Positions 1 through 64,000 of a stretch of DNA of 64,000 nt are shown piece by piece. Under the pieces are notes generated by a model. The model worked only from the letters and a program-made list of their open reading frames with translations, did no database searches and was not told where the DNA came from. This stretch comes from Nitrospira tepida (GTDB lineage: Bacteria; Nitrospirota; Nitrospiria; Nitrospirales; Nitrospiraceae). Location of the stretch: positions 1,054,001-1,118,000 of the forward strand of contig NZ_OX365700.1 in NCBI RefSeq assembly GCF_947241125.1, given 5' to 3'. Positions within the stretch are counted from its first letter, which is position 1. Each line of letters begins with the position of its first letter. A program made the translations under genes and the position numbers.

Positions 1-762
1 GAGGCCTTGATCGGTGGGCTGCTGGCGGCCGGGAGGTGGACGCCGGAGCAGATCACGGCGACCGATCTCAGCCAAGGCCGCCGGGATGTGCTCCACGACC
101 GGTTCGGCGTGGGAGTGGGGGCGGACAACCGGGAGGCGGTCGCAGGCACAGAAACGGTGATCCTGGCGGTCAAGCCTCAAGTTGTGGCAGACGTGCTGGA
201 GGAGCTTCGATCTTGTTGGAACCACCACTTGGTGATCTCCATTGCGGCCGGCATCCGGCTCGCATGGCTCAGGGAACGGGTGCCGGCTGATGTTCGGCTC
301 ATCCGCGTGATGCCCAATGCGCCGGCCCTGGTCGGAGCCGGCATGTCCGTACTGGCCTCGCACGAGAGCGCCACGGTGGATGACGAACGGCTGGCCCTCG
401 GTTTGTTCGAATCGGTGGGCCGCGCCGTGGTTCTTGAAGAAGAACTCTTGGATGCGGTGACGGGATTGAGCGGCAGCGGGCCTGCCTACGTGTGTGTGGC
501 GCTGGAAGCGCTGTCCGACGGAGGGGTCAAGATGGGGCTGCCGAGAGCGTCGGCGCAGCGGTTGGCCGCACAGACGGCCGTTGGGGCAGCTTCTTTGCTG
601 CTCGCGTCCGGTTCGTCGCCTTCCCGTTGGCAGGAAACCGTCCTCGCCGATTGCCCTCCTGCGGCGCGAGGGATCGATGCGTTGCTCAGGGCGCAGGCCG
701 GATCGGCGTTGATCAATGCGGTCTCGGCGGCGACCCGCCGTTCGCGGGAATTGGGGGCCTGA
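1..762 (+). CDS. proC: Pyrroline-5-carboxylate reductase, 5' end missing
   Basis: NAD(P)H-dependent reduction of pyrroline-5-carboxylate to proline in the cytosol. The frame is open from base 1, so the start and the nucleotide-binding glycine loop lie outside the window. Visible family marks are AVKPQ, VMPNAP and SGSGPAYV, and the C-terminal ATRRSREL is also typical. The family signature near the C-terminus, usually read SPGGTT, is DCPPAA here (bases about 649-666), although the sequence on both sides still aligns without a gap. That is odd for an active enzyme. The stop overlaps the start of the next gene by one base (TGATG), so the two are probably co-transcribed and translationally coupled. 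Confidence 0.88.
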   Translation, partial: EALIGGLLAAGRWTPEQITATDLSQGRRDVLHDRFGVGVGADNREAVAGTETVILAVKPQVVADVLEELRSCWNHHLVISIAAGIRLAWLRERVPADVRLIRVMPNAPALVGAGMSVLASHESATVDDERLALGLFESVGRAVVLEEELLDAVTGLSGSGPAYVCVALEALSDGGVKMGLPRASAQRLAAQTAVGAASLLLASGSSPSRWQETVLADCPPAARGIDALLRAQAGSALINAVSAATRRSRELGA

Positions 763-1058
763 TGTTTGTCCTCGGCAACGTCTTGCAGGGGCTCGCGACG
801 ATTCTGAGCTGGGTGTTGACGATGTATCAGTGGATCATCATCGCGCGCGCCTTGATCTCATGGGTGAATCCCGATCCCTGGAATCCGATCGTGCAGTTTC
901 TCGAACGGGCCACCGAGCCGGTCCTGGCGCCCATTCGCCGCCTGTTGGGCTGGCGCATGGGGATCGATATTTCTCCGCTGGTTGCGATCTTCGTGATTAT
1001 CTTCCTACAATACGCACTCGTCGCCACGCTGCATGATGTGGCCGTCCGACTTCGTTGA
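762..1058 (+). CDS. YggT family membrane protein
   Basis: 98-residue membrane protein with two hydrophobic segments (about residues 4-28 and 68-92) separated by a polar loop. The loop contains the YggT-type motif NPDPWNPIVQFL and a second conserved stretch around EPVLAPIRR. YggT proteins often lie beside proC and divIVA or cell-division genes, as here, but their exact role is unsettled; osmotic-shock tolerance and division-site functions have been proposed. The ATG overlaps the proC stop. Length and order match the family well. Confidence 0.88.
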   Translation: MFVLGNVLQGLATILSWVLTMYQWIIIARALISWVNPDPWNPIVQFLERATEPVLAPIRRLLGWRMGIDISPLVAIFVIIFLQYALVATLHDVAVRLR

Positions 1059-1081
1059 TCACCGGCGTATGAGGTAGATCC

Positions 1082-1597
1082 ATGAAACTGACACCGCTCG
1101 AAATTCAGCAGATGGTCTTTCAGGTGCGCCTGCGGGGATACGACAGGGAGGAGGTCAACCGCTTCCTGGAGGAGGTGGCGCAAACCCTCGAATCCGCCAA
1201 TCGCGAAAATGCCACGCTGCGGGAGCGGGTCTCCTATATGGAGCAGCAACTGGCCGATATGAAGCGGAACGAGGCCACCCTGTCCAACACCCTGCTCTCC
1301 GCCCAATCGCTGGCGGATGACGTGAAGCGGGCGGCCCAGCGCGACGCCGAACTGGCCATGAAGGAGGCGGAACTGAAAGCCTCCGAGTTGCTGAGGGAAG
1401 CGCGGGTCGAGCTCGCCGAAACCCAGCGGGATATCTCGGAACTCCGCAAGCAGCGACTGCTGATGATCGAGCGGTTGCGCGCGACGATCCGCACGTTCGA
1501 GCGGATGCTGGAAATCGAAGACGAAGACGAGGATTCTTCCGAACCGGCCGCGCCGAGCAACAAGCTCACCGGCGAGTCCCCCCGGTATCACCAATAA
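1082..1597 (+). CDS. DivIVA domain coiled-coil protein
   Basis: 171-residue cytoplasmic protein. Residues 1-25 carry the DivIVA membrane-binding N-terminus (TPLEIQQMVF followed by RGYDREEVNRFLEEV). Residues about 25-145 are a charged, heptad-rich coiled coil. The last 30 residues are an acidic, proline-containing tail. DivIVA/GpsB-type proteins mark curved membrane and recruit growth or division machinery; which of these applies here cannot be told from sequence. It follows yggT by 23 bases, in the common proC-yggT-divIVA order. Some annotations would call it a cell division initiation protein. Confidence 0.88.
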   Translation: MKLTPLEIQQMVFQVRLRGYDREEVNRFLEEVAQTLESANRENATLRERVSYMEQQLADMKRNEATLSNTLLSAQSLADDVKRAAQRDAELAMKEAELKASELLREARVELAETQRDISELRKQRLLMIERLRATIRTFERMLEIEDEDEDSSEPAAPSNKLTGESPRYHQ

Positions 1598-1734
1598 GTA
1601 AAGATGTGCAGGCTGTTTTCCAGCCTTCCGCACCGTCCCAATCCATTCAAGGGGCGATTCCGTAGGGGGGCCGGTTGGGGCGGTACTGCTCGGCTTCCTG
1701 CCCTGTGATGACGTTCGATCGGCCGTCACGATAA

Positions 1735-2865
1735 ATGGAATCTCTCGATCGGGTCAGGGCGACCCTGCTAGCCGCGATCGATGTCGGAGTGTTTCCCGGC
1801 GCGGTGCTCCATGTGCGGCGCCGGGGGCAGGTCTGGCGCGAAGCGGCGGTCGGGCGCACGGCCTCCTCTGTAATCGGCAAGCCGGTTACTCCTCACACTC
1901 TGTATGACCTGGCCTCACTCACCAAACCGCTCGCGACGACCAGCGCGATCCTGCAACTGGTTCAGGACAAAATGCTGCAACTGGAGGATCCGGTCGCGCG
2001 GCACCTTCCCGAACTCCACGGTGCGGCGATCGGAGAGGCCAGGGTCTGGCATTTGCTGACGCACAGTTCCGGCCTGCCGGGCTGGCGGCCGTTTTATCAA
2101 TGGTTGGGTCAAGGCGCGGCGGCATTGGAACCCGTGGCCGGGGATCGCACGAAGCAGGAACGCGTCTTGGGTTTCATCCGATCCGAACGGTTGGAATGTA
2201 TTCCCGGTGAGCGGAGCCTCTACAGCGACCTGGGGTTCATGCTGTTGGGCTGGATCGTCGAACGGCTCGCTCAACAATCGCTGGCGGAATTGTGTCGAGA
2301 CCGGTTGCATGGTCCGATCGGAGCCTGGCCCCTCGCATTTGTGCCAAGCGGGCAGACCGTCGCGACGATCTTCGGACCGGAGTCCGTGGCGGCGCCGACC
2401 GAAGAAGACCCCTGGCGAGGACGGCTGCTCGAAGGTGAGGTGCACGATGAGAACGCGGCGGCGCTGGGCGGAGTGGCAGGGCACGCCGGGCTGTTCGGCA
2501 CCGCCCAGGCTGTGGCCTGCGTGGCCCAGGCCTGGTTGGAGGCCTGGAGCGGGCGGCCGAGCCGATGGTCGTCTGAGCTTGTGCGTCGTTTCGTCACGCG
2601 GCAGACGGTGATCCCGTCCTCAACCTGGGCGCTGGGGTGGGATACGCCATCGGGCTGCGCGTCGTCCGCCGGCAGTCATTTCTCGAAGGCGGCGTTCGGT
2701 CATTTGGGCTTCACGGGAACGTCGATCTGGGTCGATCCGGTGGAGCAGTTGGTTGTCGTGCTGTTGTCGAATCGCGTGCATCCGACCAGACACAACGACG
2801 CCATCAAGACCTTCCGGCCGAAGATTCACGATGTGATCTGGGACGAGTGCGTCGCGGGTTGGTGA
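1735..2865 (+). CDS. Serine hydrolase, class C beta-lactamase family
   Basis: 376-residue serine hydrolase of the beta-lactamase/penicillin-binding-protein-like fold. The catalytic SxxK is S61-L-T-K64, the tyrosine motif is Y163-S-D, and a late HLG in GHLGFTG stands where KTG/HxG would be. No signal peptide is evident, so a cytoplasmic esterase or peptidase-like role is more likely than a lactamase one. The start is fixed: a TAA stop lies directly before the ATG in the same frame. The substrate cannot be inferred. The gene converges on the small minus-strand gene next to it, with one base between the stop codons. Confidence 0.85.
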   Translation: MESLDRVRATLLAAIDVGVFPGAVLHVRRRGQVWREAAVGRTASSVIGKPVTPHTLYDLASLTKPLATTSAILQLVQDKMLQLEDPVARHLPELHGAAIGEARVWHLLTHSSGLPGWRPFYQWLGQGAAALEPVAGDRTKQERVLGFIRSERLECIPGERSLYSDLGFMLLGWIVERLAQQSLAELCRDRLHGPIGAWPLAFVPSGQTVATIFGPESVAAPTEEDPWRGRLLEGEVHDENAAALGGVAGHAGLFGTAQAVACVAQAWLEAWSGRPSRWSSELVRRFVTRQTVIPSSTWALGWDTPSGCASSAGSHFSKAAFGHLGFTGTSIWVDPVEQLVVVLLSNRVHPTRHNDAIKTFRPKIHDVIWDECVAGW

Positions 2866-2866
2866 G

Positions 2867-3178
2867 TCAGTCTGCGTAGTCGATCCAGGTTTCTTTTTCA
2901 GCCAGGTAGCGTTTGCCTCTGAAATTCAAGCGGGTCCGCATCCGGCGAAAGCCCAGGTTCCGCAAGCGGTCAACCACGTCCTTGACGGCATCGGCCACGG
3001 TTCGGTGGGTTTGCCCCTCCACGACGAGCGCTTCATACATGACCTGGGCCTTGTATCCGGCTCCGGTCCGATTGACGGCGATCGAACGATTGAAGTAGCG
3101 GTCGCTCGGATCGGTCCCTTCGAGCTGATGGCGTTCGACCAGGCCTTCCTTCTTCAACGAGAGCGGAAGCGTGCTCAT
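2867..3178 (-). CDS. Conserved small hypothetical protein, 103 aa
   Basis: I do not recognise a named family. The protein is soluble and basic, with a central region (EALVVEGQTHRTVADAVKDV) that looks like an alpha/beta fold, a conserved-looking VVDRLRNLGF helix and a C-terminal RGKRYLAEKETWIDY. The start is chosen because the ATG is preceded by GGAGGA about 8 bases upstream and by a good sigma70-type promoter. The frame stays open further upstream without another comparable start. It is transcribed divergently from pgsA. Confidence 0.7.
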   Translation of the reverse strand: MSTLPLSLKKEGLVERHQLEGTDPSDRYFNRSIAVNRTGAGYKAQVMYEALVVEGQTHRTVADAVKDVVDRLRNLGFRRMRTRLNFRGKRYLAEKETWIDYAD

Positions 3179-3221
3179 GTGCTCCTCCGGTGTGACACAG
3201 CGGTCTTCTGTAACGCGGTGC

Positions 3222-3250
3222 ATTATAAGAGGGCGTGGGGAGGCGTGCAA
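3222..3250 (-). promoter_or_regulatory. Sigma70-type promoter for the 103-aa gene
   Basis: On the minus strand, TTGCAC (complement of 3245-3250) is followed after 17 bases by a perfect TATAAT (complement of 3222-3227). The ATG follows 43 bases downstream. It lies back to back with the pgsA promoter. Confidence 0.65.
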
Positions 3251-3256
3251 CCGCGG

Positions 3257-3286
3257 TTGACAAGGTCGGAAGGCCGTTCCTATCAT
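3257..3286 (+). promoter_or_regulatory. Sigma70-type promoter for pgsA
   Basis: TTGACA (3257-3262), an 18-base spacer and TATCAT (3281-3286), about 58 bases before the pgsA start. Confidence 0.6.
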
Positions 3287-3343
3287 GCCGCGTTTTCGGC
3301 GGACACCGGCAGGCGCCACATCCCGCCGGTTTGTAGAAAGCGG

Positions 3344-3880
3344 ATGAATATCCCCAACAGTCTGACCACGCTGCGAATCCTGCTCATTCCGGTTTTTGTC
3401 GGCTTTCTCGTCTATGAACAGGTCGATCGGGCTCTGCTCGTCCTGGTAATAGCGGGCTTGACGGACGCGTTGGATGGAACGGTGGCGCGGATCATCAACC
3501 AACGGACTCGCCTCGGGGCGATTCTGGATCCGCTGGCGGACAAGCTGCTCATGGTGTCCGGCTTTGTCGCCCTGTCGGCGTTGCACTTGATTCCATCCTG
3601 GGTGGTGATTCTGGTGGTCAGCCGCGACTTTATTCTGATCGTGGGAACCTTGGTCGCCCGGTTGACCGAGTCGCCGCTCGACATCACGCCGACCGTGCTG
3701 GGCAAGGCCACGACGGTGTTTCAATTGTCCTACCTCGTGCTGATCCTGCTGTTTCGCGCCACGAGCCGCGACGTGGCGCAGCTCGACCCCCTGCTCTATG
3801 CGACCGCCGCCGTGACGCTGGCGTCCGGGCTCCACTACCTGTACCGCGGGTTCCTGCGGGTCAGCACGCGAGACATCTGA
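3344..3880 (+). CDS. pgsA: CDP-alcohol phosphatidyltransferase (phosphatidylglycerophosphate synthase-like)
   Basis: 178-residue inner-membrane enzyme that moves a phosphatidyl group from CDP-diacylglycerol to an alcohol, most likely glycerol-3-phosphate, in phosphatidylglycerol synthesis. The full signature DG-x2-AR-x8-G-x3-D-x3-D is present at DGTVAR...GAILDPLAD (about residues 40-65), giving the metal and CDP site. Several hydrophobic helices follow. The start ATG leads to MNIPNSLTTLRI, the usual N-terminus of PgsA. It stands alone behind its own promoter. The acceptor alcohol is inferred from similarity to PgsA rather than proven. Confidence 0.88.
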   Translation: MNIPNSLTTLRILLIPVFVGFLVYEQVDRALLVLVIAGLTDALDGTVARIINQRTRLGAILDPLADKLLMVSGFVALSALHLIPSWVVILVVSRDFILIVGTLVARLTESPLDITPTVLGKATTVFQLSYLVLILLFRATSRDVAQLDPLLYATAAVTLASGLHYLYRGFLRVSTRDI

Positions 3881-3963
3881 AGCGGCGCTGCGCGGAGCTG
3901 CGACGTCCGGTCCGAGCCGGACCGTTGGCGCGCGCCTCCGACGCGGCGAAAAACGCGTTTTCT

Positions 3964-3992
3964 TTGACAGGGTTTCGCCCCGCCACTAGACT
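3964..3992 (+). promoter_or_regulatory. Promoter of the pilC-pilS-pilR block
   Basis: TTGACA (3964-3969), a 17-base spacer and TAGACT (3987-3992), 92 bases before pilC. An upstream GTCCGG/CCGGAC hairpin near 3909-3926 has no T-run. Confidence 0.6.
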
Positions 3993-4084
3993 GCCTGAAG
4001 GAACCTCAACCCAGGTTTTTACTGAGTCCGTCTCGCTTGTGCGAGCAGGACGGAATCGTTCAGTTCACCCACCCGAGGACGTCC

Positions 4085-5302
4085 ATGGCTACATTCGCCT
4101 ATGTCGGGAAGACGCGGCAAGGAGCGGTCAAAAAGGGGGAACTCACCGCAAAGACCCGCGATGAGGCGGTGGACCAGTTGCGCAAGCAGAACGTCATCGT
4201 CACCAGTCTGGAAGAAAAGCAGGGCGGCGAAGGCCTCGGCAAGCTGTCTTTCGGATCGGGCATCAAGGACAAAGACATCGTCGTGTTCACCCGGCAGTTC
4301 GGCACGATGATCAACGCGGGCCTTCCCCTCGTGCAATGCCTGGATATTCTCGGCACGCAGTCGGAAAACAAGGTGCTGGGCAAGGCCGTGACGGAGGTGA
4401 AAACCTCGGTCGAAAGCGGCAGCACGTTGGCGGACGCCCTCCGCAAGCATCCCAAAGTCTTCGACGAACTCTACGTCAACATGATCCATGCGGGAGAGGT
4501 CGGCGGGTTGCTCGACACGATCCTCGGCCGTCTGGCCAAACACATCGAAAAGGCCATGAAGCTGAAGGGGCAGATCAAATCGGCCATGGTCTACCCTTCG
4601 GCCATCATCGGCGTGGCGGTCATCGTCATCACGATCCTGATGATCTGGGTGATTCCGATCTTCGCCAAGATGTTCGCGGAAATGTCCGGCGGCAAGATGG
4701 GCCTGCCGGCGCCCACCCAGATCGTGATCGATCTCAGCAACTTCATGAAAAGCTACATTCTCTTCATGATCGCGGGAGCCATTGCGGCGATCGTGGCGCT
4801 CAAACGCTATTACAAAACGCCGAACGGCAAGTTGACCATCGACCGCCTGTTGCTCAAGACGCCGATTTTCGGCGACCTGATTCGCAAGGCGGCCGTCGCC
4901 AAGTTCACGCGGACGCTGGGCACCCTCATCACGAGCGGGGTGCCGCTGTTGGAAGGTCTCTCCATTTGCGCGAAGACCGCCGGGAACAAGATCATCGAAA
5001 TCGCCATCATGGACGCGCGGATCAGCATCAGCGGCGGGAAAACCATCGCCGAGCCGCTGTCCAAGAGCAATGTCTTTCCGAAAATGGTCACGCACATGAT
5101 CGCGGTCGGCGAATCCACCGGCGCCCTCGACAACATGCTCGGCAAGATCGCCGATTTCTACGAGGATGAAGTGGACCAGGCGGTTGCGGCCCTCACCTCG
5201 CTGCTGGAGCCCATCATGATGGTCTTTCTCGGCACCATCATCGGGTTCATCGTGATCGCCATGTATTTGCCGATCTTCCAGATGGCGTCGGCCATCGGAT
5301 AG
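4085..5302 (+). CDS. pilC: Type IV pilus inner-membrane platform protein PilC
   Basis: 405 residues with two T2SSF domains, roughly residues 70-195 and 272-395. Each has the pattern of a helical bundle ending in hydrophobic helices (near 170-195, 222-245 and 375-400). The repeated FTRQFGTMINAGLPL and FTRTLGTLITSGVPLL motifs are typical of PilC/GspF. The protein is the membrane platform that couples the PilB/PilT ATPases to pilin assembly. The PilS/PilR pair follows directly, so the type IV pilus assignment is favoured over type II secretion. An in-frame upstream extension exists but this ATG gives the standard MATFAYVGK start. Confidence 0.92.
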   Translation: MATFAYVGKTRQGAVKKGELTAKTRDEAVDQLRKQNVIVTSLEEKQGGEGLGKLSFGSGIKDKDIVVFTRQFGTMINAGLPLVQCLDILGTQSENKVLGKAVTEVKTSVESGSTLADALRKHPKVFDELYVNMIHAGEVGGLLDTILGRLAKHIEKAMKLKGQIKSAMVYPSAIIGVAVIVITILMIWVIPIFAKMFAEMSGGKMGLPAPTQIVIDLSNFMKSYILFMIAGAIAAIVALKRYYKTPNGKLTIDRLLLKTPIFGDLIRKAAVAKFTRTLGTLITSGVPLLEGLSICAKTAGNKIIEIAIMDARISISGGKTIAEPLSKSNVFPKMVTHMIAVGESTGALDNMLGKIADFYEDEVDQAVAALTSLLEPIMMVFLGTIIGFIVIAMYLPIFQMASAIG

Positions 5303-5343
5303 GTGGCCGACCGAGCCTTCGCGCACCGGTCCCGACACCGTGC

Positions 5344-7035
5344 ATGGACAGCCTTCGCGCACGACTCCAGTGGCTGATGGGAATTCGCGTCATCGTGGTG
5401 ACGCTGCTCCTGGGGTTTTCGCTTGGCCTGCAGACGTCCGGCGGGCAGCCCGTCCGGATGTCTTACGGACTCATCGGCTGTTCCTACCTGATCACCGTGC
5501 CCTATCTCTGGATCCTGCCCCGGTTGCGGAGCGAGCGATGGATCGCCGGCCTGTCCTACAGCCAGATCGCCGTCGATCTGTTGCTTGAAACGGTGTTGAT
5601 CGCAAAAACCGGCGGGGTGGAGAGCCCGTTCGTGGTCCTGTACGTCATCACCGTCAGCTTGGCCAGTCTCGTACCCGGCCAGCGGGTGGCGCAAGTCACC
5701 GGGACGAGCGCCGTCCTGCTCTTCGCCGTCTTGGTGTTCAGCCAGTTGGGCGAGGTCGGGAGGGTATCGGATTGGACGGGGCCCACCAAGATGGCGGCGC
5801 ACGAAGCGCTTTGGACCTTCGGCGTCAACGGCCTGGCCGTGCTCCTCGTCGGGCTGCTCAGCGGAGCGCTGGCGGAACAGCTTCGCCGGGCCGACGAAAC
5901 CCTGCACGAGAAAGAGCAGGGCTTCGCCCGGTTGCAGGTGTTCCACGAAAGCGTGGTGCAGAGCATCAGCAGCGGGGTGTTCACGACGGACGGGCAGGGC
6001 CGTCTGACAGCCTTCAATCGCGCGGCCCGCGAGATCACCGGCTATGAGTGGGCGGATATCCATCATCGATCCTGGCGGGAGGTGTTCAACTGGCGGCCGG
6101 GGGATCATGAGGCCGACGGGGTCGTCTTTGCGGAGCCGATGCGTTTCGAGGTGGAATGCAAGCGATCGAACGGCGCCCGGCTGGTGCTCGGCATGACGGT
6201 GTCGCCGCTGCATGAACGGGGAGTGCAAACGGGTCTCGTCGGCGTCTTCAAAGACCTGACGGAGATCCGCGATCTTGAAGAAGAGATGCGGCGCAAGGAA
6301 TGGCTCGCCAAGCTTGGAGAGATGTCCGCCGGCATGGCCCATGAAATCCGGAACCCGCTCGGCGCGCTGGCGGGCGCGATGCAAATGCTCAGCCGGGAGC
6401 AGTCGCACGATGAGGCCAACCGGCATTTGATGGACATCGCGGTGCGCGAGGCGCGGCGGTTGGACGACATCATCACGGCCTTCCTGCAATATGCCAAGCC
6501 GCCCGCGCTGAACCTGGCCGAGCAGGACATCAACGCGATCCTGACGGATACGCTGGAGCTGATCCGCCACGAGGCCAACAAGCGCCCCAACCTGTCCATC
6601 GAGACGCGGTTGCTGTCGGGGCCGGCGATGGCGCAGGTCGATCACAATCAGATGAAGCAGGTGTTTTGGAACCTGGCCGTCAACGCGTTCGACGCCATGC
6701 CGGGCGGGGGCCGTTTGCGGATCACGACGGAACGGCGGCGGATCGACGCGGGAGAACGACGCGGAGAAGTCGTCGAGATCGCGTTTCGGGACACGGGGGC
6801 CGGCATCGCGAAAGAGCATTTGGACAAGATCTTTCTGCCGTTCTTCACGACCAAGCGCCACGGGTCGGGGTTGGGGCTGGCGGCGGTGCATCGCATCGTC
6901 GACCAGCACGGCGGGTGGATCCGGGTGGAAAGTCAGGCGGGCCAAGGCTCGCAGTTTGTCGTCTGTTTACCGCGGACGGCGGGAGCCGGACCGCGATTGT
7001 GGCACGAAGGACGGGAACCGTGGAAAAAATCCTAG
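5344..7035 (+). CDS. pilS: Sensor histidine kinase PilS-like
   Basis: 563 residues. About residues 10-175 form six membrane helices, then a PAS domain (about 190-310), a HisKA dimerisation domain with phospho-acceptor His in MAHEIRNPLGAL (about residue 335), and a HATPase with N-box (NLAVNAFDAMPGGG), DTGAGI and GSGLGLAAV. It autophosphorylates and should pass phosphate to the sigma54 activator encoded by the next gene, which overlaps its 3' end by 16 bases. The PilS type is supported by the six-helix sensor and by pilC upstream. NtrB-like kinases are the alternative. Confidence 0.9.
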   Translation: MDSLRARLQWLMGIRVIVVTLLLGFSLGLQTSGGQPVRMSYGLIGCSYLITVPYLWILPRLRSERWIAGLSYSQIAVDLLLETVLIAKTGGVESPFVVLYVITVSLASLVPGQRVAQVTGTSAVLLFAVLVFSQLGEVGRVSDWTGPTKMAAHEALWTFGVNGLAVLLVGLLSGALAEQLRRADETLHEKEQGFARLQVFHESVVQSISSGVFTTDGQGRLTAFNRAAREITGYEWADIHHRSWREVFNWRPGDHEADGVVFAEPMRFEVECKRSNGARLVLGMTVSPLHERGVQTGLVGVFKDLTEIRDLEEEMRRKEWLAKLGEMSAGMAHEIRNPLGALAGAMQMLSREQSHDEANRHLMDIAVREARRLDDIITAFLQYAKPPALNLAEQDINAILTDTLELIRHEANKRPNLSIETRLLSGPAMAQVDHNQMKQVFWNLAVNAFDAMPGGGRLRITTERRRIDAGERRGEVVEIAFRDTGAGIAKEHLDKIFLPFFTTKRHGSGLGLAAVHRIVDQHGGWIRVESQAGQGSQFVVCLPRTAGAGPRLWHEGREPWKKS

Positions 7036-8396
7036 TCGTCGATGATGAGCCGAGTTTGCGGGACGTGTTGGGGATCATGCTGAAAAAGGCGGGCTATACG
7101 ACCACGTTGGCGGCCGACGGAGAAGAGGCCGTCTCGCAGGTCAACAAGGAGATCTATGATCTGGTCATTACGGATCTCAAGATGCCCGGAGTCGGCGGGA
7201 TGGAAGTCCTTAAGGCCGTGAAGTCCGCCTCTCCGGACACGGTGGTGTTGGTCGTCACCGCGTTCGGCTCTCCCGACACGGCCGTCGAGGCGATGAAACT
7301 CGGCGCCTATGACTATCTGACGAAGCCCTTTCAGGTCGATGAAGTCCAACTCATCATCCGGAACGCGCTCGAAAAGCGGCGGCTCTCGGCCGAGAACATG
7401 TTGCTCAAACGGGAAATGGCGAGCCATTCCTCGCTCTCCAGCATCATCGGACAAAGCGAGGCGATGCAACAGGTGTTCGATGTCATCCGCAAGGTGGCGG
7501 ACACGCGGAGCAATGTGTTGATCTGCGGGGAGAGCGGGACCGGGAAGGAACTGGTGGCCCGGGCGATCCACTACAACAGCGCCAGAAGCCAGATGCCGTT
7601 CGTGGCCGTGAACTGCAGCGCCATGCCCGAAACCCTGCTGGAAAGCGAGTTGTTCGGCCACATGAAGGGGTCGTTCACCGGCGCCATGGCGAACAAGGCC
7701 GGCCTCTTCGAAATCGCCAACGGAGGCACGATCTTCCTGGACGAGATCGGCGACATGACCATGGCGACCCAGGTCAAGCTCCTGCGCGTGATCCAGGAAC
7801 GGGAGTTCCGCCGGGTCGGCGGAACCCAGGATGTCAAGGTGGACGTGCGCATCGTGGCGGCGACCAACCGCGACCTGGAGCGGGCGGTGGCCGAAGGAGG
7901 TTTCCGCGAGGATCTCTATTACCGGCTCGACGTGATTCCGATCCGCCTGCCGCCCTTGCGGCTGCGCACCGGCGACATTCCGCTGCTCGTGCAGCATTTT
8001 CTGGAGAGGTTCTCCAAGGAGTCGGGCAAGCCGAGTCCGGCGATCACCCCTGAGGCCGTGCAGGCGCTGGTTTCGCACGAATTCAGGGGCAACGTGCGGG
8101 AGTTGGAGAATCTCATCGAACGGGCCGTGGCCTTCTCCACCGGCGGGGCGATCACGGCCGACGACGTGCGGGCATGGTTGCACAAGCCGGCCGCGGCCCA
8201 GGCCTATCCCACGGATCTTCCGCCCGAAGGGTTGGATTTGGAAGGCCTCATCTGTAAAATAGAAAAAGATTTGCTGATGAAGGCCCTGGAACGATCGGGC
8301 TGGGTCAAGAAAAAGGCCGCCCGCCTGTTGCAGCTCAACACGCGCTCATTCCGGTATCGGCTCGAGAAATATGCCATTAAAGGGGGGCGCGACTGA
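7020..8396 (+). CDS. pilR: Sigma54-dependent response regulator PilR-like
   Basis: 458 residues with a GTG start. An N-terminal receiver (VVDDE; phospho-Asp in VITDLKMPG, about residue 53) is followed by an AAA+ domain and a Fis-type helix-turn-helix at the C-terminus. The AAA+ domain has Walker A GESGTGKE, sigma54-contact loop GSFTGA and Walker B GGTIFLDEIGD. The GSFTGA variant, rather than GAFTGA, is also what I recall for Pseudomonas PilR. It activates sigma54 promoters, classically the pilin gene, which is not in this window. The start lies inside pilS, indicating translational coupling. Confidence 0.9.
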   Translation: MEKILVVDDEPSLRDVLGIMLKKAGYTTTLAADGEEAVSQVNKEIYDLVITDLKMPGVGGMEVLKAVKSASPDTVVLVVTAFGSPDTAVEAMKLGAYDYLTKPFQVDEVQLIIRNALEKRRLSAENMLLKREMASHSSLSSIIGQSEAMQQVFDVIRKVADTRSNVLICGESGTGKELVARAIHYNSARSQMPFVAVNCSAMPETLLESELFGHMKGSFTGAMANKAGLFEIANGGTIFLDEIGDMTMATQVKLLRVIQEREFRRVGGTQDVKVDVRIVAATNRDLERAVAEGGFREDLYYRLDVIPIRLPPLRLRTGDIPLLVQHFLERFSKESGKPSPAITPEAVQALVSHEFRGNVRELENLIERAVAFSTGGAITADDVRAWLHKPAAAQAYPTDLPPEGLDLEGLICKIEKDLLMKALERSGWVKKKAARLLQLNTRSFRYRLEKYAIKGGRD

Positions 8397-9357
8397 CTTC
8401 GGGCCGATCTCCGCAGGAGCCTCGGAAACCTTCCCACCTTCCTCGCGCCAGGTGTCGGTCGCGGCGCCGGCCAAGGTCAACCTGGTCCTGAGAATCCTCG
8501 ACCGGCGCCCCGACGGATACCACAACCTCTGGTCCGTCATGCAGACGGTGGATCTGAAGGACGAGGTCGTCCTGCGAGTCGGATTGCAGCCTGGCCGTAT
8601 CGAGTTGACCTGTGATCAGCCCGACATGCCCTTGGGATCCGACAATCTTGTTTGCCGGGCGGCCGCGCTGGTGCTGGAGCGCGCGCGTCTTGACCACGGT
8701 CTCACCATCGATCTGCGCAAACGAATACCCATGGGAGCCGGGCTCGGCGGCGGGAGTAGCGATGCGGCCGCGACCATTTTGGGCCTGAACCGCCTCCTTG
8801 ATCTCGGATGGTCCGCGCAGCAAATGGCCGAGGTCGGCGCATCGTTGGGCAGCGACATCCCGTTCTTTTTCTTCGCCCCCTGCGCCAAGGTCGGCGGACG
8901 GGGTGACCTGGTCAGTCCGCTGGACCTGACTGGCCGGCGGGCGGTGCTCTTGGTGAATCCCGGGTTCGGCGTCGAGACCAAGTGGGCCTATCAGACCTTA
9001 GCCGCAGCCCGCGCGTCGGCCCCGGCGCTGGGAAAGGACTTGGCAGAGTTGGACCGGCGACAGTCGATCTCCTGGGATGCGTTGCGACCGCTGATGGGGA
9101 ATGATTTTGAAGACGTGGTCTTCCCTCACCATCCGGTTTTGCGAGAGATCAAAGAGACGTTGCTTTCCCACGGAGCCGAATCGGCGTTCCTGTCCGGGAC
9201 CGGCGCAACGGTTTTCGGGATCTTTGAGTCCTTCTCCGAGGCAACTCGGGCCGGGAATCTGTTTGCCGGGAAGCCGGGATGGCGGACCGTAGCGGCCGAG
9301 ACGGAAACCACGCCGCTGGCCGTATCCGTCGGCTCCCCTTCGCGCGGGCCTTCTTGA
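8371..9357 (+). CDS. ispE: 4-diphosphocytidyl-2-C-methyl-D-erythritol kinase
   Basis: GHMP-family kinase of the MEP isoprenoid pathway; phosphorylates the 2-OH of CDP-methylerythritol. Typical AAPAKVNLVLRILDRRPDGYH near the N-terminus, the ATP loop PMGAGLGGGSSDAAA (about residue 125) and a late SGTGATVFG are visible. The ATG at 8371 overlaps pilR by 26 bases and adds about 27 unusual residues; the GTG at 8452 (VSVAAPAK) would give a more standard length. Neither has a strong ribosome site, so the start is uncertain. Total length from 8371 is 328 residues. Confidence 0.9.
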   Translation: MPLKGGATDFGPISAGASETFPPSSRQVSVAAPAKVNLVLRILDRRPDGYHNLWSVMQTVDLKDEVVLRVGLQPGRIELTCDQPDMPLGSDNLVCRAAALVLERARLDHGLTIDLRKRIPMGAGLGGGSSDAAATILGLNRLLDLGWSAQQMAEVGASLGSDIPFFFFAPCAKVGGRGDLVSPLDLTGRRAVLLVNPGFGVETKWAYQTLAAARASAPALGKDLAELDRRQSISWDALRPLMGNDFEDVVFPHHPVLREIKETLLSHGAESAFLSGTGATVFGIFESFSEATRAGNLFAGKPGWRTVAAETETTPLAVSVGSPSRGPS

Positions 9358-9391
9358 CAGCATGGCCGTGATTTTGATCGGGTCGTGGAGA

Positions 9392-9421
9392 TTGACAGCC
9401 CTCCCTTCTCTTCGCTAGAGT
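9392..9421 (+). promoter_or_regulatory. Promoter upstream of prs
   Basis: TTGACA (9392-9397), an 18-base spacer and TAGAGT (9416-9421), 94 bases before prs. It likely starts the prs-rplY-pth-ychF transcript. Confidence 0.55.
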
Positions 9422-9514
9422 GGCCTGTTTTCCAGGCGTCCCACCCGACGGGTTCTGACGATTACGGATCAACGATAACGCCGGACTGATTCGGAACTGA
9501 CGGAGGACAGGGCC

Positions 9515-10480
9515 ATGGCCAGGAGCTACCAGGGCACCATGCACCGTGAATTGAAACTGTTTTCCGGAACGGCGAACCCTGCACTGGCCCAAGAGATGGG
9601 CCAATATTTGGGCATTCCTGTGGGGGAGGCGACCGTCTCCTCGTTCAGCGATGGGGAGATCCGGGTCAAGATCGAGGAGAACGTACGGGGCGCCGACGTG
9701 TTTGTCGTCCAGTCCTGCTGCCAGCCGGTCAACGACTCCATCATGGAGCTGTTGATCATGATCGACGCCTTGAAGCGGTCCTCGGCCTCGCGCATTACCG
9801 CGGTGATTCCCTATTTCGGCTACGCCCGGCAGGATCGAAAGGACCAGCCGCGCGTTCCGATCTCCGCCAAGCTTGTGGCCGATCTGATCACGACCGCCGG
9901 GACCGATCGCGTCCTGACGATGGATCTGCATGCCGGACAGATCCAAGGGTTCTTCAACATTCCCGTGGATCACTTGTATGCGGCGCCGGTCCTCCTGGAT
10001 TACATCACGAAGAAACAGATTGCGGACCTTGTGGTCGTGTCGCCCGACGCGGGCGGCGTGGAGCGGGCCCGGGCCATCGCGAAGCGGATGCAGGCGAGTT
10101 TGGCGATCATCGATAAGCGGCGGGAAGGGCCCAACCAGGCCCAGATCATGAACATCATCGGCGATGTCGAAGGGCGCAGCGCGCTGTTGCTCGACGACAT
10201 GATCGACACCGCCGGCACCATCGTCCAGGGCGCGCAGGCCTGCGCGGAGAAGGGCGCGCGCCAGGTGTGGACGGCCTGTACGCACGCCGTCCTGTCCGGC
10301 CCGGCCCTCGACCGGCTGCAACAGTCCTGTCTCTCGGAGGTGGTGGTGACCAACACCATTCCGCTCAAGGGCAAGGAACTGACCTGCCCGAAGCTGCACG
10401 TATTGTCGGTTGCGCCCCTGCTTGGGGAAGCGATCGCGCGGATCCATTCGGAAGAGTCGGTCAGTTCGTTGTTTGCCTAG
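9515..10480 (+). CDS. prs: Ribose-phosphate pyrophosphokinase
   Basis: 321-residue cytosolic enzyme that makes PRPP from ribose-5-phosphate and ATP for nucleotide, His and Trp synthesis. Family marks are the FSDGE and [12 protein letters not shown] segments, the Mg-binding [11 protein letters not shown] (about residue 135), VVSPDAGG, and the PRPP loop [12 protein letters not shown] (about residue 225). GGAGG lies about 9 bases before the chosen ATG; an internal ATG eight codons later would give the common [10 protein letters not shown] start. Followed by rplY, pth and ychF in the same direction. Confidence 0.95.
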
Positions 10481-10573
10481 CATCCGCAGAACGACGGGCG
10501 CGCCGCGCAGAGAGCGGCGGTTCTCATAGAAACCGACGGATTATCGTACGAAAAGTTGCAAAGGAGAACGGTC

Positions 10574-11350
10574 ATGAAGTTCGAGGTGACGGCAGGTATC
10601 AGGGATCGGGGCGGAAAAGGGGTGGCGAGACAGTTGCGGCGCAACGGCAAGATCCCCGCCGTCCTCTATGGGCAGGGCGAGTGTCTCCTGCTGACCATGT
10701 CGCCCGATTCGCTGGTCAAGATCGTGAAATCCCATGCAGCCACCACGGCCTTGATTTCCGTGACTCTCGACGGGGGCGTCTCCGGGGCCAAGACGCGCAC
10801 GGCCCTGCTGCGCGATTTCCAGGTCGATCCGGTGAGCGGCGAAGTCCTGCACGCCGACCTGTTTGAGGTGTCCATGGACAAGGCCATTCGGATCAAGGTG
10901 CCGGTGAGCCTCATCGGAGGGACCCCGGCCGGATTGAAGGAAGGCGGCGTGCTGCACCATAATCTGCGCGAACTCCACGTGGAATGTTTGCCTTCGCAGA
11001 TCCCGGATGCCATTCAGGTCGATGCGTCCGGGTTGAATATCGGACAAGGCATTCATGTCAAGGAACTGCAGGCAATCGAGGGCGTGCGGTTCTTGGATGA
11101 CCCGGATCAGATGGTGGTCAGTGTCGCGGTGCCCATCTCCGAGGCCAAGCTCGAAGCCTTGCTCACCACCGGACCGCCTGCAGAGCCAGGCAAGGAACCG
11201 GAAGTGATCGCCAAGGGCAAGGAAGCGGCGGCGGCAAAGGAAGGGGCCGCCCCGGCGGCCGGTGAAAAGGCCGGCGCCGCCGCGGCTCCGGCAGCCGGGG
11301 CCGAGAAGAAGGAAGCCTCGAAGGCTGAAAAGAAAGAAGCCAAGAAATAG
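10574..11350 (+). CDS. rplY: 50S ribosomal protein L25 (Ctc/TL5 form)
   Basis: 258 residues. The N-terminal L25 domain (about 1-95) binds 5S rRNA and contains RQLRRNGKIPAVLYG; the C-terminal TL5 beta domain (about 100-190) contains GGVLHHNLRELHVECLP. Residues about 200-258 form an Ala/Glu/Lys-rich low-complexity tail (repeats such as AAAKEG and KKEASKAEKKE), longer than in many relatives and probably disordered. AGGAG precedes the ATG. The prs-rplY-pth-ychF order is common in bacteria. Confidence 0.93.
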   Translation: MKFEVTAGIRDRGGKGVARQLRRNGKIPAVLYGQGECLLLTMSPDSLVKIVKSHAATTALISVTLDGGVSGAKTRTALLRDFQVDPVSGEVLHADLFEVSMDKAIRIKVPVSLIGGTPAGLKEGGVLHHNLRELHVECLPSQIPDAIQVDASGLNIGQGIHVKELQAIEGVRFLDDPDQMVVSVAVPISEAKLEALLTTGPPAEPGKEPEVIAKGKEAAAAKEGAAPAAGEKAGAAAAPAAGAEKKEASKAEKKEAKK

Positions 11351-11352
11351 CC

Positions 11353-11925
11353 TTGTGGATTGTCGTCGGTCTTGGCAACCCCGGTACCCGGTATGCCACG
11401 ACCCGGCACAATGTCGGTGCGCTCGCCCTCAAGCGGGCCGCGGCTTCCTGGAGCATCCCGCTCCGGCAGGCGGGAGCCCGAATGGTCGGCGAAGGGTCGA
11501 TCGGGTCAAACCGCGTGCTGCTGGCCGGTCCGCTGGGATGGATGAATGAGTCCGGCCCGCCCCTCCGTGCCTTGCTGAACGACTACCAGATCTCTCCGGA
11601 CAGGCTGATTGTGATCCATGACGACCTCGATATGGAGTTCGGGCGGCTGCGTCTCCGCCGCGCCGGCGGGTCGGGAGGCCATAATGGACTCAAGTCGATT
11701 CTCCAATCGCTCGGCACTCCGGAGTTTTGCCGCCTCAAGATCGGCATCGGCCGTCCGGCGCCGGGCCAGGACTCGGCCGACTACGTGCTGGAGCCGTTTT
11801 CGGATGAAGAAACCGAACGGTTGCCCGACATCCTGGATCGCGCGATCCGTGCGGTGGAATGTGTGGTGGCGGAAGGGATCGAGGCGGCCATGAACCGGTT
11901 CAACCCGTTAGCGTCGGAGGCCTGA
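11353..11925 (+). CDS. pth: Peptidyl-tRNA hydrolase
   Basis: 190 residues, normal family length. It releases peptides from prematurely dissociated peptidyl-tRNA. VVGLGNPGTRYATTRHNVG contains the catalytic His; GPLGWMNESGPPL and the IHDDLDMEFG and GGSGGHNGLKSI segments complete the active site. The start is a TTG two bases after the rplY stop; no ATG or GTG gives a complete N-terminus, so TTG is well supported. Tightly coupled with rplY upstream and ychF four bases downstream. Confidence 0.93.
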   Translation: MWIVVGLGNPGTRYATTRHNVGALALKRAAASWSIPLRQAGARMVGEGSIGSNRVLLAGPLGWMNESGPPLRALLNDYQISPDRLIVIHDDLDMEFGRLRLRRAGGSGGHNGLKSILQSLGTPEFCRLKIGIGRPAPGQDSADYVLEPFSDEETERLPDILDRAIRAVECVVAEGIEAAMNRFNPLASEA

Positions 11926-11928
11926 ACA

Positions 11929-13020
11929 ATGGGACTGTGCTGCGGCATGATCGGACTCCCGAACGTGGGCAAGACCACGGTCTTCAACGCGCTGGTCGGA
12001 GGCGGGGCCCTGGCGGCCAACTATCCCTTCGCCACGGTCGATCCGAATATCGGAATCGCGCCGGTGCCCGATCCTCGCCTGGTGAAGCTGACCGAGATCT
12101 TCAAATCCAAAAAGACTACGCCCAGCACCCTCGAGGTCCGCGACATCGCCGGTCTGGTCGAAGGGGCGAGCAAGGGGGAGGGCCTGGGCAACCAATTTTT
12201 GGGACACATTCGCGAAGTCGATGCGCTCCTCCATGTCGTCCGCTGCTTTCAAGGCACGGACGTGGTGCACGTCAGCGGCAAGGTCGATCCGTTGCGGGAT
12301 ATTGCGACGATCGAAACGGAACTGATGCTGGCCGATCTGGAGACGCTCGATCGGCGCAAACAACGGGTTGAAAAGAAGGTCCGGTCCGGGGACAAGAAGG
12401 CCGCCATGGAGCTGGAGTTTCTGGGACGGTTGATGGAGCGTCTGGCCAAGGGCGAGTGGCTCGGTAATCTCTCCTACACGGCGGATGAGCGGGCGATCCT
12501 GACCGAGTGCCAACTGCTGGCGGCCAAGCCGGTGCTGTTCGTCGCGAACGTGACCGAAGGGACTGGGTCAGACGAGGCGTTGGTCGCCAAGGTGAGAGAG
12601 TTCGCGGACCAACGGGGGGCGCGAGTCGTCACGATCTGCGGCCAACTGGAAGCGGAGCTGGCGTCCCTGCCGGAAAGCGAGCGGGCCGACTTCCTCAAAG
12701 AAATGGGCTTGGCGGAATCAGGCCTCGTGCGCCTGACGCGCGAAGCCTATACCCTCCTGCACCTGATCACGTTCTTCACGGCCGGCGAACAGGAATCCAG
12801 GGCCTGGCCGATTCTCCGAGGCACCAAAGCTCCTCAGGCCGCGGGTAAGATCCACTCCGACATGGAGCGAGGCTTCATCCGCGCCGAGGTCTACCACTAC
12901 GATGATCTGCTCGCCTGCGGGTCGGAGGCCAAGGTCAAGGAGAAGGGCCTCTTCCGGCTGGAGGGGAAAGACTACGTGATGAAGGAAGGCGACATCGTCT
13001 TCTTCCGTTTCAACGTGTAG
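11929..13020 (+). CDS. ychF: Redox-responsive ATPase/GTPase YchF (Obg family)
   Basis: 363 residues. G1 is GLPNVGKTTVFNAL; switch and G3 regions include DIAGLVEGASKGEGLGN; the C-terminal TGS domain spans about residues 278-362 with FFTAGEQESRAW and GTKAPQAAGKIHSDMERGF. YchF prefers ATP and binds ribosomes, with roles in stress responses. The gene ends one base before a 183-bp inverted-repeat element, so its terminator, if any, lies in or beyond that element. Confidence 0.95.
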   Translation: MGLCCGMIGLPNVGKTTVFNALVGGGALAANYPFATVDPNIGIAPVPDPRLVKLTEIFKSKKTTPSTLEVRDIAGLVEGASKGEGLGNQFLGHIREVDALLHVVRCFQGTDVVHVSGKVDPLRDIATIETELMLADLETLDRRKQRVEKKVRSGDKKAAMELEFLGRLMERLAKGEWLGNLSYTADERAILTECQLLAAKPVLFVANVTEGTGSDEALVAKVREFADQRGARVVTICGQLEAELASLPESERADFLKEMGLAESGLVRLTREAYTLLHLITFFTAGEQESRAWPILRGTKAPQAAGKIHSDMERGFIRAEVYHYDDLLACGSEAKVKEKGLFRLEGKDYVMKEGDIVFFRFNV

Positions 13021-13203
13021 CAGGATGTTGAAAAAGTCCGCCAGCCGGGTACCCGCCTGGCGGGTGATCGCATCGCTCCGAACCTGAACGTACGGCAAAG
13101 AGTGCGCCTCGGCCCTTCGCTTGCTGCGGCCGCCCCGTGGACGGGCGCGTCTCGGCGCGCCGGGGTTGGGCGGGTGAGAAGACCGGCCTTTTTGAACATC
13201 CTG
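13021..13203 (+). repeat. 183-bp inverted-repeat (MITE-like) element
   Basis: Left end CAGGATGTTGAAAAA (13021-13035) and right end TTTTTGAACATCCTG (13189-13203) are reverse complements with one mismatch. The interior holds a GGGTACCCGCC/GGCGGGT-like hairpin (13047-13065). No coding sequence. A related 32-base block (27/32 identical) occurs at 45737-45768. From memory, elements with these ends are repeated in Nitrospira genomes. Bases 13204-13450 hold no gene that I can support. Confidence 0.75.
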
Positions 13204-13450
13204 CCTGCAGTTCTGGCATCGTTCGTGAGCGCTCGCTGTTCCGGCTTTCGAAAGGATTTTCAGCAGCCTGCTCGCAGGAATTCTCACCAACCCTACGCGC
13301 CGCATCTTCACAGGTCCTCGATCCTTCGGGCGCTTTCCCGCTAACCACTTCCAACCGGCCCCGTATGTAGCGAGTTCATGGCCGGATAGGCCGCGGGCCG
13401 ATTTCTGGATACACCGCCCGGCTTCGCCATCTATCCCGACAAGTGGCATC

Positions 13451-13479
13451 TTGACAAAAGCGATTAAGGGACAGATATT
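13451..13479 (+). promoter_or_regulatory. Candidate promoter for the HNH gene
   Basis: TTGACA (13451-13456), a 17-base spacer and GATATT (13474-13479), 140 bases before the start, which leaves a fairly long leader. Confidence 0.4.
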
Positions 13480-13618
13480 GTGGCCGTTTCCAGCGGGGAT
13501 GCAGATAATCCAGACCGAAGTAGATCCGCGTTTATCGTATGAGATCGAGCCGGTCACTAGAGAGTTGGGCAGAGAGAGCACCCGCCCGTAGATTTCTACC
13601 ACCGTTCGGAGACGCATT

Positions 13619-14476
13619 ATGAAATCCAGCGCCAGTTCCTCACCTCGACCAGTAGTATTCGTTCTTGTTGGATGGGCGCGTCGATACGACGGAACCGAAG
13701 TAATAACCGGAAACCACGCATATCTCAAAAACCATCCAGAGGACAACTCAGAGGCCCAGGCCTTCGTCCGTCACAACGATGGCTATTATTACTGCACCGC
13801 TGGGAGCGGCGAACTTCATGAGCGACAGGCTGACATCGTGTACGTGGCACGCCATGACGGGAGTGATACGTACAAAGTGGTCGGACTCTACAAGCAGGCT
13901 GTAGTAACCGAAACCAGTCCCTGGACAACTGTTCGTACAAGATTCGCGAGGCTCATCCCTGTAAACAAGCGCCCTACGATTCCCAATTGGCCCTCCGGAC
14001 AAGGTGTGCGTCGGTGGGCTCGCCGGTTGCTCAGCACCGGGCGCACGCATCCCGGACTCTTGGCCATTTATCGCTCCCTGCGGTGGCCTCAACGCCCTTC
14101 CCGAAGGGAGTCCATAGATTCTGATCCAGAGCTTATAGCGTTCGAGGGACGGCAACGACACCTCTTTATCCTCCATCGCGTCCGCGAAGCCAAACTTCGA
14201 GCTGCTAAGATTCGGCAAGGACTCCGCGAAGGGAAGGGGCGCCTCAAGTGCCAAGTTCCGGGTTGCGGATTTGATTTCTTCCGGACCTATGGTGAGATCG
14301 GGCACAGATTTGCCATCGTTCACCATACGGTACCACTTGCAGCTTCCGCATCAGCTGGATCTCGATGGTCCCTAAGCGATCTAGCCATAGTCTGTGCGAA
14401 CTGCCACGTAATGATTCACCGCGGTGGCGCATGCCGTCCAATCAAGTCTCTTATCAAGAGGCAGCAGTCGCGGTGA
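13619..14476 (+). CDS. HNH endonuclease domain protein, solitary
   Basis: 285 residues. The C-terminal third is an HNH nuclease of the McrA-like zinc type: C211 and C216 with GFDFFRTYG, H235-H236 and PL at 239-240, then DLAIVCANCHVMIHR giving C259, C262, H263 and H267. Residues about 10-115 form a separate alpha/beta domain I cannot name; by architecture it could be a reader of DNA or modified bases. No methyltransferase or second restriction subunit is adjacent. It sits between an inverted-repeat element and a pseudogene and looks less GC-rich than the operons around it, suggesting acquisition by transfer. A modification-dependent defence nuclease is possible but unproven. Confidence 0.7.
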   Translation: MKSSASSSPRPVVFVLVGWARRYDGTEVITGNHAYLKNHPEDNSEAQAFVRHNDGYYYCTAGSGELHERQADIVYVARHDGSDTYKVVGLYKQAVVTETSPWTTVRTRFARLIPVNKRPTIPNWPSGQGVRRWARRLLSTGRTHPGLLAIYRSLRWPQRPSRRESIDSDPELIAFEGRQRHLFILHRVREAKLRAAKIRQGLREGKGRLKCQVPGCGFDFFRTYGEIGHRFAIVHHTVPLAASASAGSRWSLSDLAIVCANCHVMIHRGGACRPIKSLIKRQQSR

Positions 14477-14884
14477 TCGCTACCTAACCACGCGATGCGG
14501 CGGAACACTTCACAGTGAGCACACATCCGGATTCAGGGTCAGGCATGAGTATTGACTTACTGACCAACGGTACACTGTTGAAGGCCGAAAATGGATTCCG
14601 CCGCGTAAGTGAGCTGCCTGTTCGTGTACACGCGCCGGGGTATCGGCAGCCTGACCAGCTCAACCTGGGGGCGCGGTGCGCTGTCGGCGGCTCGGGCGAT
14701 CATCCTCATGATCTGCGGGGCCAGAAAAGGGGACATCGTAAATTCTCAAGGCCGAACAACGGATGTAATTGACCGGACCGGCGTTCCGCCTTTGCGTGGG
14801 TTGAAGTCTTTGCAGCCGGCCCGGCAATTGATCCGGCGCGTTACCCCGCCCAACGTCGAGCGTCCGGCTAGCGAGGGATAGGTC
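14477..14884. other. Intergenic stretch, no supported gene
   Basis: Short open frames exist but have no family resemblance or ribosome sites. Bases 14536-14557 match the 45.85-kb tandem repeat unit at 20 of 22 positions, so this is probably decayed repeat DNA. Confidence 0.5.
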
Positions 14885-15951
14885 CTGAAACATACGCGCA
14901 TCATCGTCACTCATTACGGCGGGCCGGATGCACTTCGGGTGGTTGAAGAAGAGTGTCCCGAGCCGAAGGACGGGGAAGTGCGGGTGAGAGTGCTGGCTGC
15001 GGGGGTCTGCCTGCCCGACCTCATGATGCGCGAGGGCGTTCACCCCGAGACGCCTCCTCTGCCCTTCACGCCAGGATGGGATCTGATCGGCGTGGTGGAT
15101 CGGCTCGGCCGAGGTGTTTTTGGAATCGAACCAGGCCAGATCGTTGCCGCGCTGCCGATCACCGGCGCGTATGCGGAGTTCGTCTGCCTGCCGCTACATG
15201 AACTGGTTCCAGTACCATCCGGGTTGGACCCGCCGAGGCTGTCAGCCTCGTATTGAACTATGTCACGGCTTACCAGATGCTACATCGTTCCGCTCGCGTC
15301 AGAGCGGGCCAGCGCGTGTTGATTCACGGTGCGGCAGGCGGGGTTGGCTCGGCACTCTTGCAGCTTGGGCGCCTCGCCGGGCTGGAGCTATATGGGACCT
15401 GTTCATTGCAAGGAGGGTCGGTCGTTTCCGACCTCGGGGGTATCCCGATTGACTACCAGCATCTCGACTTCGTGAAAGAAATTCACCGTCTCACGAGCGA
15501 GGGCGTGGACGTTGTCTTTGATAGCATCGGTGGCACCCATATCTGGCGTTCCCGCAAGGCTCTCCGCCCTGGCGGGAGGGTCGTGGCCTATGGTCTGACC
15601 GGTTCGCTATGTGGGGGCCGCTTGGCTTCAGGGCGTTCCGGGCATCGTCATCGATTTCGTGCAATCGCCATCTTCGGGCTGTACATTGCGGGCGGCTGGC
15701 TTCTCCCGGGCCGGAAACGGGTGGTGCCTTACAGCATTCAGTGGCTCAAACGGCTCAGACCGGCATTGTTTCGACAGGATTTGATCGCCCTGTTCGATCT
15801 CCTTCAACAGCGAAAGATCAAGCCGCTCATCGCGCAGCGACTTCCTCTTGCCGAAGCGAGACAGGCCCACGAGTTGCTCGGGATAGGAGGCATAACAGGC
15901 AAGATCGTGCTCGTGCGCAACGGGTCGTCGCCCAGATCCGGAGCGGCATAA
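14885..15951 (+). pseudogene. Zinc-type alcohol dehydrogenase/quinone oxidoreductase-like, frameshifted
   Basis: MDR-superfamily oxidoreductase in two frames. The first part (14885 to about 15231) reads THYGGPDALRVVEEE, then PGWDLIGVVDRLG; the second (about 15232-15951) continues with LNYVTAYQMLHRSARV, the NAD(P)-binding HGAAGGVGSALLQLG and FDSIGGTHIWRS. One base is missing near 15231 (GACCCGCCGAG where a further G would restore DPAEAVSLVLNYV). The natural start codon also appears lost: the expected Met position is CTG at 14885, two codons after a stop. Both defects point to a decayed gene rather than a sequencing slip, although a CTG start cannot be excluded. Confidence 0.75.
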
Positions 15952-16274
15952 CAATCGCGATTCCGGATTATGGGCCGGGTCTTGCAATCAAACACTAGCC
16001 CGGCGAGATTCCTGCCCCATAGCCCGTCCGCTCTGCCTCGAGATCCACGGCGCCACTCTCCTGTCACGAGTTGAGGCAATGTCCGACAACGCATCGTGCG
16101 AGACGACCAAGATCGCGGGGCGTGGGAGACGATTCCGAGCCACACGATCACACGGATTGGTTCGCTCTGTCATGGTATTGTCTGATGAACGATCCCTATC
16201 ATCTGTTGCTCGAATAGGAGAGAAGAAACCGGGAATCTTTTCAGCCGCTAGGCGGCGGCGAGCAGGCAAGGAGA
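15952..16274. other. Intergenic stretch, no supported gene
   Basis: Open frames on both strands here have no recognisable domain. A minus-strand stretch reading PRPAILVVSHDALS looks faintly coding and may be a gene fragment, but I cannot place it. Confidence 0.4.
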
Positions 16275-16517
16275 TTACGCCAGATTCAATGGTCTGGCGC
16301 AGAACACTTCGTCTTCGCGGAGGGCTTCGAGGGCGGAGGCTGGAACGATGGTGACGGCGATGGTGTCGCCCACAGCATTGAAGACTTCGATAGAATAGCT
16401 TTCTGTTCCATCCGCGGCAATGTGACGGTCCACCAGTTTGACGATATCGCCGCGTTTGAGCCGATGCTTCGGCAAATCGCACGTCAGCGCCACGTCAGTG
16501 TAAGGCTCAAACTTCAT
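16275..16517 (-). CDS. DUF4926 domain protein
   Basis: 80 residues starting MKFEPYTDVALTCDLPKH, with RLKRGDIVKLVDRH and SYSIEVFNAVGDTIAVTIV, the pattern of small DUF4926 proteins (an SH3-like beta fold resembling translation-factor KOW surfaces). Such proteins usually lie just downstream of a second small partner, sometimes in toxin-antitoxin-like pairs. Here the partner position is held by a 51-residue remnant next to an insertion sequence. The start is MKFEP; the longer frame has no support. Confidence 0.7.
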   Translation of the reverse strand: MKFEPYTDVALTCDLPKHRLKRGDIVKLVDRHIAADGTESYSIEVFNAVGDTIAVTIVPASALEALREDEVFCARPLNLA

Positions 16518-16553
16518 TGGAAATCTTGCCCCAGGGGCCAAAGGAAAATCACG

Positions 16554-16709
16554 TCATCCATGGTGAAACCGTTCTTCATCCTTCTCGCGTAGTTCGGTCA
16601 CGATGCTGGCCGCCAATTGTTGCCAGGCTTGCGCCACCGCCCGGCTGTCTTCGGAGTGCAGATGCCCAATGTTGTGGTAAACGAGGCGCTGGTCTACGAA
16701 AAATCGCAT
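16554..16709 (-). pseudogene. Probable C-terminal remnant of a gene cut by an IS200-type element
   Basis: 51 codons beginning RFFVDQRLVYHNIGHLHSED and ending in a charged tail. The frame runs on into the IS left end, so what is left is probably the 3' part of a longer gene once paired with the DUF4926 gene 36 bases downstream. A possible 5' part lies on the other side of the IS on the same strand (17520 down to about 17290, containing LNEFVNRPYAGG and PHEVPALIELN), but I cannot show that the two belong together. Function unknown. Confidence 0.4.
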
Positions 16710-16747
16710 TTGAGTGCCCCGCCCGGTAGGGCGGGGATGAAAAATGC

Positions 16748-16766
16748 GTGCTGCCGGAGGCAGCAC
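16748..16766 (+). promoter_or_regulatory. Hairpin before tnpA
   Basis: GTGCTGCC-GGA-GGCAGCAC gives an 8-bp perfect stem, 20 bases before the tnpA ATG. In IS200, a hairpin in the leader limits transposase translation; this one sits in the same place. Confidence 0.5.
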
Positions 16767-16785
16767 CGATTCGCTACAGGAGGGC

Positions 16786-17225
16786 ATGGCGGTCAAGCGA
16801 GCCAGCCACTGTGTGTATGATACCCGATACCATCTGGTATGGGCACCGAAGTATCGCAAGTGGGTCCTGCAGGGGGCGATTCGGCAACGGGTGAAAGACT
16901 TGTTTCAGGAGATCGCTGCGCATCATGGTTTTGAGATTGAGGAATTGGAGGTAGACGAGGTAGACAAAGATCATGTGCATCTGTTTCTGAGTTTCCCTCC
17001 GAGGTACTCGATTGGGAAAGTGGAGGGCTGTTCAAGGCGGTCAGTGCGAAGGAGATTCGGGGGGAATATCCTGAGGCGCGCAAGCAGCTGTGGGGGGGGG
17101 AGTTTTGGGAAGATGGCTATTTCGTCCGGACGGTGGGGGATAAGGTGACGGCGGAGGTGATCAAGAAGTACATTCGGTTTCATGAGGCGAAACGACACCG
17201 CGTTGAGCAATTGGACCTCTTCTGA
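16786..17225 (+). pseudogene. tnpA: IS200/IS605 transposase TnpA (Y1 HUH type), frameshifted
   Basis: The N-terminal half reads YDTRYHLVWAPKYRKWVL and carries the HUH motif in DHVHLFLSFPPRYSIGK. One base is missing near 17023; downstream the other frame resumes as LFKAVSAKEIRGEYPEARKQ, then FWEDGYFVRTVGDKVTAEVI, which holds the region of the catalytic Tyr, and ends EQLDLF. Start ATG is preceded by CAGGAGG. Restoring one base gives about 146 residues, normal for the family. There is no tnpB. Confidence 0.8.
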
Positions 17226-17249
17226 AAAGCCCCGCCCGGAAGGGCGGGG

Positions 17250-17541
17250 TTCTTTACTTGGGAAGCCTCGGCTTTCCTTAATCAAGTGCTCCGGTTCGAC
17301 CGCCCGAGGTTTTTCTGAAAACCCCGCTATCCGCAGCAATTCTCAGACTCCTCGGTTGACTAAAAAAGCGGTTCAATTCGATCAGCGCAGGCACCTCATG
17401 CGGCCCGCAACGGGGTAAATACTCCAATTGTTCAGGGCTTCCCCCCGCGTAGGGGCGATTGACAAACTCATTCAGGTTCCTTACAGATTCCCGGACGCCG
17501 TTGATCCCGTTCATCTTCATAACAGCGCAAGGAGCTGGTCC
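17250..17541. other. Intergenic region with a candidate promoter
   Basis: TTGACA (17459-17464), a 17-base spacer and TACAGA (17482-17487) precede the next gene by 55 bases and may drive the surface-polymer cluster. A minus-strand open frame (17520 to 17278) may be the 5' remnant of the gene split by the IS200-type element. Confidence 0.4.
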
Positions 17542-18843
17542 ATGCGAGTCATCATGCTGGCCGGTCTGTTTCTGCTCACGGTGCTTTCAACTCCGGTCCT
17601 GGCCTATCTGGATCCCGGATCCGGCAGCATGCTGGTGGCGGGATTGGTGGGCTTGTTGTCGAGCCTGCTGTTTTTCTTGAAGGGTCTGTATTACAAGGGC
17701 CTGCGAGGTTTCTTTCACAAGGTCGGCAAGCCGGTTCAAGAGGCGACCGCCGGGCAGGGGCTCGTGTTCTACTCGGAAGGGCGACAGTACTGGAACACGT
17801 TCCGCCCGCTCATCGACGAACTTGTCGGGCGAAATGAATCCTGCTTGTATTTGACTTCCGATGAACAAGATCCGGGACTCTTGTACTCGTCGGAACTGGT
17901 TCATGCCAAATATATCGGCGCCGGCACCAAGGCCTACGCACACCTGGCGATGCTGGAAGCCGCTGTCTGCGCCATGACCACCCCGGGCCTCGACGTCTTG
18001 CAGATCAAGCGGTCCAAGGGCGTGAAGCACTATGTATATCTCATTCATGCGCCCACCGATGTCGGCACCTACAAACAATATTCGTTCGACTACTTCGACT
18101 CGGTGTTCGTGAGCGGAGAGCATCAGATCCGGTCGCTCAGGAAACTGGAAGAATTGCGAGGGACCCCGCGGAAGGATCTCCGTAAAGTCGGCTGTCTCTA
18201 TTATGACGACATGCAACGACAGTTGCGGGAGCTCGACCCGGTCCCACGGAGCGAAACCCGGACCACCGTGCTCGTGGCGCCGACGTGGGGGCAGAACGGG
18301 CTCCTGAAAAGGTTGGGAACGCGGGTCCTTGCGCCTCTCCTGGACAAACAATGGACCATTATTCTGCGGCCTCACCCACAAACCTTTCTTTCTGAAAAAG
18401 ACCTGCTCGACAGCATCCGGGAGGAAGTGAGGAATCGTCCCAACCTGCTCTGGGATGACGATCCCGACCCTACCCAGTCCATGGCCGCCGCCGACGTGCT
18501 GATCTCGGATCTCTCCGGAATCGTGTTCGATTTCGCCTTCCTGTTCGAAAAACCGGTGATCACGCTGAAGTACGAGGTGAACAAGGTCGGGCAGGAGGCC
18601 TCCGATTTCCCCTGGGACTCCTGGGAACTGACGGTGCTCGATCGGGTCGGGGTGCGGATCGACGCGGACGACGTACAGCGATTGCCGGCGCTCATCGAAC
18701 AGGAGGTAGGGAACAAGGAACGAGGCCCGGCCATTCGTCGCCTGCGCGAGGAGTCGGTGGTCAACTTCGGCTCCGCGGCCAAAGACGCGGTCAACGAATT
18801 GCTGCGTATTCGAAGCGACTTCAGAAGTCGAGCGGTCGCCTAG
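17542..18843 (+). CDS. CDP-glycerol glycerophosphotransferase family protein
   Basis: 433 residues. Residues 1-21 are a signal-like hydrophobic segment. YLDPGSGS follows (22-29), then a second hydrophobic helix (about 33-52) and a basic KGLYYKGLRGFF stretch. The C-terminal half is a TagB/TagF-type glycosyltransferase-like fold: VAPTWGQNGLL (about 250), RPHPQTF (about 276), and SDLSGIVFDFAFLFEKPVI (about 323), where the acidic/Ser site binds CDP-glycerol in teichoic acid enzymes. In a Gram-negative setting it may add glycerol-phosphate-like units to a surface glycan. AAGGAG precedes the ATG. It heads a same-strand cluster with a methyltransferase, a YidC-like protein and a sulfatase-superfamily protein. 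Confidence 0.8.
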   Translation: MRVIMLAGLFLLTVLSTPVLAYLDPGSGSMLVAGLVGLLSSLLFFLKGLYYKGLRGFFHKVGKPVQEATAGQGLVFYSEGRQYWNTFRPLIDELVGRNESCLYLTSDEQDPGLLYSSELVHAKYIGAGTKAYAHLAMLEAAVCAMTTPGLDVLQIKRSKGVKHYVYLIHAPTDVGTYKQYSFDYFDSVFVSGEHQIRSLRKLEELRGTPRKDLRKVGCLYYDDMQRQLRELDPVPRSETRTTVLVAPTWGQNGLLKRLGTRVLAPLLDKQWTIILRPHPQTFLSEKDLLDSIREEVRNRPNLLWDDDPDPTQSMAAADVLISDLSGIVFDFAFLFEKPVITLKYEVNKVGQEASDFPWDSWELTVLDRVGVRIDADDVQRLPALIEQEVGNKERGPAIRRLREESVVNFGSAAKDAVNELLRIRSDFRSRAVA

Positions 18844-18913
18844 TCTGATCGTCATCGGGGCATGATCCGCTTCTCGATGTGGTCGGCCCCTCAGCATGGA
18901 AGAGGACTCAGTC

Positions 18914-19735
18914 ATGGCCTGGTCCAAGCCGCCGGTCTCAATGATCAGCAGAAATCAAGATCATGCGCCTGTGCTGTCGGACTACGTCCAGAAACATAAG
19001 GTGATGAGTTCCAAGACGGTCGTGCTCGACCTGTTGTGGCGAGGCAAGAAACAGTTCGCGTTTACGGTCAATGAGCATGTCTTCAATCCGATCGGGAGCA
19101 TCGTCGGGCATAAGCTCGTGGACCTGGTGCTGTCCGAAACGATCGACGTGGCCGGCAAGAGCGTCGTTGATCTCGGCTGCGGCAGCGGCGTGATCGGTCT
19201 GTGCGCCATTACCAGGAAGGCCAAGAAGGTCCTCTTTACCGACATCAATTCCCATATCGACGGCATTCAACGGCATCCGTTGTATCGGAAATGCGATGAA
19301 TGGCAGGTGCAGGATGTGTTGGCCAAGGTGCCGGATACGAGTTACGATCTCGTGCTCGTCCTGCCTCCATGGATGGTCGTTCAAGAGGACCGTCAGATTG
19401 CCAGCGACACGTTTGAGTCGGGGATTATGAGACCGGCGAATCTCTACATGAAGATCTTGGCCGATTCCGGCCGCGTGCTGAAGCCGGGCGGGCAGCTCGT
19501 GATCTGGCTGCGGACTCCGCTCGCGGCGTTTGACTCCTTCCTCGACTGTCTGGCGGCGGCCGCGCCTCAGTTCGACCTGGCATCCGCCGCCTTGCTCGCC
19601 CACGGCATTGAATCCTCCATCTGTCTCGACCACGAACCATCGCTGATGGGACGCTGGCTGTACAAACTCCAAAAGGGCGGCGTGGCCAACGACGGGCTTT
19701 GGACGATGCTGTCGTTGACAAAGGCAAAAGGCTAG
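18914..19735 (+). CDS. Class I SAM-dependent methyltransferase
   Basis: 273 residues (an ATG six codons upstream at 18896 is an alternative start). Motif I is VVDLGCGSGVIGL (about residues 84-96) and motif IV is VLVLPPW (about 145-151), the place where small-molecule or protein N-methyltransferases of the MTS/HemK group have NPPY. LKPGGQLVIWLR follows. The N-terminal 60 residues resemble the substrate lobe of PrmC-like enzymes. The substrate is unknown; its position within the polymer cluster suggests modification of a surface-polymer precursor or of an enzyme of the cluster. Confidence 0.8.
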   Translation: MAWSKPPVSMISRNQDHAPVLSDYVQKHKVMSSKTVVLDLLWRGKKQFAFTVNEHVFNPIGSIVGHKLVDLVLSETIDVAGKSVVDLGCGSGVIGLCAITRKAKKVLFTDINSHIDGIQRHPLYRKCDEWQVQDVLAKVPDTSYDLVLVLPPWMVVQEDRQIASDTFESGIMRPANLYMKILADSGRVLKPGGQLVIWLRTPLAAFDSFLDCLAAAAPQFDLASAALLAHGIESSICLDHEPSLMGRWLYKLQKGGVANDGLWTMLSLTKAKG

Positions 19736-19782
19736 GCGCAGCATGGCGGGCGCTCTCTTGCCCGAAGCGATTCAGTAGCGGC

Positions 19783-20514
19783 ATGGACATTCTGTATCAG
19801 ATTTTCATCCTCCCGATCGAAGCCGTGATGCACATGATCCTGTCGTCGAGCTATGCGGCGACCGGCAGCTACGGCCTTTCGATCTTTCTGCTCAGTCTGC
19901 TCATCAACGCAAGCCTGCTTCCCTTGTTCCATCTGGCTGAACGTTGGCAGGAAGCCGAACGCCAGGTCCAGAAGTTTCTCAAGCCCAAGCTGAGGGAGTT
20001 TCGGGAGGCCTTTTCGGGGGCCGAGCGGCACGCGATGGTTCAGACGCTGTACCGGCAGGTGGGCTATCACCCGATGTATGCGATGCGAAGCAGCGTCGGG
20101 CTGTTCCTGCAACTGCCCTTTTGGATCGCCGCGTATCAACTGCTTTCACACTATCAACCATTGAATGGCGCCTCTTTCCTGGCCTTCGACAACCTCGGCA
20201 AACCGGATGGTCTGCTCTGGGGCGAGAATGTGCTTCCGTTCATCATGACCGCGCTGAACCTGGCTGCCGCTTTCGTGTACACGAAGAGCCTCAGTCGAGC
20301 CGATCAGATCCAGCCCGTGCTGCTCGCCGTGCTGTTTCTCGTGTTGTTGTATGGCTCCCCCGCCGGCCTTCTCCTCTATTGGACGTTCAATAGTTTGTTC
20401 TCTCTCCTCCGTATTGCGTGGCTCAGCCGCGCGCAACAAAGGATCGCCCGCCAGCAGATCCGATTATCCCACCATCACGGAAGCTATCCTCAGCACAAGC
20501 AGGCTTCGTTGTGA
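19783..20514 (+). CDS. YidC/Oxa1-like membrane protein, atypical
   Basis: 243 residues with the YidC2 core: GLSIFLLSLLINASLLPL (first core helix, about 31-48), an amphipathic charged hairpin (50-90), LYRQVGYHPMYAMRSSVGLF where YidC has its NP-x-GC segment, LQLPFWIAAYQLL, and SPAGLLLYWTFNSLFSLL at the end. The groove Arg of YidC (in the IVR-x-x-x-x-PL motif; E. coli R366) aligns with Asn42. No large periplasmic domain. A separate housekeeping yidC would normally sit beside rnpA/rpmH, so this looks like a specialised paralogue. Its 3' end overlaps the next gene by 4 bases (GTGA). About three quarters identical to the N-terminal module of the fusion gene at 23473. Confidence 0.85.
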   Translation: MDILYQIFILPIEAVMHMILSSSYAATGSYGLSIFLLSLLINASLLPLFHLAERWQEAERQVQKFLKPKLREFREAFSGAERHAMVQTLYRQVGYHPMYAMRSSVGLFLQLPFWIAAYQLLSHYQPLNGASFLAFDNLGKPDGLLWGENVLPFIMTALNLAAAFVYTKSLSRADQIQPVLLAVLFLVLLYGSPAGLLLYWTFNSLFSLLRIAWLSRAQQRIARQQIRLSHHHGSYPQHKQASL

Positions 20515-22742
20515 ACCAGGTTGGCGGAACGGATCAACTCGACAGTACGAGCCAATCCGGCCTCGGACGAATAGCAGACGACCACGGTCGAAAGGGGATC
20601 CACTTTCTTGACCTCCCATTGGGGCACAGCCTCGTGCTCTTTCTTGTTATCGTCGCTCTTCATGCGGGCATGCTGTCAGGCTGGTTCGCGTCCGATGATG
20701 GAACCCGGCCGGCCATCATCCTGGGCATCGGCGCGAGTATCGTCCTTCTTGCCTATCTCTGCTTGGCATTCTCGCTGAACACCCGTCCTGCGCCGAAGCG
20801 AGATTTGCGACAACCATTCAACGTGGCATTGGTCTGGCTGTCGTTTGCAGCCATTGTCCTTGTTGATGGCGCGTGGCTTTCCCACGCCTATCCGAATTTG
20901 CACCCGGCGAAGACGCTCGGGGGCATTTTCCTGCTGCTCCCGTTCTTGCTGTTCGCTTCCCCGCTATGTGGCGCCATGCCGGCCGTGAGAAACATGCCGG
21001 AAAGCCATTGGCTGTACCTCATCAGTACGTCGCTGAGCGCCTTTGTCGTGTTTATTGCCAACCCGATAGGTCTCTACGTGTCGTCAAACGAGGATTTCGT
21101 CGGCGGCGTCTACAAGGTCGCCGGTACCTTGCTCGCCTTGTTTGGGGCCGCCTTCCTCGCGCTCACAGCTCTGTACCTGCTCCTGGACAAGCCGGCGAGA
21201 AACGGGCTGACGCTGTTGTCCGTCTTTTCAGCGGTCAGTGTGATGGTCTACTCGTCGATAGGGCTGAAGCGTGCCGGACTCATGACCCATTTCATTCTGC
21301 ATATCCCCGAAGGATTGGTGCTGGCAAGCTATGAAATCGTCGCCGAGATAGCCGCTTTGCTCGTGCTGTTTGGCGCGGCCAGCTACGCGACGATACGATA
21401 TCGACAGGAAGTGACGTATGTGGTCGGCGCGATGCTGGCGACTTCCCTGGCAGTCACTGCGGTGGATATGCACGGCGCGGAGAACAACGCCGCCGCGGCC
21501 AAAGCCTTCCCCGCCGATCACGCCGATATCATCGGGTTTTCACGTGAGCGAAATGTCTTAATTCTCATGCTCGACGGATTTCCGGGCGGACTGCTGAAGA
21601 CCATCATGGCCGAAGTGCCGGATGTATTGAGGGAGTTTCAGGGATTCACATGGTATCCCAATACGTTGTCAGCGGGTTTTGAGACCATGACCGGGATCGC
21701 GGTCTTGGCTGGAGGGCCGAAGTATAGCGCCCAGGAAATAAACAGTCGGAATTATGAGACCGTGGGAAGCGCGATCAATGAGGCGTACGGCGTCTACGTC
21801 GACGCGTTTGCCCCCAAGGGCTATCAGGTCACCTATGTGAATCCGGCTTTTTATAAGTGTGAGGGAGCGGACAAGCGGATCCATTGCATTGATTCGACTC
21901 TGCCTTACGGGGTTTATTACCGCGATAAGGAAGAGCCGGAGGCCCCTCTGTTGCAAGGAGACTCCCATGTGCCGATTCTTCTCGCGATGGTGAGCCTGCT
22001 CAAGGCTTCTCCGTTTATTCTGAAATCCCGGATCTACGACAATGAGAACTATCTTGGCGCCAATGCGTTGGCACAAAAGAGTGCGATCTTGAATACGACC
22101 AAGGTGATGGAGGGCTGGGGCTTTCTGCGCATGCTCGCCCGCGAGAGCCATGCCGACAGCACATCGAAAACCTTTAAGTTTATTCAGTTGAATCTGCCTC
22201 ATGGGCCGAACGCCTTGAATCACGAGTGTAAATTGAGGCCGGAAACGGCCACCATGCTCACCGAATCGGTCTGCGCTCTGAAAGCGGTGGGTGCGCTCTT
22301 AACCTGGATGAGAGAAGTCGGCATATACGACGTGACCAAGATTGTGGTGGTGTCCGACCACGGGTGGCATATCGATAATCCCATGTTTGCGCCTGGGTTT
22401 GAGAAAGTGTTCCCGCAATTGGATGGATTCTTTGCCTACGTGCCCGGCCATGTGCAGCCTCTCCTGCTCGTGAAGGATTTTGACGCGAAGGGGGATTTCC
22501 GTCGGGCGGATACCTTCCTTTCCAATGCCGACGTGCCAGCAATAGTCTGTGGCGCCGAACAGGGATGCCGAGACATAGGCCCCGATCCCATTGCCAACAG
22601 CGTGGGACCGAGGAAGCTCTATTTCACCTATGCGAGTTGGCCCCGGGGGTTTATCAGAAAACAAAAACAATATGACATCAAGGCGATTTTTGAAGTACGG
22701 GATAGCATCTTTGCTCCGGAGAATTGGACGAGGATCAAATAG
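20511..22742 (+). CDS. Membrane sulfatase/alkaline-phosphatase superfamily protein
   Basis: 743 residues with a GTG start overlapping the yidC-like stop. Residues about 45-320 contain around eight hydrophobic helices. The C-terminal extracytoplasmic domain starts with the metal site NVLILMLDGFPGG (about 347) and contains VVVSDHGWHI (about 612-621), as in sulfatases and LTA-synthase-type phosphoglycerol transferases. SAGFETMTGIAVLAGG may hold the nucleophile Thr. In this superfamily a membrane anchor with this domain usually means transfer or hydrolysis of phospho- or sulfo-groups on lipids or surface glycans. Coupled translation with the YidC-like protein implies a joint function. Confidence 0.8.
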   Translation: MNQVGGTDQLDSTSQSGLGRIADDHGRKGIHFLDLPLGHSLVLFLVIVALHAGMLSGWFASDDGTRPAIILGIGASIVLLAYLCLAFSLNTRPAPKRDLRQPFNVALVWLSFAAIVLVDGAWLSHAYPNLHPAKTLGGIFLLLPFLLFASPLCGAMPAVRNMPESHWLYLISTSLSAFVVFIANPIGLYVSSNEDFVGGVYKVAGTLLALFGAAFLALTALYLLLDKPARNGLTLLSVFSAVSVMVYSSIGLKRAGLMTHFILHIPEGLVLASYEIVAEIAALLVLFGAASYATIRYRQEVTYVVGAMLATSLAVTAVDMHGAENNAAAAKAFPADHADIIGFSRERNVLILMLDGFPGGLLKTIMAEVPDVLREFQGFTWYPNTLSAGFETMTGIAVLAGGPKYSAQEINSRNYETVGSAINEAYGVYVDAFAPKGYQVTYVNPAFYKCEGADKRIHCIDSTLPYGVYYRDKEEPEAPLLQGDSHVPILLAMVSLLKASPFILKSRIYDNENYLGANALAQKSAILNTTKVMEGWGFLRMLARESHADSTSKTFKFIQLNLPHGPNALNHECKLRPETATMLTESVCALKAVGALLTWMREVGIYDVTKIVVVSDHGWHIDNPMFAPGFEKVFPQLDGFFAYVPGHVQPLLLVKDFDAKGDFRRADTFLSNADVPAIVCGAEQGCRDIGPDPIANSVGPRKLYFTYASWPRGFIRKQKQYDIKAIFEVRDSIFAPENWTRIK

Positions 22743-23472
22743 CGAGTGGGCCATGTGACCGGGTATCGGCCGGCGGCGGGGATAGTCCGCTTCCGATGCC
22801 TCGATCACCTCCCGAGCCTCGGCAGGTGACAGGGCCTGACGGCCAATCAAACCTACCCAATCGGCCGTCTGACCTGTTCCCGTTTCCTCAGGTCGTCAAC
22901 AGCAGTCACTGCCGCCACAGAGCCGCGTGTCCGTTTCCTTGTGGAAGTTGAGACGGCCAGGACCGCCGCACCTTCAGTTCCCCCCTTCAGCCGCCATATT
23001 CTCCGCTCTCGGTTGACCCAGCGAGCTGGTCCTGGATGCGCGCGTCCACTCGCCCGATGTCGAACGCGCTGAGCACCTCGGTCTCATTCAACCAGGGATT
23101 TCCCCAGCCTGCGTATTCGTCGAGAGTGATATTCTTGCCGAACCCAGGAAGATATTCCGGGTCAGATCGACACGCAAGAATTGCCCCGTGCGCGTGGTGA
23201 TTCTACTCCAGTGAGAGGTCCCCGCCTGGTAGGGGGGAAGACGAGGTTCAGCGCTTTGCGCTGGACAGCCGCAGCTTGCGTTCTGAGAGCGCCACGTTCG
23301 GAAGGGGTGAGCATCTACCACCTGCTCTGGCGCAGTTACACGAGTGTGATTTCCCCGGGGTGAGCCGGAAGCCCAACGGCGGACTCTGGATGATTCGGTC
23401 TTGACAAGATGGAAAGATTACGGGCACCCGCGGTCCCTCCCCCTGGAGCAACCGACGCAACTTGAAAGCGGC
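22743..23472. other. Intergenic region between the two YidC/sulfatase units
   Basis: About 730 bases without an intact gene. It holds a probable gene remnant on the minus strand (22987-23203). A TTGACA at 23402-23407 has no convincing -10. The downstream fusion gene has no obvious Shine-Dalgarno. Confidence 0.5.
22987..23203 (-). pseudogene. Unidentified gene remnant
   Basis: The minus strand reads a coding-like C-terminus: PEYLPGFGKNITLDEYAG, then WGNPWLNETEVLSAFDIGRV and a stop at 22987-22989. Just upstream, another frame carries SRITTRTGQFLRVDLTRN, and the two would join across a one-base shift near 23155. I do not recognise the family. It lies between two duplicated units, so it may be a relic of the gene that stood there before or during the duplication. 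Confidence 0.35.
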
Positions 23473-25971
23473 ATGGACGTCCTGTACCACCTACTCATCC
23501 TCCCCATTGAAAGCGCCATGGAGGTCATTCTGTCATGGCTCTATGCCGCGACCGGCAGCTATGGCCTTGCGATTTTCCTTCTCAGTCTGCTCATCAACGT
23601 GAGTCTTCTCCCGCTGTTTCAGCTAGCCGAACGCTGGCAGGAGGCTGAACGCCAGGCCCAGAGGGTTCTCAAGCCAAAATTGAAGGAGTTTCGCCAGGCT
23701 TTTTCGGGCGCGGAACGGCACGCGATGATCCAGACGTTGTATCGGCAGATGGACTATCACCCCATCTATGCGATGCGCAGCAGCATCGGCCTCTTCCTTC
23801 AGTTGCCCTTCTGGATCGCCGCCTATCAACTCCTGAGTCGGTATGAGCCGCTGCAGGGCGCCTCCTTCCTGATCCTGGACGATCTGGGCGAGCCGGACCG
23901 TCTGCTGTGGGGCGCGAACCTGCTTCCCTTCGTCATGACGGGGCTGAATGTGGCGGCCGCGTTCGCCTATACTAAAACCCTCAACCGTGTGGAACAAATC
24001 CAGCCGCTGGTGCTCGCGGCAGTGTTTCTCGTCTTGCTGTACCCCGCCCCGTCCGGTCTTCTTCTGTATTGGACCTTCAACAGCCTCTTCTCCCTGCTGA
24101 GGATCGTCGCCTACATGCCAAGCGAAGGGAGATTCTCAGGGCTCGTCGGGACCGCGTGCGCGGAGGCCGCGCAAGGTCGGGAACGTTGGCCGGGCCGATC
24201 CGTAGGGGAGGGCTTTCGCCCTCCGATGCCGAGAGCGTGGCTCCCGGACCGCCGAACGATCTTGGAAAGCCCCTACCTGTTTGCCCTATTGGCCGGCCTC
24301 TGGCCGATCGTGTTCTATGTGAGCAACAACTGGTTCATGGTCGAGACGTCGAAGATTCCGCTCATCGTCATGGCGGTCTCCGCGCTCTGCGGCCTGTCGT
24401 TGAGCCTGTGGTACCTCGTGGTCGCCCGTGTCGTTTGCAGCGGCGATGATCGTGAAAGGCCGCACACGGCCCTGAGGAGTCTGGTCTTTCTGGCGGTGGT
24501 GATGATGGCGTACCTGCTCAGACGAACGCTCATGCCGATGGCGGGAAACAATGCGGCCGTTTTTCTTATTGGGGTGTTCTTCATGGCATCGGCCGTGGGG
24601 TGGTTGGCTCCGAGGGTGCAGCTTGCGCGTTTGAACGTAATGCTGGCGGCCATGGTTCTGGTGCACGTCGTGATGGGCGTCAACTCGGTGATCGCCTCGA
24701 AATCCGGCCCGATGGTGCTGTTCGATCAAGAGGACAGCGGGGAACGTCAGGCCCTGTATGCCAAAGTCAGGTTCGCCCGGACGCCCAATGTGTATTACAT
24801 CGTGCCGGATGCCTATCCCAATGCCGAAGGGCTGAAAACGGTATTCGGCCTTGACCCGGGCGAGTTCTACGAGCGGCTGAAGGCACAAGGGTTTGCGATC
24901 TATCCCTCTGCTTTGAGCAACTATATGTCGACCCTCGCCTCGATGAGTTCCATCTTGGGCATGGACCACCATTATTATCGCGGGGGCATCGGCAACTTTG
25001 AGTTCCTGAACGCCAGGCAATTTATCGTAAGCGAGCAGAATCCCGTCGTGAAGATCTTTCGGAACAATGGATACCAGGTCCATTATGTCCATGAGACGGA
25101 CTACCTGTTTTGGAATGGGTGTTTGGTCGACTCGTGCGTTCCCAGCGGGGGCTGGGGGGAGTTCAGGGATATTCTGCTCGCACCCAGCCTGAATCTCTTG
25201 CCGGTGTTTGGGGGTGCGGCGCCATCAGCCGGAACAGGCCGGATCGGAGAGAGTCTCGAGGATCTCAAGCAGACGCGCCCGGCCTTTCTAGACAGGGTTC
25301 GAGCGCACATCGAGGCAATGTCACGGGAGGAGACGCCTCACTTCACCTATATTCACGGGAGCAGGCCGGGCCACAGCGTCGCGGGCGAACAAACGGCGGA
25401 GCAGTTGGCGGGTTTCCGCGACGAGTTTCCCGAACGGGTCCGACTCGCCAATGACGAAATCGTGAACTTTGTTGAGCAGATCCTGACGCATGATCCGAAC
25501 TCGCTGATTATCGTGAATGCCGACCATGGCGGGTGGGGCTACGGCAACTTCAATTACACGAAGGAGGACATCCTCGATGATGTCCCCGATGAACTGCTGA
25601 CTCTGGACCATCTCGGGGCGCTGCTGGCGATCCGGTGGCCGGATAATGGCTCGCCGCAGCATGCCATCGACATCCGAACGAACGTGAACGTCTTTCCACA
25701 CGTGTTCGCGTATCTCAGCGACAGCCGCGACATTCTCAAGTTCAATGCGCGCGACGACGGCTACCTCGCCAGGGGATGGGGCGTCAACCAAACGTTGCGA
25801 CTGGCGATGGAAGACGGAGCCATCCTGGCGCGCTTGCGCGAGCCCGAGCAGCGCCAGAAGATTCCTCCTCGACGCACCAGCCGAATCGCCAGGTCGGTTG
25901 CCGTAGAGTCGCAGCGTCCTCTACACGACGTATCCACCGACGGCCAACAATCGGAGCAGGAAGGCGGTTGA
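23473..25971 (+). CDS. Fusion of YidC/Oxa1-like module and membrane sulfatase-superfamily module
   Basis: 832 residues. Residues 1-235 are a YidC2-like module (GLAIFLLSLLINVSLLPL, LFLQLPFWIAAYQLLS, APSGLLLYWTFNSLF), again with Asn42 where YidC has its groove Arg. Residues about 236-275 are a Gly/Arg/Pro-rich linker whose DNA contains a 7-bp hairpin (24207-24224). Residues about 278-430 form five or so membrane helices. About 438-800 is a sulfatase-like domain with NVYYIVPDAYPNAEG, the substrate-side TYIHGSRPGHS (about 627) and VNADHGGWGYGN (about 681). The same two functions are separate, overlapping genes at 19783 and 20511, so this is a natural fusion of an interacting pair. The ATG matches the start of the paralogue. 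Confidence 0.85.
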   Translation: MDVLYHLLILPIESAMEVILSWLYAATGSYGLAIFLLSLLINVSLLPLFQLAERWQEAERQAQRVLKPKLKEFRQAFSGAERHAMIQTLYRQMDYHPIYAMRSSIGLFLQLPFWIAAYQLLSRYEPLQGASFLILDDLGEPDRLLWGANLLPFVMTGLNVAAAFAYTKTLNRVEQIQPLVLAAVFLVLLYPAPSGLLLYWTFNSLFSLLRIVAYMPSEGRFSGLVGTACAEAAQGRERWPGRSVGEGFRPPMPRAWLPDRRTILESPYLFALLAGLWPIVFYVSNNWFMVETSKIPLIVMAVSALCGLSLSLWYLVVARVVCSGDDRERPHTALRSLVFLAVVMMAYLLRRTLMPMAGNNAAVFLIGVFFMASAVGWLAPRVQLARLNVMLAAMVLVHVVMGVNSVIASKSGPMVLFDQEDSGERQALYAKVRFARTPNVYYIVPDAYPNAEGLKTVFGLDPGEFYERLKAQGFAIYPSALSNYMSTLASMSSILGMDHHYYRGGIGNFEFLNARQFIVSEQNPVVKIFRNNGYQVHYVHETDYLFWNGCLVDSCVPSGGWGEFRDILLAPSLNLLPVFGGAAPSAGTGRIGESLEDLKQTRPAFLDRVRAHIEAMSREETPHFTYIHGSRPGHSVAGEQTAEQLAGFRDEFPERVRLANDEIVNFVEQILTHDPNSLIIVNADHGGWGYGNFNYTKEDILDDVPDELLTLDHLGALLAIRWPDNGSPQHAIDIRTNVNVFPHVFAYLSDSRDILKFNARDDGYLARGWGVNQTLRLAMEDGAILARLREPEQRQKIPPRRTSRIARSVAVESQRPLHDVSTDGQQSEQEGG

Positions 25972-26271
25972 CGGGCAGAACGGGGCAGCCTGATGGTCGT
26001 CAGGTGGCTCGACGGGCCGGCCCCGCGACCGGCCGTCGTGCCCTGGCCGGACTATACGATCTGCTCGCCAACGGCATCGTGCGACGAAGCCTTGACGACC
26101 ACCGTGTAACTAGAGGTTAGTAACTAGGGGTCTGGTCTTGCAAGCACACTTCGAGGAAGCGAACGCCGTCCACAGGTCATTCTCCACCTCGATATTCTGA
26201 CCCCTGGCTCTCCGATATCAGCTTCCTTCTCAACTACGGGGCTTCGCGCCTGGCTCCATCTGTGGTTCCCC
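25972..26271. repeat. Intergenic region with REP-like repeats
   Basis: AGGGGTCTG (26126-26134) and CTGACCCCT (26197-26205) are inverted with one mismatch, the ends seen in REP-like remnants. GTAACTAG occurs twice (near 26106 and 26120). A CCTGA/TCAGG hairpin sits near 25991-26007. No gene seen. Confidence 0.4.
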
Positions 26272-29200
26272 TCACCAGCCGCTTGGCGCGAGAAGATAGT
26301 CGAAGTCGGCCTTCGTCAGCACGCCCTGCCCGGCGCGGCGGACCGCGCCGCCCATGACCGCGTCGTAGAGCTCCAGCTTGCGTTGTTTGAGCGCCATCAT
26401 CTTTTCCTCGATGCTGTGGCGCATCAGAATCCGCACGACTGACACGGCGCGCTGTTGCCCGATCCGGTGCGCGCGGTCCGAGGCTTGGTTCTCGACCGCC
26501 GGATTCCACCAGGGGTCCAGATGAAAGACGTAGGTCGCTTTGGTCAGGTTCAAGCCCTGTCCTCCCGCCTTGAGGCTGAGCAGAAACACCCCCGGCCGCT
26601 CGCCGGTTTGAAAGGCCTTCACGCGGCCCTTGCGTGCGGCTGCCGCGGTGGACCCATCGAGCCGGTGGTACGGCAGTTCGTGCCGGACGCAGGCTTCCTG
26701 TACGAGATCGAGAAAGCCGGTGAACTGTGAAAACACGAGCGCGCTGTGGGCCTCGTCCAGCAAGACCTGCAGCCGCTCCATCAGAAAATTGAGCTTGGGC
26801 GAGGGTTCGTCGGCGCGGTGCGTCAGCAGGCGAGGCGACAAACAGACCTGGCGCAACTTGAGGATCGCCGTCAGCGCGATGAACTGCGCCTGGCCGGAGG
26901 TTTTGGTCCGGTAGGCGTCGTCGATCGTGGAGCGGACTTGGGCGACCGTGTGCTGATAGAGCGCCTTTTGCCGTTCGGTGAGGTCGAGAAAGACTTCGCT
27001 TTCCGTCTTGGGCGGCAAGTCGTGGAGGATCTGGGCCTTCGTCCGCCGCAGAATGAAAGGCCTCGTCCGGTGAAGCAGGCGGGTCAGCGTACGTTCCTCG
27101 ACACGTTTGATCTCCCGCTTGAACCGATCGTATTCCCCGAGGAGGCCGGGCAGACAGAGATCGATCACCGAGAAGTACTCGCCCAGGTGATTCTCCAGCG
27201 GAGTTCCGGTCAGCGCGAGCTTGAAGCGTCCCTTGAGCCGTCGGACCGCGCCGGTCGTGTCCGATAGAATATTCTTCACCGCCTGCGCCTCATCGAAGAC
27301 GATGACGTGAAACGCCGTGCGTTCCAGAGTGTCGATGTCCCGGCGGACCAATCCATAGGTCGTGAGCACCACGTCGCCGTCCATGGCGTCGAGCGTCCGC
27401 TCGCTTCCACTGTAGACCTGGACCTTCAATCCAGGGGCGAACCGCGCGAGTTCCTGCTCCCAGTTGAACAGCAGGCTCGTCGGCACGACAACCAGGTGGG
27501 GCCCCCGCGCTCGCTCGGCGGGTTGGGTTCGCTCAGCCTGCTCGCCTGGTTCGACATGGACGGATGGCTTGACGCGCCCTCCCTGGATGGCGGCCAGCAG
27601 GCAGATGGCCTGGAGGGTTTTGCCCAGTCCCATGTCGTCGGCGAGGCAGGCGCCGAATCGGTGTTCGTAGAGAAACGCCAGCCAGGCATAGCCGTCCCGC
27701 TGATACGGGCGCAAGACCGCATGCAAGTCTGTTGGCAGGGGCGGCGTCGTGATTCGTGTGAACCCCATGAGCCGGCCGAGCAGGGCCTCGTCCTCGGCGG
27801 GAAGCGAGACCGTGATCCCCTGCTCGCGCAGGGCCAGCCAGTCGAGCACGTGGAGTCGGGGCACGCGTACGATCCGCGCCCGGTTCCGATCCGACGGCAC
27901 CTCCCCCGTGAGGCCGACGATCGCGCGCAGCCGCTCCAATGTGTCGCCATCCAGGACCTTCAGACCGCGCGCGGTCTTGACCAGTCCGCCTTGTCTCAGG
28001 GCCGTCAGCCATTCCGCCTCATTCAGCGCCAGACCGTCGCAGCGGATCTCCGGCCGAATTTCGAACCAATCGATGCCCGTTCCGTCTCGATCGCTCTGTT
28101 CCACCTGGACGGAACAGTCCCATCGAGAAGAGGTGAGCGGCTTGTCGTCGTACAACATCTCGATCCCGGCCGCCGTCAGCTTCTCCAAGAGGTCCGGCAA
28201 TCGCTGGAAGAGCAGTCCGCCGGGGATCGCCATCCGGTCGTAGTCCCGCATCTGGCGAAACGCGTCCGGGCCGAAGACCTCGAACGGGATCCGGTACAAC
28301 AAGGCTTCGCGGGCCTTGTCGATCGGCATGAGCGCCCAAGCCTCCCCGGTGACCTGGAGACGTACATCCGGCCTGGCATAGACGGACAGCCGGTGTTTCA
28401 ACCATCGCGCGGCTTCGTCGGTGACGGTCCGCGCCCAACACTCCCGCGCGAGGGCCGTCCTGATACGTTGGTTCCGCTCCTTGACCTCGCGCACCGAGAG
28501 GAGTGCGAAGAACATGGCGTAGAGCACGGCTTTTCGTTTCTGCGCGCGCAACGGACTCGAGACGTCGAAGCCTTGATTCAGCGCGGAGATGAACGCAAAG
28601 GTCGAAGCGCTGGGGGCGAATCGAAGGTTTCCGTGCCGGCATTCCGCCTGAAGGGTCCAGACCGCATCGGGTGAGTCCATTGGGCCGGGAGGAGGCGTGA
28701 GGATCAGGCGGTACGGGCACGCCTCTCCTTCCGGGGAAGATTCGAGGCCTTGAACCGGTCCCTGTTTTCCTCCCACCTTCAGCAGGAGGTCGTCCAAGGT
28801 CCCGTCGGCTCGCTTTTGAATCAGATCGATCTGTACGGACCGGAACGTATCCAACGGGACGGTGAACTCCGTCTCCTGGCCGGTGCCATGCCATCCGCCG
28901 TATCCGGAGCCGTCCGGCAACGTGACCGCGCGGGTTTCCTCCCCGAAATCATCATAGGGATCGAGGAACGGATCGATTTCGTTGAATCGTTGGTGGAGCG
29001 AACGGAACGAAGCCCACCCTCGTTCGTCCTCCAGATAGAGCAGCCGGCCGCCGCTCGGATCGATGACGAAGGTTCTGAAGCGCACGATCCGTTCGAGCGC
29101 CGCTCCGTCGGCGAGACAGAGGGCGCGAATCCATACCTTGCCATCGACCAGGTCCATCTCCGTCTTGGTTCGGCATGTGACCGACGGGGTCCATTGGAGC

Positions 29201-29967
29201 GGGATCGATTTTCGGCCCGACTCCAGAACGATCGGGTAGGGCTGGCGCTCGCGCCTCAGATAGCGCAGCAAGGGATCTTCGCCGAAGCCGGACGAAAACC
29301 ACGATGTATTCAGAAGGGGAACCAGTTCGGGCGGAAGGGCGGGGACCCATCCTCCGGTGAGCGGCGTACCGTTCCGGCGGATCAGAAGTTCCGGATAGGC
29401 CTGTCGCATGTCGATGACGATCTCGTAGGAGGGACGCTTGCAGGCAGGTTTTTTGGCGGCAGGGCCGACTAGGTGTGGATTAACCGGCTCGGTCGTCTCA
29501 GCATCGTCGCCAAGCAGCTCGTCCCGGAGCAAGGGCAAGCGGGTTTGCTGCCAGGTCGCCAGCCTGAATGTGTCCGGCGAGAGGAGGTTCTTGGTCGTGA
29601 AGCAGGCGCACAGGACATGTTTGCAGAGCCACTCGGGACTCCAGGCCGGGCAATCGCAGGAGGGGGCGAGAAACCCGTCGTCCAGGGAAAAGATGACTTC
29701 ATAGAGACGGGTTCCCAGCACTTCAGCCGTCAACGTGGCTCGATCCGGGCTCCATCGATACTGTTGAAGCCGTTGCCGCTCGTAATACCCGTAGCCTCGG
29801 AGGACGACGTCCTTCGGGGCCATCGTATAGATGTCGTTGGCCGATAAGGCGCGACACGCGGCGAGCAGCGGGGACGATTCGGAACCGGGGCGGGGGCGCA
29901 GGGGACGCGCCTCCTCTTCAGAGATGTGCGCTGTGCGCGGTTGGCTGGACGAGGGCTTTTTCCCCAT
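26272..29967 (-). CDS. SWIM zinc finger SNF2-family helicase
   Basis: 1231 residues. A SWIM zinc finger lies at C104, C106, C115 and H117 (CDCPAW...WLCKHVLC). A long middle region (about 130-720) of the bacterial SNF2-associated type follows. The ATPase has Walker A DDMGLGKTLQ (about 775), the DEAQ box VFDEAQAVKN (about 892) and LTGTPLENHLGE; the helicase C lobe has LVFSQFTGFLDLV, LDGSTAAAAR, SLKAGGQGLNLT and DRAHRIGQQ. These proteins translocate on DNA and remodel protein-DNA complexes; RapA-like transcription recycling is one known role. It stands alone, with about 190 bases to the divergent rpsF operon. Confidence 0.93.
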   Translation of the reverse strand: MGKKPSSSQPRTAHISEEEARPLRPRPGSESSPLLAACRALSANDIYTMAPKDVVLRGYGYYERQRLQQYRWSPDRATLTAEVLGTRLYEVIFSLDDGFLAPSCDCPAWSPEWLCKHVLCACFTTKNLLSPDTFRLATWQQTRLPLLRDELLGDDAETTEPVNPHLVGPAAKKPACKRPSYEIVIDMRQAYPELLIRRNGTPLTGGWVPALPPELVPLLNTSWFSSGFGEDPLLRYLRRERQPYPIVLESGRKSIPLQWTPSVTCRTKTEMDLVDGKVWIRALCLADGAALERIVRFRTFVIDPSGGRLLYLEDERGWASFRSLHQRFNEIDPFLDPYDDFGEETRAVTLPDGSGYGGWHGTGQETEFTVPLDTFRSVQIDLIQKRADGTLDDLLLKVGGKQGPVQGLESSPEGEACPYRLILTPPPGPMDSPDAVWTLQAECRHGNLRFAPSASTFAFISALNQGFDVSSPLRAQKRKAVLYAMFFALLSVREVKERNQRIRTALARECWARTVTDEAARWLKHRLSVYARPDVRLQVTGEAWALMPIDKAREALLYRIPFEVFGPDAFRQMRDYDRMAIPGGLLFQRLPDLLEKLTAAGIEMLYDDKPLTSSRWDCSVQVEQSDRDGTGIDWFEIRPEIRCDGLALNEAEWLTALRQGGLVKTARGLKVLDGDTLERLRAIVGLTGEVPSDRNRARIVRVPRLHVLDWLALREQGITVSLPAEDEALLGRLMGFTRITTPPLPTDLHAVLRPYQRDGYAWLAFLYEHRFGACLADDMGLGKTLQAICLLAAIQGGRVKPSVHVEPGEQAERTQPAERARGPHLVVVPTSLLFNWEQELARFAPGLKVQVYSGSERTLDAMDGDVVLTTYGLVRRDIDTLERTAFHVIVFDEAQAVKNILSDTTGAVRRLKGRFKLALTGTPLENHLGEYFSVIDLCLPGLLGEYDRFKREIKRVEERTLTRLLHRTRPFILRRTKAQILHDLPPKTESEVFLDLTERQKALYQHTVAQVRSTIDDAYRTKTSGQAQFIALTAILKLRQVCLSPRLLTHRADEPSPKLNFLMERLQVLLDEAHSALVFSQFTGFLDLVQEACVRHELPYHRLDGSTAAAARKGRVKAFQTGERPGVFLLSLKAGGQGLNLTKATYVFHLDPWWNPAVENQASDRAHRIGQQRAVSVVRILMRHSIEEKMMALKQRKLELYDAVMGGAVRRAGQGVLTKADFDYLLAPSGW

Positions 29968-30047
29968 CGGGCCACCCTATAAAAAAAGACTGTGTCCCAT
30001 CAAGATGCGGGAGAGAGAAATGAGCGAGCGGGGCCGCCGCCGCTTGT

Positions 30048-30077
30048 TTGACAGCCCGCGGAGGCCTGTGCTACCGT
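30048..30077 (+). promoter_or_regulatory. Promoter of the rpsF operon
   Basis: TTGACA (30048-30053), an 18-base spacer and an extended -10, TG-C-TACCGT (30069-30077), 82 bases before rpsF. A second TTGACA at 30079-30084 has no good -10. Confidence 0.5.
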
Positions 30078-30158
30078 CGCATGATTTTTTGACATAGCCG
30101 ATCCCTATCCCTCGCTCCACTCCATGAAGTGGGGCCATTTGTCCAGGAGGATGACTGC

Positions 30159-30500
30159 ATGGAGCTCTACGAGTCTCTGTTTATTATTCGTCCGTCGCTG
30201 ACCGACGAGGAAACCACCGCGCTCATCGAGAAGATGAAGGGCGTGGCGGAGCGGGCCGGCGCCACCTTTCAGAAAGTCGAAAACTGGGGCCGCCGGAAGC
30301 TCGCCTATGAAGTAAAGCGCGAGCGCAAGGGCACCTACGCCTATTTCTATTTCAAAGGACCGGGGCCGGTCGTCGGCGAGTTGGAACGGGCCTATCGCCT
30401 GGAAGATTCGATCCTGAAGTTCTTGAGTGTGCGACTGGAAAAGGAACTTGCGGCGCCGGCGCCGAGCCAGCCGCAGGAGAGCCACAGTGAACGGGTTTAA
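30159..30500 (+). CDS. rpsF: 30S ribosomal protein S6
   Basis: 113 residues starting MELYESLFIIRPSLTDEE, with KVENWGRRKLAYEVKRERKG and YFKGPGPVVGELERAYRLED, all standard for bS6. It binds 16S rRNA together with S18. GGAGG lies 12 bases before the ATG. The 3' end overlaps ssb by 14 bases, so the two are coupled. The usual rplI partner is absent from this operon. Confidence 0.95.
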   Translation: MELYESLFIIRPSLTDEETTALIEKMKGVAERAGATFQKVENWGRRKLAYEVKRERKGTYAYFYFKGPGPVVGELERAYRLEDSILKFLSVRLEKELAAPAPSQPQESHSERV

Positions 30501-30891
30501 TAAGGTCATTCTGATCGGAAATCTGACGCGCAACCCCGAGCTGCGCTATACGCCGAGCGGGACGCCGGTGGCGAGTTTCGCGCTGGCGGTGAACCGCCGG
30601 TTCCGGCAGGGCGAGGAGCTGAAGGACGAGGTCTGTTACATCGACATCGTGGTGTTCGGCAAGCAGGCGGAGCACTGCGGGCAGTACCTCAGCAAGGGGA
30701 GCGGCGTGATCGTCGAAGGCCGGCTCCAGCAGCGCCGCTGGGAGACGGAAGACGGCCAGAAGCGGAGCAAGCACGAAGTCGTGGCCCAATCCGTGACCTT
30801 CCTCCCCAAGCGGCAGGACGGCGGCGGAGGCGGCCACGAACCGGGCGCGCCGGACGATGCGCCGGCCTACGAATACGAAGAACAATTGTAA
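30487..30891 (+). CDS. ssb: Single-stranded DNA-binding protein
   Basis: 134 residues with a GTG start inside rpsF. The OB fold contains NKVILIGNLTRNPELRYTPSG, VASFALAVNRRF and WETEDGQKRSKHEVVAQSV. The C-terminus is short, acidic and ends EYEEQL; the classical DDDIPF tip for recruiting partners is not exact. Coats ssDNA in replication and repair. The rpsF-ssb-rpsR order is widely conserved. Confidence 0.95.
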   Translation: MNGFNKVILIGNLTRNPELRYTPSGTPVASFALAVNRRFRQGEELKDEVCYIDIVVFGKQAEHCGQYLSKGSGVIVEGRLQQRRWETEDGQKRSKHEVVAQSVTFLPKRQDGGGGGHEPGAPDDAPAYEYEEQL

Positions 30892-30909
30892 GGTCAGGAG
30901 GACGCGAGC

Positions 30910-31137
30910 ATGGAGCGAGGCGGACGGTTACTTCGTCGCAAGAATTGCCGGTTTTGTGTGGAGAAGGTGCCGATCGATTTCAAGGACGTGCCGATGATGA
31001 AGAGCTTCTTGACGGAGCGCGGCCGGATCGTGCCCCGGCGGATGTCGGGCAACTGCCTGCGCCATCAGCGGGAATTGACCACCGCGGTGAAGCGCGCCCG
31101 CCACATCGCGCTCGTGTCCTTCGCCGAGGAACGCTGA
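30910..31137 (+). CDS. rpsR: 30S ribosomal protein S18
   Basis: 75 residues, with [38 protein letters not shown] and [13 protein letters not shown], matching bS18. CRFC and a later Cys (in GNC) give three cysteines; a Cys+ type zinc-binding form is possible but incomplete. Partner of S6 in the small subunit. It lies 18 bases after ssb with AGGAGG at 30897-30902. Confidence 0.95.
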
Positions 31138-31142
31138 GTGTG

Positions 31143-31751
31143 ATGCCGGTGCTGGACTGTCAGGGTGCCGCGACCATGGAGCGCAACGATCTGACCTATA
31201 CGGTCTCCGAGATTCTGGCGGAGGGTCTGCATGTGGACGAGACGCTCGCGGGGACGGACCTCGATTTGAGCCAGGGCGACACGCCGATCACGGGGGCGTT
31301 GCACCTTCGGATGGATCTTTCTCGCGACGACGCCCATGTGTCGGTGCAGGGCTCGATCACCGGCGGAGCGACCCGCCAGTGCGTCCGTTGCCTCAAGGAA
31401 TTCGTCGACACCCTGGCCGTGCGCTTCTCGGCCGATTATGTCAAGAAGCAGGCCAAGGGCCGGAAACCGACGCGCCAGGCATCCGGGGGCGCGTCCGAAC
31501 CGGAGGCCGCCGGTGATGCCATGGAAGACGCCTATGAATATGCGGGCGATGAGATCGACCTGGTCCCTATGCTGCGCGAGCAGGTGATCCTGGCGGAACC
31601 GATGCATCCGCTCTGCCGCGAGGACTGCCTCGGACTCTGCCCGGTCTGCGGGCGGGACCGGAACCTGGCCCCTTGCGGCTGCAAAGAACCGGGCGAAGGG
31701 AATCTGGCCGAGAAGATTCGATCGGCGCAGCGATCGCTGAAACGATCGTAG
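31143..31751 (+). CDS. yceD: DUF177/YceD family protein
   Basis: 202 residues. YceD-family proteins sit before rpmF and are linked to 23S rRNA accumulation. Here a central CVRC pair (in TRQCVRCLKEF) and a C-terminal CREDCLGLCPVCGRDRN with a further CGC suggest zinc binding, as in the family. A charged, low-complexity insert (KKQAKGRKPTRQASGGASEP) lies near residues 105-135. The start is uncertain: ATG 31143 follows the rpsR stop by 5 bases, and ATG 31176 (MERNDLTY) is an alternative. Confidence 0.88.
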   Translation: MPVLDCQGAATMERNDLTYTVSEILAEGLHVDETLAGTDLDLSQGDTPITGALHLRMDLSRDDAHVSVQGSITGGATRQCVRCLKEFVDTLAVRFSADYVKKQAKGRKPTRQASGGASEPEAAGDAMEDAYEYAGDEIDLVPMLREQVILAEPMHPLCREDCLGLCPVCGRDRNLAPCGCKEPGEGNLAEKIRSAQRSLKRS

Positions 31752-31845
31752 CGCGGCCTCCGGCTTCCGCCGTCATTGCCATGCGGAAAGCCGGACCGAT
31801 CGTGAACGGGTGAAGAACGGACAAGAAAGCTGAAGCGAGACCACC

Positions 31846-32031
31846 ATGCCAAATCCAAAACACAAACATTCGCGTGCGCGGCGGGATCAACGGCGAACGG
31901 CCAAGGTAAAGATCGTTCCGCCGGGCTTCTCCCTCTGCCCGCAGTGCCACGAGCTCAAATTGCCCCACCGCGTGTGCCTCAACTGCGGGACCTATAAGGG
32001 CAAGGCGATCATCGCCGTCGAAGAATCGTAG
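31846..32031 (+). CDS. rpmF: 50S ribosomal protein L32
   Basis: 61 residues beginning MPNPKHKHSRARRDQRR, with CPQCHELKLPHRVCLNCG giving the four-Cys zinc ribbon of the Cys+ form of bL32. It lies between yceD and plsX, as in many bacteria, joining ribosome and lipid genes in one transcript. Confidence 0.95.
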   Translation: MPNPKHKHSRARRDQRRTAKVKIVPPGFSLCPQCHELKLPHRVCLNCGTYKGKAIIAVEES

Positions 32032-32166
32032 TCGGAACGTCGTACTGAACGTCTGTCTCCAGAAGGGGCGACTCGCGCGTGAGGCGACAAAGCGCCGCTG
32101 ACGGTCATCGTCCGGCCCTCACGCGCCCCTTATGCCGGGGACGAGCGCAGGCCTTCCGTCGATCCC

Positions 32167-33198
32167 ATGAAGATTGCTGTTGATGCGATGGGGGGGGACC
32201 ATGGTCCTGCCCCCAACGTCGAAGGTGCCATCCAGGCTGCGGCCGAGTTGAACGTCGCGGTCGTCCTGGTCGGGGATGAAGCCCGGCTTCAGGCGCAGCT
32301 TCAGCGTATGGGCTGCCGCGATCCCCGCATCACCATCCGCCACGCGCCGCAAGTGGTGGAGATGCACGAATCTCCCGCCCAGGTGGCGCGAAAAAAGCGC
32401 CAATCCTCCGTCTGGATCGCCACGGAGCTGGTCAAGGCCGGAGAGGCCGAGGCGGTCATCAGCGCCGGCAATACCGGCGCGGCGATGGTCGCCGCCTTTT
32501 TCGTGCTGGAGCTGACCAAGGGGGTCGAACGTCCGGCTATCGCCACGATGCTGCCGACGCTCACCGGCCATGCCGTGATGCTCGACGTGGGCGCCAATGT
32601 CGATTGCACCGCCAACCATCTCGAACAATTCGCCTTGATGGGCAACGAGTACGCCAAGCACGTGCTCGGCAAGGTCAACCCGCGCGTCGGCCTGTTGAGC
32701 ATCGGGGAAGAGGATTCCAAGGGGAACGAGGTCACGAAAGAAGCTTTCAAGCTGCTCAAGGCGAGCCCGATCAACTTCATCGGCAACGTGGAGGGCCGCG
32801 ACGTCTACAGCGGCGAGGCCGACGTGGTCGTATGCGACGGCTTCATCGGCAACGTGGCGCTCAAGATCTCCGAAGGGGTGGCGGACACGATCAAGAAGCT
32901 GTTGCTCAAGGAGATCGGCGGGTCGTTCCTCGGGCGGCTGGCCTATCCGCTCATCGCGGCCCCCCTGCTCAAGCTCAAGCGCAAGATCGATTATGCGGAG
33001 TTCGGCGGGGCGCCGTTGCTGGGCGTGAACGGCATCTGTATGATTTGCCATGGACGGTCCTCGGCCAAAGCGATCAAGAACGCCATTCGCCGGGCGAAAT
33101 CCCTGGCGGAAAGCCGGATGACGGATCTGATCCGCCAAGATATTGAAGAAAGCCTCGGCCGCCATCGGCAGGAGGCGCAGCACGAAGCCAGCGCATGA
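32167..33198 (+). CDS. plsX: Phosphate acyltransferase PlsX
   Basis: 343 residues. KIAVDAMGGDHGPAPNVEGA at the N-terminus, VISAGNTGAAM (about 100), GLLSIGEEDSKGNE (about 180) and GRDVYSGEADVVVCDGF are diagnostic. It makes acyl-phosphate from acyl-ACP at the inner face of the membrane, feeding PlsY in phospholipid synthesis. Its 3' end overlaps fabH (ATGA), so expression is coupled. Confidence 0.95.
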   Translation: MKIAVDAMGGDHGPAPNVEGAIQAAAELNVAVVLVGDEARLQAQLQRMGCRDPRITIRHAPQVVEMHESPAQVARKKRQSSVWIATELVKAGEAEAVISAGNTGAAMVAAFFVLELTKGVERPAIATMLPTLTGHAVMLDVGANVDCTANHLEQFALMGNEYAKHVLGKVNPRVGLLSIGEEDSKGNEVTKEAFKLLKASPINFIGNVEGRDVYSGEADVVVCDGFIGNVALKISEGVADTIKKLLLKEIGGSFLGRLAYPLIAAPLLKLKRKIDYAEFGGAPLLGVNGICMICHGRSSAKAIKNAIRRAKSLAESRMTDLIRQDIEESLGRHRQEAQHEASA

Positions 33199-34169
33199 AC
33201 GCCCGCATCACCGGCACCGGATCCTACGTCCCAGCCCGGGTCATGACCAATGCTCATCTGGAGCAGATGGTCGCCACCTCGGATCACTGGATCAGCGAGC
33301 GAACCGGCATTCGCGAACGCCGCATTGCGGCGACCGGCGAAGCCTGCTCCGATTTGGGGCTGCAGGCGGCGGAGCAGGCGCTCAAGGCGTCCGGCCTGTC
33401 CGCCGGCGATCTGGACCTCATCCTCGTCGCGACCTGCACCCCCGATTCGCTGTTGCCCGCCACAGCCTGTCTGATCCAGCACCGCTTGAGAGCGACTCGC
33501 GCGGCGGCGTTTGATATTTCCGCGGCCTGCTGTGGGTTCGTCTATGCGCTTGGGGTTGCCAACGCGTATATCAAGACCGGGTTTCGCCACGTGCTGGTCA
33601 TTGGGTCGGAGGTGATGTCCGCGATCACCGATTGGACCGACCGCAATACCTGCGTCCTCTTCGGAGACGGCGCCGGGGCTGTGGTCCTGAGCGCGACAGA
33701 GGAAGCCCGCGGGGTGCTGTCCACGCACCTCCATTCGGATGGTTCCCTCTGGGACTTGATCCATGTGCCGGGCGGCGGCTCCCGCATCCCGCCCTCCGAA
33801 AAGATGCTGGAGGCGCGCCAACAGTACATCAAGATGAAGGGCAACGAGACCTTCAAGGTCGCGGTGCGGACCCTCGAGGAGGTGGCCCGCGAAACCCTCG
33901 CGCACCATCACGTGTCGGTCGAGCAGATCGATCTCTATGTGCCGCACCAGGCCAATGCCAGGATCCTCAAGGCCGTGGCGGAGCGGTTGGGGCTGCCGGC
34001 CCACAAGATCATGATGAACGTGGATCGCTACGGAAATACCTCGGCCGCCTCGATCCCGATCGCGCTCGATGAAGCGGTGCGAGGAGGGCGGATTCAGGCG
34101 GGGAGTCTGGTGCTGCTGGGGGCGTTCGGAGCGGGCCTCACCTGGGCCTCCGCGTTGATTCGATGGTGA
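33195..34169 (+). CDS. fabH: 3-oxoacyl-ACP synthase III
   Basis: 324 residues. Catalytic Cys in ISAACCGFVYAL (about residue 112), His in YVPHQANARIL (about 250) and Asn in RYGNTSAASIP (about 280) form the KAS III triad. It condenses acetyl-CoA with malonyl-ACP to start fatty acid synthesis. The start overlaps the plsX stop. Its usual neighbour fabD is displaced 1.5 kb downstream by a mobile element. Confidence 0.95.
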   Translation: MNARITGTGSYVPARVMTNAHLEQMVATSDHWISERTGIRERRIAATGEACSDLGLQAAEQALKASGLSAGDLDLILVATCTPDSLLPATACLIQHRLRATRAAAFDISAACCGFVYALGVANAYIKTGFRHVLVIGSEVMSAITDWTDRNTCVLFGDGAGAVVLSATEEARGVLSTHLHSDGSLWDLIHVPGGGSRIPPSEKMLEARQQYIKMKGNETFKVAVRTLEEVARETLAHHHVSVEQIDLYVPHQANARILKAVAERLGLPAHKIMMNVDRYGNTSAASIPIALDEAVRGGRIQAGSLVLLGAFGAGLTWASALIRW

Positions 34170-34260
34170 CTAGTTCGACGATGGCAATGCGGCGCAGGGT
34201 CATTACGCTTCCGCCGGCGCCCATGCAAGCGACGCCGGCCCGAACCGGCAGTTTTTCTCG

Positions 34261-34289
34261 TTGACAAGGACCGGCCTTTCCACCATATC
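34261..34289 (+). promoter_or_regulatory. Candidate promoter after fabH
   Basis: TTGACA (34261-34266), a 17-base spacer and CATATC (34284-34289). It lies just before the repeat copy that the IS110 element interrupts, and may once have served fabD. Confidence 0.35.
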
Positions 34290-35553
<1,264 letters not shown>

Positions 35554-35658
35554 CATTCAAGACAGTTGCTCGGCCTCTCGGGGGCTCCGCGTGCCTGTCT
35601 CGTCGGCGTCTTGGCGGTTTCGTCACGAACTGCCATGAGTAGGGTGGGCTAGCGCGCC

Positions 35659-36609
35659 ATGAGTGCAGGAATCGGATTCGTGTTTCCCGGGCAGGGGTCC
35701 CAATCGGTCGGCATGGGACGCCTTTTTTACGAGGCATCTGAAGCCGCCCGCCGAACGTACGAGGAAGCGTCCGCCGTGCTCGGATACGACGCGGCCGCCC
35801 TCTGTTTCGAGGGACCGGCCGAGCGGCTCAACCTGACGGAGTTCACGCAACCGGCCCTGCTGACCGCGAGCATCGCGGCCTGGCGCGCCTGCGCCTTTGA
35901 CGGCATCCAGGCGGTCGCGGTGGCCGGCCACAGTCTGGGAGAATATACGGCGCTGGTCGCGGCCGGCGCCCTGTCCTTTCGCGAAGGCGTGTCGTTGGTG
36001 CAGAAACGCGGCCGCTACATGGCCGAATCGGTCCCCGCCGGGACCGGATTGGTGGCGGCCCTGTTGGGCCTGTCGTCGGAACTGACGCAGGCTGCCTGTC
36101 AGGAGGCCTCGTCGGTCGGCCTGGTGGCTCCGGCCAATTTCAACTGTCCCGGGCAGATCGTCATTGCCGGGGAAAAGGCGGCGGTGGAACGGGCCATTGA
36201 ATTGGCCAAGGCCAAGGGAGCCAAGCGGGCCCTGCCGCTTCCCGTGAGTGTGCCGGTCCATACGCCGTTGATGAAACAGGCGGCGGATCGTTTGTCGAAG
36301 GATCTGGCGGAAGCCCGCTGGACCGATCTCCGGATCCCGCTGGTGAACAACGCGGAGGCGGCCGTGATCCGCTCGGCTGCGGACATCCGGCCGTCGCTGG
36401 TGAAGCAATTGCCGTCGCCGGTGCGGTGGGAAGAGTCGGTCCGGAAGATGGTTTCCATGGGCGTGACCACCTTCGTCGAAGTGGGGCCCGGCACGGTGCT
36501 CACGGGCTTGATCAAGCGCATCGTCCCGAATGCCGCCACCTTCAATGTCCAGGACCCGGCTTCACTGGACGCCACCCGCGCCGCGCTGGAGGCCCGATCC
36601 TCCGGGTGA
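35659..36609 (+). CDS. fabD: Malonyl-CoA:ACP transacylase
   Basis: 316 residues. FVFPGQGSQSVGMG at the N-terminus, the nucleophile Ser in GHSLGEYTAL (about residue 95), VPVHTPLMKQA with the catalytic His (about 202) and EVGPGTVLTGLIKR near the end. It loads malonyl groups onto ACP. The start lies only 7 bases after the end of the repeat that carries the IS110 element, so its original upstream region has been replaced. Confidence 0.95.
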   Translation: MSAGIGFVFPGQGSQSVGMGRLFYEASEAARRTYEEASAVLGYDAAALCFEGPAERLNLTEFTQPALLTASIAAWRACAFDGIQAVAVAGHSLGEYTALVAAGALSFREGVSLVQKRGRYMAESVPAGTGLVAALLGLSSELTQAACQEASSVGLVAPANFNCPGQIVIAGEKAAVERAIELAKAKGAKRALPLPVSVPVHTPLMKQAADRLSKDLAEARWTDLRIPLVNNAEAAVIRSAADIRPSLVKQLPSPVRWEESVRKMVSMGVTTFVEVGPGTVLTGLIKRIVPNAATFNVQDPASLDATRAALEARSSG

Positions 36610-36688
36610 GGCTGCCCGATCGCACACGCGACGGCCATTCACGACTCAGTCTTAGGGGTTGCATGTTTGTTGACAAAGGAAGAGCTGC

Positions 36689-37435
36689 ATGTCGTCTTTA
36701 ACAGGGAAAGTCGCCATCGTCACAGGAGCCGCTCAAGGGATCGGCCGCGCCATCGCAGAAACGCTCGCCCGTCAAGGGGCGGATATCGTGGTGGCCGATA
36801 TGGACCCGGGCCGGGCGGAAGAAACCGCCGCGGCCGTCACCCACCTGGGGCGGAGGGCCCTGGCGGTCAAGGTGAACGTCGCGAACTGGGATGAGGTCAA
36901 GGGCATGGCCGACCGGGTCGTGACGGACTGGGGCAAGGTGGATATCCTGGTCAACAACGCCGGGATCACGCGGGACGGGTTGCTGCTGCGCATGCGCGAA
37001 GAGGATTGGAACCTGGTCCTCCAGGTGAACCTCACCGGGACGTTTTACTGCACCAAAGCCGTGCTGATGCCGATGACGAAACAACGGTACGGCCGGATCG
37101 TCAATATCGCCTCGATCGTCGGGGTGATGGGCAACGTGGGCCAGGCCAATTACGCGGCCTCGAAGGGCGCGGTGATCGGCTTCACGAAAACCGCCGCCCG
37201 GGAATACGCGAGCCGCAATGTGACGGTCAACGCGGTCGCGCCGGGCTTCATCGACACGCCGATGACGCAGGGCCTGTCGCCGGAGGTCAAGGACCAGTTG
37301 CAAAAGCAGATTCCGCTCGGGCGGCTGGGACAACCGGCGGATATTGCAGAAGCGGTCCGATTCCTGGTATCGGATGGGGCCGGGTACATCACCGGTCAGG
37401 TGCTGCACGTCAACGGCGGCATGTTGATGGTGTAA
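36689..37435 (+). CDS. fabG: 3-oxoacyl-ACP reductase
   Basis: 248-residue short-chain dehydrogenase. NADPH loop [13 protein letters not shown] (about 13-25), [14 protein letters not shown] (about 90), catalytic Ser in [12 protein letters not shown] (about 142), [10 protein letters not shown] (Tyr and Lys, about 155-159) and the VNGGMLMV end are standard FabG. Second step of the elongation cycle. GGAAGAG precedes the ATG. Confidence 0.96.
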
Positions 37436-37517
37436 TTCGCAGAGAGAGTCACGCACAATCTTGCGCGGCAGCGATCTCGTTGGCGCGGATGAGTCGGAGC
37501 AACAGGAGGGAGACGTT

Positions 37518-37772
37518 ATGGCGGACGAAGGACGCAAAGCGACGACGGTGGACGAGCGGGTCAAGAAAATCATTGCGGAGCAGCTCGGAGTCGAGGAAGA
37601 TGAAGTGACTCCGGAAGCGTCGTTCGTCGAGGATCTCGGCGCCGATTCGCTCGACACGGTCGAATTGGTGATGGCGCTGGAAGAGGAATTCGAGATCGAA
37701 ATCCCCGACGAGGACGCCGAAAAAATCCTGACGGTGGGCAAGGCGCTCGATTATATTAAAGAGAAGGTCTGA
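37518..37772 (+). CDS. acpP: Acyl carrier protein
   Basis: 84 residues, a few more than the usual 77, the difference being an N-terminal [10 protein letters not shown]. The phosphopantetheine Ser is in [19 protein letters not shown], followed by [21 protein letters not shown]. Strongly acidic. Carries growing acyl chains for fabD/G/F/H products. AGGAGGGAG precedes the ATG. Confidence 0.96.
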
Positions 37773-37801
37773 GCAGGCCGAGCCGATTCGTTGGCACTCC
37801 T

Positions 37802-39055
37802 ATGAACGTGCAAGGACCAAGACGGCGCGTGGTGGTGACCGGGTTGGGGGCGGTGACCCCGTTGGGCACCGGCGTGGAGAAGACCTGGAACGCCATTTGT
37901 GCCGGGCAATCGGGCATCGCGCGAATCACGCGCTTCGACCCGGCCGGATACGACGCGCAGATCGCCGGCGAGGTCAAGGACTTCGATCCCGCGCAGTTCA
38001 TCGAGAAAAAAGAGATCAAGAAAATGGACGCCTTCATCCACTATGCCGTGGGCGCCGCCCAGATGGCGGTGGATGACGCCGGATACAAGATCGCTCCGGA
38101 AGAGGCGACCCGCGTCGGGGTCTATATCGGCTCGGGAATCGGCGGCCTGGGGTCCATCGAGTACTACCATAAGATTTTGCAGGAGAAGGGGCCGGGGCGG
38201 GTCTCGCCCTTCTTCATCCCCATGACCATCATCAACCTGGCGTCGGGTCAGGTGGCGATCCGCATGGGGGCCAAGGGCCCGAATTCCTGCGCGGTCACGG
38301 CCTGCGCGACCGGCAACCATTGCATCGGCGACGCCTTCCGCCTCATCCAGCGGGATGAAGCTGACGTCATGGTGGCGGGCGGGACCGAGGCAGCCATCAC
38401 GCCGCTCGGCGTGGCCGGATTCGCGTCGGCGAAAGCCCTGTCGTTTCGAAACGACGAGCCGACCAGAGCCAGCCGGCCGTTCGACCGGGATCGCGACGGG
38501 TTCGTGCTGGGCGAGGGAGCCGGGGTGCTGGTGCTGGAGGAATTGGACCATGCGCGCCGGCGAGGGGCCCGGATCTACGCCGAGGTCATCGGCTACGCGA
38601 TGAACAGCGACGCCTACCACATCACGGCGCCGCCCGAAGAGGGGGAAGGGGCGGTGCGCTGCATGGAGCTGGCGCTCAAGGACGCCGGCGTCGCCAAGGA
38701 CCAGGTCGGATACATCAACGCCCACGGCACCTCCACGATGGCGGACGCCATTGAAACCAAGGCGATCAAACAGGTGTTCGGCGAACAGGCCTACCGGATT
38801 CCGGTCAGCTCGACCAAGTCGATGACGGGTCATCTGCTCGGCGCCGCGGGAGGGATTGAGGCCATTTTCTCCATCCTGGCGATTCATCATGGCCTGTTGC
38901 CTCCCACGATCAATCTGGAACATCCCGATCCGGCCTGTGATCTGGACTACGTGCCGAACCAGGTCCGGTCCGCGTCGCCGTCCGTGGCCTTGTCGAATTC
39001 GTTCGGGTTCGGCGGGGTCAACGCCTGCGTCCTGTTCCGGCGCATGGATGCATGA
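37802..39055 (+). CDS. fabF: 3-oxoacyl-ACP synthase II
   Basis: 417 residues. Catalytic Cys in [14 protein letters not shown] (about 164), His in [13 protein letters not shown] (about 305) and His in [15 protein letters not shown] (about 342), then [13 protein letters not shown]. Carries out chain elongation with malonyl-ACP. Starts 30 bases after acpP; rnc follows, the common acpP-fabF-rnc order. Confidence 0.96.
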
Positions 39056-39094
39056 GACGCCGTATCCCCCTCCTTTCAACCCGGACATGACGAC

Positions 39095-39820
39095 ATGGAT
39101 AGGCGGAACGGCATTGAGGCCGCGCTGGGCTACGTGTTCCGCCGGCCGGCTTGGCTCGACGAGGCCCTGACCCACAAGTCGTTTCTCAACGAACAGCGGC
39201 TGAAATCGGGGCGGCACAACGAGCGGCTTGAACTGCTGGGCGACGCGGTGCTGGCCCTGGTCGTCACCGATTACCTCACTGAGCGGTTTCCGCAGCTCGA
39301 CGAGGGCCGCCTCTCGAAGCTCAAGGCCCGCCTGGTCAGCGCCCAGGTCCTGGCCAGGGCGGCGCAGCGACTGGAGCTGGGGCGGTTTCTGAAGCTGGGC
39401 CGGGGAGAAGAGGTCACGCAGGGCCGCGAGAAGCAGTCGGTGCTGGCCGACGCCTTCGAAGCGGTGCTGGCCGCGATTTATCGGGACGGCGGACTTGACG
39501 AGGCCCGGGCGTTCGCGTTACGCGTGCTAGACACGGACCTGCTGGCGCTCGATCGGGCCGGAGGCCATCCGGACCAGGAGGATTTCAAGACGCGGCTTCA
39601 GGAATATTGCCAGAGCCGGCTCGATGTCCTGCCGCAGTATACCGTGACCGGCGAATCGGGCCCCGACCACCGGAAGGTCTTCGAGGTAGAACTCACCATC
39701 GGCGGGCGGGCCTATGGGGTCGGGCGCGGCCATACCAAGAAAGCGGCCGAGCAAGAGGCCGCCCGGGAGGCCTTGGGCCGCATCGAAAGCGGGGACATTC
39801 CGGCTGGCGAAGGAGAATGA
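39095..39820 (+). CDS. rnc: Ribonuclease III
   Basis: 241 residues. The endonuclease domain has the signature NERLELLGDAVLAL (about 40-53) and the second acidic cluster in ADAFEAVLAAIYRDGG (about 115-130). The C-terminal dsRNA-binding domain (about 155-232) reads DFKTRLQEYCQSR, GPDHRKVFEVEL and GHTKKAAEQEAAREAL. Processes rRNA precursors and structured mRNAs. Last gene of the fab block. Confidence 0.95.
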   Translation: MDRRNGIEAALGYVFRRPAWLDEALTHKSFLNEQRLKSGRHNERLELLGDAVLALVVTDYLTERFPQLDEGRLSKLKARLVSAQVLARAAQRLELGRFLKLGRGEEVTQGREKQSVLADAFEAVLAAIYRDGGLDEARAFALRVLDTDLLALDRAGGHPDQEDFKTRLQEYCQSRLDVLPQYTVTGESGPDHRKVFEVELTIGGRAYGVGRGHTKKAAEQEAAREALGRIESGDIPAGEGE

Positions 39821-39853
39821 AGCGGACTCACGGCCTCAACAATCAGGGAGGAT

Positions 39854-40465
39854 ATGATGGCGACGATCATCAAAGGACTCTGCATCGCGGTCATGGCGGC
39901 GGGACTGGTCATGGGAGGAATCGACGCGCGGCAGGACGCCGCGGCGGCGGATGCTTCGAAACAGGCTCCGCGGGCGCTCATCAAAACCAAATACGGAGAG
40001 ATCGAGATCAAGTTGTATCCCGACGTGGCGCCGAAGCACGTGGAGAATTTCGTCAAGCTGGCGAAGTCCGGGTTTTATAACGGCACCATCTTTCATCGGG
40101 TCATTCCCGGATTCATGATTCAAGGCGGAGACCCCAATACGAAGGATCTCGCCAGGAAGGACACCTACGGCATGGGCGGACCCAAGGATGACAAGGGCAA
40201 CCCCGTCTATCTCAAGGCGGAGTTCAGCGAGGTGCCGCACAAGCGCGGGATCGTCTCGATGGCGCGCCGGGGCGACAGTCCCGACACCGCCGGGTCGCAG
40301 TTCTTCATCGTCGTGGAGGATTCCCGCTTTCTCGACCGGCAGTATTCCGTCTTCGGAGAGGTGACGAAGGGCATCGGAGTGGCCGACAAGATCGTGAACC
40401 TGCCGCGCGACGCCAGGGACAATCCGATCGAACGGGTGGAAATCACCGTGACGATCCTGGAATAG
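39854..40465 (+). CDS. Secreted cyclophilin-type peptidyl-prolyl isomerase
   Basis: 203 residues. A signal peptide covers about 1-30 (GLCIAVMAAGLVMGG, cleavage near DARQ or AAAADA), so it acts in the periplasm. The cyclophilin core has ALIKTKYGEIEIKLYPDVAP, NFVKLAKSGFYNGTIFHRVIPGFMIQGGD with the catalytic Arg, and DTAGSQFFIVVEDSRFLD. A catalyst of proline isomerisation in exported proteins. Two adjacent ATGs are possible starts; GGGAGGAT precedes them. It converges on the next gene. Confidence 0.93.
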   Translation: MMATIIKGLCIAVMAAGLVMGGIDARQDAAAADASKQAPRALIKTKYGEIEIKLYPDVAPKHVENFVKLAKSGFYNGTIFHRVIPGFMIQGGDPNTKDLARKDTYGMGGPKDDKGNPVYLKAEFSEVPHKRGIVSMARRGDSPDTAGSQFFIVVEDSRFLDRQYSVFGEVTKGIGVADKIVNLPRDARDNPIERVEITVTILE

Positions 40466-40496
40466 CCCGGTTCCGTCGGGACGCTTCCGCCCCCTG

Positions 40497-41078
40497 TCAG
40501 AACGGCGAGGTGCCCTGTTTGGCCTGGATCAATTGAAGGAGATGTTGAAAGGCCTTGGTGGTCCGCTCGGCGGAGGAGGCGCCCTGGAACAGGAGGATCT
40601 CTTCGGCAAACTGGGCGCGGCGCTCATTCACCTTGCCTTGGCACAACACAACTTTTTCCACGCAGCGCGCCTTCCCGCTGCAGGCGAAACGGACGGCGTG
40701 GTAAACCCGGCCATCGGCCAGCGTTTTCTCGCCGGTGGAGTCGATGCGTTCCACATCGTGCAAGTCGAATCGCGTCGAGCCGGTGCGGGCGCTCCAGGAG
40801 CCGTGGTTCAATTCGATCAGCCCCGCATTGGCGCCGGTCGGAATGACGGCGTAAATCCTGGTGACCAACGGCAACTTGCCGACGTCCTCGTCTTTACAAC
40901 CGAGCGCCCGGACGACAGCCTGCGCACTGGTGAAGTCCGTGAGGAATTGGGACGTGTCCTCAAGACTCTGGCTGAGGGCCGGCCGGGGCACGGCCAAGGG
41001 CCCCGCGATCCAGGCCGCCATCGCGGCCGTGAGAAGGAATCGGATTCTTCCGCGTATCATGCCGATGCCGGCGATCAT
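40497..41078 (-). CDS. Exported protein of unknown function
   Basis: 193 residues with an N-terminal signal segment (IRFLLTAAMAAWIAGPLAVP, cleavage near ALSQS). The mature part has four Cys (ALGCKDED, FACSGKARC and VVLCQGKV), possibly two disulfides, and no motif I recognise. The start may be an internal Met (MIRGRIRF). Downstream on the minus strand lies the cyclophilin stop, 31 bases away, so the two genes converge. Confidence 0.65.
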   Translation of the reverse strand: MIAGIGMIRGRIRFLLTAAMAAWIAGPLAVPRPALSQSLEDTSQFLTDFTSAQAVVRALGCKDEDVGKLPLVTRIYAVIPTGANAGLIELNHGSWSARTGSTRFDLHDVERIDSTGEKTLADGRVYHAVRFACSGKARCVEKVVLCQGKVNERRAQFAEEILLFQGASSAERTTKAFQHLLQLIQAKQGTSPF

Positions 41079-41166
41079 GCCCTCACCGTACTGAAGTCCC
41101 CCCCCCCGTTGTTCAAGCGGTCCTCAGCAGAATCGATCGCGGATGACGGTCATCGAAAGATCCGGA

Positions 41167-41868
41167 TCAATGGTGATGATGTTCGCAGCCGGGACCATGG
41201 ACGTGCGGGGTGGAACCGCCGGGAGGCGGCGTGAATTGTCCGGGGATAATGATGCTCTTGCGGTCGCCATGACGGGCCAGGTGCTCGGCGATCTCCGGAT
41301 GGGCGGTGCGCACGTACCCGATGAGCGCCTGGAGAAACCGCTGCGATTGAAACGCGTCGCCGGAAAACTCCGACACAAACTTCACCGCCCGGTCGAGCAC
41401 CTCCGGTGCGCTTTGCAATTCGACCATCTCCTGCGGCTGCTGCTTCTTGAACGTCTCGTACTCCTTTTTCAGGTGCTCGGCGAAGACGGGAAGCGGCGCG
41501 CCCGGCACATGCAGGGGGCTCAGGCTGCGGCGCAGAGCCTGGAGCCCCGCGACGACTTCCGCATCCTGCCCGTCCCGCCGGTCCTGGAAGTACCCGAAGG
41601 CGACCACTTCGACCAGATTGAACAGGGCCACGGCCTTGTCTCCGCCCAGCTCGGCAAGCTGGCCATAGAACTCGCGGCGTAACGGGGCCAACTGTTCGCC
41701 CAACCGTTTCTGCTGGTAATCCATGCCGGCATGCAAATAGGAACAGTCGGACGGGCAGGCGATCCGAGCGATCCGCGATTCTCCGCAACAGTGGGGGCAA
41801 ATCAATCCGCCCAGGGCGGGGCAGCTCCGCTTGCCCTTGCGCTGATGGCAATAGAGACACTTGCTCAC
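41167..41868 (-). CDS. Zinc-ribbon protein with a His-rich C-terminus, function unknown
   Basis: 233 residues with a GTG start that overlaps the upstream gene's stop by 4 bases. The N-terminus has CLYCHQRKGKRSCPA, LICPHCCGESR and IACPSDCSYLHAG: at least eight Cys in 45 residues, so one or two zinc sites. The middle is helical and charged. The C-terminus ends HVHGPGCEHHHH, which looks like a further metal-binding tail. No enzyme motif. Coupled with the secreted beta-propeller gene upstream. Confidence 0.7.
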   Translation of the reverse strand: MSKCLYCHQRKGKRSCPALGGLICPHCCGESRIARIACPSDCSYLHAGMDYQQKRLGEQLAPLRREFYGQLAELGGDKAVALFNLVEVVAFGYFQDRRDGQDAEVVAGLQALRRSLSPLHVPGAPLPVFAEHLKKEYETFKKQQPQEMVELQSAPEVLDRAVKFVSEFSGDAFQSQRFLQALIGYVRTAHPEIAEHLARHGDRKSIIIPGQFTPPPGGSTPHVHGPGCEHHHH

Positions 41869-42953
41869 TTGGGCGGCGCCTCTTTGGGCGGCCCCTCCTT
41901 CGGCGGCCCGCTGAAGCCGTAGTCGGCCAGCGTCCGTCGCTTGTCGGCCGATTTCACGGGCGATTCCAGGCCGTTCACTTCGGCGGCGTCTCCATAGTGG
42001 TAGGGAACCAGAATCACGTGGTTTGTCCGGTCGATGGCGATGTCCGCGGGCGAAGGCAGGTATTCGGCGATGACCTGGAGTTTCCGATCCGGCGCCATGC
42101 GCCAGATCTTCCCCCTGGTGAAGTCCGAGACATACATGTTGCCCCACCGGTCAAAATCCACCCCGGACAGATTGCCGAACCGTGCGGAGAAGAATCCGTT
42201 CGACATCAATTCCGTGAGGGTGCCGTCCAGCCGCACTTCGACAATGTTGCCCTTGTCCCAACTGACCACGATCAGCCGATCTCCCTTCGGATGGACGGCC
42301 AATCCCGCCGGGCCGCTCAGTTGCGGATCCCGCACCAAAGTCGAAATCTGATGATCGTGCGGCACATCGATGCGGAAGATGGCCTGCCCGGTCCGGTCGG
42401 ACACATACAACAGACTCTTGCCGTCATAGGCAATGTCCATGAGCTGGCTTGAGTAGCCGGCCTGCGGGATCGCGCCGGACCCCAGCGGGAGCGTCAGGAG
42501 CAGCTTGCCCGTGGATTTGTCGAAGCCGCGCACCTGGTCCAGATCCGCCACATACAGGGTCTGCCCGACGATCGCGAGTCCTCTGGGCGCGTGCAGGATG
42601 ACGCCGTCGCGGCCCCCTTCGATGAACTTGAGCCCGACGACCTTCCCGGACTCGTCCAGCTTGGTGATGAAGCCGTTGTTGTCCCGCGCGCTCTCGTCGC
42701 CGTTGATGCTGGAGATGAAGTATTCCTTGGTGACCGGATCGACGACGAAACTGTACGGCCCGTTGAGTTCCAAAATCTGCAAGGGGAAGGCCGGGACCGC
42801 GCCGAAACAGAGCCATGCCGCCAGCGTGACGGCACACAGGACCAGCCTACGGCGGGAGGTCCCCTGCCGGGACGATGTGGGCCTATGGAATCGTTGACGC
42901 ATCAGGACGGACGGTGGTTGCGCACAGTGGTGTGTGATGGAACCGTCCCGCAT
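41865..42953 (-). CDS. Exported NHL/SMP-30-like beta-propeller protein
   Basis: 362 residues as given; an internal Met (MRQRFHRPTS, 42902) is a likelier start. A signal segment (LVLCAVTLAAWLCFGAVPAFP) precedes repeated propeller blades such as PRGLAIVGQTLYVADLD, LMDIAYDGKSLLYVSDR and GVDFDRWGNMYVSDFTRG. The C-terminus has a PPKEGPPKEAPPK repeat. It likely binds a ligand or partner in the periplasm; catalytic residues of gluconolactonases are not obvious. Coupled to the zinc-ribbon gene. Confidence 0.75.
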   Translation of the reverse strand: MRDGSITHHCAQPPSVLMRQRFHRPTSSRQGTSRRRLVLCAVTLAAWLCFGAVPAFPLQILELNGPYSFVVDPVTKEYFISSINGDESARDNNGFITKLDESGKVVGLKFIEGGRDGVILHAPRGLAIVGQTLYVADLDQVRGFDKSTGKLLLTLPLGSGAIPQAGYSSQLMDIAYDGKSLLYVSDRTGQAIFRIDVPHDHQISTLVRDPQLSGPAGLAVHPKGDRLIVVSWDKGNIVEVRLDGTLTELMSNGFFSARFGNLSGVDFDRWGNMYVSDFTRGKIWRMAPDRKLQVIAEYLPSPADIAIDRTNHVILVPYHYGDAAEVNGLESPVKSADKRRTLADYGFSGPPKEGPPKEAPPK

Positions 42954-43025
42954 CGTATCGGACGGTCAAATCAGGTGTCAAGGAACCGGGGCGGGAGCAT
43001 CAGTGCCTACGCGTCCCTGCGCGCG

Positions 43026-43055
43026 TTGACTTGCCGCGGAAACCCCTGTTATGGT
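43026..43055 (+). promoter_or_regulatory. Promoter of folD-metF-panB
   Basis: TTGACT (43026-43031), an 18-base spacer and TATGGT (43050-43055), 106 bases before folD. Confidence 0.5.
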
Positions 43056-43160
43056 CGCATTTTGATATCGATTTTGCGCGCCTGCGTTCGACGGAGACGA
43101 TCTCCAGAGGGGGCGTGGCGCGCCCATCGCGGCGTACTTTCGTTCAGGGAGGAGAAGAAC

Positions 43161-44021
43161 GTGGCAGCTCAGATCATCGACGGCAAAGCGCTCGCGCAGC
43201 AGATTCGGGAACGGATCGCCAAGGACGTCGTGGACCTGGTCGCCCAGAAGGGCGTGCGCCCTGGTTTGGCGGCGATCCTGGTGGGGGACGATCCCGCCTC
43301 GCATATCTATGTGCGCAACAAACAGAAGGCCTGCGACGCGGCCGGAATCTACGTGGACGAGAACAAGCTGCCGGCCTCCACGACCCAAGCGGAGCTGTTG
43401 CGGCTAATTGAAAAAGTGAATGCCGATCCCAAGATTCATGGTATTCTGGTCCAGCTTCCGCTGCCGAAGCACATCGACAGCAAGGTCATTCTGGATTCGG
43501 TGTCTCCCCTCAAGGATGCGGACGGATTCCATCCCTACAATTTCGGCCGGCTGGTCGAAGGGAACCCGATCTTCGAGGCCTGCACGCCCAAAGGCGTGAT
43601 CAAGATGATCGAATCCACCGGCGTCACCATCGAGGGCAAGCGGGCCGTCGTCCTGGGCCGCAGCAACATCGTCGGCAAGCCCGCGGCGCTCATGCTGCTG
43701 CATCGCCACGCGACGGTCACGATCTGTCACAGCAAGACCAAGGACCTGCCGGCCGTCTGCCGGGAGGCGGAGATTCTGGTCGTGGCCATCGGCAAGGCCA
43801 AGTTCGTGACCGCCGACATGGTTCGCGAGGGCGCCATGGTCATAGACGTCGGGACCAACCGCACGGCTGAAGGGAAAGTGGTCGGCGACGTGGACTACGA
43901 GCCGGTGAGCCGGAAGGCCGGATGGATCAGCCCGGTTCCGGGCGGGGTGGGGCCGATGACGATCGCCATGTTGCTCGACAATACCTTGGAGTCGGCCAAG
44001 CGGGCGGCCGGGCTGGCGTAA
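43161..44021 (+). CDS. folD: Methylenetetrahydrofolate dehydrogenase/cyclohydrolase
   Basis: 286 residues with a GTG start after GGGAGGAG. Substrate motif YVRNKQKACDAAGI with the catalytic Lys (about 53-60), QLPLPKHIDSKVI (about 97) and the NADP site VVLGRSNIVGKPAALML (about 160), ending PVPGGVGPMTIAMLL. Interconverts methylene- and formyl-tetrahydrofolate in the cytosol. Its product is the substrate of both following genes. Confidence 0.95.
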   Translation: MAAQIIDGKALAQQIRERIAKDVVDLVAQKGVRPGLAAILVGDDPASHIYVRNKQKACDAAGIYVDENKLPASTTQAELLRLIEKVNADPKIHGILVQLPLPKHIDSKVILDSVSPLKDADGFHPYNFGRLVEGNPIFEACTPKGVIKMIESTGVTIEGKRAVVLGRSNIVGKPAALMLLHRHATVTICHSKTKDLPAVCREAEILVVAIGKAKFVTADMVREGAMVIDVGTNRTAEGKVVGDVDYEPVSRKAGWISPVPGGVGPMTIAMLLDNTLESAKRAAGLA

Positions 44022-44048
44022 CACCGACCTCGCGAGACACCTGACGAC

Positions 44049-44939
44049 ATGATGCGCGAACCACGACGGCTGAAGGAAGTCCTCGACCAAGGGCAGTTTG
44101 CCGTCACGATCGAGTACAACCCGCCGAAGGGCACCAACATCAGCGGTTTGGTCGAGAGTGCCAAGGGCCTGGTGGGGCGTGTGCACGGCGTGAACGTCAC
44201 GGACTGCACGGCAGCGATCATGCGGGCCAGTTCGCTCTCGGTCTGCCGGATTCTCTACGAGTTGGGCCACGATCCGGTCATGCAGATGACCTGCCGCGAC
44301 CGCAACCGGATCGCGATCCAGGCCGATCTCTTGGGCGGCCACTTGCTGGGCATCCGGAACATTCTCTGCCTGACCGGCGATTATCCCACGGTGGGAGACC
44401 ACAAGGATGCAAAGCCCGTCTATGACCTGGACTCCGTCCAGATCATGCAGATCGTCCAGGGGCTCAATAACGGGCGGGACTGGGCCGGCAACAAGCTGGA
44501 CGGCCCGACCGATTTCACCGCCGGCGGAGCGGTCACGCCGGAAGCCGATCCGCTGGGGCCGATGCTGGCGAAGTTCGAAACGAAGGTCAAAGCCGGCGCC
44601 CAGTTCTTTCAAACCCAAGCCATCTACCACCCCGAGCAGTTTGCGAGCTTCATGCAGGCGGTGCGCAAGTTCAAGGTGAAGGTGCTGGCCGGCATCCTGC
44701 TGTTGCGCAATGCGAAAATGGCCGAGTTCATGAACGCAAACATCCCCGGCGTCTCGGTGCCGCAGGAGATGATCGATGAGCTCAGGGCCGCCGGCGACAA
44801 ACATGCCATCGAGGCCGGCGTGGAGATCGCCGTCCGCACGATCAAGGCCGTCCGTCCGCATTGCGACGGCGTCCACATCATGGCCATCAAGGCCACCGAC
44901 CGCCTCCCGCAGATCCTCACCAACGCCGCTCTTGGCTGA
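44049..44939 (+). CDS. metF: Methylenetetrahydrofolate reductase
   Basis: 296-residue TIM-barrel flavoprotein. VTIEYNPPKGTN at the start, MQMTCRDRNRIAIQADLLG (about 75-93), NILCLTGDYP (about 103), FFQTQAIYHPEQFASFM (about 187) and IPGVSVPQEMIDEL. It lacks the eukaryotic regulatory domain. It reduces methylene-THF to methyl-THF for methionine or C1 metabolism. A free-standing MTHFR_C zinc protein at 62778 could be its partner. The stop overlaps the panB start by one base. Confidence 0.93.
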   Translation: MMREPRRLKEVLDQGQFAVTIEYNPPKGTNISGLVESAKGLVGRVHGVNVTDCTAAIMRASSLSVCRILYELGHDPVMQMTCRDRNRIAIQADLLGGHLLGIRNILCLTGDYPTVGDHKDAKPVYDLDSVQIMQIVQGLNNGRDWAGNKLDGPTDFTAGGAVTPEADPLGPMLAKFETKVKAGAQFFQTQAIYHPEQFASFMQAVRKFKVKVLAGILLLRNAKMAEFMNANIPGVSVPQEMIDELRAAGDKHAIEAGVEIAVRTIKAVRPHCDGVHIMAIKATDRLPQILTNAALG

Positions 44940-45727
44940 TGAAAATTCCCGACTTCCAGCGCGCGAAGCGCGAAGGGAAGAAGATCGTCGTCGTGACCGG
45001 GTACGACGCCCTGTTTGCCCGCATCATCGAGCAGGCGGGGATCGAGGTCATTCTCGTCGGCGATTCGTTGGGCGTGGTGGTGCAGGGAAAGCACGATACC
45101 CTGACCGTGACGATGGAGGACATGCTCTACCACACGCGCATGGTGGCCGGGGCGGCGGAACGGGCGCTCGTTGTGGCCGACATGCCCTTCCTGTCCTATC
45201 AGGTCAGCAACGAAGAAGCGGTGCGGAACGCCGGCCGGCTGATCCAGGCCGGCGCCGCGGCGGTCAAGCTGGAAGGCGGAGCCAATGTGGTTGAGAGGGT
45301 CCAGGCGATGACCAGCTTCGGCATCCCGGTCATGGGGCATGTGGGGATGACGCCGCAGTCGGTCCGCTCCTATGGCGGGTACAAGGTGCAGGGGAAGGGG
45401 GCGGAGCAGGCCAATCGGCTGGTCGAGGATGCCAAGGCCTTGCAGGAGGCCGGAGCCTTTGCCGTCGTCCTCGAAGCCATGCCGTCCGAGTTGGCGGCCC
45501 GCATCACCCACGAGCTGGCGATCCCCACGATCGGGATCGGCGCCGGGGCGTCATGCGACGGTCAGGTCTTGGTCCTCTATGATCTGCTGGGCCTCTTCGA
45601 CGCCTTCGTGCCGAAGTTCGTGAAGCCCTACGCACACCTCAAAACCGACGCCTTGCGCGCCCTCAAGCAGTATAAGGAAGAAGTCGAGCAGGGGCGGTTT
45701 CCCACCGATCAAGAAAGCTACCATTAG
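44939..45727 (+). CDS. panB: Ketopantoate hydroxymethyltransferase
   Basis: 262 residues. VTGYDALFARIIEQAGIEVILVGDSLG gives the Mg-binding Asp; HTRMVAGAAERALVVADMPF, VKLEGGANVVER and HVGMTPQSV are standard, and LAIPTIGIGAGASCDGQVLV follows. Transfers a hydroxymethyl group from methylene-THF to ketoisovalerate in pantothenate/CoA synthesis. TGATG coupling with metF. Confidence 0.95.
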   Translation: MKIPDFQRAKREGKKIVVVTGYDALFARIIEQAGIEVILVGDSLGVVVQGKHDTLTVTMEDMLYHTRMVAGAAERALVVADMPFLSYQVSNEEAVRNAGRLIQAGAAAVKLEGGANVVERVQAMTSFGIPVMGHVGMTPQSVRSYGGYKVQGKGAEQANRLVEDAKALQEAGAFAVVLEAMPSELAARITHELAIPTIGIGAGASCDGQVLVLYDLLGLFDAFVPKFVKPYAHLKTDALRALKQYKEEVEQGRFPTDQESYH

Positions 45728-46195
45728 CTGCCCGTAAGCCGGGTATCCGCCAGGCGGGTGGTTGCGTCATTCCCGGCTGTCGCCAATCGTCAAGCGTCAT
45801 CCGTCAATCGTCCAGGGAAAGGAATCTGGTTCCATCCGATGTGGGGTCTTCCGATGTGGGGTCTGGCATGCGTATTGACTGGTCTTCCGATGTGGGGTCT
45901 GGCATGCGTATTGACTTATTTGATGGACGAGCTTGCGAGCGACGAAAGCCTGCCGCTGACCAACAAGTGCGATCCCTTCGCCTCTTCAAGTCGGCAGGAG
46001 GGTAAAGTTGAGCCTGTTGGAAGAGAAGCAAGGCCAGATAGAGGCGGATGATGGGAAATGCACCAGGCAAGATCTAACCCTAAACTTCTCGGCAAGGTAC
46101 GAGGGGCTGGAGCCGATCCTCCAAGAGGATCGCTCCGATGCCTTGATCCTGATGGTGTGATGAGAGCGCTTGAACAACGGCGCAGGGAACGAAGG
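45728..46195. repeat. Repeat-rich intergenic region
   Basis: 45737-45768 is related to the inner part of the 13.0-kb inverted-repeat element (27/32). 45782-45815 is a run of CGTCAA/CGTCAT steps. 45836-45921 holds a tandem repeat: CCGATGTGGGGTCT, then twice CCGATGTGGGGTCTGGCATG with the following CGTATTGACT (starts 45851 and 45887, 36-base period). No gene supported. Confidence 0.65.
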
Positions 46196-46522
46196 TCAGA
46201 CGACCCCGAGAAAGACGGCAAGGGAACGGCCAACGCGGACCATCACATCGTGATCGAGCGAGCCGATGCGGGCGCCAATCGCGTCACGGGGAACCGTAAC
46301 GATTTTGTCAATCATGATCTGCGAGGGCTGCTTGAGGCCGCTCTCCGGTGAGGGCTCAACGGAAATGCGGAAAAGGGGCGCATCAATGATTTCGGTCGTC
46401 AGCAGGCAGATAGTAACGCTCCCAAGAGCAGAGAAGAGATCGGATTGCAGGATCAGGGCGGGCCGCGGCTTCCCGCTATAATGGCCCTTGGCGGCCACGG
46501 CGACAATGTCGCCGCGTTTCAT
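46196..46522 (-). CDS. MazF/PemK-type toxin
   Basis: 108 residues beginning MKRGDIVAVAAKGHYSGKPR, with PALILQSDLFSAL, SVTICLLTT and QIMIDKIVTVPRDAIG. This is the PemK/MazF endoribonuclease fold, which cleaves mRNA when its antitoxin is degraded. The ATG overlaps the antitoxin stop (ATGA), giving the usual antitoxin-first order. It lies in a repeat- and IS-rich stretch, a common place for such modules. Confidence 0.88.
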   Translation of the reverse strand: MKRGDIVAVAAKGHYSGKPRPALILQSDLFSALGSVTICLLTTEIIDAPLFRISVEPSPESGLKQPSQIMIDKIVTVPRDAIGARIGSLDHDVMVRVGRSLAVFLGVV

Positions 46523-46740
46523 CCGTTGTCCCAAGCAGCGATCTCCGAGATGAAGTTAAGAACGCGCTTCTCCTGCGGAGAACGGGCCGCGAGGCGCGCC
46601 TGGCGGCGGCATTCAGCCGAAAACCCGGTTGCGCGCGTATCAGGGACCCAGATCTGCACGGGACGCAGGCCTTTGCGGCGCAACCGGCGCCGGTAGCGGC
46701 TCTGCTTTTCCTTTGGGGTCAGGAATGTCTCAGAGGCCAT
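46519..46740 (-). CDS. MazE-like antitoxin (DUF3018 type)
   Basis: 73 residues beginning MASETFLTPKEKQSRYRRRL, with the family string LRPVQIWVPDTRATGFSAEC and a hydrophobic C-terminus (VLNFISEIAAWD) that would wrap the toxin. The basic N-terminal half is likely DNA-binding and autoregulatory. A longer start ten codons upstream is less likely. Confidence 0.85.
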   Translation of the reverse strand: MASETFLTPKEKQSRYRRRLRRKGLRPVQIWVPDTRATGFSAECRRQARLAARSPQEKRVLNFISEIAAWDNG

Positions 46741-46789
46741 AGAGCTTCCCTTTCCGTTGTCTCCCAACAATAGGTTAGCACATTCTCGC

Positions 46790-46801
46790 GTAACATGTTA
46801 C
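46790..46801. promoter_or_regulatory. Palindrome upstream of the antitoxin
   Basis: GTAACATGTTAC is a perfect 12-bp palindrome, 50 bases upstream of the antitoxin start. It is a candidate operator for autoregulation. A TATTGT (complement of 46769-46774) is a possible -10. Confidence 0.35.
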
Positions 46802-46864
46802 TGAATCCTATGAGGAAGCGCGGTGACCATCTGGTTGTGAGCGTTTGGCGATGCGCAGAATAAG

Positions 46865-48039
46865 GGAAGGTCTGATTTATTCCTCTCGTCTGATGTGCTA
46901 TGAGAAACGCAGCACCGAATGGGAGGCACATCCATGCAGCAGACCTTTGCGGAAGCGAGCTTCGAGCAGTATCGCAAGACTACCCGCCGTGAGCGGTTCC
47001 TCCACGAGATGAACCGTGTGGTGCCGTGGGCGGAATTGGTGACGGTCATCGAGCCGGTGTATCCCAAGGCTGACGGACCGGGCCGCCCGCCGGTCGGGAT
47101 TGAACGCATGCTGCGGGTGCTGTGTCTGCAACAGTGGTTCAATCTGTCAGATCCAGCTGTGGAGGAAGCGTTGTACGACTCCCGCGCCCTGCGGCAGTTC
47201 GTGGGGATTGATCTGGGCCGTGAGCCTGTGCCTGATGAGACGACCATCTGCAAGTTTCGGCATCTGTTGGAAGCCCACCAACTGGGGCCGCAACTCTTTG
47301 CCCGAATTGGGGAGTATTTGACGAAGCAGGGGCTGCAGGTGAACCGGGGGACGATTGTGGATGCGACCATCATCAGTGCGCCCAGTTCGACGAAGAATCA
47401 GACGAAGGAGCGGGATCCCGAGATGCATCAGACGAAGAAGGGCAACCAGTGGTACTTCGGCATGAAGGCCCATATTGGCGTGGATAGCCAGAGCAAAGTG
47501 ATTCATTCCGTGGCGGCCACCGCAGCCAATGTGCATGACAGTCAGGTGTTACCGAAATGACTGCATGGCCAGGAGACGCGGGTGTGGGGCGATGCCGCCT
47601 ACAGCGGACAACACGCCGTGATCCGGCAGCACGCGCCGAAGGCCAAGAGTTTCATCCAGACCAAAGCGCATCGGCATCGACCGCTGAGTGAAGAGGAGCG
47701 GACCAAGAATCGGACGAAGTCGAAGGTCCGGGCGAAGGTCGAACATGCGTTCTTGGTGATCAAGCGGATCTTCGGGTGGGCCAAAGTCCGTTATCGCGGA
47801 CTGGCGAAGAACACCCACTGGCTCCAGATCAGCTGCGGCTTGGCGAATCTGTACATGGTGCGTCGGCGGCTGTTGGCGGGCACGTAGAACAGATGTGCCT
47901 GGAGGCTGACCGTGGGCCATCAGACGGTGAAAGGCCCCCAGAAATAGGGGCTCGGACCAGCAGATGTCCACCGAATTCACCCTGGTGGCCAGCCCAAAAA
48001 CAGAATTCTGAACGAAACCGTGAATAAATCAGACCTTCC
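46865..48039 (+). mobile_element. IS5-family element, 1175 bp
   Basis: Perfect 18-bp terminal inverted repeats: GGAAGGTCTGATTTATTC (46865-46882) and its complement (48022-48039). Flanking TAAG and TTAG are a near match to a target duplication. One transposase gene, broken by an in-frame stop. Confidence 0.85.
46934..47887 (+). pseudogene. IS5-family DDE transposase with an in-frame TGA
   Basis: 317 codons. The N-terminus reads FLHEMNRVVPWAELVTVIEP; the first Asp is in GTIVDATIISAPSS; GNQWYFGMKAHIGVDSQS follows; the second Asp is in VWGDAAYSGQ and the Glu in KVEHAFLVIKRIFG. The TGA at 47558-47560 interrupts the frame between VLPK and LHGQET, and both sides are in the same frame. A Leu codon such as TTA would need one base change to give this stop. 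Confidence 0.85.
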
Positions 48040-48052
48040 TTAGGCGAGTTTG

Positions 48053-48190
48053 CTAGAAGTTGTTTCAAAACCCTCTGTTCCCCCTTCGACGGGCTCAGGG
48101 CGAACGGAAATTCTCTCGCAAACATCGATAGTTGTCCGTTCGTGCTGAGCTTGTCGAAGCACGGTCATAAGGTTTTGAAATAACTTCTAG
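48053..48190. repeat. 138-bp inverted-repeat (MITE-like) element
   Basis: CTAGAAGTTGTTTCAAAACC (48053-48072) and its complement with one mismatch (48171-48190). The interior has the widely seen CTTCGACGGGCTCAGGGCGA and GCTGAGCTTGTCGAAGCACG repeat arms. It stands exactly at the broken 5' end of the SGNH remnant. Confidence 0.75.
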
Positions 48191-48590
48191 TGATATTCGA
48201 AGCAAGCGGCCGAAGCTACCCATCATTACGCATTGTTACGATTGGTTCGAGCCGAAAACTTCGGGGCCATTTGGCGCCTGGGTTGGCCCGCAAATGGACA
48301 TGGTCGGAGTACCGAACAACGGCCCCCTCCGCCGGCAGATTGCGACATTGATAATTGATCGGGCCAACGAAACGTATTCCCGCACATGCTCTAGCACCGG
48401 AATGATTTACGTGGACTTACGAGGCATGACGGATGGACGCTGGTATGACGAGATTCATCCCAACGATGAGGCGTTTAGCGACATCGCAACGAAGTTAATC
48501 TCCGCGATACCCGGACGGAAGGTCACCCCCAGACAGCGCGCTCCTTCCCGCAAGTCGCGCCGTAAAGCCGGAAAGGCGCGCGGCCGCTAG
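48191..48590 (+). pseudogene. C-terminal remnant of an SGNH/GDSL-type hydrolase
   Basis: The open frame begins at the edge of the inverted-repeat element and reads RPKLPIITHCYDWFEP, then GAWVGPQMDMVGV, and YVDLRGMTDGRWYDEIHPND. The last carries the D-x-x-H pair of SGNH hydrolases. The N-terminal part with the GDS Ser is absent, so the gene is truncated. It has a basic C-terminal tail (SRKSRRKAGKARGR). The TAG stop is part of the CTAG that abuts the next element. Confidence 0.65.
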
Positions 48591-49426
48591 AACCTATCTC
48601 AAAATTGCCTGAGCAGGATAACCATGACCGCCAGTTGGACGAAGCCCAGGAAATTGGTGGCGTAGTATTCCCAGCGCACCAGGAGCCGACGTCGCCATTG
48701 CATCCAGGCGAAGAACCGTTCCACCAGCCAGCGGCGTTCGTCGCGGCGAAGCCGCCGGCCATCCTGGGTTTTGCGCTTTCTCCGATTCGCGCGGTGGGGC
48801 GCGATCATCTCCACGCCTTGTTGCTTCAGGGCGTCATCGAGCTTGTCGCTGTCGTACGCGCGATCGCCAATCAGGTGTTCGGGCTTGGCTTCGATCATGT
48901 AAAAGTCGAAGCTCAGTTGCACCAACGTCACTTCATGATGGTTCGCCGCATGTGTGCTCACCGACAGGGGCAGCCCGTGGCGGTCCACAATCGCCAAGAT
49001 CTTCACGCCTTTTCCTCGCTTCGTGGGGCCGATCTGCTCCCCGCCGCCCTTGGCGGACGCAAACGTCGCATCGATAAAGCATTCCGCCTCATCCAGCGCC
49101 CCGTCCTCCCGCAGCGTATTGGCCAGGTCGGTCAGCACGGCGCGCAGGACTTCCTGGTGACACCAGTGCTGAAACCGACGGTGGACGGTGTTGTCGTTGG
49201 GGTAACACTGCGGCAGCATGTGCCACTGGGCGCCCGTGTTGAGAATCCACAGAACGACCTCCAGCACCGCGCGAGTCGGGATCGGTTTGCGCCCACGCCG
49301 GCCCTCTGGCAGGTGCTCTTCGGGGAAATGGCTGCGAATCCGTTCCCACTGGTCGTCGCTCAAGCGAAGCATGAGCGTGTTTATGCCTAGGTATGTTCAG
49401 CTTGTCAACAATTTTGAGATAGGTTC
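48591..49426 (-). mobile_element. IS5-type element with CTAG at both flanks, 836 bp
   Basis: Terminal repeats AACCTATCTCAAAATTG (48591-48607) and its perfect complement (49410-49426), flanked on both sides by CTAG (48587-48590 and 49427-49430), a 4-bp target duplication. One intact transposase. Confidence 0.88.
48599..49372 (-). CDS. IS5-family (IS427-like) DDE transposase, intact
   Basis: 257 residues. DDQWERIRSHFPEE and RRGRKPIPTRAVLEVVLWIL at the N-terminus (DUF4096-type domain), then the DDE core: FIDATFASAKGGGE, HLIGDRAYDSDKLDDAL and RRWLVERFFAWMQWRRR. No frame breaks, so the element may be active. The stop codon lies inside the terminal repeat. In some relatives this transposase is made from two frames by frameshifting; here it is one frame. 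Confidence 0.92.
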   Translation of the reverse strand: MLRLSDDQWERIRSHFPEEHLPEGRRGRKPIPTRAVLEVVLWILNTGAQWHMLPQCYPNDNTVHRRFQHWCHQEVLRAVLTDLANTLREDGALDEAECFIDATFASAKGGGEQIGPTKRGKGVKILAIVDRHGLPLSVSTHAANHHEVTLVQLSFDFYMIEAKPEHLIGDRAYDSDKLDDALKQQGVEMIAPHRANRRKRKTQDGRRLRRDERRWLVERFFAWMQWRRRLLVRWEYYATNFLGFVQLAVMVILLRQF

Positions 49427-49536
49427 TAGTGTCCTGAGTCTGAAATCCCGTGACGAAATTCGACATATCAACCTCAGAGAAATCAGTAGCATAATGGGCA
49501 GCAATTATTCTGCGAACTTCAGAATCGGGACACTAG
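49427..49536. repeat. 110-bp inverted-repeat (MITE-like) element
   Basis: Ends CTAGTGTCCTGAGTCTG and (complement) CTAGTGTCCCGATTCTG, two mismatches in 17. Ends of this kind resemble IS630/Tc1-type elements, which insert at TA. The neighbouring IS inserted at its left CTAG. Confidence 0.7.
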
Positions 49537-49585
49537 CAGGAACGAACCCGACATCGCGGGGGGAACTGTCGCGCAAACGAGTTTC

Positions 49586-49720
49586 ATGGAGGAGATGCGT
49601 CCGTCCACGACCGCCATGGGGGAATTTAAGGTGACATTGTGCTTTTCGGAGAAGCCTGCTGGCGACGAGGCAGTAGGGGAGCAGGCCGTCTTTTTGAGTG
49701 CGGCCACTCACCGGGCCTAG
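49586..49720 (+). CDS. Possible 44-aa open reading frame
   Basis: ATG with GGAG nearby, encoding MEEMRPSTTAMGEFKVTLCF and continuing SEKPAGDEAVGEQAVFLSAA. Codon choice looks coding-like, but there is no family match I can name, and it sits next to repeat DNA. It may be a fragment. The rest of 49537-49791 shows nothing else. Confidence 0.25.
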   Translation: MEEMRPSTTAMGEFKVTLCFSEKPAGDEAVGEQAVFLSAATHRA

Positions 49721-49791
49721 CGGAGTGCTCCCTCACGATTCCCTGATGCACTTTGAACAGCTTTGGTGAGTATCTGAACCGGGCGGGACCA

Positions 49792-50436
49792 TCACGCCGC
49801 TTCGTCTTTCACGCCCGTGACCTGCTGGACAATCGTCCGAACTTGCTCCTGAATATCGTCCACCGCGGCTTTCATTCTGGCGTGGTGCCGGACGATCGAG
49901 ACCAGCAGCATGACCAGGAGGACGAGCATGGCGCCCGCGGTGCGAATGGCCGGTTCCAGCCGTTCCTTGAAAGGCATGACCAGCGTCATCCGGCTCCATC
50001 CGACAAGGTGTGGCCCGTCGGAGATCGGTGAGAACAGCGTCGCCATGAGTTCACCCTGCTCGCCGGAAGCCGAAAATACGGAGGGGGATTGGCTTGCTTT
50101 GGCGCCGTTCCACTCCGGTCCGTCGAACGGACGTCCGATCGCGCCCCGATCGGTGGCGGCGATGATGCGGCCCGTGGCATCGGCGACTTCCGCCGACGCC
50201 AGGTGCGGGGCGGGCACGAGCCGATCCAAGACTTGCTGAAGGGTTGCAGGATCTTCCTGCATCAGCGCGCCCGTGGCTGCGAGCTGTTGTGCAAAGCCCT
50301 CCCCTCGTTGTTGTAGACCGGAGACAAGCGCCTGATCCTGGTAGTACAAGAGGAAGGCGGTCGCCGCGAGCACGAACAGGATCGTCATGGCGCAGAGGCC
50401 TGCGACGGAGGGACAGGTCACCGCTTGCTTCTTCAT
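49792..50436 (-). CDS. Two-TM sensor-like protein without an output domain
   Basis: 214 residues. TM1 about 12-32 (AMTILFVLAATAFLLYY), an extracytoplasmic domain about 35-160 resembling a small Cache/PAS-type sensor (LASAEVADATGRIIAATDRG and GWSRMTLVMPFKER), TM2 about 167-185, then a short cytoplasmic helix ending QVTGVKDEAA. There is no kinase, HAMP or methyl-accepting domain. It may work with the signalling proteins encoded downstream on the same strand. It has its own promoter. Confidence 0.7.
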   Translation of the reverse strand: MKKQAVTCPSVAGLCAMTILFVLAATAFLLYYQDQALVSGLQQRGEGFAQQLAATGALMQEDPATLQQVLDRLVPAPHLASAEVADATGRIIAATDRGAIGRPFDGPEWNGAKASQSPSVFSASGEQGELMATLFSPISDGPHLVGWSRMTLVMPFKERLEPAIRTAGAMLVLLVMLLVSIVRHHARMKAAVDDIQEQVRTIVQQVTGVKDEAA

Positions 50437-50485
50437 ATCGGATCTCCTCCAGCGGTAGTCCAGGGCTGGCTAGGGCTTCCGGTTA

Positions 50486-50513
50486 AACCTAACAGAAGGG
50501 AATCGAGTGTCAA
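50486..50513 (-). promoter_or_regulatory. Candidate promoter for the two-TM sensor gene
   Basis: Minus strand TTGACA (complement of 50508-50513), a 16-base spacer and TAGGTT (complement of 50486-50491), 50 bases before the ATG. Confidence 0.4.
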
Positions 50514-50629
50514 CGAATCGCGGCAAAGCGACGGACGGTCATGTCTGCGCGAGAAGCAATTCCTTCGCGGGAAACATCATCACGATCATTCGGGCGTCGA
50601 AGAAAAGGCCGTTGTAGGGTTGGGGCTGA

Positions 50630-51460
50630 CTATGTCGAGGGGGTAACCGGCATTCCGGTTGCATCGCACCGGACTTGAAAAACCGTCCGATCATCCAGGC
50701 GCAGGGCGGTGAGGGATCGGCCCCAGACGCATCCACTGTCGAGCCCGAGGAATCGCGGGGTGAGGTGCAGCCCCAACGCCGACCAATGGCCGCAGACCAA
50801 GGTCGCTTCGTCCTGCTTCCGCTGTTCGAGCTCAAACCAGGGTTTGTACCCGGGGGGGATGTCCTTCACTTCTCCCTTGAAGGTGTAGTGGATCTCGCCG
50901 GCAGGGGTGCAGATCCTCAATCGGGTCAAGGCGTCCGTGATGGTCTTCATGCGGACCTGCCCTGCCAAGTTGTCCGACCAGGGGCGTCGTTCCTGCATGA
51001 AGAGGCCGTGGAGCACCGATCGATAGGCGGGACCGCGTAGAGCTTCCTCAACCTCTCGGGCCAGCGCCGCAGCTTCCGTGATCGTCCACTGCGGTAGCAG
51101 ACCCGCGTGAACGAGGACATGGTGCTGTTCTTGATGCAGCAACGGCCGGTGCCGCAGCCAATGGAGCAGTTCCTCGCGATCCGGCGCGGTGAGGACATCC
51201 TTGAACGTGTCTCGGGGGCGAAGCGGGAGAATCCCCTCGGCCACCGCCAGCAAATAGAGGTCGTGGTTGCCCAGCACGACCACGGCCCGGTCGCCGAGCT
51301 GCTTGACGTACCGGAGGACGGCCAAGGACTCCGAGCCGCGATTGACGAGGTCCCCGACGAACCAGAGCCGGTCCGTTTCCGGGCTCCATGGGAGGTCGGC
51401 GACGAGTTGCCGCAGGGCCGTATAGCAACCTTGAATGTCTCCGAAGGCGTAAATAGCCAT
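50630..51460 (-). CDS. apaH: Symmetrical bis(5'-nucleosyl)-tetraphosphatase
   Basis: 276 residues of the calcineurin-like phosphoesterase fold. Metal motifs GDIQGCYTALRQL (about 7-20), VGDLVNRGSESLAVL (about 35-50) and LGNHDLYLLAVA (about 62-75), then a late His in VCGHWSALG. Hydrolyses Ap4A to two ADP, and removes Np4 RNA caps in enterobacteria. It stands alone between the sensor gene and a repeat element. Confidence 0.93.
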   Translation of the reverse strand: MAIYAFGDIQGCYTALRQLVADLPWSPETDRLWFVGDLVNRGSESLAVLRYVKQLGDRAVVVLGNHDLYLLAVAEGILPLRPRDTFKDVLTAPDREELLHWLRHRPLLHQEQHHVLVHAGLLPQWTITEAAALAREVEEALRGPAYRSVLHGLFMQERRPWSDNLAGQVRMKTITDALTRLRICTPAGEIHYTFKGEVKDIPPGYKPWFELEQRKQDEATLVCGHWSALGLHLTPRFLGLDSGCVWGRSLTALRLDDRTVFQVRCDATGMPVTPST

Positions 51461-51580
51461 GAGTCCTTGGTTGAACGAGAAGCGCCCGAGCCTAACGTCA
51501 CCCGCGCGATTTTACAAGGTTGTGGAACCGGAGCGGAACTGAGCAGGAATTACCCCGATTGCCGGCCGCTGCACATCAGC

Positions 51581-51925
51581 CCCCATTATTCATGACGGTT
51601 CGTCGCGTTACACCCGTTGCATCGCGAAGAGCAACGGGTACCCGGGAGTCGCCACGCGTTGCACCCATTGCAATGAAAAAGAGCAATAGGTACCCCCAAG
51701 CACAGCCGCGAAGGCGTACTTGAAACAGTACGTCGAGGACTAAGCGGCGAGCACGCCCGCCATACCAAGCTTCGCTTGAGCCGCCGCGTTCGATCATCTC
51801 GCGGCGGAGAAGTACTTTGCCTTCGACTTCGCATATTTTGGCTCTGTCGCAGCGGCGAATCGGGGTGCCCATTGCTTGTCTGTTGCAATGGGCCAAAGCA
51901 GCAGAAGCGTTCATGAATAATGCGG
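51581..51925. repeat. 345-bp inverted-repeat element
   Basis: CATTATTCATGA (51584-51595) and its perfect complement (51911-51922) mark the ends, with C-rich flanks on both. The interior has two related segments of the type CGTTGCA...AGAGCAA..GGTACCC (from about 51615 and 51658). No gene is supported. A second, diverged copy flanks the IS110 element at 34.3-35.65 kb. The element ends two bases before the stop codon of the next gene. Confidence 0.7.
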
Positions 51926-51926
51926 G

Positions 51927-54077
51927 TTAGGCTGCGGGTCGATTGCGGGCTTGCGGATCGGGTTTCTTGGTGAGAAGTTGCGTCGTCTCCTCCGCCGTCC
52001 TCGGGGGACTGTAGAGAAAGCCCTGCACCTCCTCGCAGCCGGCCCGCTGCAGGGCCTCGAGCTGCGCCTGCGTTTCGACCCCTTCCGCAATGGCGCGGCA
52101 CTTCAAACTATGGGCCAGCGTGATCAATGCCGCGGTGAAGCCGGGCGATCCTTCCATGGCGCCCGCCTCCTGGATAAACGACGCATCGATCTTCACGGCA
52201 TCCATCGGCAGCAGGCGCAGTTCTCGGAGCGAGGTGAAGCCGGTGCCGAAATCGTCCAGGGCGATGCGGACGCCCAGCGCCTTGAGGTGCTTCAGGACCT
52301 TCAGTGAATGGTCGAGGTCCCGCATGATCATGCTCTCCGTCACCTCCAACTCCAGATGTTCCGAGCTGCGTCCCATGTCCTGCACGGCCAGGCTGATCGT
52401 TTCGACCAGCCCCTGATGCCGGAAATGGGCCGGCGACAGATTGACGGCCACTCGGACGGGAGGCAGGCCGGCCTCATGCCAGGCCTTCTGTTGACGGCAG
52501 GCGGCCCCGATCACCCATTCGCCGATCGCCACCGTCAATCCGGCCTCTTCGGCGCAAGAAAGAAACTGGCCCGGCCCCAGCAGCCCGCGCGTGGGATGGC
52601 GCCACCGCAGAAAGGCCTCGACCCCTCTGATCGCCCACCGTCTGACGTCCACCTGCGGTTGATAGTGCAGCACGAATTCGTTCTGTTGGATCGCGCGGCG
52701 CAAGTCGGCTTCGAGCGCCAGCCGCTCGGTCTGGTTGGCGCTCAGCGCTTGGGCGAAATAGACGAAGCGGGTGCCTCCTTTGGCCTTGGCGCTCTGGAGC
52801 GCGGCATCGGCCTGCTGGAGCAGGGTCGGGACGTCTGCGGCATTGGAGGGAAAGAGCGTGATGCCGATGCTGGCGGAGAGGGTGATATCTTTCTGCGCAA
52901 TCGAAAACGGCTGTTGGATCGCCGCAAGCAATCGGCGGGCCATCTTGGCTGCGTCGCGCGTTGTCCGAAGGTGGGGCATCAGGATGGAAAAGGTATCGGC
53001 GACCAGACGGGCCAGGGTGTAAGGGGACGGGTGGTGGGTGGGTCCGGTACGAACGTCGTCCTTGCGGACACAATCTTGGAGGCGGTCCGCCACGGCATGG
53101 AGCACCTCGTCCCCGGCCATCAGTCCCATCGTCTCGTTGATCCGGCGAAAGTGATCCAGGTTGAGCATCAGGACCGCCCCGGTCTCGCCGGTCTGCTGCG
53201 CCGACTCCAGGGCCTGTCGGAGCCGTTCTTCGAACAGGACGCGGTTCGGCAAATTGGTGAGCCGATCGTAAAACGTGGAGAGGAACATCTGTGCTTCCGC
53301 GTTGCGCCTGACCGTGATGTCCTGGATGGTGCCCGTGACCGTCACCACGCGCCCCTGCTCGTCGCAAGCGGGCGCCCCCCGTTCGGTCACGATCCGCTCT
53401 TCTCCATCGGGACGGATGACCCGGTAATCCACTTCATAATCCCGCCGCAGCGCCAGGGCCTCCTCCAACGATTGGCGGACCAGTTCCTGGTCGTCGGGAT
53501 GGACGTTCCGGAGATAGGCCTCGGGGGTCCGGTCGAACTGATCGGACGAGAGCCCGAGAATTCGGACCACCTCGTCGGACACGGTGAACTGGTTGGTTCT
53601 GAGCGTCCAGGTCCAACTGCCGAGGTGGGCCAGTTGCTGGGCGCGGGCCAGGCCGGCCTGGCTCTCGCGCAAGGCCTCCAACACGCGGCCGGTCCGCAAC
53701 ATGTACCGGACCCGATGACTCAGGATCAGAATCTGCCAGGGCTTGGCGATGAAGTCGGTCGCGCCGACCTCGTAGGCCTTTTCGATGGACTCGATGTCGT
53801 CCAGGCCGGTCATGATCAAGATGGGCGTGTGGCTGCCGCCCGGCAGGTGTCGGATCGCATGGCAGGCTTCAAAGCCGTCCATCACGGGCATCAGGACATC
53901 CAGCAGCACGATGGCCGGGCGAACCTGCTTGAAAAGCCGGACGGCTTCCTGTCCGTCGCCCGCCTCTTCCACCTCCAGCCCGATCTGTTCGAGCACCTGG
54001 CGGGCCAACATCCGCATCGTGGGATCATCGTCCACGATCAGGGCGATCGCCTGACGGGTGGGGTGCTCATCATTCAT
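51927..54077 (-). CDS. Response regulator with PAS, degenerate GGDEF and EAL domains
   Basis: 716 residues. Receiver (about 10-130; VDDDPTMRM, phospho-Asp in IVLLDVLMPVMDGFE), PAS (about 150-265), GGDEF domain (about 280-440) and EAL domain (about 455-700). The GGDEF signature reads RLVADTF, so diguanylate cyclase activity is unlikely. EAL reads EAFLRW, and the other phosphodiesterase residues are present (VAVNLSP, LEVTESM, LDDFGTGF, VKIDASF, AEGVET). It is therefore probably a phosphorylation-controlled c-di-GMP phosphodiesterase. Last gene of the four-gene signalling block, 51 bases after the preceding one. Confidence 0.9.
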   Translation of the reverse strand: MNDEHPTRQAIALIVDDDPTMRMLARQVLEQIGLEVEEAGDGQEAVRLFKQVRPAIVLLDVLMPVMDGFEACHAIRHLPGGSHTPILIMTGLDDIESIEKAYEVGATDFIAKPWQILILSHRVRYMLRTGRVLEALRESQAGLARAQQLAHLGSWTWTLRTNQFTVSDEVVRILGLSSDQFDRTPEAYLRNVHPDDQELVRQSLEEALALRRDYEVDYRVIRPDGEERIVTERGAPACDEQGRVVTVTGTIQDITVRRNAEAQMFLSTFYDRLTNLPNRVLFEERLRQALESAQQTGETGAVLMLNLDHFRRINETMGLMAGDEVLHAVADRLQDCVRKDDVRTGPTHHPSPYTLARLVADTFSILMPHLRTTRDAAKMARRLLAAIQQPFSIAQKDITLSASIGITLFPSNAADVPTLLQQADAALQSAKAKGGTRFVYFAQALSANQTERLALEADLRRAIQQNEFVLHYQPQVDVRRWAIRGVEAFLRWRHPTRGLLGPGQFLSCAEEAGLTVAIGEWVIGAACRQQKAWHEAGLPPVRVAVNLSPAHFRHQGLVETISLAVQDMGRSSEHLELEVTESMIMRDLDHSLKVLKHLKALGVRIALDDFGTGFTSLRELRLLPMDAVKIDASFIQEAGAMEGSPGFTAALITLAHSLKCRAIAEGVETQAQLEALQRAGCEEVQGFLYSPPRTAEETTQLLTKKPDPQARNRPAA

Positions 54078-54128
54078 TGAGGGCGAACCTCCTCTGAATC
54101 CGCATGTTGGGCCGTCGGGCCTGCGTGA

Positions 54129-56264
54129 TCATCCTCGCGGGACGATCGGCCCTGTCAAGAGCGGAGGGATAGAATCAGCCGGCACCGGCGGGCTGAAGAG
54201 GTATCCCTGGACTTCGTCGCAACCCAATTGCCGAAGCAGCGACAGTTGGGGGACGGTCTCGATGCCCTCGGCCAGCACCCGCAGGTCGCGCGCGTGGGCC
54301 ATGGTGATCATGGCCTCGGCGATCGTGGCGTCCGTGGCGTTCGTCGCCACCTCCGTGATGAAGGAGCGGTCGATCTTGACCGTATCGAACGGCAGCGTGC
54401 GCAGGTGGCCGATCGACGAGTAGCCGGTTCCAAAATCGTCCAGAGCCAGGCGCAGGCCCATGCCTTTCAACTGTTGCAGAACCGCCGCCGCTTCCTCCGG
54501 CTGGGGCATCATGATCGTTTCGGTGAGTTCCAACTCGAGCCGCGAGGAGGCGAACCCGGTCTCGCGCAGCAGGCGGGAAAGCCGTGTGACCAGCCCCCGG
54601 TCGCTGAACTGCGCGTTGGACACATTCACCGCCACGATGAGTGGGCGTCCGTCCGCGGACTGCCAGGGCGCGGTTTCCCGGCAGGCCGTCTCCAGGACCC
54701 ACTCGCCCACGGCCTGTCCCAGGCCGATCTCCTCGACGAGGTCGACAAACCGCCCCGGCGGAAGCAGGCCCCTGGTCGGGTGGGCCCAGCGCAACAGGGC
54801 TTCGACGCCGATGACCAGTCCCGTGTGAATGTCCACCAGCGGCTGATAATGGAGGCGCAGCTCATGGCGTTCGATGGCCCGCCGCAGATCGTTCTCCAGC
54901 GCCAGCCGATCGGCCGCCATCTCGTTCATCGATCGGGAATAGAACTGGTAGTTGTTGCGGCCTTCGTTCTTAGCCTGATACATCGCCGTGTCGGCGTTCT
55001 TCAGCAACTCTTCCAGATTCTCGCCGTCGCTCGGATGGAGTGAGATCCCGATGCTGCCTGTGATGAAGACCTCCCGCCCTTCCACCAGGAACGGGTTGGC
55101 GATCGCGCTCAGGATGCGGCGCGCGATCCCGCTCGCATGGTCGGGCTGGCGCAGGTCCGGGAGCAGAATCGTGAACTCGTCCCCGCCCAGCCGTGCCACC
55201 GCGCCGGCTGTCTCCGAAGTGCCGGGCCGGACGACCGAATCCGAGGCCCGGATCGCTTCCATGATCCGCTCGGCGACCTGTTTCAGGAGGGCATCGCCGG
55301 CCGAATGGCCCAGCGAGTCGTTGATGAACTTGAACCGGTCGATATCCAGAAACAGAATCCCCAACATGGCCTCGTGCCGCTTCGCGGCGGCCAAGGCCTG
55401 CTGGGCCCGATCCCGGAACAGCAATCGGTTGGGCAGCCCGGTCAGGCTGTCGTAGTAGGCCAGATGATGGATGTGCTCTTCGATCCGGCGGCGCTCCGTA
55501 ATGTCTTGCACCGTCCCCGTCAAGCTGACGACCGTGCGGCCGTCCTCGGCTGGCAACGCGCGGGCTTGAAGGCTGACCGTCCGTTGCTCTCCGTCCGGCA
55601 TCGTCAGCGTATGGTCCTGGCGCGAAGGATGATGTGGAACGAAGCTGCCCTCCAGCACGCTCTTGAACAGCCCGCCGACCGCCGCGGGGGCGAGCGACAG
55701 GAACTCGTCCAGCGAGCCGGAGAACTCCCGGATGGACAGTCCGAGAATGATCGCCGCCCGCTCGGAGACCCGCAATTGGCGCTTCGCGAGATCCCATTCC
55801 CAACTGCCCACCTGAGCCAGATGCTGCGCATGGGCCAGGTGTTCCTTGCTGCGGGACAGCTCGCGCAGGGCGGCGCCGGCCCGGAGGAGGTACCGGACGC
55901 GATGGCCCAGGATGAGCGGATTGAACGGCTTGGACATGAAATCCGTCGCGCCGGCTTCGTAGGCGCGCTCGACGGACTCCGTATCCTCAAATGACGTCAT
56001 GAACACGATGGGCACATGGGCGGCCTGGGGGAGCCGTCTCAACAGCGAACAGGCGGCAAACCCGTTCATGCCGGGCAAGAGCACGTCCATCAGGACCAGA
56101 TCGGGCTTGAGCAAAGGGAAGCGGGTGACCGCCTCCTGGCCGGTCGAGACCGCTTCGACCTCGAAGCCGGCCTGTGAGAGGGTCTCGCCGATCAACGATT
56201 GGATGCCCGGCTCGTCGTCCACCACCAGCACGAGCGGGCGTTTCACCGGCGGCGCTCCAGTCAT
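54129..56264 (-). CDS. Response regulator with PAS, GGDEF and EAL domains
   Basis: 711 residues. Receiver (about 8-130; VVDDEPGIQ, phospho-Asp in LVLMDVLLPGMNG), PAS (about 150-265), GGDEF with an intact RLGGDEFTILL (about 360), EAL with intact EALLRW and VNVSNAQF, ELTETIMM, LDDFGTGYSS and LAEGIET. A DGC inhibitory RxxD site before GGDEF is not seen. Both activities are possible; phosphorylation or the PAS ligand may choose between them. The start overlaps the upstream hybrid kinase stop by 4 bases (ATGA), so kinase and regulator are made together. Confidence 0.92.
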   Translation of the reverse strand: MTGAPPVKRPLVLVVDDEPGIQSLIGETLSQAGFEVEAVSTGQEAVTRFPLLKPDLVLMDVLLPGMNGFAACSLLRRLPQAAHVPIVFMTSFEDTESVERAYEAGATDFMSKPFNPLILGHRVRYLLRAGAALRELSRSKEHLAHAQHLAQVGSWEWDLAKRQLRVSERAAIILGLSIREFSGSLDEFLSLAPAAVGGLFKSVLEGSFVPHHPSRQDHTLTMPDGEQRTVSLQARALPAEDGRTVVSLTGTVQDITERRRIEEHIHHLAYYDSLTGLPNRLLFRDRAQQALAAAKRHEAMLGILFLDIDRFKFINDSLGHSAGDALLKQVAERIMEAIRASDSVVRPGTSETAGAVARLGGDEFTILLPDLRQPDHASGIARRILSAIANPFLVEGREVFITGSIGISLHPSDGENLEELLKNADTAMYQAKNEGRNNYQFYSRSMNEMAADRLALENDLRRAIERHELRLHYQPLVDIHTGLVIGVEALLRWAHPTRGLLPPGRFVDLVEEIGLGQAVGEWVLETACRETAPWQSADGRPLIVAVNVSNAQFSDRGLVTRLSRLLRETGFASSRLELELTETIMMPQPEEAAAVLQQLKGMGLRLALDDFGTGYSSIGHLRTLPFDTVKIDRSFITEVATNATDATIAEAMITMAHARDLRVLAEGIETVPQLSLLRQLGCDEVQGYLFSPPVPADSIPPLLTGPIVPRG

Positions 56265-59200
56265 GCGGCGCGCCGCCGATCGATTTCGATCCGGAAGGAG
56301 GACTTTACGGCCTGATACTCCCGTTCGAAGCAGGAGAAGATCGCTGCCGCCTCCGAGAGTTGCTTGGTCCGCCCGCATTGCTCGAGGTCCTTGCTCAAGG
56401 CGGCCAGCTTGAACGCGCCCAACACGCCGCAACGTGATTTGAACCCGTGCGCGAGCGAAAAGAGGCGATCGGCCGTGTTGCCCTGGACCGCGGCCCGGAG
56501 TTGCTCCACAATCTGATCCGAATCCGTGAGAAACATCGAGAGCATCGAGACGAGCACGTCGGGCCGGCCCGGCCGCTGCAATGCCAGGATGTCTTTCCAC
56601 ACTTTTTGATCGATCGCCGCTTCTTCTTGGACGACGGGGGGCTCCTCAGCCGCCGGGGAGGCTGGCGCGGCAGATGCCGGCGGCGCCGCCTCTGTGAGCG
56701 GCTCCTGAATGACCGCGGCCTCAGACTCAGACGCTCCCGCAGCGGCCGTGATCTGCGGCCGGTGCCAGCGTCGCATCACCTCGGCGAGTTGGCGGCGGGT
56801 GAAGGGCTTGGCCAGGTAGTCGTCCATGCCGGCGGCGAGGCAGCGCTCGCGGTCCCCCTGAATGGCATGAGCCGTGAGGGCGATGATCGGCACGCGAGGA
56901 GGAGTCATGGGTGATCGGTCATGGGTCATGGGTGACGAAGGACCGGTGGGTCCCGCCTTCTCAGACGATTGACGGTTGACCATTGACCTTTGACTGTCTT
57001 CGCGCAGTCGAATAGCGCGGGTGGCGGCAAAGCCGTCCATGTCGGGCATCTGACAGTCCATGAAGATCAGGTCGTGGCGGGAGCGGGTCGCCGCTTCGAG
57101 CGCCTCGACCCCGTTCTGGACGATCTCGACCGAGCAGCCGAGGTCCTCCAGCATCAGCCGGGCCACTTCCTGGTTGACCGAGTTATCCTCCGCCACGAGG
57201 ACCTTGAGGGGGAACGTCTCGGACGGAGGCGACGTCCCGGCCTCCGAGACCGGCGCGCCGGCCGTCCGGCGGGAATCCGGCCCATCAGCGCCGGGACGCC
57301 GCAGTAGGTTCAACAGAGCCCGGATCAATAACGATCGACGAACCGGCTTGACCAGGACCGCTTCAACTCCGGTTTCCATGACCGGTTGGTGGTCGCCAAG
57401 TCCCGTGACGGACGCCAACAGGATCAGGCCGGTGCCGGCCAGTTCCGGATCTGCCTTTATACGCCGGGCCAACTCAACGCCGTCCGATTCGGGCATCGGA
57501 TGGTCAAGCAGCGCCACGTGAAATGGTCTGCCCGACTGAGCCGCTTCCTTGAGGACCGCGAAGGCCTCCTCGCCGGTTGAGGCGCCGGACGGGGAGAGGT
57601 TCCACTCGGCGATCCGGTCCTGCAAGATCTCACGGTTGGACCGGTTGTCATCCACGACCAGAATACGGCGGCCGGTCAAATCCGGCAATTCCGATTGGTC
57701 GAAGGCGGACGCGGGCTCCCTGGTTTCCGGCTTGGCAAACCGGGAGGTGAACCAGAAGGTGGTGCCTCGCCCTTCTGTGCTCTCGACGCCGATCTCTCCT
57801 TGCATCAGCTCTACGAGTTGTTTGGCGATGGAGAGGCCGAGGCCGGTGCCGCCGTACTTTCTGGTGGACGAGTTGTCGGCCTGGCAAAACGGCTCGAAGA
57901 TCTGCCGCTGCGCCTCCGGCGAGATGCCGATCCCGGTATCGGTGATCTCCACGCGAAGCTTGACGGTTGACGAGTGATCCTCCAGCACGGAGACGGAGAG
58001 ACCGACTTCGCCGCGCTCGGTGAACTTGATCGCGTTGCCGAGCAGGTTGATCAGGATTTGGCGGAGCCTCCCCGGATCGCCTTCGAGCGTGGACGGGACC
58101 GTGCGCGGAATGGAGCAGAGGAGTTCCAACCCCTTGCGCTGGGCCCGCTCCGCGACCAGCTCGACCACATCCTCGACCGTTTCTCCGACATCGAAGGACA
58201 CCGTCTCCAGTTCGAGCTTGCCCGCCTCGATCTTCGAGAAGTCCAGAATGTCGTTGATGGTGTGGAGCAGCGCCGTGGCCGAACGGTGGATGGTGTCGAC
58301 GAAATGCCGTTGCCGGTCCGTGAGCGCGGTTGTCAGCAACAATTCGGTCATGCCCAGCACGCCGTTCATGGGCGTGCGAATCTCATGGCTCATGTTCGCC
58401 ACGAACTGGGATTTCAAACGGCTGACTTCGAGGGCTCGGTCGCGGGCCGACTCCATCGCCTCATTCGCCCGCACCAATTCGTCGCGCGAGCGGCGGAGAT
58501 CCTCCGTCATCCGGTTGAAGGAACGGGCCAAGGTCCCCACCTCGTCGGTGCCCATGACGCCGATGGTTTGGGAGAGGTCCCCGGCGGCGATGCGGTCGGC
58601 CAGGTGGGTCAAGGATTGGATAGGAATGGAAATGTGGCGGGAGAGCAGGTAGGCCACCGCGAGCACAAGCAGGGTCGTGATGACCAGCAGTCCGAGAAAC
58701 ACGCGCCGGAGCGTCTTGACCTGACCGAAGGCGTCTTCCCGATCCTGGGCCACGAGGATCGTCCATCCCAGTCCCTCGAACGTGCGGAAGCCAGTGGACT
58801 TCGCGAAACCGATCAACAGTTCGTCGTGATCGGCCAGAAACGATCCGCGATCCCGAGCACGCGATGACTCCGGCAGCCGGTAGCCGAGCTGCGAGAGGGT
58901 GGCCGCGGGAAACGACCGGGTCTCCGACCGGCTTAGCAAGGACGGGGGGCCTGCCAGGACTCCCCCAGCCACATTGGCCAGCAGCACAGAACCCTGCCGT
59001 TCTCCGCTCTCCCCTTGGACCTTGACCTGGGCCGTGATCTCCTGGAGTTCGCTCTGCGGCAAGTGGGCGACGAGATAGCCGATCGGCTTGCGCCCGCCGT
59101 TCGGCCTAGTGATCGGCGTCATGATGCGGAGGCTGATCGATTTCGTGAGGGGGTCGTCGGCCAAATCGGTGGTGGTCACGGTCGCGCTCTGCATTGCGGC

Positions 59201-59620
59201 GCGGAACCAGGGCTCGTTCGAGACGACGTGGCCGATCAAGGAAACTTCGCTGGAGGAGACGATCGTGCCCTGGGCGTTGACGCAATAAATGGAGGAGTAG
59301 TGTCCGTATTGGCTCCACAGGCGCAGCAGGCTCAACGTGATGCGGCCACGCGGATCGTCGGCGGCCACATCCTGCATCGCTTCCATCGAGGCCCAGGCTT
59401 GGAGGTCCTGCGTGCTGGCGAAGAGCACCCGGTCGATCTTGCCCATGGTTTGGGCGGCCAATTCCTCCAATTTCTCACTTGCATTCTGCTTGAGGATGTC
59501 CTGGCTGGTTTCATAGACGATGATGCCGACCACGATCAGCGGGACGAGGGCCAAGACCAGCAGGGCGGTCAGGAGCTTGGCCCGGATCGATATTCGGGAG
59601 AAGAGCGATGACACGGACAT
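56261..59620 (-). CDS. Hybrid histidine kinase with two receivers and HPt
   Basis: 1119 residues. TM1 about 14-35, extracytoplasmic Cache-type domain to about 295, TM2 about 300-325, HAMP (about 327-385), HisKA with His in NMSHEIRTPMNGVLG (about 413), HATPase (about 500-630; NLLGNAIKFTERG, DTGIGI, GTGLGLSIA), receiver 1 (about 650-770; phospho-Asp in ALLDHPMPESDG), receiver 2 (about 805-945; VAEDNSVNQ, FMDCQMPDMDG) and HPt (about 1007-1115; His in LAHGFKSRCGVLGA). Receiver 2 carries a 30-odd residue repeat-derived insert (about 874-905). An unorthodox phosphorelay kinase, probably signalling to the response regulator translated from the overlapping gene. Confidence 0.92.
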   Translation of the reverse strand: MSVSSLFSRISIRAKLLTALLVLALVPLIVVGIIVYETSQDILKQNASEKLEELAAQTMGKIDRVLFASTQDLQAWASMEAMQDVAADDPRGRITLSLLRLWSQYGHYSSIYCVNAQGTIVSSSEVSLIGHVVSNEPWFRAAMQSATVTTTDLADDPLTKSISLRIMTPITRPNGGRKPIGYLVAHLPQSELQEITAQVKVQGESGERQGSVLLANVAGGVLAGPPSLLSRSETRSFPAATLSQLGYRLPESSRARDRGSFLADHDELLIGFAKSTGFRTFEGLGWTILVAQDREDAFGQVKTLRRVFLGLLVITTLLVLAVAYLLSRHISIPIQSLTHLADRIAAGDLSQTIGVMGTDEVGTLARSFNRMTEDLRRSRDELVRANEAMESARDRALEVSRLKSQFVANMSHEIRTPMNGVLGMTELLLTTALTDRQRHFVDTIHRSATALLHTINDILDFSKIEAGKLELETVSFDVGETVEDVVELVAERAQRKGLELLCSIPRTVPSTLEGDPGRLRQILINLLGNAIKFTERGEVGLSVSVLEDHSSTVKLRVEITDTGIGISPEAQRQIFEPFCQADNSSTRKYGGTGLGLSIAKQLVELMQGEIGVESTEGRGTTFWFTSRFAKPETREPASAFDQSELPDLTGRRILVVDDNRSNREILQDRIAEWNLSPSGASTGEEAFAVLKEAAQSGRPFHVALLDHPMPESDGVELARRIKADPELAGTGLILLASVTGLGDHQPVMETGVEAVLVKPVRRSLLIRALLNLLRRPGADGPDSRRTAGAPVSEAGTSPPSETFPLKVLVAEDNSVNQEVARLMLEDLGCSVEIVQNGVEALEAATRSRHDLIFMDCQMPDMDGFAATRAIRLREDSQRSMVNRQSSEKAGPTGPSSPMTHDRSPMTPPRVPIIALTAHAIQGDRERCLAAGMDDYLAKPFTRRQLAEVMRRWHRPQITAAAGASESEAAVIQEPLTEAAPPASAAPASPAAEEPPVVQEEAAIDQKVWKDILALQRPGRPDVLVSMLSMFLTDSDQIVEQLRAAVQGNTADRLFSLAHGFKSRCGVLGAFKLAALSKDLEQCGRTKQLSEAAAIFSCFEREYQAVKSSFRIEIDRRRAA

Positions 59621-59808
59621 GGCTGTTCGTCAGGGACTGGGGCCCGGTCAGGGCCGGATCGAGCCCATGGTGGCTGGTCCATGCGCCCGTTGAGACGGAT
59701 GCGCACCGATGGCGCCGTCTTCGGGTTCGAGTCAAAGGTAGCAGGCGCCCCGGTACAGTCAACGAATATGAGGTTTGACGGAAGCTGAGCCGAGAAGGAG
59801 CGATGGCG
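59621..59808. other. Gap between the two hybrid kinase genes
   Basis: About 190 bases with no gene. The 3' gene may have its own promoter here, but I see no clear one on the minus strand. Confidence 0.4.
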
Positions 59809-62349
59809 TCACGTCCCGCTACGCAACGGCCGCTCGGGGCGCGGCAGCCAACGGGTGAGCAAGCGCTCAAGTTGCAGGCGCGTGAAGGGCTTAGACAGGT
59901 AGTCGTCCATGCCGGCCGCGAGGCAAGCCTGACGATCGCTTTCAAGCACATGGGCCGTCAGGGCGACGATCGGGAGGCGGGGTGTTCCTGTCGTGGATAC
60001 GGCCTCGCGGGCCCGAATGCGGCGCGTGGCTTCGAACCCGTCCATCTCCGGCATCTGACAATCCATCAAGACCAGATCGTATCGAGCCCGGCCGGTCGCT
60101 TCGAGCGCCTCCCTTCCGTTCCCGGCGACCTCGACCGAACAGCCGAGTTGCTCCAACATCGTGCGGGCCACCTCCTGATTCACGCTGTTGTCCTCCACCA
60201 CGAGGATGCAGCCGGTGAACTGTGGAGGGATGGCGCCTGGATTGATCATGCCGGCTGGTGAAGTAGACGGAATTATAGAGGGGGACGACGACGGTGTGAG
60301 ACGATTCAGCCGCCTGGCCAAGGCTCGATAGAGGGCTTGATAGCGGACCGGCTTCGTCAGGACCAGGTCCGCGCCGGCCTCTCGCGCGATTTCGCGGTCG
60401 AACTCGGGCGGCGCGAGCAAGATCACGGCAAGTGACGGTCCGCCCGCTTCGCTCTTGAGGGTCTTGATCAGAGACAGTCCATCCGCGTCCTCCAAGGCCA
60501 GATCCAAGATCAGGAGGGCGAAGGGAGCCTCGGAGGATGCAGCCTGTCTGACGAGCTCCAACGCCTTCGCTCCGGCGGAGGCTTCCTCCGGATGGAAGCC
60601 CCATCCCTTGAGCGTGTGCTTCAGGACCTGTCGGCTGGCGGCGTGGCTTTCGACGATCAAGATTCTCGGCGGAACGGTTGCCGAGGGTTCACCAAGGAAC
60701 TGTGGCGTCGCCGATCCGATCGACAGCGGGAGCTTTACCCAAAAGGTGGAACCGCGACCGACCTCGCTGTCCAAGCCGACCGTTCCTCCCATGAGCCGGA
60801 CCAGGCGGATAACAACGGGAAGGCCGAGCCCCGTTCCTCTGAATGTCCCTGACGGCGATCTGCGGCTTGGCGGGGAGGGAGCGACCAGGTAGGCCCGGTC
60901 CTCCTGCGCGATGCCGATACCCGTATCTGTGATGTCAAACTGGACTTCTACCAGACCCTCGTCGAGCGGAGCGGCAGAGACGCGGAGTTCGATCTCTCCC
61001 TGCTGGGTGAACTGAACCGCGTTGCCGAGCAGGTGGCCGAGGATTTTCCGGAGCCAGTAGGGGTCGCCGACCAGCAGGTCTGGACAGGTCGAGAGAATCG
61101 TGCTCGTGAGGCGGAGTCCCTTGGCTTGCGCCTGGCCGCGGACGAGATCGAGGACTTCTTCCACCGTGTCCCGAAGATCGAATTCCATCGGGTGGAGCGC
61201 CAACGACCCGGTTTCGAGGTCGGAAAGCGCCGCCAGGTCGTTCAAGCGGGATAGGAGCGCCTTGCCGGACGCAAGCGCGTTGGTCGCGTGGCGCCGTTGT
61301 TGTTCGGTCAGGGGTCCATGCAGCAAGTGGTCGATCTTGCCCAGGAGACTATTCATGGGTGTCCGGATTTCATGACTGAGGTGGGACCGGAATTGAAGCT
61401 GAAGCGCGGCGGAATCCTGCACGGGATGAGATGTGGGCTGTGATTCCTGGCGGTTCGCCTCCGGTTCGGCCGCCGTCTGTTCACGCTGATCTTCAGCCTG
61501 CGTCCGCTCGGCGAGGGCATCATGCAACGCGGCATGGGCGAGCGCCGATTCATCTTCCCGGCGGCGCCATTCCTTCTCGAATTGACCTCGTTGCTCGGCC
61601 AGGGCCCGTTGTTGGTCTTGAATCTGATGCAGTAACGCATTGAATCGTTCGGACAGGATGCCGAGGTCGCCCTCTCCCGGCTTCTGGATGCGGAGGGAAT
61701 AATCCCGTTCTGCGAGAGCCGTCCCGGTCAGGGCGATGAGGTCGAGAATCGGGCCGGTGATCAGACGTTGGAAGCGGCTTCCCAAGAGCCAGGCCACCGT
61801 CAACCCACAGACGAGGATGGCCAAGACCAGCGCGGCATAGCGCCGGGCGCGCTCGTAAATCGGAGACAGGTCGGCTTGGAGCAGGATCATCCCGGAGGCG
61901 CCGGTCCCAATTGGGACGGGCCGGCGAAGCGCCACCGCATCGGCTCCGATGGCGGCTCGCAAGGTTCGATTTGCAGCAGAGTGAATCGGCCCGGGACCGG
62001 GCCGGTCATATCGCGCCAGTTCCCGCCCCTGATCATCGTACAGGATGGCGGTCGTCACGATGGGAGAGAGACGAAGTGTGCTCAGCGCCCATTCCCCCGC
62101 TGCCCGATCTTGAGCCAGCACCGCCTCCCTGCTCAGGATGGCCACGAGGTCCGCCTGTCGAGACAGTTCTCTGGTGGCGCCTTCTTTGGCGAGATATAGA
62201 TCGAGGCAGACCAGAAGGATTCCCATCAGCAACAAGGCGGCGCCCGATACAACCAGCATGAGTGTTTGGAGCTGGCGATCGATCGGCGTCAGCCAGGCAG
62301 CAGCCATCGTCGATACTCCTGCGGCAGGAACGGGCGGGACGGAGCGCAA
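59809..62349 (-). CDS. Hybrid histidine kinase with two receivers
   Basis: 846 residues (an internal ATG, MAAAWLTPID at 62307, is likely the true start). TM1 about 27-50, short extracytoplasmic domain, TM2 about 170-190, HAMP-like segment to about 245, a coiled coil, HisKA with His in SHLSHEIRTPMNSLLG (about 328), HATPase (LLGNAVQFTQQG, DTGIGIAQED, GTGLGLPVV). Receiver 1 (about 570-680) has VESHAASRQ in place of the acidic pair, though Asp (LILDLALED) and Lys (VLTKPVR) remain, so it is probably weak. Receiver 2 (about 715-835; VVEDNSVNQ, LMDCQMPEMDG) is intact. No HPt; the neighbour's HPt could serve. Confidence 0.9.
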   Translation of the reverse strand: MRSVPPVPAAGVSTMAAAWLTPIDRQLQTLMLVVSGAALLLMGILLVCLDLYLAKEGATRELSRQADLVAILSREAVLAQDRAAGEWALSTLRLSPIVTTAILYDDQGRELARYDRPGPGPIHSAANRTLRAAIGADAVALRRPVPIGTGASGMILLQADLSPIYERARRYAALVLAILVCGLTVAWLLGSRFQRLITGPILDLIALTGTALAERDYSLRIQKPGEGDLGILSERFNALLHQIQDQQRALAEQRGQFEKEWRRREDESALAHAALHDALAERTQAEDQREQTAAEPEANRQESQPTSHPVQDSAALQLQFRSHLSHEIRTPMNSLLGKIDHLLHGPLTEQQRRHATNALASGKALLSRLNDLAALSDLETGSLALHPMEFDLRDTVEEVLDLVRGQAQAKGLRLTSTILSTCPDLLVGDPYWLRKILGHLLGNAVQFTQQGEIELRVSAAPLDEGLVEVQFDITDTGIGIAQEDRAYLVAPSPPSRRSPSGTFRGTGLGLPVVIRLVRLMGGTVGLDSEVGRGSTFWVKLPLSIGSATPQFLGEPSATVPPRILIVESHAASRQVLKHTLKGWGFHPEEASAGAKALELVRQAASSEAPFALLILDLALEDADGLSLIKTLKSEAGGPSLAVILLAPPEFDREIAREAGADLVLTKPVRYQALYRALARRLNRLTPSSSPSIIPSTSPAGMINPGAIPPQFTGCILVVEDNSVNQEVARTMLEQLGCSVEVAGNGREALEATGRARYDLVLMDCQMPEMDGFEATRRIRAREAVSTTGTPRLPIVALTAHVLESDRQACLAAGMDDYLSKPFTRLQLERLLTRWLPRPERPLRSGT

Positions 62350-62373
62350 GCAACCAAGAGGGCGGAGGGCGAC

Positions 62374-62781
62374 TTACGGATATCTGGCTTCGATGAGGCT
62401 GCGCAGGCCGCCGCGCGCGGTGAATTCCCCGGTGACGGTTGCGCGGACGGGGCGGCAGGCCTTGACGAAGTCCTGAAGAATGCGATTGACGGCATTCTCG
62501 TAGAAGATGCCGACATTGCGATAGGCATGGATATAAAGCTTGAGCGACTTCAGTTCCACGCAATGTTGGTCCGGCATGTAGTGGATCCGAATGGTTCCAA
62601 AATCGGGCAGGCCCGTCTTGGGGCAAATCGCCGTATATTCCGGAATGTCGATGGTGATCTCGTATCCCTTGTATTGATTCGGCCAGGTTTCCAATTCCGG
62701 CAGGGTGGTGGAGAGGCCGCTCTTGGCGTGGTCCTCGCTATAGCCCAAGGAAGTCTTCATGGCGGTCTTGGTGCGTTTCAT
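62374..62781 (-). CDS. queF: NADPH-dependent 7-cyano-7-deazaguanine reductase
   Basis: 135 residues, the short YkvM-type QueF. The catalytic Cys is in YTAICPKTGLPDFG (about residue 50), and the motif ELKSLKLYIHAYRN (about 73-86) binds NADPH. It reduces preQ0 to preQ1 for tRNA queuosine. The chosen ATG (MKRTKTAMK) overlaps the upstream stop by 4 bases (ATGA), which favours it over a start five codons earlier. No other queuosine gene lies in the window. Confidence 0.93.
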   Translation of the reverse strand: MKRTKTAMKTSLGYSEDHAKSGLSTTLPELETWPNQYKGYEITIDIPEYTAICPKTGLPDFGTIRIHYMPDQHCVELKSLKLYIHAYRNVGIFYENAVNRILQDFVKACRPVRATVTGEFTARGGLRSLIEARYP

Positions 62782-63026
62782 AGTTGGGTCATCCACTCAA
62801 CCTGTCCGGTCTCTTCAAGTTTAAAATACAGGGCGACCCAGGGACATTTCATCTCCGGGTAGACCTCGCAGAACCCGCCTTTGCGGACTCCGCCGCAAGG
62901 ACCATGGCTCATAAACTTGGGGCATTCGGCCTTGGCCGTTCCATCGGGCACGGGAGGGCGGTTGTGCACGCCGCCCGTATATTGGCCGCCCTCTTCTTCG
63001 CCGGGGATCAAGACGCGTAATGGCAT
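62778..63026 (-). CDS. Small MTHFR_C-type zinc protein (MetV-like fragment)
   Basis: 82 residues. CPKFMSHGPCGGVRKGGFCE followed by MKCPWVALYFKLE is the pattern of the methylenetetrahydrofolate reductase C-terminal domain (MTHFR_C), which in acetogens forms MetV, the partner of MetF. It is far shorter than MetV and may be a free zinc/iron-sulfur domain. Translationally coupled to queF. The start is an ATG (MPLRVLIPG); a TTG ten codons upstream is less likely. Partnering with MetF at 44 kb is an inference. Confidence 0.7.
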   Translation of the reverse strand: MPLRVLIPGEEEGGQYTGGVHNRPPVPDGTAKAECPKFMSHGPCGGVRKGGFCEVYPEMKCPWVALYFKLEETGQVEWMTQL

Positions 63027-63319
63027 GGGGCCTAGTCTATACCGAGGAGGAGACAAACGGCAATTTCAGATCGTTTCCATGGCTGCGAGGAACCCGGTCT
63101 GGCGGAAGGAAATCCATACAGTGGAGTGGAAGCCGTGAACGACGAATCAGCTCGAATGCGGGCTCGTCGTCGCCGGTAGGACCAATGGCCTAGGGCACCG
63201 GAACGGCCTAGGCCTTCTTTCGTGGTGGGTGGGGCTTCTGAAAGATTGCAATGGAGGAGCGGGAAAGACTAGACTTCGTCTGCACCGGGTGGCAGTGGTG
63301 GGATCGGGAACATTGCCGT

Positions 63320-63348
63320 TGACAGTTTTTTTCCGGCTTTGTTAGACT
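63320..63348 (+). promoter_or_regulatory. Promoter of the oxidoreductase gene
   Basis: TTGACA (63320-63325), a 17-base spacer and TTAGAC (63343-63348), followed by a leader of about 140 bases. 63057-63319 shows no gene; it has a GGCCTAGG palindrome near 63209-63216. Confidence 0.5.
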
Positions 63349-63417
63349 TCAGTCGAAAAATCAAGACAATAGCCGCCCTTTGCTCAGCGAAGAATCGTTT
63401 CAGGTTTGAATCTGCAG

Positions 63418-63437
63418 GCCGCTCATTGCGGCTTTTT
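63418..63437 (+). terminator. Terminator-like hairpin in the leader
   Basis: GCCGC-TCATT-GCGGC (63418-63432) followed by TTTTT (63433-63437), between the promoter and the next start codon. A terminator in a leader suggests attenuation control, or it ends an unseen short transcript. Confidence 0.5.
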
Positions 63438-63496
63438 CATGACCGTCAGCGAACAGCGCCGCAGGTGCTGTCAAAATATTCAGAGGAGGGTGACCG

Positions 63497-64000
63497 ATGA
63501 GCCTTGATTACGTCAAGTTTACAAGCGGCTTCGACAAGTTCATGCCGAAAGAATATCGGGACATGGTGGAACATGGCCCCTTTGGCAAGAAGGTGTCGGT
63601 TTCCCAGATGGGAAGCTTCAAGGAAGTGCTTGAAGAGCATCCCATGTGCGCCGGTTGTGCCATGACGTTGTTCATCCGCCTGGCCATGATTTCTTTTCCC
63701 AATCCGGAAGACACGATTACCGTCGGAACGGCCGGGTGCGGCCGCCTCGCCATCTCTCAGGCCGCGATCCCCTTTGTGTACGGCAACTACGGGGACCAGA
63801 ATGGCGTGGCGAGCGGGTTGTCGCGCGGGCTTCGCCTGCGGTTCGGTGACAAGCCGAAGGATGTGGTCGTGATGGCCGGAGACGGCGGCACCGCGGATAT
63901 CGGGTTCTCCGCAGTCCTCCATTCCTGGTTCCGGAAGGAGAAGTTCACGACCATCATGCTGGACAATGAAGTGTATGGGAATACCGGCGGTCAGGAGAGC
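63497..64000 (+). CDS. 2-oxoacid:ferredoxin oxidoreductase beta subunit, 3' end missing
   Basis: First 168 residues. HPMCAGCAMTLFIRL (about 49-63) and GTAGCGRLA (about 77-85) give cluster-ligand type Cys; AGDGGTADIGF (about 126-136) and LDNEVYGNTGGQ (about 155-166) bind thiamine diphosphate and Mg. This is the TPP subunit of pyruvate or 2-oxoglutarate:ferredoxin oxidoreductase. In Nitrospira such multi-subunit enzymes carry out reductive carboxylations of the reductive TCA cycle. The ATG follows AGGAGGG. Which 2-oxoacid is used cannot be decided from this part. Confidence 0.88.
   Translation, partial: MSLDYVKFTSGFDKFMPKEYRDMVEHGPFGKKVSVSQMGSFKEVLEEHPMCAGCAMTLFIRLAMISFPNPEDTITVGTAGCGRLAISQAAIPFVYGNYGDQNGVASGLSRGLRLRFGDKPKDVVVMAGDGGTADIGFSAVLHSWFRKEKFTTIMLDNEVYGNTGGQES

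Follow-up and report, generated by a model that had tools for sequence, protein, structure and literature searches.

Five forward-strand genes in a 64,000-nucleotide stretch of the Nitrospira tepida genome (NZ_OX365700.1, positions 1,054,001 to 1,118,000; herein referred to as the window) bring together modules related to the YidC insertase, membrane domains of the sulfatase superfamily and a transferase of the TagF type. What function could join a YidC-like module to such enzymes, and do these genes form a dedicated machine for a surface polymer? A sequence-only reading of the locus had proposed a phosphoglycerol-type polymer, with the YidC-like protein as scaffold or channel, and knew of no described system with this pairing; none was found in our literature searches.

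Gene Content of the Cassette

All five genes of the predicted layout were found by profile matches and open frames (Table 1). The yidA and sulA genes overlap by the letters GTGA. For fusB, the ATG start at 23473 is likelier than the TTG at 23401 and agrees with the YidC starts of yidA and of the relatives in two other genomes, G017 and G262.

Table 1. Cassette genes and the insert that carries them (window positions).
Feature	Positions	Strand	Evidence or context
TagF/CDP-glycerol-transferase-family (PF04464) GT-B-type transferase	17542..18843	+	Pfam Glyphos_transf 40.5 bits, cut-off 22.1
SAM-dependent methyltransferase, MTS/PrmC-like fold	18896..19735	+	Pfam MTS 43.4 bits, cut-off 23
yidA, free-standing YidC-like 5-TM module	19783..20514	+	PF02096 60KD_IMP 75.3 bits, cut-off 35
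sulA, type 1 membrane sulfatase-fold phosphotransferase-like protein	20511..22742	+	Hydropathy, active-site alignment
fusB, YidC-like module plus sulfatase-fold domain type 2	23473..25971	+	60KD_IMP 68.9 bits; Sulfatase 21.2 bits
Insert carrying the cassette, 17.1 kb	13021..30128	.	Between ychF (11929-13020) and rpsF (30129-30500)

The same reading had treated fusB as a duplicate of the yidA-sulA unit. At the level of fold the same two modules do occur twice, but a simple tandem duplication of one unit was ruled out: the YidC modules are 77% identical, whereas the sulfatase modules share only ~26% identity over part of their length and represent two types. Type 1, sulA, shares 54% identity with the C-terminal part of the fusion in G017; for type 2, fusB shares 44% identity with the fusion in G262 when the YidC part is left aside. 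The two YidC modules of the window are mutual closest relatives (tree support 0.96), with dS ~1.2 (1.18) between them versus at least 2.5 to G017. Since their sulfatase partners split long before, the YidC module was re-used, under purifying selection (dN/dS ~0.12).

YidC-Like Modules

The YidC-like module forms the whole of yidA, which has no P1 domain, and amino acids 1-211 of fusB. Both modules in the window pass the PF02096 cut-off (Table 1), and all four cassette copies fall below the TIGR03592 cut-off of 84.3 bits (79.6 for yidA; 72.7, 72.0, and 76.4 for the others). The YidC core fold was seen in the model of the G017 fusion (pLDDT ~75 for the YidC part; TMt 0.73 and rmsd 3.2 A to B. 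halodurans YidC, 3wo7), and the top Foldseek matches of the module model were the YidCs of E. coli and B. halodurans. An artefact of the broad YidC family was ruled out, as canonical YidCs are distant (branch of ~2.4 substitutions/site).

The strictly conserved positive residue of the hydrophilic groove (R366 in E. coli) is absent from the cassette modules. In the alignment, this position is Asn in all four copies (Asn42 in yidA), versus Lys (30) or Arg (6) in all 36 canonical YidC cores. The canonical C1-loop motif NPxGGC is replaced by YAMRSS, invariant across the four copies. In E. coli YidC, R366N is tolerated and leaves the protein functional provided that residue 517 has an aromatic or polar side chain (PMC8920935), and the cassette modules have Trp at the matching position; loss of the charge alone is thus compatible with insertase activity. 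YidC and other Oxa1 proteins also scramble lipids through the same groove, both in vitro and in simulation (PMC10491306).

These features bear on two explanations. The module could be a dedicated insertase or chaperone that folds the attached, poorly inserting multi-TM sulfatase enzyme and has no catalytic or lipid role. Its retained YidC fold and the functional R366N variant agree with this, membrane proteins are the classical clients of YidC, and a chaperone acting in cis would account for fusion to two unrelated TM regions. However, a separate canonical YidC is encoded in the window genome (G000:C1:548591), a folding helper needs no covalent attachment, and the altered C1 motif and groove residue, invariant in all copies, point to a changed job. 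Enzymes of the LtaS and EptA types are not known to need a YidC-like partner. We regard the chaperone explanation as doubtful. In the other explanation, itself only a tentative possibility, a YidC-fold domain was recruited from protein insertion to flip or present lipids with a dedicated groove and is wired directly to phosphotransferases that act outside the cytoplasm in building or decorating a polymer of the cell surface. The AlphaFold models of the fusion proteins (mean pLDDT 47-48) are too weak to judge contact between the modules.

Transferase, Methyltransferase, and the Nature of the Polymer

The transferase is 63-66% identical to its copies in G017 and G262 and begins with a membrane hairpin (AYLDPGSGSMLV...). 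Its H169 (in HAPTD) and R276-P-H278-P are invariant in the three cassettes, the two putative catalytic His residues being assigned by motif only. A weak match to the Cps3D polymerase (8qoy) was found. The methyltransferase is 68-75% identical to those of the two other cassettes.

The co-occurrence of a PF04464 transferase with LtaS-like enzymes could mean that a teichoic-acid-like poly(glycerol phosphate) is the product of the cassette, and Gram-negative TagF-like capsule polymerases provide a precedent (PMC5974469). However, hexose-phosphate is also among the groups transferred by the TagF-like domain family (PMC5974469), and no TagD (glycerol-3-phosphate cytidylyltransferase) was found above the cut-off in the three cassette genomes (best TIGR01518 score 48 bits versus 165.4). 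The specifically phosphoglycerol polymer of the sequence-only reading is accordingly not supported, and poly(glycerol phosphate) is considered an unlikely product. A phosphonopyruvate decarboxylase is encoded near the cassette in G262, so other activated groups may be used. A phosphonate link was rejected as not specific, PEP mutase being present also in relatives without the cassette.

The more general proposal of a surface-polymer machine fared better. In G262, the cassette lies inside a Wzm/Wzt-type polysaccharide cluster (glycosyltransferase/ABC-2 exporter), and both sulfatase types retain the Thr/Asp/Asp-His site of LtaS/EptA-type phosphotransferases. The other two of the three cassettes have no further polysaccharide genes adjacent to them.

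Sulfatase-Fold Modules

In fusB, about five TM segments lie between the YidC-like module and a domain at amino acids 419-775 that, in the predicted structure, has the alkaline-phosphatase/sulfatase superfamily fold. The best Foldseek match of this domain was LtaS (2w5r, E 5.7e-5), and VIA-align gave Z scores of 12.2-14.3 to LtaS, YejM, MCR-1, and EptC. The PF00884 Sulfatase profile (cut-off 25 bits) scores slightly below threshold in fusB (Table 1) and at 35.3 bits in the G262 relative; sulA and its G017 relative have no match to it. The sulA product has ~9 hydrophobic or TM segments and a periplasmic domain, matches no Pfam family, and is assigned to the same fold by sequence alignment alone. 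A PDB sequence search with the sulfatase parts returned no significant match. Both types are nearly absent elsewhere in Nitrospirales, and an artefact of the broad sulfatase family was rejected on this ground.

The active-site set is kept in both types, as aligned by sequence and not by superposition: D446, T487, and D684-H685 in fusB, D355, T392, and D616-H617 in sulA, and equivalents in G017 and G262. A Thr nucleophile, a metal-binding Asp and an Asp-His pair form the residue set described for LtaS and EptA (PMC7576196). Hydropathy predicts a YidC core with its C-terminus inside, followed by 5 or ~9 TM segments that would place the catalytic domain outside. The sulfatase-fold membrane enzymes probably transfer groups linked through phosphate to a polymer of the cell surface.

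Alternatively, the sulfatase modules could sense or regulate envelope synthesis, as YejM/PbgA does, with the YidC-like module helping to present a lipid ligand. The YejM periplasmic domain was the top VIA-align match (Z 14.3), and YejM shares the layout of 5 TM segments plus a periplasmic domain. Nevertheless, YejM is not singled out, as MCR-1, EptC, sulfatases, and LtaS/LtaP are near-tied at Z 12-14; the Thr and the Asp-His metal pair conserved in both types are characteristic of active enzymes, LtaS among them; and the gene, of sporadic occurrence, is linked to the transferase and not to lipid A regulation. A sensor is quite unlikely, and the phosphotransferase assignment is retained below.

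Distribution and Horizontal Transfer

The YidC-like module was searched for in 396 genomes and the transferase in 236. All four YidC-like copies, found in three genomes, are joined to a sulfatase module (three fused, one overlapping), so the predicted conservation of the pairing holds. The transferase was found in exactly the same three genomes and in none of the 233 other Nitrospirales. The two sulfatase types are each found again, fused to a YidC-like module, in another Nitrospirales genome, type 1 in G017 and type 2 in G262. With only three carrier genomes known, this conservation is shallow in sampling. Long open frames in the YidC regions of G013, G034, G037, and G049, considered as extra fusions, are canonical YidCs of ~560-600 aa.

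No YidC-like module of this kind was found among 398 Pseudomonadota genomes, where six weak matches lie in open frames of canonical length (554-571 aa); the only PF04464 match to the transferase in Pseudomonadota was weak and unrelated. A contig scan with two peptide patterns, which distant relatives may escape, returned only the two known relatives and two canonical YidCs. Plasmids and viral contigs contained nothing relevant to the cassette.

The ychF-rpsF gap that holds the insert in the window is ~95-150 bp in G006 and G015 and 6.6 kb in G001. GC content is 56-60% over 13-26 kb and 62-64% outside. Besides the cassette, the insert contains an IS200-like remnant, an HNH gene, a broken zinc-dependent dehydrogenase gene, and a SNF2 helicase gene. 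The cassette is rare and horizontally acquired, and occurs in a few Nitrospira-type bacteria. That it is a recently inserted, decaying island with functionally meaningless fusions, as the sporadic distribution, the IS200-like remnant and the broken dehydrogenase gene might suggest, is highly improbable and already disfavoured by the recurrence of the gene set in three genera with intact frames and 63-77% protein identity, the low dN/dS and the conserved catalytic residues.

Proposed Function

The locus may be a horizontally moving envelope-modification cassette whose sulfatase-fold phosphotransferases carry a YidC-derived, built-in membrane partner, most speculatively a lipid-flipping or lipid-presenting groove; we hold this reading tentatively, at somewhat less than even confidence. 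On the cytoplasmic side, the TagF-like enzyme and the methyltransferase would build or cap a phosphate-containing glycan. On the periplasmic side, with the Thr nucleophile and metal, the sulfatase-fold domains would transfer to this glycan a phospho-alcohol group supplied by a lipid donor. The YidC-derived 5-TM domain would have lost its general insertase role and serve the cassette enzymes. As its most likely and most speculative task, its polar groove would flip the lipid donor, or an acceptor linked to a lipid, or else present it to the active site in the periplasm.

If this proposal is correct, envelope phosphotransferases of the LtaS/EptA class would gain a previously undescribed membrane partner, and the cassette would point to the presence in Nitrospira-type bacteria of a phosphate-bearing, as yet uncharacterised surface polymer. 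The lipid-groove reading, if true, would add a new function to the bacterial Oxa1 superfamily and a new way of supplying lipid-linked substrates across the membrane. A YidC-derived domain acting on lipids and not on proteins would also be a natural, genetically isolated test of lipid scrambling as a selectable function.

Comparison with Known Systems

With TagF-like (PF04464) transferases, including Cps3D, the cassette transferase shares the C-terminal donor-site region and its RPHP and SDxSGxxFDF motifs. In contrast to the multidomain capsule polymerases, it is a separate protein of 433 aa with an N-terminal membrane hairpin, and its genome differs in that no TagD was found.

YejM/PbgA, the top structural match, has 5 TM segments and a periplasmic sulfatase-like domain in common with fusB, but has no YidC module, and no cassette of this kind has been described for it. 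LtaS/LtaP and EptA/EptC/MCR share with the cassette enzymes a membrane-anchored extracytoplasmic domain of the alkaline-phosphatase superfamily with Thr, metal Asp, and Asp-His, at only ~7-15% identity in structural alignments. Unlike them, the cassette enzymes are preceded by a YidC-derived domain, and type 1 has ~9 TM segments and belongs to no Pfam family.

The YidC/Oxa1/Alb3 insertases share the five-TM core fold and the PF02096 match with the cassette module, which differs in its groove Asn, missing P1, changed C1 motif and score below the TIGR03592 cut-off and, unlike them, is always joined to a sulfatase-fold module. The cassette is thus a new architecture built from known parts.

Gene layout and distribution of the cassette

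All five genes named in the sequence-only reading were found at their proposed positions in the window, which belongs to a complete 4.73-Mb Nitrospirota genome. The product of the transferase gene weakly matches Cps3D, a Gram-negative capsule polymerase, and has a membrane hairpin at its N-terminus. Due to their overlap, the YidC-like gene yidA and the sulfatase-fold gene sulA are probably translationally coupled. For the fusion gene fusB, the most likely start is ATG 23473 rather than TTG 23401, since the match to other YidC modules begins at the former.

Features of the window and of related genomes
Feature	Location	Details
ychF-rpsF interval	window 13021-30128	17.1 kb
Zinc-dependent dehydrogenase/quinone reductase gene, two frames	window 14939-15951	same insert
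IS200-like transposase gene	window 16716-17249	Y1_Tnp, 67 bits
Transferase gene	window 17542-18843	PF04464, 40.5 bits (cut-off 22.1)
yidA/sulA overlap	window 20511-20514	GTGA
Partial hairpin, similar to IS200-like flanks	window, near 23210-23240	between sulA and fusB
Phosphonopyruvate decarboxylase gene	L049 4167-5315 (G262)	412 bits (cut-off 312)
Methyltransferase-sulfatase pair	L035 6824-11421 (G050)	
Methyltransferase-sulfatase pair	L036 8135-11176 (G060)	
PEP mutase domain	L095 (G000:C1:1013535-1014344)	
PEP mutase domains	L090-L094	

The YidC-like module was found in 3 of 396 Nitrospirota genomes, and the proposed count of its co-occurrence with the transferase gene returned the same three genomes (3 of 236 Nitrospirales). 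Each of the three carries its YidC-sulfatase gene(s) next to the transferase and methyltransferase genes. A contig scan of 84,980 species, limited to two peptide patterns, yielded the same two relatives (G017 and G262) and two canonical YidCs, and nothing else; no cassette member was found in 398 Pseudomonadota. Four relatives have long open frames that surround YidC; these proved to be canonical YidC.

The cassette stands alone in the window and in G017. In G262, it lies within a large cluster of glycosyltransferases, asparagine synthases, RmlC-/epimerase-like genes, and a Wzm/Wzt-type exporter (named by inspecting translations unless a family search is cited). A phosphonopyruvate decarboxylase gene is located inside this polysaccharide cluster, at most 0.1 kb from the cassette methyltransferase, and a phosphonate-bearing glycan is possible there. 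PEP mutase domains were found in all six Nitrospirales genomes checked, inside open frames of 540-585 aa (four above the family cut-off), and represent a common phosphonate capacity independent of the cassette. An independent methyltransferase-sulfatase pairing occurs in G050 and G060, where a methyltransferase-like gene (459-464 aa) lies directly 5' of membrane sulfatase-fold genes (one or two) that lack a YidC module.

Horizontal origin of the insert

The ychF-rpsF spacing is about 95-150 bp in two relatives (G006 and G015) and 6.6 kb in a third (G001); the interval appears to be a hotspot for insertions in this family. GC content is 56-60% over 13-26 kb of the window vs. 62-64% outside. The insert also contains an HNH gene and an IS200-like transposase remnant; its position, composition, and content point to a horizontal origin. 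The IS200-like gene appears frameshifted near 17020-17150; two near-identical hairpins, GCCCCGCCCGGTAGGGCGGGG and GCCCCGCCCGGAAGGGCGGGG, lie on either side of it. The split dehydrogenase/reductase gene is probably a pseudogene.

YidC-like modules

Both YidC-like parts clearly match 60KD_IMP (75.3 and 68.9 bits, cut-off 35), and neither reaches the cut-off of the NCBI YidC model (79.6 and 72.7 vs. 84.3 bits). In a model of the G017 fusion, the YidC part (pLDDT about 75) has a TM-score of 0.73 against Bacillus halodurans YidC. Asn occupies the groove-charge position (R366 in E. coli YidC) in all four cassette copies, against Lys (30) or Arg (6) in the 36 canonical cores aligned with them, and an invariant YAMRSS replaces the C1-loop NPxGGC. 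The charge loss signals a different job, short of proof, since Escherichia coli YidC tolerates it if residue 517 is aromatic or polar (PMC8920935) and the cassette modules have Trp there.

A duplicated YidC/sulfatase unit had been proposed. The window YidC modules are 77% identical (dS 1.18, dN 0.136) and mutual closest relatives (support 0.96), whereas the sulfatase modules share only about 26% identity and form two types, which rules out simple duplication. The type in sulA (window 20511-22742, about 9 TM) recurs in G017 (54% identical, 969 aa) and the type in fusB (window 23473-25971, about 5 TM) in G262 (44% identical, 777 aa), each fused to a YidC module. These recurrences indicate that the YidC module was combined with both types and, in the window lineage, duplicated or homogenised after their divergence. 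The module has been re-used under purifying selection and is not decaying.

Proposed function and comparison with known systems

An envelope polymer cassette is the likeliest reading. On the cytoplasmic side, the TagF-like phosphotransferase and the methyltransferase would be at work; outside, periplasmic LtaS/EptA-like phosphotransferases would act, with the YidC-derived domain built in as their partner in the membrane. Lipid scrambling via the protein-inserting groove is described for YidC, Oxa1, Get1, and other insertases (PMC10491306); by analogy, the attached YidC domain could flip or present the lipid supplying the transferred group, a tentative and rather doubtful step. The main rival is that the domain acts in cis to help the enzyme fold. 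The phosphoglycerol polymer suggested earlier is weakened, because no TagD was found above cut-off and TagF-like domains have a broad donor range (PMC5974469).

No pairing of YidC with sulfatases, the alkaline phosphatase superfamily, O-antigen systems, or teichoic systems was found in the literature searched, in agreement with the sequence-only reading. Within that literature, the component families are known and the architecture appears undescribed; a new function is a realistic prospect. In a poor fusB model (mean pLDDT 48), LtaS is the best Foldseek match of the sulfatase part, with YejM, MCR-1, EptC, LtaP/LtaS, and sulfatases all at Z 12-14. Both sulfatase types keep the Asp metal ligand, the Asp-His pair, and Thr at the nucleophile position, where formylglycine sulfatases have Cys or Ser. 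The set of Asp, Asp-His, and Thr is listed for LtaS and EptA (PMC7576196).
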